A stretch of 35,168 nt of DNA from a virus, in the IMG/VR virus record IMGVR_UViG_3300025133_000349, positions 1 to 35,168 of that record; one strand, given 5' to 3'. Every line of letters begins with the position of its first letter. Within the stretch, counting starts at the first letter, position 1. The position numbers were made by a program, and so were the translations under genes. The notes below the pieces were generated by a model that did no database searches, was not told where the DNA came from, and was given only the letters and a program-made list of their open reading frames with translations. Shown here piece after piece: positions 1-35,168 of the stretch.

Positions 1-1307
1 TCTTCAGTTTTCTTAACGGGCTTGGCAACAGAGGCGATCCCGATGAGTTTCTTTTTATCATCGTAGATGCCGACCTTTGTAATATATGTGGTTTTCTTTA
101 AGCTTCCGGTTGGGTCGGAGTAGGAAGAAGAATGGATATTTTTGATATCAAGTGCATACTCATTATAAAGATAAGACGCCGTTAATGGATGATATGCTGT
201 CTGTCCGTATTGAATATAGGTAGGATTATTTGAATAGTTTAATTCCCCTCGATTAGCATGAGCAAGCATCATAACGGTCGGAACTTTGTGTGTGCCGGCA
301 AAGTCTATAGCGAAAGAAGACGAAGCGTTGTGTATGTTAGCTGACGGACTGGCATCAGCAGCAACGCCGATGCTAGCATTGTGGTCATTCGCACCAACAG
401 CAAAATGATACCAACTAGGCAAAGAGTTAATAATGTCGAGGCCGTCATATGTCCAGTCTTGCACACCAAACGAATCGCCTGTAGACAACCCCCAAGAACC
501 CGTAAGAATAATAAACCCTTCCTTGTATAATATGCAGCCGGCAATTTCGTTATCGTATGTCGAGGAGTCTGTGCCGGAATGCTGTATCAAGGCGCCATTA
601 TATCTACTGTCCCTTAACTCGGCCGCTAGTGTACCGGTAATATAATATTTTAAACTTACAGATCCCTTTTTAATTTCTGATCCGTAAAATATCGACGGGA
701 TACTTATAACATTTGTTCGCTTACTAGACCCCGATGGGAAATTATAGTGCTCCCCCAGCCGGCCGGCGTAATCTAAACTATTTTTAAGCGCGCTTCCAGT
801 AAAATTTGAGTCATTAAAATTATCATCTGATTCGAAGAGTTTACGACTTATGCTTGACGACATCATATAACTGCCACTAATGATGTCACCATTATTATAA
901 TTATTGATAAATTCGCTTTTCGTTACGTTTTTAAACGCCATCTTCCCGAGGCCCTTATAAACGAAAGGGTATATGGCGCCAGTGTCTCTAACATTTTGCG
1001 GAACATCAATTGATGCATCTCCTGTCGATGAAGAGGGGCCTATGATCCTGGGCCATGTACTCTTGACCGAGGCTGTCGGAAGAACGGGCTCGTCAAAATA
1101 GGCAGGAGTGGAAACTCTGTCAATATTATATTCAAACAGACTAACGTGCCCTACTGGAACACCACCAACATTACTCACAAAAGAGCCTTGCTCAGTTGCT
1201 TTCTTGTTTAGATATATCTTTTCGTTGTATATGAAGAAAGAGCTACTAGGGTGAGATTTTATCTGGTTGTGAAAAACATCACCCGCCCCAAATTTATAAA
1301 GAGGCAT
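1..1307 (-). CDS. Virion structural protein, paralogue of the 385-aa protein upstream (3' end cut by window)
   Basis: An open frame starts with ATG at 1307 (MPLYKFGAGDVFHNQIK) and runs without a stop to the window edge, giving 435 codons. A strong Shine-Dalgarno AGGAGG lies at 1315-1320, overlapping the stop of the upstream 385-aa gene, so the two are probably translationally coupled. The second half resembles the 385-aa protein: IKKGSVSLKYYITGTL matches IKKGSFTLELSISGTL; HANRGELNYSNNPTY matches ASHGDFNYSSNPTY; ITKVGIYDDKKLIGIASVAKP matches FTTVGLYSADNELLAVAKLSEP. The 385-aa relative ends about 15 residues after this last block, so the full protein is probably near 450 aa. No signal peptide or membrane segment is seen. 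Its role is inferred as a tail or baseplate component from context and paralogy. The exact position in the virion is unknown. Confidence 0.85.
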   Translation of the reverse strand, partial: MPLYKFGAGDVFHNQIKSHPSSSFFIYNEKIYLNKKATEQGSFVSNVGGVPVGHVSLFEYNIDRVSTPAYFDEPVLPTASVKSTWPRIIGPSSSTGDASIDVPQNVRDTGAIYPFVYKGLGKMAFKNVTKSEFINNYNNGDIISGSYMMSSSISRKLFESDDNFNDSNFTGSALKNSLDYAGRLGEHYNFPSGSSKRTNVISIPSIFYGSEIKKGSVSLKYYITGTLAAELRDSRYNGALIQHSGTDSSTYDNEIAGCILYKEGFIILTGSWGLSTGDSFGVQDWTYDGLDIINSLPSWYHFAVGANDHNASIGVAADASPSANIHNASSSFAIDFAGTHKVPTVMMLAHANRGELNYSNNPTYIQYGQTAYHPLTASYLYNEYALDIKNIHSSSYSDPTGSLKKTTYITKVGIYDDKKKLIGIASVAKPVKKTE

Positions 1308-1318
1308 TTACGCTCCTC

Positions 1319-2476
1319 CTAGTAGTCAAGTCTTACGCGCAAAGTAACCTCGTTGGTGGGGTCTTTGCGCAGAGGCTCAGAGAGCTTCGCAACTGCGAGC
1401 AGCTCATTGTCAGCCGAATATAAACCAACTGTCGTAAAGTAGGAGACAGGAGCATCCCCGGCCCGAGTTTTAACACGAAGTTTGCTTCCTGTAAGATATG
1501 TTGGATTAGAACTATAGTTAAAGTCACCATGTGATGCTCGACAGAAATAAATTGTTGAATTTAACTCGGTTGTATTATTAAAGGAGACATTGTAAATCCT
1601 GTTTCTAAGTCCATCCGACATTTGTGCAATAGTGGAACCAGTGGAAGCGAGGTCATATCCAATAGTGCTCTTATCACCGACTGTTGTGATTCGAGGGCCA
1701 TGGACATTGCCGGCTGCGTCGAGCGCATATGAATCCGGATGAAGAATACCACCAAAATTAAATATTGAAGCTGAAACTACAGCAACACCAGCCTGGTAAT
1801 AAAGGAGTCCGACAGCATGGCGATCCGGGAAAGAAGTTAATAAATCGTCGTTACCAGCAGTAGAAGATTGTGTAGCATACAATACCCCATACTCACCGGC
1901 CGGTGAATCCACATAATAACCATCTGAGCCGCTATAATCGGTTAATTTCATGCGATCAGTCATGTGGCTACCGGTACCGTGATTAAACCCGCCACCAAGT
2001 GTTCCGCTGATCGATAACTCTAGAGTAAATGAGCCTTTTTTAATTTCGTCTTTTGTTAGAAGACGGGAAAATGGTACAAAATAACACTCTTTCATTGTGG
2101 TGCTGGTAGTAGGCATCGTAAACTTCTTAATACTACCAGTATCGTTGTATCCAACGAGATATTGAGCCATTTGATTATAAATGTTAATCTTTTTTGAATT
2201 TTGAGTATTGGTCGCTCCCGATAGAACGGAGGTGGAGGCATATCCAGTTGTGACATCAAAAATCTGATTTGCCGAGGAACTTAAGTATGGATAGTCAAAA
2301 ACACTCTCAAACATTCCATGGCCATATGTTTTGAGATTGGTTTCTGATCCGAGAGTCGTGCTATCACCTCCATATGTGCCCGAAACAATGGATCCGGTAA
2401 TTGGAATTGCTTCGTGAAGAAGGGTCCTTGTGTTTGCTAGATCATTACTTAAAAAATTCTTAAACGTTGTTGCCAT
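1319..2476 (-). CDS. Tail/baseplate structural protein, 385 aa
   Basis: Complete gene starting at ATG 2476 (MATTFKNFLSNDLANTRTLL), preceded by AGGATAGGATAG as ribosome-binding region in a 16-base gap after the 308-aa gene. From memory, this N-terminus and the C-terminal block around NYSSNPTY ... TTVGLYSADNELLAVAKL ... VRLDY recur in structural proteins of marine T4-like phages, but I cannot name a characterised homologue. The composition is Ser/Thr/Gly-rich with alternating hydrophobic residues, suggesting mostly beta structure. It shares its C-terminal half with the next gene downstream, so a tandem duplication is likely. Its place in a late operon with baseplate genes supports a tail role; binding partner and position are unknown. 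Confidence 0.88.
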   Translation of the reverse strand: MATTFKNFLSNDLANTRTLLHEAIPITGSIVSGTYGGDSTTLGSETNLKTYGHGMFESVFDYPYLSSSANQIFDVTTGYASTSVLSGATNTQNSKKINIYNQMAQYLVGYNDTGSIKKFTMPTTSTTMKECYFVPFSRLLTKDEIKKGSFTLELSISGTLGGGFNHGTGSHMTDRMKLTDYSGSDGYYVDSPAGEYGVLYATQSSTAGNDDLLTSFPDRHAVGLLYYQAGVAVVSASIFNFGGILHPDSYALDAAGNVHGPRITTVGDKSTIGYDLASTGSTIAQMSDGLRNRIYNVSFNNTTELNSTIYFCRASHGDFNYSSNPTYLTGSKLRVKTRAGDAPVSYFTTVGLYSADNELLAVAKLSEPLRKDPTNEVTLRVRLDY

Positions 2477-2492
2477 TATACTATCCTATCCT

Positions 2493-3419
2493 TTATATTT
2501 TCTTAACAAACTTAACTGGTATATCAATACGGTATCCAGTATTCACACCAGTTACTCGAATATTTGAGTTAATTATTTTATAACTGTTGGCGCCAGTGAC
2601 ACCCGTTAAAGATTCTGTTCCACCAATTGTATCAAACAAATGATCACTAGTATTTAATTCAAGAGAAGCTTGAACCTTAAAAACAAGTTTAGTTCCTCGG
2701 GGGCCCTTAATAGAGCCATCGGCGGTACCAACCGCCGTATCCTGAATATCGGCCACATATTCACTATCCGTCCCTCTAGACAAATAGTAAGTCGCGAGTG
2801 AATCATCGTCTATAAAAGAGACGGAAGCCTTTACTCCATCTACTTTTTCAACTATACTACCAAGGCGATTATCAATCTCGACCATATATTGTGTCTCAAC
2901 CAAAAGCGGATCAAGGGAGCGGGCCGGCGAAATTTCTGTTGTATCCAAACCCTGATCTAACCGAATTCGATTTCCGGAGCGCGTTGGCGTCTCTCCCATT
3001 AACACTCCATTGATTGTACTGCCGGCTCCGTCGTCAAACAGTTCGGTCTCTGAATCTGTGTCAACAGCAATTAAGAAATATCCTGTAGAATGTTTTGCCG
3101 TGGAGCTATCATAAGTGGTATTAAGCTTAATAAGAGGAAGGTATAGGAGGTTGTTTCTTGGAATAGAAATAAGTTTTGATTTCATAGAAGCGGCGTTGTC
3201 TGTGAAGGCCTCCAGCACTGGTGTTTGCATAACTTCCAGATCGTAGTAGGCAGAGCCTCTAGTGTCGTCTTTATTATAAAGTTCATAGTTGATTTCATCA
3301 TCACCTAAAGCAAACTTTACAATTTTAAAACTTCCGTCGCCACGGGCCAATCTCATCCGGCCAGTATCTGTTAAAACTGCGTCGAGTATAATATCACCTG
3401 AATTATCTAAAAATGCCAT
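2493..3419 (-). CDS. Structural protein with N-terminal LTxxGR module, 308 aa
   Basis: Starts at ATG 3419 with AGGAGAGG seven bases upstream. The first 45 residues hold a module, DIILDAVLTDTGRMRLARG followed by VKFALGDDEINY, that I recall from many marine T4-like phage structural proteins. The same pattern (LDxxLTxxGRxxLxxG ... AFxDExxxY) opens the 349-aa protein at 9637-10686, so the two are paralogous at the N-terminus. The rest is acidic and beta-rich with no recognised domain. The 56-base leader contains the recurrent decamer at 3446-3455, so this gene may start its own transcript or carry a processing site. A tail or baseplate attachment role is inferred from context. Confidence 0.87.
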   Translation of the reverse strand: MAFLDNSGDIILDAVLTDTGRMRLARGDGSFKIVKFALGDDEINYELYNKDDTRGSAYYDLEVMQTPVLEAFTDNAASMKSKLISIPRNNLLYLPLIKLNTTYDSSTAKHSTGYFLIAVDTDSETELFDDGAGSTINGVLMGETPTRSGNRIRLDQGLDTTEISPARSLDPLLVETQYMVEIDNRLGSIVEKVDGVKASVSFIDDDSLATYYLSRGTDSEYVADIQDTAVGTADGSIKGPRGTKLVFKVQASLELNTSDHLFDTIGGTESLTGVTGANSYKIINSNIRVTGVNTGYRIDIPVKFVKKI

Positions 3420-3445
3420 ACTTTGTCCTCTCCTGAAGGTGTCGT

Positions 3446-3455
3446 AATAAATAGT
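3446..3455 (-). promoter_or_regulatory. Recurrent intergenic decamer, copy before the 308-aa gene
   Basis: The coding strand reads ACTATTTATT here, 26 bases before the ATG at 3419, inside the AT-rich 56-base gap (TAATATACTATTTATTAC). The same decamer lies before the 1236-aa and gp6-like genes. It could be a late promoter element, an mRNA processing site or a regulator target. No -35 element or hairpin is obvious. Confidence 0.4.
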
Positions 3456-3475
3456 ATATTAAAAAGGTTTTGTCT

Positions 3476-5893
3476 CTATTCCGTTTGGCCTCTAACTCGT
3501 TTTGTTTTAAAACCAACATTTAAATCAACTTTCTTACCGGTTGTTTTTGAAGTAAACCGTATTTTAAATCTTTTTCCCCTTCTTATACGGTCGGTGCCAC
3601 CCCCATCACGAGCAAAAAGAGGTTCATCCTCAATGCCCAATACAATATCTCTGTTGTTCAGGGCTACAAGGGGCATACCAGAAGCGTCTGTTAAACCAGA
3701 ATCGATCTCGTTCAAATACGCTTGTGTAATTCTAGGAACAATTTGAATAATTTTTCTTGCCGTTTTAGTGGAAATTTTGGGGCTTATAGAGGCAAATTGA
3801 TACTCTCGAATAATAGGAAAACTAACACCTGCATCCCCATAAAGTTCTATTTCAAAAACTGGACTCGGGTTTGAAAGCCCTCCGTGATAATCAACGGTTC
3901 TAAACATATAATAGAATTTTTTATTTAGGGGCTGTTTCACCACAAAGGTTGCCGAAGACGCCTGACGTGTGGTTTTACCGCCTGTTGATAGTGTCGACGC
4001 TCTGGTCAACAATTTACCGTTGAAGTCTTCATAGCCAGAAGGAGGGGTTAGCGTTCTAAAAATTTGAAAATTATTTGGTGGGTTGTCGGATCCGAAGGTT
4101 ATTAAACCATCTGTTCTGCCCTGATTAATAGCTGCTTGATCGTAAGCGCTTTGTTCTCTTTGATTAAGGGAGATGGGTTCCTGGTCATATTCTCCTGAAG
4201 ACATATCAAAATGCATCTTTAATTTTCTAGGCGAACCAATAATCGGCAAAAAATCAATCTGTGGCGGTAGAGGAGGGATATCCAATACTGCGCCCGAGGA
4301 AACAAACAAGGGCAGTTCAATAAGTTTAACAACAGTTTCTATGTTTGCACGCACTGTTGCTTTTCTGGGGCGAGCCTCCTCATACATCTCCAAATCACTG
4401 TATGTGTAGACTGAACCAACAACCGCCTGATATGCTGTGACAACGTAAGAGTATTGTTGTCCATATTTAATTTGTGTATCAATAAACTTAAGTTTTCTTT
4501 GTTGCCCCTCTTGGAGTTCGGATAAATAAAAGTCAACCATATCTCCAAAATTCATAAAATAAAAGCTCTGGATTGGATCCGAAGTTGTTATTGAGTCAAC
4601 AGGGCCAAGAAATTTTTCAATTTTAAACATTAATGTTTCTGAGTAGGCAGGCACCCCATTAACAATGTCCATATATTTTCTACCGTGTTCGGCAGCAATA
4701 CCTCGCAGCAGAGTATAAAGGAGCGGCAATGCGACACCCAAAAGCATCGGATTTCCAGATACACTTTCGGAAGCCGACATCGCTTCTGGTCCGATAAAAG
4801 AAAAGTTGTTTGGTAGTGGGTTGTCGCCATGCCAGCCGCCGGCGTCCTGATCTATCCATTTGGCCAAATTAATTGTTTTAACATTGTCGATATCTTCGGA
4901 CAATGTTTCTCTGATTGCATCGGCTCTGACATATGTACTAGAAATTGTTATATTTTCTCTCCTCGTGGCTACGGATCCTCCGGGTATTTCAATCTCCTCC
5001 AGATCCCTTGTCAAATTGACTCCCTGTGCAGCAGCCAGGAACACACGGGCTATCTTGGTGCCTCCGCCACTTGGGTGGGCTTTCCCGGTTGAAACCGTAA
5101 TTTCGGCTTGCATTGGGAAAAACGAACTATAACCAGAATATGCTAAAAATTCAGCGTTGTTTTCTATAGGAACAATTTGATTTTGCGTAGTCAGGCTTTT
5201 TGAAGCATTTCTAAGGTTTGCTTTTAATTTTCTTTTCAGCGGAACTCTAAACAAGTTCTCGGTTGTTCCCTCTAAATCTACCCCATCCAACTGCTCGTAC
5301 AGATTGGGAATGGAATAATGGTTAACCACTTTAATTAACTCTTCTTCGTAATCTCTATCAAAATAATTGTAAAAAAACTGGGCACCCTGTTGATCGCTAG
5401 TGGCATCAGCGGCAGAATTTAAAACCTCTTCCATAATAGGTTCTGTCATAACAATCGTTGCGAAATCACTATATGGGCGACTTTGCCCAGTGTGAGAATC
5501 AATGGACACGAGACGATTTACCAAATCAATAAAACCTAGTTGGTTAGTGCGTGCTGGTCGTTCATCCTCGGCTTCGCCGGCCGGTGAAGCTTCATAAACA
5601 TTTTGTACAATATCTATTATCTGCATAGACTTATAAAGAGGCTTGTATGTTGCGACTGTGGCGCCGGCTGGAATGTTATACGGATGGTCAGAAGCATAGA
5701 CCAAAAAGTCGTCTTCTCCTGGCACCCAGGTGCCGGTTGTCGGGCGCAATATTATATCAGAATTTGGTGTGCTAACATATTTTATTTTTCCATTTATTAC
5801 TTGCCATTTGGCCAAATGATCTCTTAAATAATCGTTATCTCCACTTTCTACTAAAAGTCCTTCATTTGCTATGATTATCTTTTTAGAAGACAT
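3476..5893 (-). CDS. Virion structural protein with FN3-like segments, 805 aa
   Basis: The start ATG at 5893 overlaps the TAA of the 1236-aa gene (TAATG), with GAGGTGG six bases upstream, so translation is probably coupled. I do not recognise the N-terminal half (MSSKKIIIANEGLLVESGDN...), which is acidic and appears mixed alpha/beta. Two stretches look like fibronectin type III strands: YGQQYSYVVTAYQAVVG near residues 475-490, and FYYMFRTVDYHGGLSNPSP near 655-675, where the Y-x-F-R-x-V-D and S-x-P-S pattern is typical. The C-terminus is basic (RIRRGKRFKIRFTSK). FN3-like folds are common on phage tail and baseplate surfaces, where they mediate weak carbohydrate or protein contacts. Location in the virion is inferred only from the operon. 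Confidence 0.88.
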   Translation of the reverse strand: MSSKKIIIANEGLLVESGDNDYLRDHLAKWQVINGKIKYVSTPNSDIILRPTTGTWVPGEDDFLVYASDHPYNIPAGATVATYKPLYKSMQIIDIVQNVYEASPAGEAEDERPARTNQLGFIDLVNRLVSIDSHTGQSRPYSDFATIVMTEPIMEEVLNSAADATSDQQGAQFFYNYFDRDYEEELIKVVNHYSIPNLYEQLDGVDLEGTTENLFRVPLKRKLKANLRNASKSLTTQNQIVPIENNAEFLAYSGYSSFFPMQAEITVSTGKAHPSGGGTKIARVFLAAAQGVNLTRDLEEIEIPGGSVATRRENITISSTYVRADAIRETLSEDIDNVKTINLAKWIDQDAGGWHGDNPLPNNFSFIGPEAMSASESVSGNPMLLGVALPLLYTLLRGIAAEHGRKYMDIVNGVPAYSETLMFKIEKFLGPVDSITTSDPIQSFYFMNFGDMVDFYLSELQEGQQRKLKFIDTQIKYGQQYSYVVTAYQAVVGSVYTYSDLEMYEEARPRKATVRANIETVVKLIELPLFVSSGAVLDIPPLPPQIDFLPIIGSPRKLKMHFDMSSGEYDQEPISLNQREQSAYDQAAINQGRTDGLITFGSDNPPNNFQIFRTLTPPSGYEDFNGKLLTRASTLSTGGKTTRQASSATFVVKQPLNKKFYYMFRTVDYHGGLSNPSPVFEIELYGDAGVSFPIIREYQFASISPKISTKTARKIIQIVPRITQAYLNEIDSGLTDASGMPLVALNNRDIVLGIEDEPLFARDGGGTDRIRRGKRFKIRFTSKTTGKKVDLNVGFKTKRVRGQTE

Positions 5894-8800
5894 TAGTAGC
5901 CACCTCTGCCGGAGCCGCGGCCTCCGGCAGAACCCCCGCCACCAGTGGTTGTGATAACGTCTGTTCTAGAACTTCTGGCGGTGACGCGGCGGGAGAGAGC
6001 GGCTCGAACTCCACTTTCGGAAGTTACAACCCTCTTCCTTGCATCATCACCCTCGGAACCAAAACTAGTACCTATTCTGGTTATATATTTAGGCTGTAAA
6101 ACGACCAAAGAATATTGAAATTCTGGGGGGATCCGGTCCTCTATTATGGCTCTATTAATTTCGGTTTTTAATGCCTTTCGTCCTATTCTATTTAAGTCGG
6201 AATATTCCACCAATCTTGCCGCCAACATACCCCTGAATAATTCGTCTGAGTCAGCAGAAATAAGTTCTTCATCTCCTGTGCTCGTATCTGTTATAAAATC
6301 TTGAATTTCTGCTAGCTCTTCTTCTTGTTGTAATTCTGTCTCGGTTGTGGTTGAACTAACCGGAATAATAAAGAAATTCTCGTCGTATTCCGTCATGTGT
6401 AGTTTTTTACTCTTTTTGGTTTTTAATAATTTGTTTGAATATGGTACCATTCTACACAATACTGTCCTGTTTCTATTTTCTATACGTTCGATTATTCTTC
6501 TGTTTAGTCTTCTGTATACGGGGCTAGAAACTTGAGGCTCTCCTCGATCGTCTTTCTCAAACCCTATCAATGCCTGGACCTGATTAATATGCTGATAATT
6601 ATAATAAAAAAGATTGGCCAAGCTAGAACTCCTCATGAGATCTTCGCCACTTGTTCTATATATTGTCAGCCAATTGGTCTTCACTATAGAGGAACGAGAT
6701 AAAAATAAAGATTTTAATTGATTTGGCATTTTACCATAAAACTGTGCCTTTTGGCGGGCGGGATCCTCTTTTGAGTCAAATTTAGAATTTACAACACTAT
6801 TCTTGCCCGTTAGTTGACGAATCGAGGGCCCTTTAGTTGTTCCGATTAATCCGTTATCAGATGACACCAATCTATCAATTACAACATTACCAATTTCGAG
6901 AAAATCTTCTTCTAACTGTCCGGTTAATACTTCTACCTCATCTAAACTTTCTATTTCGATAGGATCACTTGCAAATTTAGTATTGTCTCCCAATATCATC
7001 TTTGGGTCGACCTCTGATGGGGCTGATTCGTCTTCTCCATCGAGTAAGGAAAAAGTTTGCAACTCTATCTCATATTGTGCCGGACTTTGTATAACCACAC
7101 CAACGGGGCCGAGTATAGATGCGTTCGCACTAGAAATCTCATATGACTCTTCAGATATGTTTGCTCTATCTGAATCATATCCTGCTGTAAAATTAATCGG
7201 CGGTATCGAATCGATTATTGGTTCTAGTGGGTCCGATTTCACAATTAATTTATGAGACGGGGTAGATGCTCTGGGGTTTGTTGCAAGACGGTTGGATGCT
7301 ATCCGATCATATTGTCTCTTTCTAAACAAGCTCTCGCCGCGGTCGAGAAGGGCCAAGGGGCGCGAAAGGCCTATATGAATTTTCGACGGCGCAAGATAAG
7401 CAAAAAAGTTTTTTTCTAAATCAAATTTATTACTAATACCTTCTGGTAAAGGTTCTGTGCCCCCTAGTTGAGCATTATTAAAATATTTAGAATGCTCTCT
7501 AGTGAATCTTCTTTTTATGCCTCTAGAAGTTATCGTTTTATGTCCAGATTCTTGTCTAGAACCTTGGCCACTAAAAAAAGCAAACCCCACATTTCTCATG
7601 ACATTGCTGTTGAAGACTTTATCGAACCTCTTACGAACGTTAATAATGTTTCTTGGCATTTTTCCTTTATATGCAGCAGTTCTACTGTTAAAATCCAATT
7701 CCGAAACGAGATGTGATTTTTTATGTAAAGATTTTAAAATCTGTGATTCGAGCCTTTCTATCATTTTTACAACAGTATTAATGCCTTCTGCCGTACCCGT
7801 ATCAGGTCTTACTAAAGTATATAACATGGCAGAGATTGAGGCGGCATCTATGCTTGACAGGTCCGTTATATTTCCTAAAACATCTATAAAAGAAGCCACT
7901 GCATTATTCCAAGGAAGATTGACTAGGCTGTCTCTAACAATCTGCCTTCTTTCTCTTTTGTTTCTACCCAATACTTCGGATCTAGAAGGAATATTATATA
8001 ATTTTTCTATTCTGTCTCGAAATGCTTGAGTATACTCACCCGACTCGATGTCCGTATTTGTTGCAACGGCAGAAATGCCATAATATTCAATCAACAAATT
8101 TCTGGCATTTGTGAGTTTATTTAACTCTTCTTCGACAAACAACCCTGTTCCATCAACAAGCTCAAACTGTACACTATAGGAATAAAAACCATCTGTTTTT
8201 TTATCCATTCCCAAATCCGAAACAGCAAACGTTCTAATACCTCCGCTATTTCTTAGTTTAAGATCGACTTCTCTTATAGATCCTATAATAATGCTTTCTG
8301 TGTTTTCATCATAAGAATTTTTTGGTTTTGTTAGCTGTACTGTTTCTCCTATTCTTAACTTATCTGAAGAGGCTTCCGCTATTAATTCTGTTCTATCATC
8401 ATAATCAACTAATTTAGATTCTCCTCTCTTCATGCCCCTTTGAACTCTATTTCTAAAAACTTTAAGATTTTTGATTTCTGTTAACTCCGTTATCCTCTCA
8501 AATGCAACGCGATCTGCTCCGGAGGCCATGGCTCCAAATTGAGTTTTCTCTTTTATCATCTTAGCAAAATTAACATGAAAAGTCATGAAAACTTCACCCT
8601 TCCTGTTAGTAGAGTAATCTGGCTCTGATATATATGGAGACTTTATTCTCTTTCGAAATCTCTCAGACCGGCTTTTCCCTTTTCTTCTTCTTAAACTTTT
8701 AATTCTTTTTGGTCTCAGTAATAACTTAGCGCTTTCAGCCCGTTCTAACAATCTGTAATCTTCTACTAGGATATTTGGAATTTCTCTTTTTATTAATATT

Positions 8801-9603
8801 GAATGAGGCTGTTCTGTATGGAATGGTCCGGACATAAATCCTACATCTTTTTGAAAATGTACTGGGCCGGCCCAGACTTTGCCATTAGGAAGCATAAAAA
8901 CATTTGATGTCCTGGCGACTTCTCCTCTGTTTAAAATTAGTTGGCCTGTAAGGTTACCAAATAGGAAACGACGATGAGACTGGATCGGGCTCTTTTTCTC
9001 TTGGGCGTACTCGTTAAGATCTACAAATGCGCCGGCGAAGATGGCCAAATGTCTTGGATTCGGATGATACACTTTATATGAAACATTATATGTCACAGAA
9101 TATACGGTCTTACCATCAATTTTTTCTTTTTTATAAGATTCAATCTTTCTCTTGCCTATTCTGCGTAGAGAAATTACCCTTTCTTTCAGGCCGCGGGAAT
9201 TCTTATATCTCTTGATATTCTTTTCTGTTAGGCCGCGTGTTCTTAGATCATCAGTTACTTGGCTTTTTGTGCTCAATAACACACGAAGTTTTAGGAAGTT
9301 TAATATTTCTTCATTTTCAACCCAATGAGGTTTATTATTCTTTTTGATATAATCCTTAATTACCAATTTTGCCTTGACCAATAGAAATTTACCGGTTGCG
9401 ATTTGTTGAAAGGACTCAGATTGTCTTTTGGATAACAGTTTTTTACCAAATCTATTTTTTTCAAAAAAATACTCTACGTCTTCATCATAATGAGACGCGG
9501 AGCCTTCATCAGACAAACTGGAATGAGATATCGCTATCTTCTTAATGTAAACATTTGGTAAAACAATATCAAAAATACTTGAAAAATCAACTTCAATGGC
9601 CAT
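5893..9603 (-). CDS. Large basic virion protein with glycine-rich tail, 1236 aa
   Basis: Starts at ATG 9603 with AGGG eight bases upstream and the recurrent decamer in its 33-base leader. No domain is recognised. The N-terminal third is very rich in Lys and Arg, with a dense basic run near residues 298-325 (IKSLRRRKGKSRSERFRKR). The middle is helical and charged, and an acidic stretch (EEELAEIQDFITDTSTGDEE) follows near residue 1100. The last 24 residues are a low-complexity Gly/Ser/Arg tail (TTTGGGGSAGGRGSGRGGY) encoded by a GC-rich patch at 5896-5960. It is coupled to the 805-aa gene by a TAATG overlap. A structural role follows from operon context; the basic runs could bind nucleic acid or acidic partners, which is speculative. 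Confidence 0.87.
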   Translation of the reverse strand: MAIEVDFSSIFDIVLPNVYIKKIAISHSSLSDEGSASHYDEDVEYFFEKNRFGKKLLSKRQSESFQQIATGKFLLVKAKLVIKDYIKKNNKPHWVENEEILNFLKLRVLLSTKSQVTDDLRTRGLTEKNIKRYKNSRGLKERVISLRRIGKRKIESYKKEKIDGKTVYSVTYNVSYKVYHPNPRHLAIFAGAFVDLNEYAQEKKSPIQSHRRFLFGNLTGQLILNRGEVARTSNVFMLPNGKVWAGPVHFQKDVGFMSGPFHTEQPHSILIKREIPNILVEDYRLLERAESAKLLLRPKRIKSLRRRKGKSRSERFRKRIKSPYISEPDYSTNRKGEVFMTFHVNFAKMIKEKTQFGAMASGADRVAFERITELTEIKNLKVFRNRVQRGMKRGESKLVDYDDRTELIAEASSDKLRIGETVQLTKPKNSYDENTESIIIGSIREVDLKLRNSGGIRTFAVSDLGMDKKTDGFYSYSVQFELVDGTGLFVEEELNKLTNARNLLIEYYGISAVATNTDIESGEYTQAFRDRIEKLYNIPSRSEVLGRNKRERRQIVRDSLVNLPWNNAVASFIDVLGNITDLSSIDAASISAMLYTLVRPDTGTAEGINTVVKMIERLESQILKSLHKKSHLVSELDFNSRTAAYKGKMPRNIINVRKRFDKVFNSNVMRNVGFAFFSGQGSRQESGHKTITSRGIKRRFTREHSKYFNNAQLGGTEPLPEGISNKFDLEKNFFAYLAPSKIHIGLSRPLALLDRGESLFRKRQYDRIASNRLATNPRASTPSHKLIVKSDPLEPIIDSIPPINFTAGYDSDRANISEESYEISSANASILGPVGVVIQSPAQYEIELQTFSLLDGEDESAPSEVDPKMILGDNTKFASDPIEIESLDEVEVLTGQLEEDFLEIGNVVIDRLVSSDNGLIGTTKGPSIRQLTGKNSVVNSKFDSKEDPARQKAQFYGKMPNQLKSLFLSRSSIVKTNWLTIYRTSGEDLMRSSSLANLFYYNYQHINQVQALIGFEKDDRGEPQVSSPVYRRLNRRIIERIENRNRTVLCRMVPYSNKLLKTKKSKKLHMTEYDENFFIIPVSSTTTETELQQEEELAEIQDFITDTSTGDEELISADSDELFRGMLAARLVEYSDLNRIGRKALKTEINRAIIEDRIPPEFQYSLVVLQPKYITRIGTSFGSEGDDARKRVVTSESGVRAALSRRVTARSSRTDVITTTGGGGSAGGRGSGRGGY

Positions 9604-9620
9604 TTAAAAGTCCCTAATAC

Positions 9621-9630
9621 AATAAATAGT
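9621..9630 (-). promoter_or_regulatory. Recurrent intergenic decamer, copy before the 1236-aa gene
   Basis: The coding strand reads ACTATTTATT, 17 bases before the ATG at 9603, in the 33-base gap after the 349-aa gene. It is identical to the copies at 3446-3455 and 24179-24188. The spacing to the start resembles the copy before the gp6-like gene (16 bases). Confidence 0.4.
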
Positions 9631-9636
9631 TTGCAC

Positions 9637-10686
9637 CTAATAATCTGGGCAGTTCTCTGACAACGCATCTGTCCCATAAATATTAATTGCGGATGGGTTT
9701 CTCAAATCCGGACAGTTAATCTCTAGATCGTTGAAAAGATCAGTAGATTTGAGTTTAGAAGCAGAACGACAAAGAGTGTTTTCGTCTATTTCCCCGTCGA
9801 CATTAATATCAAAATAGTATTCTACATAAGTTGGATCCAGTTCTGGTAACTGTCCGTTTACTCTTCCCGCTTGTAACTCCGCCTCTCTTTGATTTATAAG
9901 TTTATTATCAACTACCATCTGAAGGGGTTTGATAAAAGATAGAGGTGCAAGCACGGGTTCTCCCAAATTTCCTGTTTCGTCTTTTATCTCAAAAACTTCT
10001 ATATCAAAATTTTCATAATCGAACGAAGCGTTTTCCTCTTCGATAACAACAATTATTTGATCTGGGCCGACATAAACTTGTGAACCGTCGGCATATAAGT
10101 TTCCCGGAACCAGGGCTGGATCTTCTTCGAACTTCGGCGCTGTGCCTCTTTCTTCGACGCTTATCTTAAACTCCACATCTAAATCTATTTGTGGGATTTT
10201 TAAAAGTTGCTGTGAATAAGTATTTTGCACAGTTGTCCCCGATCCTGTTTTTTCCGTGCGAAGGTTTCCGGTAAGATTGAACTCTAAATTTTGTATCTTA
10301 CCCTCTAAAAATCTTATTTTATATGCCGGCACCTTTGTTGATTCTAAGGTGGAAGTTCCTAGACTCAGGGGCATCACGTTAAGTTTTTCGTATGTGGCTA
10401 ATCGAATTCTGTCTCGAAGATCAGTAGCAGAGTCAAAAAGAAATTCATCACGGCCAGAGAAGCCCGTTTGTGTTCTAAAATAAGGTGTTTCCTCTTGAAT
10501 CCTAGTCTCTGCGGAGTTTTTGTTTTCCGCACTATCAATGTGGTTCCCATGGTTAGCATCATATATAACTCCTTCATCAAAGAAAGCGTAATATTCTGGC
10601 TTCCAAGCCCCTTTTGAGAGCAGATAGCGACCATATTGTGTAAGTTGTATATCTAATACCTCTTCTTTTGAATCAAAAAATCTCAT
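9637..10686 (-). CDS. Structural protein with N-terminal LTxxGR module, 349 aa
   Basis: Starts at ATG 10686, two bases after the stop of the 3379-aa gene, with GGGGAAG as ribosome-binding site. Residues 1-45 (FDSKEEVLDIQLTQYGRYLL ... YYAFFDEGVIYD) match the N-terminal pattern of the 308-aa protein, keeping LD, LT, GR, a small-basic-Gly step and the aromatic-acidic end. The remainder is strongly acidic, with stretches such as VIVVIEEENASFDYENFDIE that suggest beta strands. The C-terminus has two cysteines (CRSAS, NCPDL) and ends ENCPDY. Because the module recurs in two proteins of one tail operon, I infer that it is an assembly or docking module for the tail or baseplate. No enzymatic motif is visible. 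Confidence 0.87.
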   Translation of the reverse strand: MRFFDSKEEVLDIQLTQYGRYLLSKGAWKPEYYAFFDEGVIYDANHGNHIDSAENKNSAETRIQEETPYFRTQTGFSGRDEFLFDSATDLRDRIRLATYEKLNVMPLSLGTSTLESTKVPAYKIRFLEGKIQNLEFNLTGNLRTEKTGSGTTVQNTYSQQLLKIPQIDLDVEFKISVEERGTAPKFEEDPALVPGNLYADGSQVYVGPDQIIVVIEEENASFDYENFDIEVFEIKDETGNLGEPVLAPLSFIKPLQMVVDNKLINQREAELQAGRVNGQLPELDPTYVEYYFDINVDGEIDENTLCRSASKLKSTDLFNDLEINCPDLRNPSAINIYGTDALSENCPDY

Positions 10687-10688
10687 TA

Positions 10689-13600
10689 TTAATCTTCCCC
10701 GAGAGTTTCGCCGGCGCCAATTCCTACGGGCCCGCCGACGCCGCCGGCTTGTCCGGCTTGTCCGGCCTGGATGGTGCCTTCCGCCGGCGCCTCTTCTCCC
10801 CCGGGCCCGAGGGCCCCTTGTTGGCCAACTCCCGAAAGTCCACCCACGACGCCGCCGGCGGTAATAATTTGGCCTGGCCCAGCCTCTACAATATCACCCT
10901 GTGGGCCACCAATAGTCTGTTCGATCTGTGTACCGAAGGAGCCCAGATTGGTGGTGAGGACTTGTTCGGTGGTAACATCCTGACCCAATATTTCCTTGAG
11001 AATCCCCTCCCCGCTTCCGGCTTCTCCTCTGTCTCCGAACGCCGCGGCGTCCGCATCCTTTAGTCTCTTAAAGCCAACTTTTCTAGAATCAGGAACTTTC
11101 TCAAAACTTATGCCGGCTTCGATTTGAACCATTTCAACAAGAGAACAGAAATCATAAGGCCAATTCTGTGTGTAAAAAGGCATCTCTGGTTCTTTGTTTA
11201 TTGTTTCGGTGAAGTAATCTCTTTTTGCCCTTTGCTTGACCTTAAACACCATCCACCGCAATTCTTTGTCCATATCAACATAGGGCATTTTTCTTCGTTC
11301 AGTATGTGAAAGAAGTGCTTCTTTTAAGTTACCTATAAGTTCGTTGGCTAGTAATTCATGTGTCACGGATGAAAATGACGATTCTGCTTCGACACCAATT
11401 TTAGGCGAAACGTTTTGCCAAATTTTAGAGATATCATCTTTGTCGAAAGTATGTGAAAATTCGAAAACATACATTGAAATGGGTAGCACATCTGTATTAT
11501 TAACAAAATCAAGAGATGGCGGGAACACATACTTCCTCATCATTCTAACCAAGCGACGATAAGACTCTCCTGCTATTCCCGATGCCGCATCATTTACCGC
11601 GAATGTAGCAAAAAATTTCCTCTCACCTTCAATGATTTTAAACGGAACAGCCACAACAGCCTCAAACATTTTTCTTTTTGAAGGCAATTCACCAATGCGA
11701 ACTGGGTCAGTTTTAAAACCACAAACGTCCACTAGAGACTGAACTGCTGGAGTCTGGTAGGATGCGGTGGTGCCAATCGGGGCGCTATAATTATTATAGT
11801 AAGTTGATGCATCACTATAGTTGTTAACATATGGGCTTTTATTGTTTGAAGAGAAGAGGCCAGCCATGTCCGGCTTAAGAGATGCACTGGGGTGGTTAGC
11901 CAGCCAATCCTCGGGGATGTCTGTAACCTGCATATACACACCTATACCATCTTTTGGGATTCTCCCAAATTGGTGCCACATTCCCCGGGGAATACATGCA
12001 TTTGCATTTTTATTATTACAAACCGTAAGAGAGTTACTACCTGTCCCAATACCATTAAAATTAAGCATAGGTGTTTCAAATTTTGTTTGGATGGACCATT
12101 TTCTCTGTCCATCTTTTACATTTGTATTTTTACTCTTCCTAAAAATGTTTAAACTCGCGTCAAGTTGCATGGCCCACTCATTTATGAAAGGGCCGGCGGA
12201 GGGGCCAACATATACTGTCTGGTTGCCGCCGTCTGGAATGATGCCGATGCCAGAACCTGCATTGGATCCAACATTGTCCCCCGATCCTCCGGTCAAATGA
12301 TATGAGGATCCTGCGTGTTGGCTTAGTGCTTCCTGATCAAAGCGCCACTTTCTTCTAAATGAACCGGCCAAGGGCAACTGACTAGTCTCACCTCCGATTG
12401 ATGCGCTTGTGTTGAACAATGATTCGTGTGGAGAAGCAAAAATTTCGTCAAGAGTTGGTTTATAGGGCTCTCCCGTTTCGTCTGCTTTAAACTGAAAGAT
12501 GTGTGGTGTACTAGAATAATACTGTGTTTCAACGCCGCGGGGCCAAAATATAATATCATACCAGCATTCTCCATCATAATATGGTGGAGTGTGTGAAGCA
12601 TAAACACCATTAGCTGAATCGTAATCATGTATTGAGCCGGCCTTGGCATCGTATCCTGACCACTGATCGTAATTTCCACTTCGGATAAGCCCCAGCGGAG
12701 GACCAAAAGCAGAGGGGCGGGAATACATTGTAAATGTTTCATTTGGTGTTACTTCGATCGCTTTAGCCCCTTCATTTTCTCTTCCTGAAAAAGGATCCGA
12801 GTCACCGACTTCAACGATAGTTCTTGTGTTTTGTGGGACCTCATACGCGCCCCAAGATCCACTAACTAGCTTGGTCTTTGTTTGAGAACGCCACATTTTA
12901 ACGCGCATTCCATACGGAGTTCCTGGTGTGACTGCTTTGAATTCCTTCTGGCGTAGGGATTGGATTGTCGTTAGTTTTTTCCCTTTCAAGAAAAAATTAA
13001 TACTTTCTGCTAAAAAGTTATTAATCATCTTTTTATATTTTGTTCCGCCCGAGCCATCCCAAGCAACGATGCTTTCTATTCTAGCATATGGAGAGGGCTC
13101 ATCATCTCCAATCTCCATATTGGCTAAATAATTCTCCGGATCGATGAGGGCCTCGAAAGGCAACCTCTTATCCCATCCACCAAAATGGTCACTAACGCCG
13201 CGGGTTGCTTCCCGGGATCCTTTTTTCGTGCTAGAAAATATAGCAAAAGAGGCCGAGTTAATAATCATTCTTACATGACCATCAACCATCGTCGATGGAT
13301 CGGCATCATACACACGGGCCCTTTTGGCGCGCTTGGGGTCGAGGCCGTGGGTATTCTTCGACAGCTTAGATTGCACAATCGGATAATCTACGGCTAGCCC
13401 AGACTTAATTGTATTATAAAGAATGCCGGGAGAAAATAAAGGTTTAATAAAATTCCGGATCGACGATGCGTCGGCGGCATCCTCGCCCTGAATTCTACTT
13501 ACTGAAGCACTATAATCAACCAAAAATTGCCTAGACAATTGGATGGTCCTCTCCGCAGGATAGAAGCCGTCGTATGGAACTAACTTTTTAATTGCCTTAC

Positions 13601-16600
13601 ACTTCAGTGTAATTGTGTGCGGATCGACAATACCATCATGATCTTTTTTAATAATTTCAAAATATTTTAAGAAATCAGTATTTGTGAATGTCTCAAAGAA
13701 ATTCTGATCAGAACTATTTTGTGCTAAAATGGTACCGCTCGGAACTCCAACAATTCTAAATAACTTTTGATTCTCAACTAAGAAATCCTCAGAATGTTCA
13801 GAATAAAAATCCAAATGATCTGTAATTCTAAACTCTGGAATAATAGAATATGCTTGGCCTACGGCCTTGATATCGGTGAAATACTCATCATATGTATCAT
13901 AAAAGGGATTTGTTGCATTTGTCGCGAAAGCACTAGAAGTTCCTTCATAACGACCCGCGTTCGTGCCGGCATCCCAGAATGCTTCGCCACGGAACATAGA
14001 AGCCGCCTTAAGAAGGTTTCTATCGTGAGCGGCGGAGAGAATATCGGTGCGATCCATACCCCAGCGCGCCTGGACCGAGGAGCTAAGCGGTAATATATGC
14101 TTTCTTGCATAAAGAGCAGCAGGATAAGCGTTGGATGATGTCCCCGCATGATAGTGGGAATATTCATTTTGAAGTTCTCCGGATCGGTGACCTTCAAGAT
14201 TAGAAGCGGTCAACCCACCGGACAGCACCGTAAAAGTATCCAAGGTTTCAAAATCTTCCATCGCGTCGAGGGCCCAGCAACTTTGGGTGACAACATAGCC
14301 GGCTGAATTTGTAGGCTTCTTTTCCTTTCCGAGAGTTGTTCGGTTGGATCTGTCATCCCTCCAAAAATTATTCTTATAATTCGTGCGGCCCCTGATTGTT
14401 TCTTTGTAAATATTTCGCCTTGATGGATATACAACTTCTTTATATTTTAACGAAATCAATCTCTTGATGGGGTCTGTACTAGCATCTTTCTTTTTTCTTC
14501 CATAGATATTTAAAAATTCTCTATAAGTGGAGTCTTTAAAATCTGTTTTCACACCTATGCTTTCGTTAAAATTCGAATTATTAAAGAAACCATAATTATT
14601 TCCAAAACTAGCCTTGACGACGGCTTGGGATCTTAGTTCTTTCCCGGCTCTCGTCTCACCTGTTTTGACAACAAATTTATAAATCAAAGGCTTGTTTGCT
14701 ATATCTACAGCAGATTGTGTTATATACAGAGTCTCACCGTTTCTAGATGACACGTCAATGCTGCCTCCCGAAACTAAAGCAACAATTGGAGGACCGGACC
14801 GAGGTGTATGCGTGTATATATTATTCTTGCGATAGTGTCTTGCCAACTGGCCTTGACCTACTCGTATCTGTTTCCAAGTCGGATAGCCGTAGGCGCCATT
14901 TCTGTGTGACATGAGATGGTTAAAGGCCTCAGCGGATTTGGCGCGGCCGTTGGGAGTCGTGGTATTCGGGATTCTTTCTATGAAACCACCAGGAGTATTG
15001 GTAGCTACAGTAAAGGACCCAGTAGTAGAAAAATTATAATAATGTCTGTTATCCGCGGACAAAGGGTATCCAAGAATAAAGTCTGAGGAACTAATAGGTT
15101 CAAGAATGGTGGTGTTCATACCAACAAAATTAGTCGGATAATTGGATGCAAGGCCACTATCCGTGCGTGCCGCGGGCTTTCGCCATCCGGCGGATGTCAA
15201 GACCGACCCTAGTTCACTAGCAGTAGTAAAGTTGATAGCACTGACATAGGAATAACCCATTTCTCCACCAGGCAACGAGGCTGGAAGAGAACTAGAAACC
15301 CTTGTTAGTCCATCATATGGAAGATATCCAAATATGATACCCTGTGTCGAAGTATACGATGCCGTGATCCAAGAATATTGAAGGTCTGATCTGGGAATCA
15401 TATGCTGAACATAATAATTATCATAAACTGAGGCTGTGGCGATTAGGCCATCGGAGCCAGTTCTGGCCATCTTTAATCTATTTCTATGAACTTTGTGGTA
15501 ACTTGCCGTGTAATTTGTAACATAGTCTAGTGAAATATCACCACCACTTCCGGAACGAAGGCCAAAACGCTCACTTCTCTCGGTTAAAAGCGTTCGCAAC
15601 GGCTGTCTAACTGTTATATTTCTATAGTTCAAGTTGTTGTATGGAGAATATTGACCTGACTCATAGTCTAAGCCGGGGCCACCGATGGTATCGCCAGCAA
15701 CCTCTGGTCCGCCCGGGGCGGAGAAGCGTTCCACAATAACGTGCTCTCTGCGCGTCCTAGTGGGCTTAGCGTAGTCCACAAGGCCTCCGACATACCCAAG
15801 CAGGTCTGTCGTGACGGACGCCGTAGAGAAGCCCTCAGACTTCACAAACTCGCTGTTGTTTGTCCGGCGATCTGAGGTTTGGACAACTTCGTAGCGCTTG
15901 TTAAAATTACCCATTGATATAGTGTTCGAACCAGATCTGTGTTGGATATTCTTGATATTGAGTGGCCGTTTGGATATTTCATCTCGACGGTATTGTGGAG
16001 AAGAAGACGGGCGTTCTAAGGTTGAATCATTGGCCCTAAAGATAGCGTTGTTTAAATGCCATGCCTCGGCGCGAGTGGCCGAGGAAGTAAGAGTGGGATC
16101 AATTGTAATGTCGGTATGCCTGTGTCTGTGGCCGCCGACATGTTGTTTAGTAAACGGGCCCTGCATCGGTATATCATAATCGTCGCCATAAGAATCATTG
16201 TGATAACCAGCATATTCAAGACCACTAGTATCGGACCTATATCCTGTGCTACCCGCAGAAGAACTATATATATCCACCGGGGGCACAAATTTGTTTGTAG
16301 CATAAGAATTTGAATCTAAATTCTCTGTTAAGAGCAGATCCTTAAATTTGCGCTTTGCCTGCTTAATCGGGGGCCCAGTTTCAGCGACATCAATATCTTT
16401 AAAGTCTCCTTTGGAGGCATCGAACCTTGCATTTGTCTTACCTCGTTTAAAAATAGAAAATACTGCATCAGGCTTGGAGCCGCGTGGATAATTATATCCT
16501 CCACCTATCTGTGTCGGGAACCCAACAGACATTTTAAAAGGTCGAGTTTGTTGGCGTAGAGCATAGGCTGAGCCCTCATATATTCCTTCTTTCCCGGTGC

Positions 16601-19600
16601 CGTCATTAAACTTATCAGCGGATGCGGAGTTGAAACTGAGGATAATATCGCTTATTGATTGGCGGGCTTCGGCGATGACTGTTGCTGTCCCGATCGCCCC
16701 GAATGCTGTATTACTTCTACTGGCGCGCTCTTTCCACCAGCGAGCGCTTGTATTTTGTTTGCCGTCATCACCACCAGTAAAGCCGGCGAGCGTAGTCTGA
16801 CTCATATCGTCTGTGACGGTTACATTTCCAGCGGCGCCGGGCACTGCTTGAGTCAAAGTAATTAACTGTGCGCCGTCGGCTTCGGCTGGAACAGCAGAAA
16901 CTATAATCTTACCGTTGTGGCCATTGGCATGCTCTATGGCTGCCTTAAGCTGAACTAAGAAAACGTTCTGAGAATGAGGCGTCGCCGGCGGTAAGTTGAG
17001 GGCAACCGCAATGGCGCCGACGAGGCCGGCCCCGGCGACCTGAGATCCTATGTCAGTGTCAGACGCGAGAATATCACCAGTTGCAAGGGCGCCGGAGTCA
17101 AGGTCGTTGCAGACACAATATGTTTTTTCGGTGCCGTCTGTTGAAGTAATAACAATGGTCTCTTTCTCATCCATTCCACTTGCTGCGTCACCATCTGCCA
17201 CGGTTATCGTTGCTGTGGCTGCGGTGGGCAGTGGCGCGTGTCCATATTGCCAGTTATAAGATAGTTCTCCTATACCCTTAACTCTGCCTTCAATCTTATC
17301 TTCACTACTTCCCCAGCGCTCATTACCCTTATAATCAAGATGTGGATATTGGTGTTGGTATTTCGATCTTCCAAGAATATGATCCTCAACCACGGTACGA
17401 ATTTCATCAGAAACATCGGCCGAGGCGGGGACAAGCTGCTGTAAGAAAATTCCGAGTGAATTATCAATCCATTTATAATAATCTACGAACTTATCAAAGT
17501 CGGGATTATTTTGAATCTTTTCAAAGAATAAATTCCTTAATAATCTTAATCCCTTGTAATCTCCACGATATTTATTAACCACATCTCCGATAAGATTGTT
17601 AAATTCAACAATGGTTCCGAAGTAATTTATCATTTCCTGTGATACAACACCATACATGCTCTTTTCAAAAGCAAAGAACATTTGTGATGGGGAGGCATCG
17701 CGAGGAAATAGTTCGTCATCCCTAGTAAGAACATTCACAGCATCATCAGAATTGATAATCTCTGGTAGTCTTTGTCTGTTTGTCGGAATGAATTCTTTGG
17801 AGATTACCGTGGTCGAAGAGACTTTTAAAGGGAAGTAGCCCGTGCCGGCATACTGATTTGCTATAATGTTTGAAATCTTTCCTTCATTAGAATATCGTGA
17901 CTCAAGAATTACAGAGCCCGAAGAGGCGTCTTCCACAGTAAAAAACCCAGAAGCATCAGACCCTGTTACTTGAGAGAAATCCCAATGCATAGCCAAAGAT
18001 TCTATATTTGGTATTGTCTGATTGTTAATCGCCACGCCGGAGGGATCCGGATTAAAAGCTATATTTCTACTTGGAAATTTTGTTCCGACATTTAAAGGAT
18101 CTTTGGCGTGCTCGATAATGACTTCATTCTCTAAATAAGAGACCCAGTGACGCAAAGAAGAAATTTTAACATCAGTATTAGTCACAACAGAAGAACTGAA
18201 ATCTGTTCTGTCCGCGCCGATATAATATCTACGATCGGCCGTGAGAAACGCATCCTTCTGGGCGCTAGCGGTTAATTGAAACTGGTTTTTTATTGTGCCA
18301 AATTCTGTGTTGACCCCAAACCACTCCAAAATTATTTGATCTGATGCGGTGGAACCAGAAAGCTTGTTAGCATAAGGCCACTTCTCGCCCCTTGCTCGAA
18401 CTGCAAAATTCCATTTTTGATTGTCATAAACATTACTATATACGGAACTTGTGAGACCAAAAGTTCCGGTTCTGCCCTTTAGTTCAAAATATCCATCACG
18501 AGAATTACGGGCAGTTCGAACAAAATAAAGTTGGAAATTATCATCATTACCTGCCGTCTTCCAAATAAAATCCGAGGGCCCTCTTGATTCATGATAACCA
18601 AATATCGAAGAACTCAAGAATGGAGTTGGAAAATACTTAGGATTATCAAATTCATATTTTCTTGGGAAAACAACCTCCACCTCTGCTGTGTTGGTAAGGT
18701 ATTTGCTTGTTCCAGAAATGTGAGTGACCATTAATGTTTCTGCGTTGGTCGCAGACTGGCTTTGATACACAATCCCATCAAACCGATTTGGGTGATTAAA
18801 ATCAGCATAATTCTTACGAGTTGTGGTTGAATAATCAGTGTCTTCAAATTTGAATTCTGTATTATTACCGTATGCATTAAACTGAACAACCTCGTCGCCA
18901 ATTCCGTAGCAACGAATCAAATTTCTAAACGCCTTTTCGGTGCCTTTTGACTTATAAATATAAATTAAATTGTTATAAATATTTTGATAAATAAGGTTTT
19001 TAACTTCATTAATATCTAAATCATACGCCCTGTCGTCCCTGCGATTCGCGAATCTTTCAAGTATATCTGCATCGACAAATATCTCCGGTACGGTTAAGCC
19101 CTTAGAACTTAATAGATTTCTCGCGAATGGAGTTGGCTTATGACTTGAACTCAAGTAGGTATTGTTTGATAAATGAGGCAGGGCTTTAATCTGTAAGTTC
19201 AAAGTATCAAAATAAGAACCAATAATCTGCGTTAATCTTTTAACATTTTCGGAGCCGTCAGTTTCGTCCTGTTCAACAACCCAAGACGGAAGGTAATCTT
19301 TGATGCTTGCCTGATTTTCATGATCATAAACACTACCGGTGGTAGACAGTTCACTATAAAGAGTCTTTACATCCGGATGGAAGTCATATATAATTGGATC
19401 CTTGTATTCTACGGTACCCGATACTGCTGCGGAAGAAGACACCATAGCAGAACCCAACTCTCTTGCAGCCTGGCCAGGATATGCATACCAAACCCCATTT
19501 GAAATACGGCCCGAATAATCCAAAACAGCAGAATCTACAGAACTTGTGCCTGTTATACCTTCATTGAACTTGTAGTAAACACCAAGCTCTGCGTTGGCTA

Positions 19601-20828
19601 TTTCGTTATTTGTCCCACCTCTTACTTGTGTCCACCAATTATTTTGTATATCTTTTTCATCCCTCTTTCCTTTCCAATACCTAAACTCGTCTATCGATGC
19701 AGACAAGCGGGCCTGGCCTCCAAGTTCAAAATCGGCTAGCTTCACACCATATACATTTCCTGAAGGTGCAGTCTGTAATGAACCTATATGTGCATTCAAA
19801 GATCCGGTTACTTCGCCAAAGTCTAAGGCTGTTGTATTCGTGTTATCTAAATTACCATCAACATATGCCGTTGTTGTGATGCCGGTAGAACCAGATTCTA
19901 CTGTGACCGCGTAATGGTGCCAACTATTGTCGGCTATTGAATCCTTTGTATATGCGCTCGAAAGAAGATTTAAATCTGCTACACTAGAGCCAGATGCGAG
20001 GTGTAACCGAAGAGGATCGGCGCCTGCTTCGTGGGGCCCTGAAGCCGTAAGATAAAGTAAAAACCGGCCATAACCCGCGTGAGCGGTCGATTCCTCGGGC
20101 CCGACGGCACTAGCCGTAGACTGCCCATTCCAGAGATCAAAAATTACTTCTTTCGAGTTTTGAAGTAAAATAGTGGCGGAAGTCTCAAAGGATTCTTTTC
20201 TAAGCCAAAACTCTACTGACACTCCTTTGGACAAATCAAATTTTAAATTTGATTCACGAGTGCCAACGCGGCCAAGAGGCAATGTGCCATCGGTGGTGTA
20301 AATGTCTGTATCGTAATAATTGGCGCCCGCAAAGGAAGTGTGTAAAAACCCGGAAGACATCCCTCCAGAGGCTGTATGGGGTCCGCCAACGATTTTGATG
20401 TACTCTTTGGTATCGTAACTACCCCAGCCGGAATTCTGAACTAGATATCCGGTGCCGGCTGCCAGGGACGTTCCAAAATGGATATATCCGTTTGTGCGAG
20501 GATATCTATTTTCAAAAATATAAAGATCAAGATAATTCGATTCATTGTGAAATTTAGTTATTTCTTCTTCAGCGCCGTCATATGGAAATTCACGATAAAT
20601 TCGCGAGAGCGCGTCTTCATAATATGACTGCGCGGATCCATATGTGACAAAATTATTCGGATCACTAAAGTCAACCTGCGGAATAAATCGATTTATCCGC
20701 TTGATTTGTTCTCTTACATTATCAGCGGATTCAAGTTCAGGTGCGTTCTTTACTACTTCTTCTTCAAGACTAGTTGATTTAAGAACGGCCTGTGGTTTGT
20801 TAGTATCAAATAGTTTCTTAATACCCAT
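10689..20828 (-). CDS. Giant baseplate wedge-like protein: LamG domains plus gp7/gpI-like segment, 3379 aa
   Basis: I choose ATG at 20828 (MGIKKLFDTNK) over the in-frame TTG at 20834, because two neighbours also begin MGIK or MGVK. Residues about 195-425 are a LamG/concanavalin-like domain (VSVEFWLRKESF; DNSWHHYAVTV; SIDEFRYWKG; GVYYKFNEG). Residues about 590-655 (NEVKNLIYQNIYNNLIYIYK, then SKGTEKAFRNLIRCYGIGDE) resemble the KGT-helix segment of P2 tail protein I and T4 gp7. A second LamG-like domain spans about 756-916 (RRYYIGADRT; ISSLRHWVSYL). A helical stretch follows at about 1026-1163, then an inserted beta domain at about 1203-1353. The next 1900 residues are unrecognised. The last 120 are Gly/Ala/Gln-rich and encoded by GC-rich DNA. 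It follows gp25-like and gp6-like genes, as expected for the third wedge-core subunit. The gp7-like assignment is inference; the LamG folds are fairly clear. Confidence 0.85.
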   Translation of the reverse strand: MGIKKLFDTNKPQAVLKSTSLEEEVVKNAPELESADNVREQIKRINRFIPQVDFSDPNNFVTYGSAQSYYEDALSRIYREFPYDGAEEEITKFHNESNYLDLYIFENRYPRTNGYIHFGTSLAAGTGYLVQNSGWGSYDTKEYIKIVGGPHTASGGMSSGFLHTSFAGANYYDTDIYTTDGTLPLGRVGTRESNLKFDLSKGVSVEFWLRKESFETSATILLQNSKEVIFDLWNGQSTASAVGPEESTAHAGYGRFLLYLTASGPHEAGADPLRLHLASGSSVADLNLLSSAYTKDSIADNSWHHYAVTVESGSTGITTTAYVDGNLDNTNTTALDFGEVTGSLNAHIGSLQTAPSGNVYGVKLADFELGGQARLSASIDEFRYWKGKRDEKDIQNNWWTQVRGGTNNEIANAELGVYYKFNEGITGTSSVDSAVLDYSGRISNGVWYAYPGQAARELGSAMVSSSAAVSGTVEYKDPIIYDFHPDVKTLYSELSTTGSVYDHENQASIKDYLPSWVVEQDETDGSENVKRLTQIIGSYFDTLNLQIKALPHLSNNTYLSSSHKPTPFARNLLSSKGLTVPEIFVDADILERFANRRDDRAYDLDINEVKNLIYQNIYNNLIYIYKSKGTEKAFRNLIRCYGIGDEVVQFNAYGNNTEFKFEDTDYSTTTRKNYADFNHPNRFDGIVYQSQSATNAETLMVTHISGTSKYLTNTAEVEVVFPRKYEFDNPKYFPTPFLSSSIFGYHESRGPSDFIWKTAGNDDNFQLYFVRTARNSRDGYFELKGRTGTFGLTSSVYSNVYDNQKWNFAVRARGEKWPYANKLSGSTASDQIILEWFGVNTEFGTIKNQFQLTASAQKDAFLTADRRYYIGADRTDFSSSVVTNTDVKISSLRHWVSYLENEVIIEHAKDPLNVGTKFPSRNIAFNPDPSGVAINNQTIPNIESLAMHWDFSQVTGSDASGFFTVEDASSGSVILESRYSNEGKISNIIANQYAGTGYFPLKVSSTTVISKEFIPTNRQRLPEIINSDDAVNVLTRDDELFPRDASPSQMFFAFEKSMYGVVSQEMINYFGTIVEFNNLIGDVVNKYRGDYKGLRLLRNLFFEKIQNNPDFDKFVDYYKWIDNSLGIFLQQLVPASADVSDEIRTVVEDHILGRSKYQHQYPHLDYKGNERWGSSEDKIEGRVKGIGELSYNWQYGHAPLPTAATATITVADGDAASGMDEKETIVITSTDGTEKTYCVCNDLDSGALATGDILASDTDIGSQVAGAGLVGAIAVALNLPPATPHSQNVFLVQLKAAIEHANGHNGKIIVSAVPAEADGAQLITLTQAVPGAAGNVTVTDDMSQTTLAGFTGGDDGKQNTSARWWKERASRSNTAFGAIGTATVIAEARQSISDIILSFNSASADKFNDGTGKEGIYEGSAYALRQQTRPFKMSVGFPTQIGGGYNYPRGSKPDAVFSIFKRGKTNARFDASKGDFKDIDVAETGPPIKQAKRKFKDLLLTENLDSNSYATNKFVPPVDIYSSSAGSTGYRSDTSGLEYAGYHNDSYGDDYDIPMQGPFTKQHVGGHRHRHTDITIDPTLTSSATRAEAWHLNNAIFRANDSTLERPSSSPQYRRDEISKRPLNIKNIQHRSGSNTISMGNFNKRYEVVQTSDRRTNNSEFVKSEGFSTASVTTDLLGYVGGLVDYAKPTRTRREHVIVERFSAPGGPEVAGDTIGGPGLDYESGQYSPYNNLNYRNITVRQPLRTLLTERSERFGLRSGSGGDISLDYVTNYTASYHKVHRNRLKMARTGSDGLIATASVYDNYYVQHMIPRSDLQYSWITASYTSTQGIIFGYLPYDGLTRVSSSLPASLPGGEMGYSYVSAINFTTASELGSVLTSAGWRKPAARTDSGLASNYPTNFVGMNTTILEPISSSDFILGYPLSADNRHYYNFSTTGSFTVATNTPGGFIERIPNTTTPNGRAKSAEAFNHLMSHRNGAYGYPTWKQIRVGQGQLARHYRKNNIYTHTPRSGPPIVALVSGGSIDVSSRNGETLYITQSAVDIANKPLIYKFVVKTGETRAGKELRSQAVVKASFGNNYGFFNNSNFNESIGVKTDFKDSTYREFLNIYGRKKKDASTDPIKRLISLKYKEVVYPSRRNIYKETIRGRTNYKNNFWRDDRSNRTTLGKEKKPTNSAGYVVTQSCWALDAMEDFETLDTFTVLSGGLTASNLEGHRSGELQNEYSHYHAGTSSNAYPAALYARKHILPLSSSVQARWGMDRTDILSAAHDRNLLKAASMFRGEAFWDAGTNAGRYEGTSSAFATNATNPFYDTYDEYFTDIKAVGQAYSIIPEFRITDHLDFYSEHSEDFLVENQKLFRIVGVPSGTILAQNSSDQNFFETFTNTDFLKYFEIIKKDHDGIVDPHTITLKCKAIKKLVPYDGFYPAERTIQLSRQFLVDYSASVSRIQGEDAADASSIRNFIKPLFSPGILYNTIKSGLAVDYPIVQSKLSKNTHGLDPKRAKRARVYDADPSTMVDGHVRMIINSASFAIFSSTKKGSREATRGVSDHFGGWDKRLPFEALIDPENYLANMEIGDDEPSPYARIESIVAWDGSGGTKYKKMINNFLAESINFFLKGKKLTTIQSLRQKEFKAVTPGTPYGMRVKMWRSQTKTKLVSGSWGAYEVPQNTRTIVEVGDSDPFSGRENEGAKAIEVTPNETFTMYSRPSAFGPPLGLIRSGNYDQWSGYDAKAGSIHDYDSANGVYASHTPPYYDGECWYDIIFWPRGVETQYYSSTPHIFQFKADETGEPYKPTLDEIFASPHESLFNTSASIGGETSQLPLAGSFRRKWRFDQEALSQHAGSSYHLTGGSGDNVGSNAGSGIGIIPDGGNQTVYVGPSAGPFINEWAMQLDASLNIFRKSKNTNVKDGQRKWSIQTKFETPMLNFNGIGTGSNSLTVCNNKNANACIPRGMWHQFGRIPKDGIGVYMQVTDIPEDWLANHPSASLKPDMAGLFSSNNKSPYVNNYSDASTYYNNYSAPIGTTASYQTPAVQSLVDVCGFKTDPVRIGELPSKRKMFEAVVAVPFKIIEGERKFFATFAVNDAASGIAGESYRRLVRMMRKYVFPPSLDFVNNTDVLPISMYVFEFSHTFDKDDISKIWQNVSPKIGVEAESSFSSVTHELLANELIGNLKEALLSHTERRKMPYVDMDKELRWMVFKVKQRAKRDYFTETINKEPEMPFYTQNWPYDFCSLVEMVQIEAGISFEKVPDSRKVGFKRLKDADAAAFGDRGEAGSGEGILKEILGQDVTTEQVLTTNLGSFGTQIEQTIGGPQGDIVEAGPGQIITAGGVVGGLSGVGQQGALGPGGEEAPAEGTIQAGQAGQAGGVGGPVGIGAGETLGED

Positions 20829-20830
20829 TA

Positions 20831-22363
20831 TCAATTCTGCCTTGATTGAACTTTAAACTTAAATGTTTCCGGTTGTTCGACCCAAGAGCTGATATCTTCA
20901 TTATAGAATGCAAATTTAATCCCATACATATAACCTGTCTCTAGCATCCCCATGTCTAAATCAAAATAAGAGCCCGATGCATCGTAAGACATAACTGTGT
21001 GTTTTGTGCTGCCTGTTCCATATGGAATAACCTTCAAATCATCTACAACTCTGTATATCTCGTATGAACCGCTCTCAACAACCTGAACTTGCGGCGATGC
21101 GACCGCCTTGGTGTAAATAGTTGGGCTCCAATCTTTTTGGCGTGTATACACCCTAAATCTTCCCGTCTCGTTAAAGCGATACACATTCTTAAGATTTGTT
21201 ATTGAAATAGAGTATTCGTTGCTTGGGGCCGTAAAAGACGGCTTTAATACCATTGGTTTTATTGAACCGGTTTGATATTCCACCGATCCAGTACCACCCT
21301 TAAACCAAACATCATAAAGCGTAGTAACAGGTGTTATAGAAGAAGTGATAGCAACAGATGCCGAATATATCCCTTTCGAAACATAACCGCCGGTAGTAAC
21401 TGTCGGCAATGCCGAGCGGACATAAGTGCCATCGGCAACTAAACTAATGGCGGAACCAGACGGCGCCGTATCGTCAGATGAACCTGAATAAAAGCTTACA
21501 TAAATCTCACCAGTCCCGACGCGTGGAATATTTCTTAGGCGGCCGCGGAAATAGTTATAAAAATAAATAGTATTTAAGTTTTCTGCTGCGGTGGCCAATG
21601 AGCTGCTATAATAAAAGTTGCCCCGGTCATCCTCAATCGAAGACGCCCAACGGGCTTCAATATATGGCCTTTTGAAGAAAAACTCTGTTCCTCTTCCAAA
21701 AAACTTCTTTGTGTAATAAGAACGAGAAAGAGTTTCGTAATCTTTTGATATATAAATTCCTACGCCTTCATCATCCTTAGAACCTAGAATGTTGCCGGCA
21801 CTATTCACCCATTGTTCCACAAGGGTGGTAATATCAACCTCTATATCTTCTGTCCCCACGTCAAAAGATGCTGTGTAAGATGAAGAGGTATCTGTACGAT
21901 AATCACCCCCTGTATCAGTCCATGCAATCTCCCCAGCAGAGGAAGAAAGGCGGCTGGTCCAATTGGATGAACCTTTGTCTTTATAAAGCTCCATATCTAA
22001 GCCAGTGCCTTCGAACCACGAACTAGAAACGGGTGCGATATCCATCGTATACGATTTGGGTAAAGTTAGCCCATGGGGTGCATTATATAAGCGTAAATAA
22101 AAATTTACAGAACCGGAGTCAGGGATTACGCCGTCGGTGCGATCGGCCTTGATCGAATTCGTTGACGCCGTACAATTAAATTTTATAAGAATTCGAGACT
22201 TCTCAGCGCTGGCTGAAGAAGTTCCGGCCTGACCATAGATGGTAAATACTTCCAAAATATCTGCGGCGCCCATATTTGAACCGGTTCCGCGAGTAGTAAG
22301 GTTCTCCTCGTAAGCATTGGTAATCGTATTATCTGATGTTGCATAATATCTTTTTACGCCCAT
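20831..22363 (-). CDS. Baseplate-associated protein with DNRLRE-like beta domain, 510 aa
   Basis: The ATG at 22363 overlaps the TAA of the gp6-like gene (TAATG), with AAAGGGAC upstream. Residues about 55-240 follow the DNRLRE/jelly-roll pattern seen in bacterial surface proteins: SRILIKF (56-62), a strand ending LRLYNA, IAPVSSSWFEGTG (about 109-121), NWTSRL, VDITTLVEQWVN (176-187), GVGIYIS (200-206), and a closing RPYIEARW (232-239). The C-terminal half has further beta-rich segments (YRFNETGRFRVYTRQKDW; YGIKFAFYNEDISSW). Start MGVKRYY echoes MGIK in the two giant proteins. It lies between the gp6-like and gp7-like genes, so it probably joins or decorates the wedge. The domain family assignment comes from pattern reading and needs a profile search. 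Confidence 0.87.
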   Translation of the reverse strand: MGVKRYYATSDNTITNAYEENLTTRGTGSNMGAADILEVFTIYGQAGTSSASAEKSRILIKFNCTASTNSIKADRTDGVIPDSGSVNFYLRLYNAPHGLTLPKSYTMDIAPVSSSWFEGTGLDMELYKDKGSSNWTSRLSSSAGEIAWTDTGGDYRTDTSSSYTASFDVGTEDIEVDITTLVEQWVNSAGNILGSKDDEGVGIYISKDYETLSRSYYTKKFFGRGTEFFFKRPYIEARWASSIEDDRGNFYYSSSLATAAENLNTIYFYNYFRGRLRNIPRVGTGEIYVSFYSGSSDDTAPSGSAISLVADGTYVRSALPTVTTGGYVSKGIYSASVAITSSITPVTTLYDVWFKGGTGSVEYQTGSIKPMVLKPSFTAPSNEYSISITNLKNVYRFNETGRFRVYTRQKDWSPTIYTKAVASPQVQVVESGSYEIYRVVDDLKVIPYGTGSTKHTVMSYDASGSYFDLDMGMLETGYMYGIKFAFYNEDISSWVEQPETFKFKVQSRQN

Positions 22364-24162
22364 TATATTACTGTCCCTTTAATATCTATTTTTGGAAATT
22401 TAATTTCCAATATAACATTATCCGGAACTGAAAGATAGCGGCCGTCGAGGGACATAAAACGGCCGATGTTCAAAGTTGAGGAAGAATAATTCGCTCCTCT
22501 TTTGCTTACAAGTTTTACCTTCGACGTATCCGCCACGCCCCTTGCTTTGTTAAGAACCGAATATATATCTGTGATATAAAGCCTCTCTCCAATAAACATT
22601 GTCTTTTGGCCAAACTTTTGTCTAACGGCCGTGATTGCGTTATCAAGCACCTCGTATTTGTTTATTTCCTCGCTTGCAACCACTTCAAACTCAATTCCAA
22701 CGTTCACTACTTTAGCGTCCAAGACATCAACAGTATCGTTAATCATACGATAACGATTTAAGTGAATTTTAAGATTTTGCTTCAAAGCAGAGTTCGCCTG
22801 TATAAGTTTTCCAAACGCGTTCTCCGAAATAACATAAATATTTAGATTTCTTTTAATTGAATCCTGATCTCTGACAACCCTACAACGCTTAACTGCCCCA
22901 AGGTGGGCCGGCATCGCATAAGTGAGCGCCTCATAATCTGAACTTGTAACTGCTCTGCTCTGCGCTGGGAAGATATTTAATGCCTGGCTTCTTATCTCCT
23001 CAACATTTGGATTTCTAACAGATCCAACAATAGGCTCCTCGTTGGAGCACTCTAGAGAGGAAATGACGGAGGCCGCGGTGGCATTATTGGTTATCGATGG
23101 ATCGTTAAACTCAAAACGTGGTCTAACTAATGTGTTAACTGCACCGATGGCAGCGTTCGCATTGCTAACTGTGTTGGACCTATAAGTTATTGTTAATGTT
23201 GTGTCGGCCGGCCCAATGCCCAACTTATCAGATCCTATAAGGTCCGAAGGATCGAAAATACTGTCGGTTACATAGTCCTTCGCGTGTCTTTGAAAAACAA
23301 CATTTGATGGTTCGGCCAGGCCAGGTGTGGCCACCTGCGATTCGGATCCGAATCCAAACTGTAAAGTAATGCCGTTGCGATTTGCTGTTGTTATAAATCT
23401 TCTAGCTGCTTTAAACGGCCTCAATAAAGACGGAGCATTGTCTCTTGTGTTTTCATCTCTATTCGGAACAGATTTATACACCACATCCTGCGATAAATAT
23501 TCCACCTCATAATATTCATGACCATCAGAGTCAAATACACTAATAATTTCTACTATATTGGGGTTACGAAGCCTAACCTTTTTAAATCTTTCAAAAGATC
23601 CAATCGTCTCGGACTTGATATTAAATTGACCGGATATGATCTGCCCAACAGCCTTAACTGCATAACTTGAAGGATTTCCCGTTGAATCATCGATTGCGGC
23701 GGACACCACATCATTAGAAGGATCATCAAAACGAACATCTTCTAACAAGATAAAACTTGCGCCGCCGTCAGATGAGAGAACCGTATTCCTCTTTATGATT
23801 GGAAAATAATCTGTATTTGGACCCAAGCCGGTCGAATTTGCAGGGATAATCACATACATAGAAATCATACCCGTCGTAGATTTAGAGGACTGGTACTTAT
23901 AGCCCATTTGTTTTGCTAACCGCAATACATTATTATATTCCGAAGCAGTGTCTAAAAATGATTCATTTACCTGATAATCCAAATAGAAAGACATGATATC
24001 GCCGACGTAGGCCACAGTATCTAACATCAGAGAACCGAACGAGGCCTCGCTAAAATCTTTAAAAGTATCGGGATAATATCTTTTTGTGTAGTTAACTAGG
24101 TCTTCTCTGATAGAATCAAAGTCTCTGCTAGTATAATCTATTGGGAAAGTTCTTTTGGCCAT
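22363..24162 (-). CDS. Baseplate wedge protein, T4 gp6 / baseplate-J-like, 599 aa
   Basis: Strong match in pattern to the T4 gp6/baseplate J family. The N-terminus has DYTSRDFDSIREDLVNYTKR, then DFSEASFGSLMLDTVAYVGD and LRLAKQMGYK, the usual opening of gp6-like wedges. The centre (near residues 380-440) carries the family signature EIRSQALNIFPAQSRAVTSSDYEAL. The C-terminal part (DTVDVLDAKVVNVGIEFEVV; FIGERLYITDIYSVLNKARG) matches the conserved ring-forming region. T4 gp6 is 660 aa, so the length fits. In T4, gp6 dimers form the iris ring of the inner baseplate and bind gp25 and gp7. The gene directly follows the gp25-like gene. Its 33-base leader holds the recurrent decamer and GGAG nine bases before ATG 24162. 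Confidence 0.95.
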   Translation of the reverse strand: MAKRTFPIDYTSRDFDSIREDLVNYTKRYYPDTFKDFSEASFGSLMLDTVAYVGDIMSFYLDYQVNESFLDTASEYNNVLRLAKQMGYKYQSSKSTTGMISMYVIIPANSTGLGPNTDYFPIIKRNTVLSSDGGASFILLEDVRFDDPSNDVVSAAIDDSTGNPSSYAVKAVGQIISGQFNIKSETIGSFERFKKVRLRNPNIVEIISVFDSDGHEYYEVEYLSQDVVYKSVPNRDENTRDNAPSLLRPFKAARRFITTANRNGITLQFGFGSESQVATPGLAEPSNVVFQRHAKDYVTDSIFDPSDLIGSDKLGIGPADTTLTITYRSNTVSNANAAIGAVNTLVRPRFEFNDPSITNNATAASVISSLECSNEEPIVGSVRNPNVEEIRSQALNIFPAQSRAVTSSDYEALTYAMPAHLGAVKRCRVVRDQDSIKRNLNIYVISENAFGKLIQANSALKQNLKIHLNRYRMINDTVDVLDAKVVNVGIEFEVVASEEINKYEVLDNAITAVRQKFGQKTMFIGERLYITDIYSVLNKARGVADTSKVKLVSKRGANYSSSTLNIGRFMSLDGRYLSVPDNVILEIKFPKIDIKGTVI

Positions 24163-24178
24163 TTACAAGTTCTCCAGT

Positions 24179-24188
24179 AATAAATAGT
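24179..24188 (-). promoter_or_regulatory. Recurrent intergenic decamer, copy before the gp6-like gene
   Basis: The coding strand reads ACTATTTATT, 16 bases before ATG 24162, in the 33-base gap after the gp25-like gene. Its flank (ACTATTTATTAC) extends the match with the copy at 3446-3455 to twelve bases (ACTATTTATTAC in both). Confidence 0.4.
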
Positions 24189-24195
24189 ATCCAGT

Positions 24196-24600
24196 TTAAC
24201 TTGAAACAGGAATAGTTAAATCAGAGATAATGTTTGCTGATGGAACTGAATATCTTATTTTTATTAGAACGATCGAATTGTCTTTTGATCCCGGAAGGGC
24301 GCCCATAATGGATGGGCTTCCCACTTGTAGTGTTAATATTTTTATATAGGGTAAATACGTTGATATCTGCTGTTCAATCCTACTCTTTATTGTGGAAAGG
24401 GTGGATTCTGTATTCTGCTCAAACAAATATCTCCTAACACCTACACCAAACTCTGGAAACATTATCCGTTCACCGGGAGAAGTTAGAACGACCATTTTTA
24501 AATTCTGTGCTGCAACTTGATTTATATTTTTGTTTAAGCCATACGCACCGTCGACCGGATCAATCCTCAGTGGTAATGCAACTGATATTCCTTCTGCCAT
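24196..24600 (-). CDS. Baseplate wedge subunit, gp25-like (GPW/gp25 family), 134 aa
   Basis: Length matches T4 gp25 (132 aa). The central signature is clear: NQVAAQNLKMVVLTSPGER, followed by FPEFGVGVRRYLFEQ, is the family pattern of a helix, a short strand ending TxPGER and the FGxGxRxxLFE loop. The C-terminal half (IEQQISTYLPYIKI; IKIRYSVPSANI) fits the remaining strands. In T4 and related contractile systems, gp25 sits at the wedge centre, binds gp6 and gp7 in the core bundle, and helps start sheath assembly. It has a textbook Shine-Dalgarno (AGGAGG) six bases before ATG 24600, in the 12-base gap after the 2492-aa gene. Despite old lysozyme annotations for this family, I see no lysozyme motif here. 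Confidence 0.95.
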   Translation of the reverse strand: MAEGISVALPLRIDPVDGAYGLNKNINQVAAQNLKMVVLTSPGERIMFPEFGVGVRRYLFEQNTESTLSTIKSRIEQQISTYLPYIKILTLQVGSPSIMGALPGSKDNSIVLIKIRYSVPSANIISDLTIPVSS

Positions 24601-24612
24601 AGTGTTCCTCCT

Positions 24613-27600
24613 TTAATCACAGTCCTCTCCGTCCGCATCGAACGGGCGACTCAATAACCTTCCTCTTTCCCACCAACGCAAACCGTCTTCAAAATTAATC
24701 TTTGGTCTAATTAGATCCCTAAGATTAGTCGGGCCAGTATTTGGGTCGGTTTCATTGCTAGAATCGAAATCAATTGCCTGTGCTGCTTCATATAAACTGG
24801 TAAACAATTGTTTGGCGGCGAGCCGGGAGTCCTTGTATGCTTGTGGGCCGCGATTCCATCTATAAAATTTCTTCCCTTTCTTGCCGCCGGCGACCTCCCA
24901 CATATCTCCGCCAGTAGAAGGATAACCAATATTGCCCACAGAATCAAAAAAAGTCATAGCACTATAAATAGATTGAAGTGATATAAATCTTGAAATAGGA
25001 AAAATATACTCAAACATAGTCTTATATTCTGGTGTTTTAACCAACTCCTCAATTAAACAGTATACGTCATAGGAATCGGGGTCGAAAAGAGTAAACTCCT
25101 GATCAGGTATGGGAAGTTCGGCAGACGCAATTGGTATTAAATAGCGTTTTTTATTGTCTCTGTTCCTAACTCGGAAGGCTTTCTGGCTTATAACAACCTC
25201 TTCGTCGATCGTCGCGGCCAGTGGTCCGAAAGCTTTCTGATTTTCACTAGTTGGCTCCGGTACATAACAAATGCGCAAACCAAACTTCCACCCAGTAATA
25301 GGTATATCATGTTTGTGTCCGTCAGCGCCTGGATCCATTTGGGCTCTCTCAACCTTTGTTTTTATAATCTCGTGGTAGTGTTCGTTTCCTCGTAAATCCG
25401 TGTGAGTTGATGTTATGCCATTCCCGTCGAGATCAATATCATATGTATGGTTGTGATTTTCAATGTTTTCTGTCTCTCCGGTTCGCTCGGGGTTACCCCA
25501 AAACTCAGAAATATCTCCTTCAAGGCCATTGCGCTTGAACTTTTTGACTTTGCTATTCCAGGCTTCTATATTAACAATATCAAATAAAGTTTTTTTCCTC
25601 GACATAACTTCCCCTCGACGGTCGAATTCATCAATGGGTGGTCCAGATTTATCCTCAATACGAATGTATTTTTCTAACACAAAGGGCCAATAAGAATCGA
25701 TTGAGGCGCGTTTAAAAAGAGGATTTTGATTTTCTTCTTCGAATTCACTTGATTGCAACGCCTTAATATTGTAAGTTTCAGGATCGTTAGGATCTGACTG
25801 CACATCAAACGGCCCGTCGCTATACACCGCTCCTCTTATCCATTCTTCATTAATGAGAAATAAGTGATGGACATTGCTTACCAAGGGAGGAAGTGTTAAG
25901 ACAAATTTTTCTTTTAGTATAGCCAACTCTTCTCGTATGTAACGATTCAACATCATGAGAGCAGAACTCTCATTTTGTCTAATTGTTTTTTCGAAAGCGC
26001 TCCTTTTGGCGGCTTCCGCTGCGTGCTTACTAAATCTACTACTACCAGTTCCGATCCCGATAATATCACTGGAGGCTGCTGTGGAGAAATTTCTTTTGAA
26101 AATGCTTTGCGTTTTAATGGCGATGTCCGAAAGAACCTCCAATCCGCCGGCATATTCTCTATAATAACTATTTACAGCCCGTATTATCTCCGATAATGCC
26201 TCTTCTTCTGCCAGAGTAAAATCCCCGTCGGCCAAGCCAGAGTCACTTTCTCTTACTAGCATACCAGAATCTATTTTTCTAACTGTATTATTAACGGCTT
26301 GTTCAAGAAACCTAAAATAATATTCTTCATCTGTGGCGTTTGAACGACGGACGCCATCTTGATAAAGGCCTTGCTTTATTCTTTCGGCTATAAAACTTTC
26401 CAATAAATTGTCATAATTACTATCGCTTAACTCAAATATTGTGAATACTGGTACAGCCCTTATAAAAATGTCAAGGGTATAAATTCGTATGACTGCGCGC
26501 AATGCGCCGTCCAAATTCGCAGCATCTTCAGATGTCATAATTCTATCAAATGGCGCCTCGATAGAGCATAAAGGATCCCCCTCCAACCTATCATCACGAA
26601 GCAAATTCTGCGACATGTCGCTAACACCTGCTCTAAGATCTTCTAGATCAAATATGGGCTTTGAGGATGGCTCGCAACCATCTACCTCCGGCAACAAGGC
26701 CTCCGATATGTCTAGCCAACCCTTAAACCTTCTAGCCTGCACATAAAATGGCTTAGGGGCATCATCGCCTAATCGTTTACCAAGAAGGCCACCATACATC
26801 TCAGGATCCATATATGTGATTTTCGGTCCCTTGTAAGGAGAATGTCCGAACTTAAAAGCTTGAGCAAAATTATCTAGCCCTATTAATTCGTTTCTTTCTG
26901 CATTCTTCTCTTCTTTGCCTCTGTTAACATCATATCCCTCTGGCTGTTTAGGCTTATTGTTTTTGCCCGTTTTCCCCGTAGAAATAAGATATGATATCCT
27001 CTTAAGGAAACCGGAATTTAATTTATCAAACTCAGTGGGTTCTCCTTTTTTAGCCAAAGCAAAGTGATCTCTAAATTTAGATTCAAGTGCTATCCTTCCT
27101 AACTCCGTTCTAGAAACGCTAGAATTATCTAATAGAATTTTTAAGAAATATTGATTTAAAATTTCTACTTGATAGGAATCGGGGATTAAAGGAGTCTTAG
27201 GAAGGTTTAACGAATCTATAATATTTAAAGCACCAACATCAGAGGCACCGGGAATTTTAAGATCATAACTTGTGTAAGAATATTCCTCATCTTCACCCAG
27301 AATAGATTCCGGAGGCATATTATCCCCCATTTGTTTTATATCTCTCTTGCTTAAGGGCTTGCCTTTTTTGTTTCTGATGGTTTCTACAATTTTAAGACCA
27401 TATTCGTTCTCTGTTTTCAAAAATCCTGTTTCTTCATCATAGAGATTATAATCATATTCAACTGAAACAGAATACGGTGGATCGATCTCATCTCCGCCAT
27501 GTTCTCTTGGATATGAATCATAAAGCAAGCGAATATCAGCAGATGAAGTATCTGGGAGTTCTAGAAGTTTTGATCTGTTTCCGTAAAACTCAACGAAGGA

Positions 27601-30600
27601 GTTGGCCTTATCTGCATTAAAGGGGAGTTTTCTTTGGGTACTATCTTTCCATTTTGATAATTTTCTGGTTCCCGTTAGTACCCCAGCAATACTTACATTC
27701 TTCCCGTTAAGAACGTTGTGTAATCGCTCTTGAGGTGAATGAACTTTGTGTTTTAATTCATCCTTTGTAGGATCCTTGCCAAAAATAACCTGATCACAGG
27801 CCCACTCTAAATCATCTGCTGCGCTAGCGTACTTCTCGGGCCAAGTATTTCTCGTGCGAAAGTTAAACTCTTCAATAAATGCTCTAACATACTTTTTACG
27901 ATCCTTGATTCTATCTCTATTCTTCCTCTTTACTTTTTCATATTCACTCATTGCATCTTGAGGAGTATTAATAGTTTTAAATTCTGGCTCCATATTTCTT
28001 AATGTGATCGCCAGATGTGCCCCGACGGTCGGAGGGTAACCACCCTTGGTGTATCCCCAAAAGTTTTTACCTGCATATTCATTTTTCAACATATTACCAT
28101 AAATATCTATGGGGAAATTTTCGTCGCGGGACGTGGGATCCTCGGCCGCATCTGGGATTTTAACAGCATTATCTGACCACATTTCAAAAAATCCCAGGTC
28201 TTCTGCTAACGGGGATCCAAAATGTCTTACTAACCAGTTATGCTTTTTAAATGGCCGGCCCATAGTATCTGAAAGCAGTGCGTTGAGTACTCCGCCGTGG
28301 CCCGTAAAGTGATTAATTGGACTCATAAGATCCTTAATATGAGCTTCCTCAACCATATCAAACATTGATTTTGTAATTTCATCGTTAAAATCATTGGTTA
28401 TAGGATCGTTTGCTGGTAAAAACCCATCTGCGGGGCATCCTTGGTCACTCAAAAGATTCGGAAAATCCGAGAATGGGCCGTATTGGAGAAGATTCAAAAG
28501 ATCATTCAAGTCTTGTACGGCCTGATCTTTTAAATTATCAAGTTGTTCCCGACACTCCTGCTTGCTCAGGCCCTTTTGTGCCAGAAGATCACACCTTAAA
28601 TTTTCAATTCTTACTCTAACTTCTGGGGCGCAGGGATAAACGGGTTGCAAAAGAGCAGGGGGGAAGTTTAATTTTTTTCTTAAATCTTCCAAGGTTGGTA
28701 CAAAGATGCCCAAGGCCGGAAAGAAGGTTGTGAATGCAGAGGGATCCGAGAAGATTTCAGCAATACACGGCGAAGTGCTCGTCGCGGCGACCTCAAGCGC
28801 CAATCTCATTGTTTCTTGGGTTGGATTGCCTGTAAGAAGTTCAAGTATTTGGCCTTGTGTAAGCATAAGAGATAAATCTTCAATAAAATCTCCCATTTCT
28901 GAATTAGAAAGCATTTCTAAGCATGTCGCATCTCTTCCTCCAAGAGCACCAAACAACTTCTGGAGGGAGTCTAACATGTCTTCCCGCGATGCATCGGGGC
29001 ACAGACTCTCTCTAAGAAGGTTTTCAAAGTGATTATTGTCTGCGGCCAAGTCAGCTAAGTTCGCTCCGAGTGATTTTAAGGCGTCACAAGCAAGAGACAG
29101 AAGTTTATCGAGAATAAACTTTAAGACCTGTGCCATAATTGCCAGAGCAACCCCTATAATCGTTTCTGCCAATGCCTGGAGTAGCCTCATAAATATATCT
29201 TTGAAAAATTCACCTATTTTATCCGCCATGGCGGGAAGGGTTAAATCAGAATCCCAAGAACAAATTTCGGCCTCTAACGAACCTAAAAAGTTATCTAGTC
29301 TCGGATTCATCTGTAGCGGAGACGCAATCTTACAAGGGCTGTGTTTAAACATCCTGGCCACGATTGGGGCGCCCGGGATTCTATTCATAGTTTTCAGAAG
29401 CTCATCGGCGCCGATTGCGGTAAGCATAGTTCTTCTATAAGCATCAACTATTTCTTTCTGGATGGCGCCGAGGGCTTCTCCATAAGTCCCGCCGGCGCCA
29501 GGCGGTGACTCACCTTCGTTAAAGGCAAGCTCCGCGTCTTCGTCAAGGCCGATGCCTCCCTGGCTTTCCATTTCTCTGATCATACTTCTGTTGTATTTTT
29601 TAAGCTTCTTTAATAATTCCTTTTGTTCCTCTTCTTCTTCTGGATATTCAAAGCCCGTGGACTCTAACTCAGCTATTGCTTCTGCTTCTGTTGGGGTTGT
29701 GGATTCGTTTAGTTCGCCGCTCTGAAGTTGTTTGGCCATCTTTCTTTGGCGAAGCGAGAACCCACCACCAGAATAATTTCCGGAAACATACCCCGCTTCC
29801 CAAGGGGCCGGAATATCGCCGACCTCTGCTTTGATTTTATCTATAATTTTCTGTTGGTCTTCTGTCGAAAGCCCAAGAAAAGATCGATTAAGATAATTGT
29901 CATCCATCGCTCTAAAGGCGGCTGCTGCGAGGGCTTTAGTCGAACTCTCTTCTCCCATACCTTGTGCCACACAATCAGCGGCGCTCTTGATTATTGCTAA
30001 CCAACCACACCAACCAAGCCTATCGTTAATCCGGCCCCAAAAGAACTTCTCGTCATTTTGGTAATATGGGCGGAAGGAGCGCGCATACTTTCTCTTTTTT
30101 ACACTTTTCTCTCCTCCTATCTCATATTTTACTCCTTTTTCGAGGCCGCCTACGGCGTCTTTATAACCACTAGATTTCTTAACGTTCGATTTGAATCCAT
30201 AAACAATCTCTTCTAAAATAATATAAAGATAAGGATCTGATTTTTGAATTCGGTCTTTACCTTCTTGAAAAGTAGTGTCGAAAAGCGATTTAAAATCTGC
30301 GGCGCCGGAAACAAAAGCCTGTCCTACCTGCTTTATTCCTCCGTCGTATTCATTACATGACTCATCCTCGCCCCCTCCGGAGAATTTCTTCAAAAATTGA
30401 TCGGGCGCCGATAAAATACAACCCTCAATTGAAGACATTAGTGTATCAAAGTCTTCGTCTACACTAGTTCCCGTTGAGATACATCCAGCAATTCTACTTT
30501 GATCGTATATTGTATTGCCATTGCTTCCATACAATATCTCTAAGGGAGGGTGTGTATAATCAGTTATAACTTTAAGCCAGGGTGTTGGTTCTCTAGCCGT

Positions 30601-32091
30601 CAGGTCCGCATCAATTTCTGGTGCAGATCCGATATAATATAGAGTCCTAGTGTCCTTAAATATAGATTCATTTTCGTTTAATAACGCCTTAAATAATCTT
30701 TTATATCTTCCGTTTTTGCTAATTTTTATGTCTTCGCAACCAGCCTTATTAAGAGTGACTGATCTTAATTCAATATCATCACTATCTGGAGATATCTTTT
30801 TAAACTTGAAGCCTATCTTTTCTGGTATTCGGTTTGCGCGCAGGGGATCAAAAGACATCCCAATATCATCATGCTTGACCCAATTGGCAACGGCTTTCCT
30901 GAAAGCTTCTATCCTATCTGCTTCTCTATCTAGATTTAAATATACCCTTTCTCTCTGGTTTGGGTCGTTCGGAATATCTGGAATTCCTGGGATCGTTTGA
31001 GTTGTGTTGGAGCTATCAGAAAAATTGGTGGCTGTTACAAACCGGCCGCCCTCGAATGTCGCCCATCGTTTACTTTCACCATGGTATTTGCTAAATGCGC
31101 GGGCGACCCTCTTGAGAGCGGGTTGAAATTGTTTTCCCTCGAAAACAACCTCCAAACTTGTTTCGAATTCAGCTTCGGGCTCTTGAATCAATCTTTCCGG
31201 CAACCTTTCAAATATTTCGACTGGAATTGAAATAAGTACTCTTGTCCGGCCCTTGAGTTGAAGAGGTATATGATATGTGTATTCTGCAAATTCCAGCAGA
31301 GCGGGAATTATATTTATTTCCTCGCTCTTCAAATCATAACCAGGGACGGCCGGGGGGATAAGATAGTCAAGGGCGCCACCGGCGGTGGCGATGCCTACGG
31401 CGCCGACGACGGCGCCGACAATTCCGAAACTAAGGAAAGTGGCGGTGCCGGTGGCGATGCCGGCAACAATTCCGGTCATGACATTGAATTCATCGACCCG
31501 TGGTGGCTGCTCTACATACTTAAACACTGTTACAGTTTCGGACTTATTAAAATAGTCTAGCATTAACCGGACGGCACGGTCTTTGTGTTCTTCTTGAAAT
31601 TCTGAGCTTTTCAATGTATCTACGTCTGGTCCGGGACGGGTCACGGCCTCGCCCGGAATATATTCCCCCCCGGCGGGCGCATCAAACGTTAAAACTATGG
31701 ACTGCACGCACGTTTTCCCATTAAAAAAAGTTTCTCCTTCTCCCATCATACGATAATCCGGAACATAAGCATAAGGATTTGGGCGGCAAATCGGGCAAGG
31801 ATCTGGTTCTTGACCTGGAACTTCAGGGCCACATACTAAAAACTTAAATTTTTCTACATCTAGGCCTGACTCTTCTAAAGTGGATCCCGTCGTGGCGCCG
31901 GGGACTTCGCCGGCTGAACGGGCCCCGAGAGCCGGACGCGGATCAAGGTCGGCGGCGGCCCTGTCTAGAGCTGCGCGCTGACGATCGCCGGCGTGGCGGC
32001 CGAAACGGAATTTGCCGGCCGGTGTCCGAGCTGATTCTCTTGCGAATTCTTCGTAGGCAGTTCTGCCTGAAGTATTTGTTTTTATGCCCAT
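24613..32091 (-). CDS. Giant virion protein of unknown function with hydrophobic hairpin and HxH cluster, 2492 aa
   Basis: ATG 32091 (MGIKTNTSGRTAYEEFARES) overlaps the TAA of the 421-aa gene. Visible parts in order: an Ala/Arg-rich GC-rich N-terminus (1-80); a cysteine group C87, C99, C102, C128; a Gly/Ala-rich hydrophobic stretch at about 204-247 with glycine-zipper spacing (GIVAGIATGTATFLSFGIVG, then AVVGAVG); an acidic coiled-coil-like run near 810-840 (EEEEQKELLKKLKKYN); a second hydrophobic helical region at about 957-1017 (ETIIGVALAIMAQVLKFILD); a long charged middle; and a histidine group at about 2207-2264 (HNHTYDIDLDGNG, HYHEI, HKHDIPI). No enzyme is recognised. It lies between hub/spike-like genes and gp25-like, so a place in or near the central baseplate is likely. 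Tape measure is possible but less likely, since continuous helix is absent over most of its length. Confidence 0.86.
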   Translation of the reverse strand: MGIKTNTSGRTAYEEFARESARTPAGKFRFGRHAGDRQRAALDRAAADLDPRPALGARSAGEVPGATTGSTLEESGLDVEKFKFLVCGPEVPGQEPDPCPICRPNPYAYVPDYRMMGEGETFFNGKTCVQSIVLTFDAPAGGEYIPGEAVTRPGPDVDTLKSSEFQEEHKDRAVRLMLDYFNKSETVTVFKYVEQPPRVDEFNVMTGIVAGIATGTATFLSFGIVGAVVGAVGIATAGGALDYLIPPAVPGYDLKSEEINIIPALLEFAEYTYHIPLQLKGRTRVLISIPVEIFERLPERLIQEPEAEFETSLEVVFEGKQFQPALKRVARAFSKYHGESKRWATFEGGRFVTATNFSDSSNTTQTIPGIPDIPNDPNQRERVYLNLDREADRIEAFRKAVANWVKHDDIGMSFDPLRANRIPEKIGFKFKKISPDSDDIELRSVTLNKAGCEDIKISKNGRYKRLFKALLNENESIFKDTRTLYYIGSAPEIDADLTAREPTPWLKVITDYTHPPLEILYGSNGNTIYDQSRIAGCISTGTSVDEDFDTLMSSIEGCILSAPDQFLKKFSGGGEDESCNEYDGGIKQVGQAFVSGAADFKSLFDTTFQEGKDRIQKSDPYLYIILEEIVYGFKSNVKKSSGYKDAVGGLEKGVKYEIGGEKSVKKRKYARSFRPYYQNDEKFFWGRINDRLGWCGWLAIIKSAADCVAQGMGEESSTKALAAAAFRAMDDNYLNRSFLGLSTEDQQKIIDKIKAEVGDIPAPWEAGYVSGNYSGGGFSLRQRKMAKQLQSGELNESTTPTEAEAIAELESTGFEYPEEEEEQKELLKKLKKYNRSMIREMESQGGIGLDEDAELAFNEGESPPGAGGTYGEALGAIQKEIVDAYRRTMLTAIGADELLKTMNRIPGAPIVARMFKHSPCKIASPLQMNPRLDNFLGSLEAEICSWDSDLTLPAMADKIGEFFKDIFMRLLQALAETIIGVALAIMAQVLKFILDKLLSLACDALKSLGANLADLAADNNHFENLLRESLCPDASREDMLDSLQKLFGALGGRDATCLEMLSNSEMGDFIEDLSLMLTQGQILELLTGNPTQETMRLALEVAATSTSPCIAEIFSDPSAFTTFFPALGIFVPTLEDLRKKLNFPPALLQPVYPCAPEVRVRIENLRCDLLAQKGLSKQECREQLDNLKDQAVQDLNDLLNLLQYGPFSDFPNLLSDQGCPADGFLPANDPITNDFNDEITKSMFDMVEEAHIKDLMSPINHFTGHGGVLNALLSDTMGRPFKKHNWLVRHFGSPLAEDLGFFEMWSDNAVKIPDAAEDPTSRDENFPIDIYGNMLKNEYAGKNFWGYTKGGYPPTVGAHLAITLRNMEPEFKTINTPQDAMSEYEKVKRKNRDRIKDRKKYVRAFIEEFNFRTRNTWPEKYASAADDLEWACDQVIFGKDPTKDELKHKVHSPQERLHNVLNGKNVSIAGVLTGTRKLSKWKDSTQRKLPFNADKANSFVEFYGNRSKLLELPDTSSADIRLLYDSYPREHGGDEIDPPYSVSVEYDYNLYDEETGFLKTENEYGLKIVETIRNKKGKPLSKRDIKQMGDNMPPESILGEDEEYSYTSYDLKIPGASDVGALNIIDSLNLPKTPLIPDSYQVEILNQYFLKILLDNSSVSRTELGRIALESKFRDHFALAKKGEPTEFDKLNSGFLKRISYLISTGKTGKNNKPKQPEGYDVNRGKEEKNAERNELIGLDNFAQAFKFGHSPYKGPKITYMDPEMYGGLLGKRLGDDAPKPFYVQARRFKGWLDISEALLPEVDGCEPSSKPIFDLEDLRAGVSDMSQNLLRDDRLEGDPLCSIEAPFDRIMTSEDAANLDGALRAVIRIYTLDIFIRAVPVFTIFELSDSNYDNLLESFIAERIKQGLYQDGVRRSNATDEEYYFRFLEQAVNNTVRKIDSGMLVRESDSGLADGDFTLAEEEALSEIIRAVNSYYREYAGGLEVLSDIAIKTQSIFKRNFSTAASSDIIGIGTGSSRFSKHAAEAAKRSAFEKTIRQNESSALMMLNRYIREELAILKEKFVLTLPPLVSNVHHLFLINEEWIRGAVYSDGPFDVQSDPNDPETYNIKALQSSEFEEENQNPLFKRASIDSYWPFVLEKYIRIEDKSGPPIDEFDRRGEVMSRKKTLFDIVNIEAWNSKVKKFKRNGLEGDISEFWGNPERTGETENIENHNHTYDIDLDGNGITSTHTDLRGNEHYHEIIKTKVERAQMDPGADGHKHDIPITGWKFGLRICYVPEPTSENQKAFGPLAATIDEEVVISQKAFRVRNRDNKKRYLIPIASAELPIPDQEFTLFDPDSYDVYCLIEELVKTPEYKTMFEYIFPISRFISLQSIYSAMTFFDSVGNIGYPSTGGDMWEVAGGKKGKKFYRWNRGPQAYKDSRLAAKQLFTSLYEAAQAIDFDSSNETDPNTGPTNLRDLIRPKINFEDGLRWWERGRLLSRPFDADGEDCD

Positions 32092-33356
32092 TAATTTGTC
32101 CTATTATGCCGACTATTAATATAAATTGCGCCGACTGAGTGTAAATAATCTACTTCATAAGCCAGCATACCGATGCGAGATGCTGCCAATTTACCAAATT
32201 GTTTCTGTAATAAAACCATATACGAAAAAACATCTGTTAAATCCGAAAGACCCGGGAAAGCGGTGCCGCCTCCGACCCCGACGACCGCTTTGGGACTTAA
32301 AGTAGCACGGATCAATTTCGGCGTGATAAGAAGAAGTCCAGCCAAAATACTATTAACTAATTGAATGTTGCCGTGGATCTTTAATAAATATTCCTGTAAA
32401 TTGTCGCCCTTTGGTATTGGTTGCAAATAATTTATTTCTCTTTTTGTTCCAAACTCTGGATTGGCAGGCACGAGGCCTTCAAGGCCGGTCTTAATATCTC
32501 TGTTTCCTGCAATCAAATCAATACCATAAGTAACCATTATTTTACCATCGAGTGCATTTCGGCCTGGGGGATTTTTTTGAGTCACTAACTTAATACCTTT
32601 CCTAGCAATAATTCGTACCGAGTCGGCCTTCATTGCAATTGCTGAATCAGAAAAAGATCTTCCGACAAACCCGTCGCATATATCAAAGTAATCATCAATA
32701 TCCGCTCTTTGTGATATGTATATTCTAGCGGCGTCTCCAGGTGAAATATCCTGGTTTAGAGATCCAAAGTTTTTATCTGCTAGGCCTCCTCCATGCCAAC
32801 TACTGGGATCGCCGGTTGGGCGCCCGAGGGAGTCCAGGGTGCGAGACTTGTCGCCGCGGCCGGGGTCGAACCCTTGTAACCCAACAACAATATCGATGGC
32901 GCCGCTGCGAGTGTGTCCCTTACCGCCGTAGCCCGAATTAACTTTTCCAATCCTATCTCTACCAAGTATTATATAGGTATTATTCTTACCCTTAATAACT
33001 TCTTCCGAATCCGTTTTATTGTAATTCGGTTGTTTCTCTTCCATATGGCTATTGTTAAACCCTGAAGATTTACTAGTTAACTTTCCATCAAACACATCAA
33101 GTTCATCACCAGTGCTAGTACTAATATTCTCTTCAGAAAGGACAGAGAAAGGAGAGTCAATCGGCGGATCCGCTGGCGGTTTTTCACCAGGAGGAACGGT
33201 ACCCTCAAACAGCGTATTCGTGCTAATTAAATCATCTGGGCCCGGTGCATAGACATCTTGGTTAGCAAGATCTTCTAGTTCACTAGCTAAATCGGGGTTA
33301 TTCTTTTCGTATCTTGAATAACTTCTTCGTGGTCGCTGATCTCTCGGTTTACTCAT
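32091..33356 (-). CDS. Baseplate spike-like structural protein, 421 aa
   Basis: ATG 33356 has AGGAAAG five bases upstream. Residues 1-125 are low-complexity, Pro/Ser/Asp-rich and probably disordered. From residue 127 a compact core begins: YIILGRDRIGKVNSGYGGKG, then SGAIDIVVGLQG, DAARIYISQRADIDDYF, and AIAMKADSVRIIARKGIKLVT. I recall this set of motifs from structural proteins of marine T4-like phages. The repeating pattern of alternating hydrophobics (IxMKADxVRIIARxGIKLV) resembles the beta-helix repeats of T4 gp5C and VgrG spikes. Together with its place directly after the OB-fold/lysozyme gene, this suggests part of the central spike or its tip, but that is inference. The C-terminal part has a helical, hydrophobic segment (VNSILAGLLLITPKLIRAT). 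Confidence 0.85.
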   Translation of the reverse strand: MSKPRDQRPRRSYSRYEKNNPDLASELEDLANQDVYAPGPDDLISTNTLFEGTVPPGEKPPADPPIDSPFSVLSEENISTSTGDELDVFDGKLTSKSSGFNNSHMEEKQPNYNKTDSEEVIKGKNNTYIILGRDRIGKVNSGYGGKGHTRSGAIDIVVGLQGFDPGRGDKSRTLDSLGRPTGDPSSWHGGGLADKNFGSLNQDISPGDAARIYISQRADIDDYFDICDGFVGRSFSDSAIAMKADSVRIIARKGIKLVTQKNPPGRNALDGKIMVTYGIDLIAGNRDIKTGLEGLVPANPEFGTKREINYLQPIPKGDNLQEYLLKIHGNIQLVNSILAGLLLITPKLIRATLSPKAVVGVGGGTAFPGLSDLTDVFSYMVLLQKQFGKLAASRIGMLAYEVDYLHSVGAIYINSRHNRTN

Positions 33357-33404
33357 TTAATCTTTCCTACATTACCTTATATATCTGTCGAGGGTGAACG
33401 GGCA

Positions 33405-34784
33405 CTATCGATAGGCTCCCGAGCCCGGGGCAGGCTGGGCGTCACCTTCTGTCGTGAACTCGTTGCTTACTGGAGGCTCAACCGACGTGTTCGCTGGGTC
33501 ATCGAAGGTAATGCCGCCCATGTCTTCTTCTGTATCCGCCTGGTGAAGTCCTCTATAAATTTCAATCGCCTTCTGTTTTCTTGCTGTGTTGCTTCTTCCT
33601 CCCTCATGACAGGTTTCACAATTCTCAAACTTTGCCGCAAACAGGCCGGCCAAAAAAGCAACAGTTTCTTCTTCATTCTTCCCATCTATAACTTCTGAGG
33701 CTATATGTTGATTAAACTGGGGGTCGGTAACGACGGCCCGGGCCACATATTTGAATTGATTGTCTTTGTTTATTAATGTTTCATAAGCCTTATCCTTGTC
33801 CTCAAAATAGCGGTCCGCGATGCGCTCTATACCAAACATCTCAAGAAATCTGGATCCGTGGGCTGTTTCTGGGCAAATATTTAATTGCCAATAACCAAAA
33901 GAACAATATTTTGCTTTTTTATTGTTCCCAGGATTGGTTACTTCTAGTTCACGGCCGCTAACGGGGACCGTCGCCGTTGGGCGGGGATCGCCGGCGGCGG
34001 CGACTTGAAATCTAGACTCTGCGTGAGCATTGGCCGCGAGTGCAATGAGCATTGCATCACCCCAACCAGCAAAATGAGAGCTGCTTTTCAGATCCTGTAT
34101 AAAAGATACTGCATCAATATCCTCCAGCAAATCACCAGCCTCACAGACGCTGGCGGCGTTCGGGTCATCGAGACCGTTATAAACAAAGTTGTCTAAACTT
34201 CCGGGCGTGATAAGTCTATTAACATACCCAACTGATAAATCCGGATTTGCAAACTGTATGTCGACAATAGAACCCACTTCCGCGTTGGCCAGCTCTGGAT
34301 CCGCGTTCGTGGAACCCATTATTTCAAACAAAGGATATTTTAGTGCTCTTTCAAAATATTCCATCTGACTAGAAAGAAAAAGAAACGGGTTCGTCATAAT
34401 GTGCATTTCTGGGATTGCGCAAATAAAAATAGTACTCTCCCCTGCTGCCTTAGAACTTAACTTGCCGGGAAGAAAACTTTGTAACCACTGTGCCGCGGAA
34501 CTGGTGTCCGCGAGGCCGAGTTTGAATCTTAATAAAACGATCCCCCTATAATTATTAATACCTGCAAACTTGTTTGGAGAATATGCGTTCGCAACTAATC
34601 TGTCATAAACAGCCCCCGGATTATCAATAAGCATCCCCGGGCGACAAACCACATTTTTTTGCCCTATTGTCGTTGGATTTAATTGGTTTAATAAGAATCT
34701 TTTCACGTCTCCGGGCAAAGAGGGGGTCGGCATATTACTTGTTGACGGTACAACAGGCTTTGCGGTGGGTGCGTCGTTAGCCAC
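33405..34784 (-). CDS. Baseplate hub-like protein with OB-fold-like N-terminus and SLT/lysozyme domain, about 459 aa
   Basis: I choose GTG 34784 as start: GGGAGGG lies seven bases upstream, and the start overlaps the stop of the 97-aa gene (GTGGCTAA). An upstream in-frame GTG at 34835 would give 476 aa and a 59-base overlap. Residues about 75-195 carry IFICAIPEMHIMTNPF and AEVGSIVDIQFANPDLSVGY, which resemble the OB-fold of gp5-type hubs. Residues about 235-410 look like a lytic transglycosylase/lysozyme fold: ALAANAHAESRFQVAA, with E256 as likely catalytic Glu, then CSFGYWQLNICPE (G297, W299, Q300) as the G-x-x-Q-like motif. It probably cuts peptidoglycan during infection. The tail is acidic and Pro/Gly-rich. 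Four cysteines near the active site (294, 304, 389, 392) could form disulfides or bind metal. Confidence 0.85.
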   Translation of the reverse strand: MANDAPTAKPVVPSTSNMPTPSLPGDVKRFLLNQLNPTTIGQKNVVCRPGMLIDNPGAVYDRLVANAYSPNKFAGINNYRGIVLLRFKLGLADTSSAAQWLQSFLPGKLSSKAAGESTIFICAIPEMHIMTNPFLFLSSQMEYFERALKYPLFEIMGSTNADPELANAEVGSIVDIQFANPDLSVGYVNRLITPGSLDNFVYNGLDDPNAASVCEAGDLLEDIDAVSFIQDLKSSSHFAGWGDAMLIALAANAHAESRFQVAAAGDPRPTATVPVSGRELEVTNPGNNKKAKYCSFGYWQLNICPETAHGSRFLEMFGIERIADRYFEDKDKAYETLINKDNQFKYVARAVVTDPQFNQHIASEVIDGKNEEETVAFLAGLFAAKFENCETCHEGGRSNTARKQKAIEIYRGLHQADTEEDMGGITFDDPANTSVEPPVSNEFTTEGDAQPAPGSGAYR

Positions 34785-35070
34785 CTTCGGGCCCTCCCTG
34801 AAGCATATCGAATATATCGGCTCGATCGTCGTCACTCAAACCTGTGTCTCCGGCTTGCTGCTTATGGATGAGACCAGATATCTTAACCAACTGCTCATTG
34901 CTCCTCTGAAGCGTCTCAACGTACTTAGCAGCGACCGAGCCGACTTGGGAGTGTCTCTGCTCGTCTTTCGAGAGAAACCTCATCACGTCGCCCAGAAGCT
35001 CTTTGGTGACATCCCTGTCATCTTGTATATTCTGTATGGCGGTTTCAAGATAGTGGTCTAGATTTTTCAT
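34777..35070 (-). CDS. Small helical protein of unknown function, 97 aa
   Basis: ATG 35070 overlaps the TGA of the gene upstream (ATGA), and the stop overlaps the GTG start proposed for the lysozyme gene, so three genes are translationally chained. The sequence (MKNLDHYLETAIQNIQDDRD...) is almost entirely helical and charged. Its central block VAAKYVETLQRSNEQLVKIS and the ending LSDDDRADIFDMLQ look like conserved family motifs that I recall from small proteins in marine phage genomes, but no function comes to mind. The C-terminus is Gly-rich (QGGPEGG). It could be an assembly chaperone or a small structural or packaging factor. Length, frame and coupling support a real gene. Confidence 0.85.
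   Translation of the reverse strand: MKNLDHYLETAIQNIQDDRDVTKELLGDVMRFLSKDEQRHSQVGSVAAKYVETLQRSNEQLVKISGLIHKQQAGDTGLSDDDRADIFDMLQGGPEGG
34792..34798 (-). promoter_or_regulatory. Shine-Dalgarno deciding the GTG start of the lysozyme gene
   Basis: The coding strand reads GGGAGGG followed by CCCGAAG and GTG at 34784. It sits within the last codons of the 97-aa gene and gives a normal seven-base spacing. The alternative GTG at 34835 has only a weaker AGG five bases upstream. Confidence 0.55.
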
Positions 35071-35168
35071 AAGTCGCCCTTATCCCATTTCTCTCTAAAG
35101 ATTCGATACTTGATTCTCATTTTGTTCAAGTTATTAACAACTTGCTTCGTATTGAGGCCAGTGATCTC
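35067..35168 (-). CDS. C-terminal end of an unknown protein (5' part outside window)
   Basis: An open frame enters at the window edge and ends at TGA 35067-35069. It encodes 33 residues ending KMRIKYRIFREKWDKGDL. The stop overlaps the ATG of the 97-aa gene (ATGA), the same tight coupling seen elsewhere in this operon. The fragment is basic and helical. It is too short to assign; a small DNA-binding or structural protein are both possible. Confidence 0.65.
   Translation of the reverse strand, partial: EITGLNTKQVVNNLNKMRIKYRIFREKWDKGDL

Follow-up and report, generated by a model that had tools for sequence, protein, structure and literature searches.

The giant reading frame and its neighbours

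The stretch of DNA analysed here (the window) comprises positions 1 to 35,168 of IMG/VR record IMGVR_UViG_3300025133_000349, a 35-kb virus record. Its minus strand carries an open reading frame of unusual length, which starts with ATG (Table 1). The chance of a frame as long as this staying open at the local base composition is about 1e-89, and the other two minus-strand frames across it contain 140 and 329 stops. The giant gene that had been proposed from the DNA alone is thus real. Along the minus strand it follows a gp25-like gene, a gp6-like gene and a 510-aa gene. This order, as originally predicted, was borne out by matches to PF04965, phrog_219 and TIGR02243, and it is seen in the window and in most relatives. 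The 510-aa gene that separates gp6 from the gp7-like gene encodes an uncharacterised component of the wedge cluster that is kept in cultured relatives.

Several other genes of the window may be mentioned. Directly upstream of gp25 lies a gene for a 2492-aa protein (24613-32091) without a Pfam match, at the place of which most relatives have an ORF of about 1500-2100 aa. Two fibre-like proteins (3-1307 and 1319-2476) have a common C-terminal region (1e-5) that recurs in five proteins of Microcystis phage Mel-JY01. A 476-aa protein (33405-34835) has a weak Phage_lysozyme2 match (E 0.04) and is a possible tail lysozyme.

Table 1. Features of the giant protein and its gene cluster, and the sites at which the giant is split in relatives
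Feature	Position in the window	Strand	Basis or locus
Giant wedge-protein-3 (gp7/gpI-like) ORF, putative	10689..20828	-	ATG at 20828; 3379 aa plus stop
gp25/gpW-like baseplate wedge protein, 134 aa	24196..24600	-	PF04965, 1.6e-12
gp6/gpJ-like baseplate wedge protein, 599 aa	22363..24162	-	phrog_219, 3e-20; TIGR02243, 4e-16
510-aa wedge-cluster protein	20831..22363	-	homologue of 369/386/429-aa proteins in cultured relatives
N-terminal helical domain, residues 1-118 (YGSAxxYYxxAxxRIY...YPYDG)	20475..20828	-	alignment A1; AF2 pLDDT 76-90 over 41-120
LamG/concanavalin-type domain 1, residues 197-394	19647..20240	-	PF13385, 9.6e-7
Putative gpI/TIGR02242-type wedge core, residues 506-650	18879..19313	-	TIGR02242; profile-profile match
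KGT segment YKSKGTEKAFRNLIRCYG, residues 625-642	18903..18956	-	aligned with T4 gp7 731-751 and P2 gpI KGT
Second LamG-type beta-sandwich, residues 665-895	18144..18836	-	AF2 model, mostly pLDDT 77-94; PDB LamG/LNS matches
Second conserved helical region, residues 1050-1165	17334..17681	-	A1 profile matches Mel-JY01, LR756508 and immuto here
Lineage-specific inserted domain, residues 1200-1352	16773..17231	-	N/C junction; present in the window and L017
C-terminal extension, residues 1356-3250	11079..16763	-	separate gene in the L261 clade
Gly-rich tail, residues 3251-3379	10692..11078	-	27% Gly, barely conserved
Split near residue 1200			L261; L070/L258 repeat the N gene
Split near residue 1790			L020/L058; stop and new ATG
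Split near residue 1880			L067; stop and new ATG
Split near residue 2165			L023, L025, L039; stop and new ATG
Split near residue 2440			L042; stop and new ATG

Domains of the N-terminal part

A helical KGT segment near residues 590-655, flanked by two LamG-like domains, had been predicted. The segment was found within that region, and five of its residues (K626, K628, G629, N636 and G642) are invariant across 68 relatives. The two flanking domains were recovered by different routes. The first matches Pfam PF13385 with 29.5 bits, above the gathering threshold of 27.6, and the second is visible in the AlphaFold2 model only, by its predicted fold. The model of the N-terminal part (pLDDT 74) supports two LamG-type sandwiches, and the best PDB fold matches of the first 1200 residues (Foldseek) include tandem LamG/LNS pairs, for example neurexin L2-L3 and laminin LG4-5.

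Relatives of the giant protein

Relatives of residues 1-1200 are encoded on more than 598 stretches in IMG/VR, and tblastn gave no match in the INPHARED phage records. Among the loci read, the N- and C-terminal parts lie in one ORF at 65, which makes the fused form the commonest in the clade; 59 of these loci are complete and encode 2824-4031 aa (median 3310). The longest relative record, G001 (193 kb), carries a T4-type terminase, portal and major capsid protein (phrog_2, phrog_213 and phrog_138), genes that sit in this relative and not in the window. In BFVD there are close uncharacterised relatives as well as more distant ones.

The nearest records by gp6 and terminase are Flavobacterium phage immuto, Mel-JY01 and the 484-kb uncultured phage LR756508. 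Their clusters contain gp25, gp6, a homologue of the 510-aa gene and then a 1265-1404-aa protein, which in immuto and Mel-JY01 is preceded by one further gene. The profile of residues 1-1200 (A1) matches this protein in immuto (1265 aa, 4.4e-14), Mel-JY01 (about 1336 aa, 4.5e-14) and LR756508 (1404 aa, 2.2e-10), and family profiles match the core with P values of 3.6e-16 and 5.2e-13. The immuto (gp109) and Mel-JY01 (WWT39511.1) proteins, both annotated as hypothetical, are therefore clear homologues of the N-terminal part of the giant and share its position downstream of gp25, gp6 and the 510-aa-gene homologue, but are without its C-terminal extension of about 2000 aa. Since the cultured relatives carry a homologue of this length, the part comparable to gp7 is residues 1 to about 1200. 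Of the original estimate that more than 2000 residues are attached to a gp7-sized protein, a remainder of about 2000 aa stands.

Some matches were set aside as evidence for a host. A published WOR-3 'chromosome' (CP070664.1; L082, L292-L294) contains scattered pieces of these viruses, but its match was rejected as prophage or host evidence because contigs are joined there by runs of 100 N; matches on small contigs in archaeal, Maricaulis and Flavobacteriales bins were likewise not used.

A probable gpI-type core in the N-terminal part

The TIGR02242 model matches 38 of the 68 core members at E<=1 (best 9e-4). Every core member falls below the curated cut-off, and far below it (19.3 bits against 51.85). 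P2 gpI itself also scores under the cut-off, which thus picks out close relatives and is no defining mark of wedge protein 3. Pfam Tail_P2_I (PF09684) matches five of the 68 (best 0.12). In a profile-profile comparison with hhalign, the core together with its cultured homologues aligned with the TIGR02242 family, for which the alignment was built in this analysis, over 112 columns (probability 81%, P=1.2e-5). This combined profile scored 40.2 against the family, compared with a maximum of 15.3 in 60 column shuffles, none of which reached the true score, and 10.1 for the reversed control. Against P2-type gpI, the core and cultured homologues gave P=0.0086. The TIGR02242 matches and the controlled profile-profile comparison support residues ~505-650 as a probable gpI/TIGR02242-type core.

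The likeness to T4 gp7 is narrower. Core profiles gave P=0.003-0.018 over just some 20 residues, the KGT segment, and in one of the four comparisons one shuffle in 60 matched or exceeded the true score; the direct link to T4 gp7 thus rests on position and one short segment. A search with the A1 profile did not find T4 gp7. The isolated core gave a poor model (pLDDT 59; best Foldseek match E 2.7), and Foldseek results for the whole residue 1-1200 model were dominated by LamG matches. A match of the core profile to Legionella IcmE (3e-8) was rejected, as it came from short degenerate IcmE repeats, each weak alone.

Whole records were also scanned for a rival gp7 candidate. PF09684 gave no match in the window's record or in six longer marine virus records. 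TIGR02242, which found P2 gpI as a positive control (1.5e-7), had the giant as its sole match in the window's record and in three of the six longer records, and the 1265-aa homologue as its sole match in immuto; it found nothing in T4, Mel-JY01, LR756508 or the remaining three marine records. No better gp7 homologue thus emerged from the seven marine records, all of which may be incomplete.

The C-terminal extension

Almost every relative covers residues 1-1200. Residues 1201-1355 are nearly missing from the relatives, and residues 1356-3250 diverge faster. The extra residues had been expected to be mostly unrecognised, and this proved correct: the C-terminal ~2000 aa had no match in Pfam, searches of the PDB with the C-terminal profiles A5-A8 gave no credible match, and the profile of the last segment (A7) had no match in PHROGs. 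The extension was not found in the immuto, Mel-JY01 and LR756508 genomes with segments A5-A7, and a T4 match of a C-terminal profile was rejected as a stop-riddled 78-aa frame. In the searches made, the C-terminal ~2000 aa are confined to this marine group. Since this part has no recognisable homologue, it is gene context alone that points to a role in the baseplate.

An insert of about 153 residues lies exactly at the N/C junction of the window's giant and at the same place in L017. Related inserts occur elsewhere in the same chain in L013/L014/L018 and in L061, which suggests that the inserted domain is mobile.

Fused and split versions

On the 66.9-kb contig L261 the cluster is collinear with that of the window, and the giant is represented by two genes, of 1278 aa (N) and 2674 aa (C), the latter beginning with its own ATG. 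Between them (13832-19292) lie genes for 280, 974, 225 and 297 aa, the last three of which belong to the tail sheath, tail tube and baseplate hub families. The C gene precedes the same downstream genes as the window's giant. Two further loci, L070 and L258, carry the same N gene (1272-1278 aa) with the same next genes as L261. In G001, homologues of the sheath, tube and hub families are located at about 103-116 kb, apart from the giant at 52-63 kb.

Four further sites between residues 1790 and 2440 are split by a stop and a new ATG (Table 1), the aligned parts being separated on the query by a few to about 25 residues. Several split loci, in related genomes from different samples, show a Shine-Dalgarno-like GGAG(G) at the new start. 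L019 and L267, two loci that look like frameshift errors, were left out of the count of true splits. At a different locus, L270 (2639-7635), the giant is broken inside LamG domain 1 by two inserted genes whose upstream DNA is almost the same, possibly a true insertion or a chimeric assembly.

In the gp6 tree, the groups split near residues 1200 and 2165 each form one supported clade nested among fused relatives, so repeated fission of a fused giant appears the simplest reading. The deep forks of the tree are weak and L067 lies near its base; repeated fusion may have occurred instead, most so for L067. Given that the parts are separate in one clade and that clean splits occur at four further sites, the giant is probably a modular, expanded wedge protein 3.

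The original prediction also held that a single chain joins the wedge core and host-binding decorations. This describes the window and the other fused loci, but in several lineages the ~2000-aa remainder is encoded separately, and a single chain is accordingly not what makes the design work.

Discussion

Collectively, gene order and homology favour, with a probability of roughly 0.77, the reading that the giant is the baseplate wedge protein 3, in the position of T4 gp7 and P2 gpI, of an uncultured marine T4-like myovirus clade, with a peripheral extension. In the baseplate of the contractile tail it most likely forms the outermost subunit of the wedge, enlarged by two domains of a sugar-binding type and by the extension. 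Of the proposed gp7/gpI identity, the position and the gpI/TIGR02242-type core are supported, and the direct likeness to T4 gp7 is limited to the KGT segment.

A competing view, to which we give a small chance, makes the giant a tail-fibre or adsorption protein which happens to lie downstream of gp6 and carries a short KGT look-alike, the true gp7 being elsewhere. Adhesins typically show LamG domains and a large unrecognised region, and the failure of the A1 profile to find T4 gp7 fits this view as well. However, the match of the core extends over most of the TIGR02242-type domain and not the KGT segment alone, as judged by shuffled and reversed controls; neither PF09684 nor TIGR02242 picks out another gene in the six longer virus records, and the cultured relatives retain the homologue downstream of gp25 and gp6. 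A chance fusion of gp7 with an unrelated tail-fibre or adhesin protein that has no part in the baseplate is the less improbable alternative, although still unlikely. The separation of the two parts in L261, with sheath, tube and hub genes in between, speaks for it, together with the missing homologue of the C part in cultured relatives. Against it, more loci of the clade have the fused form than any other, and the C part of L261 has kept the downstream genes of the window's giant, which together suggest a lasting partnership of the two parts.

The splits themselves can be read in other ways. If the giant were a polyprotein cleaved into wedge and peripheral parts, fused and split genomes would give the same virion proteins, and clean splits at five different positions would be in keeping with this; the variation of these positions between lineages argues against one shared processing site and leaves cleavage improbable. 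The least credible account, which the two frameshift-like loci might suggest, is that the splits stem from errors of assembly or sequencing and that every virus has a single chain: it is contradicted by the stop and new ATG, several with GGAG(G), in related genomes from different samples, by the complete genes between the halves in L261, and by the recurrence of the 1272-1278-aa N gene with its next genes in L070 and L258.

We return to a modular wedge protein 3 in considering how the giant might work. Residues 1 to about 1200 would be the wedge protein proper, made of an N-terminal helical domain, a LamG domain, the gpI-type core with its KGT helix, another LamG domain and a helical arm. This part would join two gp6-like subunits into a (gp6)2-gp7 unit, with the gp25-like protein as its cap, and the LamG domains could lie on the outer face and contact surface glycans. 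Residues ~1356-3250 would be a clade-specific peripheral module, likely the baseplate rim or a carrier of receptor-binding fibres, that may work fused or as one or two separate chains. We further suggest, tentatively and at somewhat less than even odds, that in the marine clade a single modular giant wedge protein 3 underlies the whole wedge rim, and that evolution has cut it in at least five different places with its coding content kept.

Compared with known systems, the giant shares with T4 gp7 (PDB 5HX2/5IV5) a position downstream of gp6 in a T4-like virus, the KGT/KGI helix segment and the form of a large multi-domain wedge protein. T4 gp7 is 1032 aa long (predicted as about 1030) against 3379 aa, the likeness is detectable over about 20 residues only, and gp7 directly follows gp6, whereas the giant is separated from gp6 by the 510-aa gene. 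On the evidence of the profile-profile match to the TIGR02242 family, P2 gpI (Tail_P2_I, PF09684; TIGR02242) would share its core domain with the giant, but is only 176 aa long, and individual scores lie below the curated cut-offs. Known wedge protein 3 ranges from 242 aa in XM1 to 1032 aa in T4 (PMC10457771), and receptor-binding proteins in known baseplates attach to it (PMC10811340).

The joining of wedge protein 3 to host-binding modules, which had been called unusual, has a precedent. Gp119 of phage Vp4 is an 831-aa wedge protein 3 with carbohydrate-binding modules that was shown to bind host cells, and in Deep-Blue two proteins take the place of another Vp4 baseplate protein (PMC11406892); decoration and splitting are thus each known from elsewhere. 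Both Gp119 and, by the reading proposed here, the giant are wedge proteins 3 with carbohydrate-binding folds, a likeness by description and not by sequence comparison, but Gp119 belongs to another virus family, has another type of binding module and is four times shorter. In AlgoCIS Alg12, the gp7-like part is exposed on the lateral wedge surface, is described as an evolutionary hotspot and as one for re-engineering, and binds tail fibres (PMC8894135); it is fused to a gp6-like part, whereas in the window gp6 has a gene of its own and the extension comes after the gp7-like part. What is new here is the size and the modular series of wedge protein 3.

Marine viral metagenomes are rich in this clade, with more than 598 stretches, and the main baseplate protein of the clade was previously uncharacterised; the assignment would tie a giant protein that recurs there to a known machine. 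With fused and split versions at hand, it becomes testable whether wedge core and host-binding periphery must share one chain, and the cultured relatives immuto and Mel-JY01 offer a laboratory route to the core. If the proposed reading is true, these viruses provide a natural series for asking whether the covalent linkage between wedge core and periphery matters for baseplate triggering.
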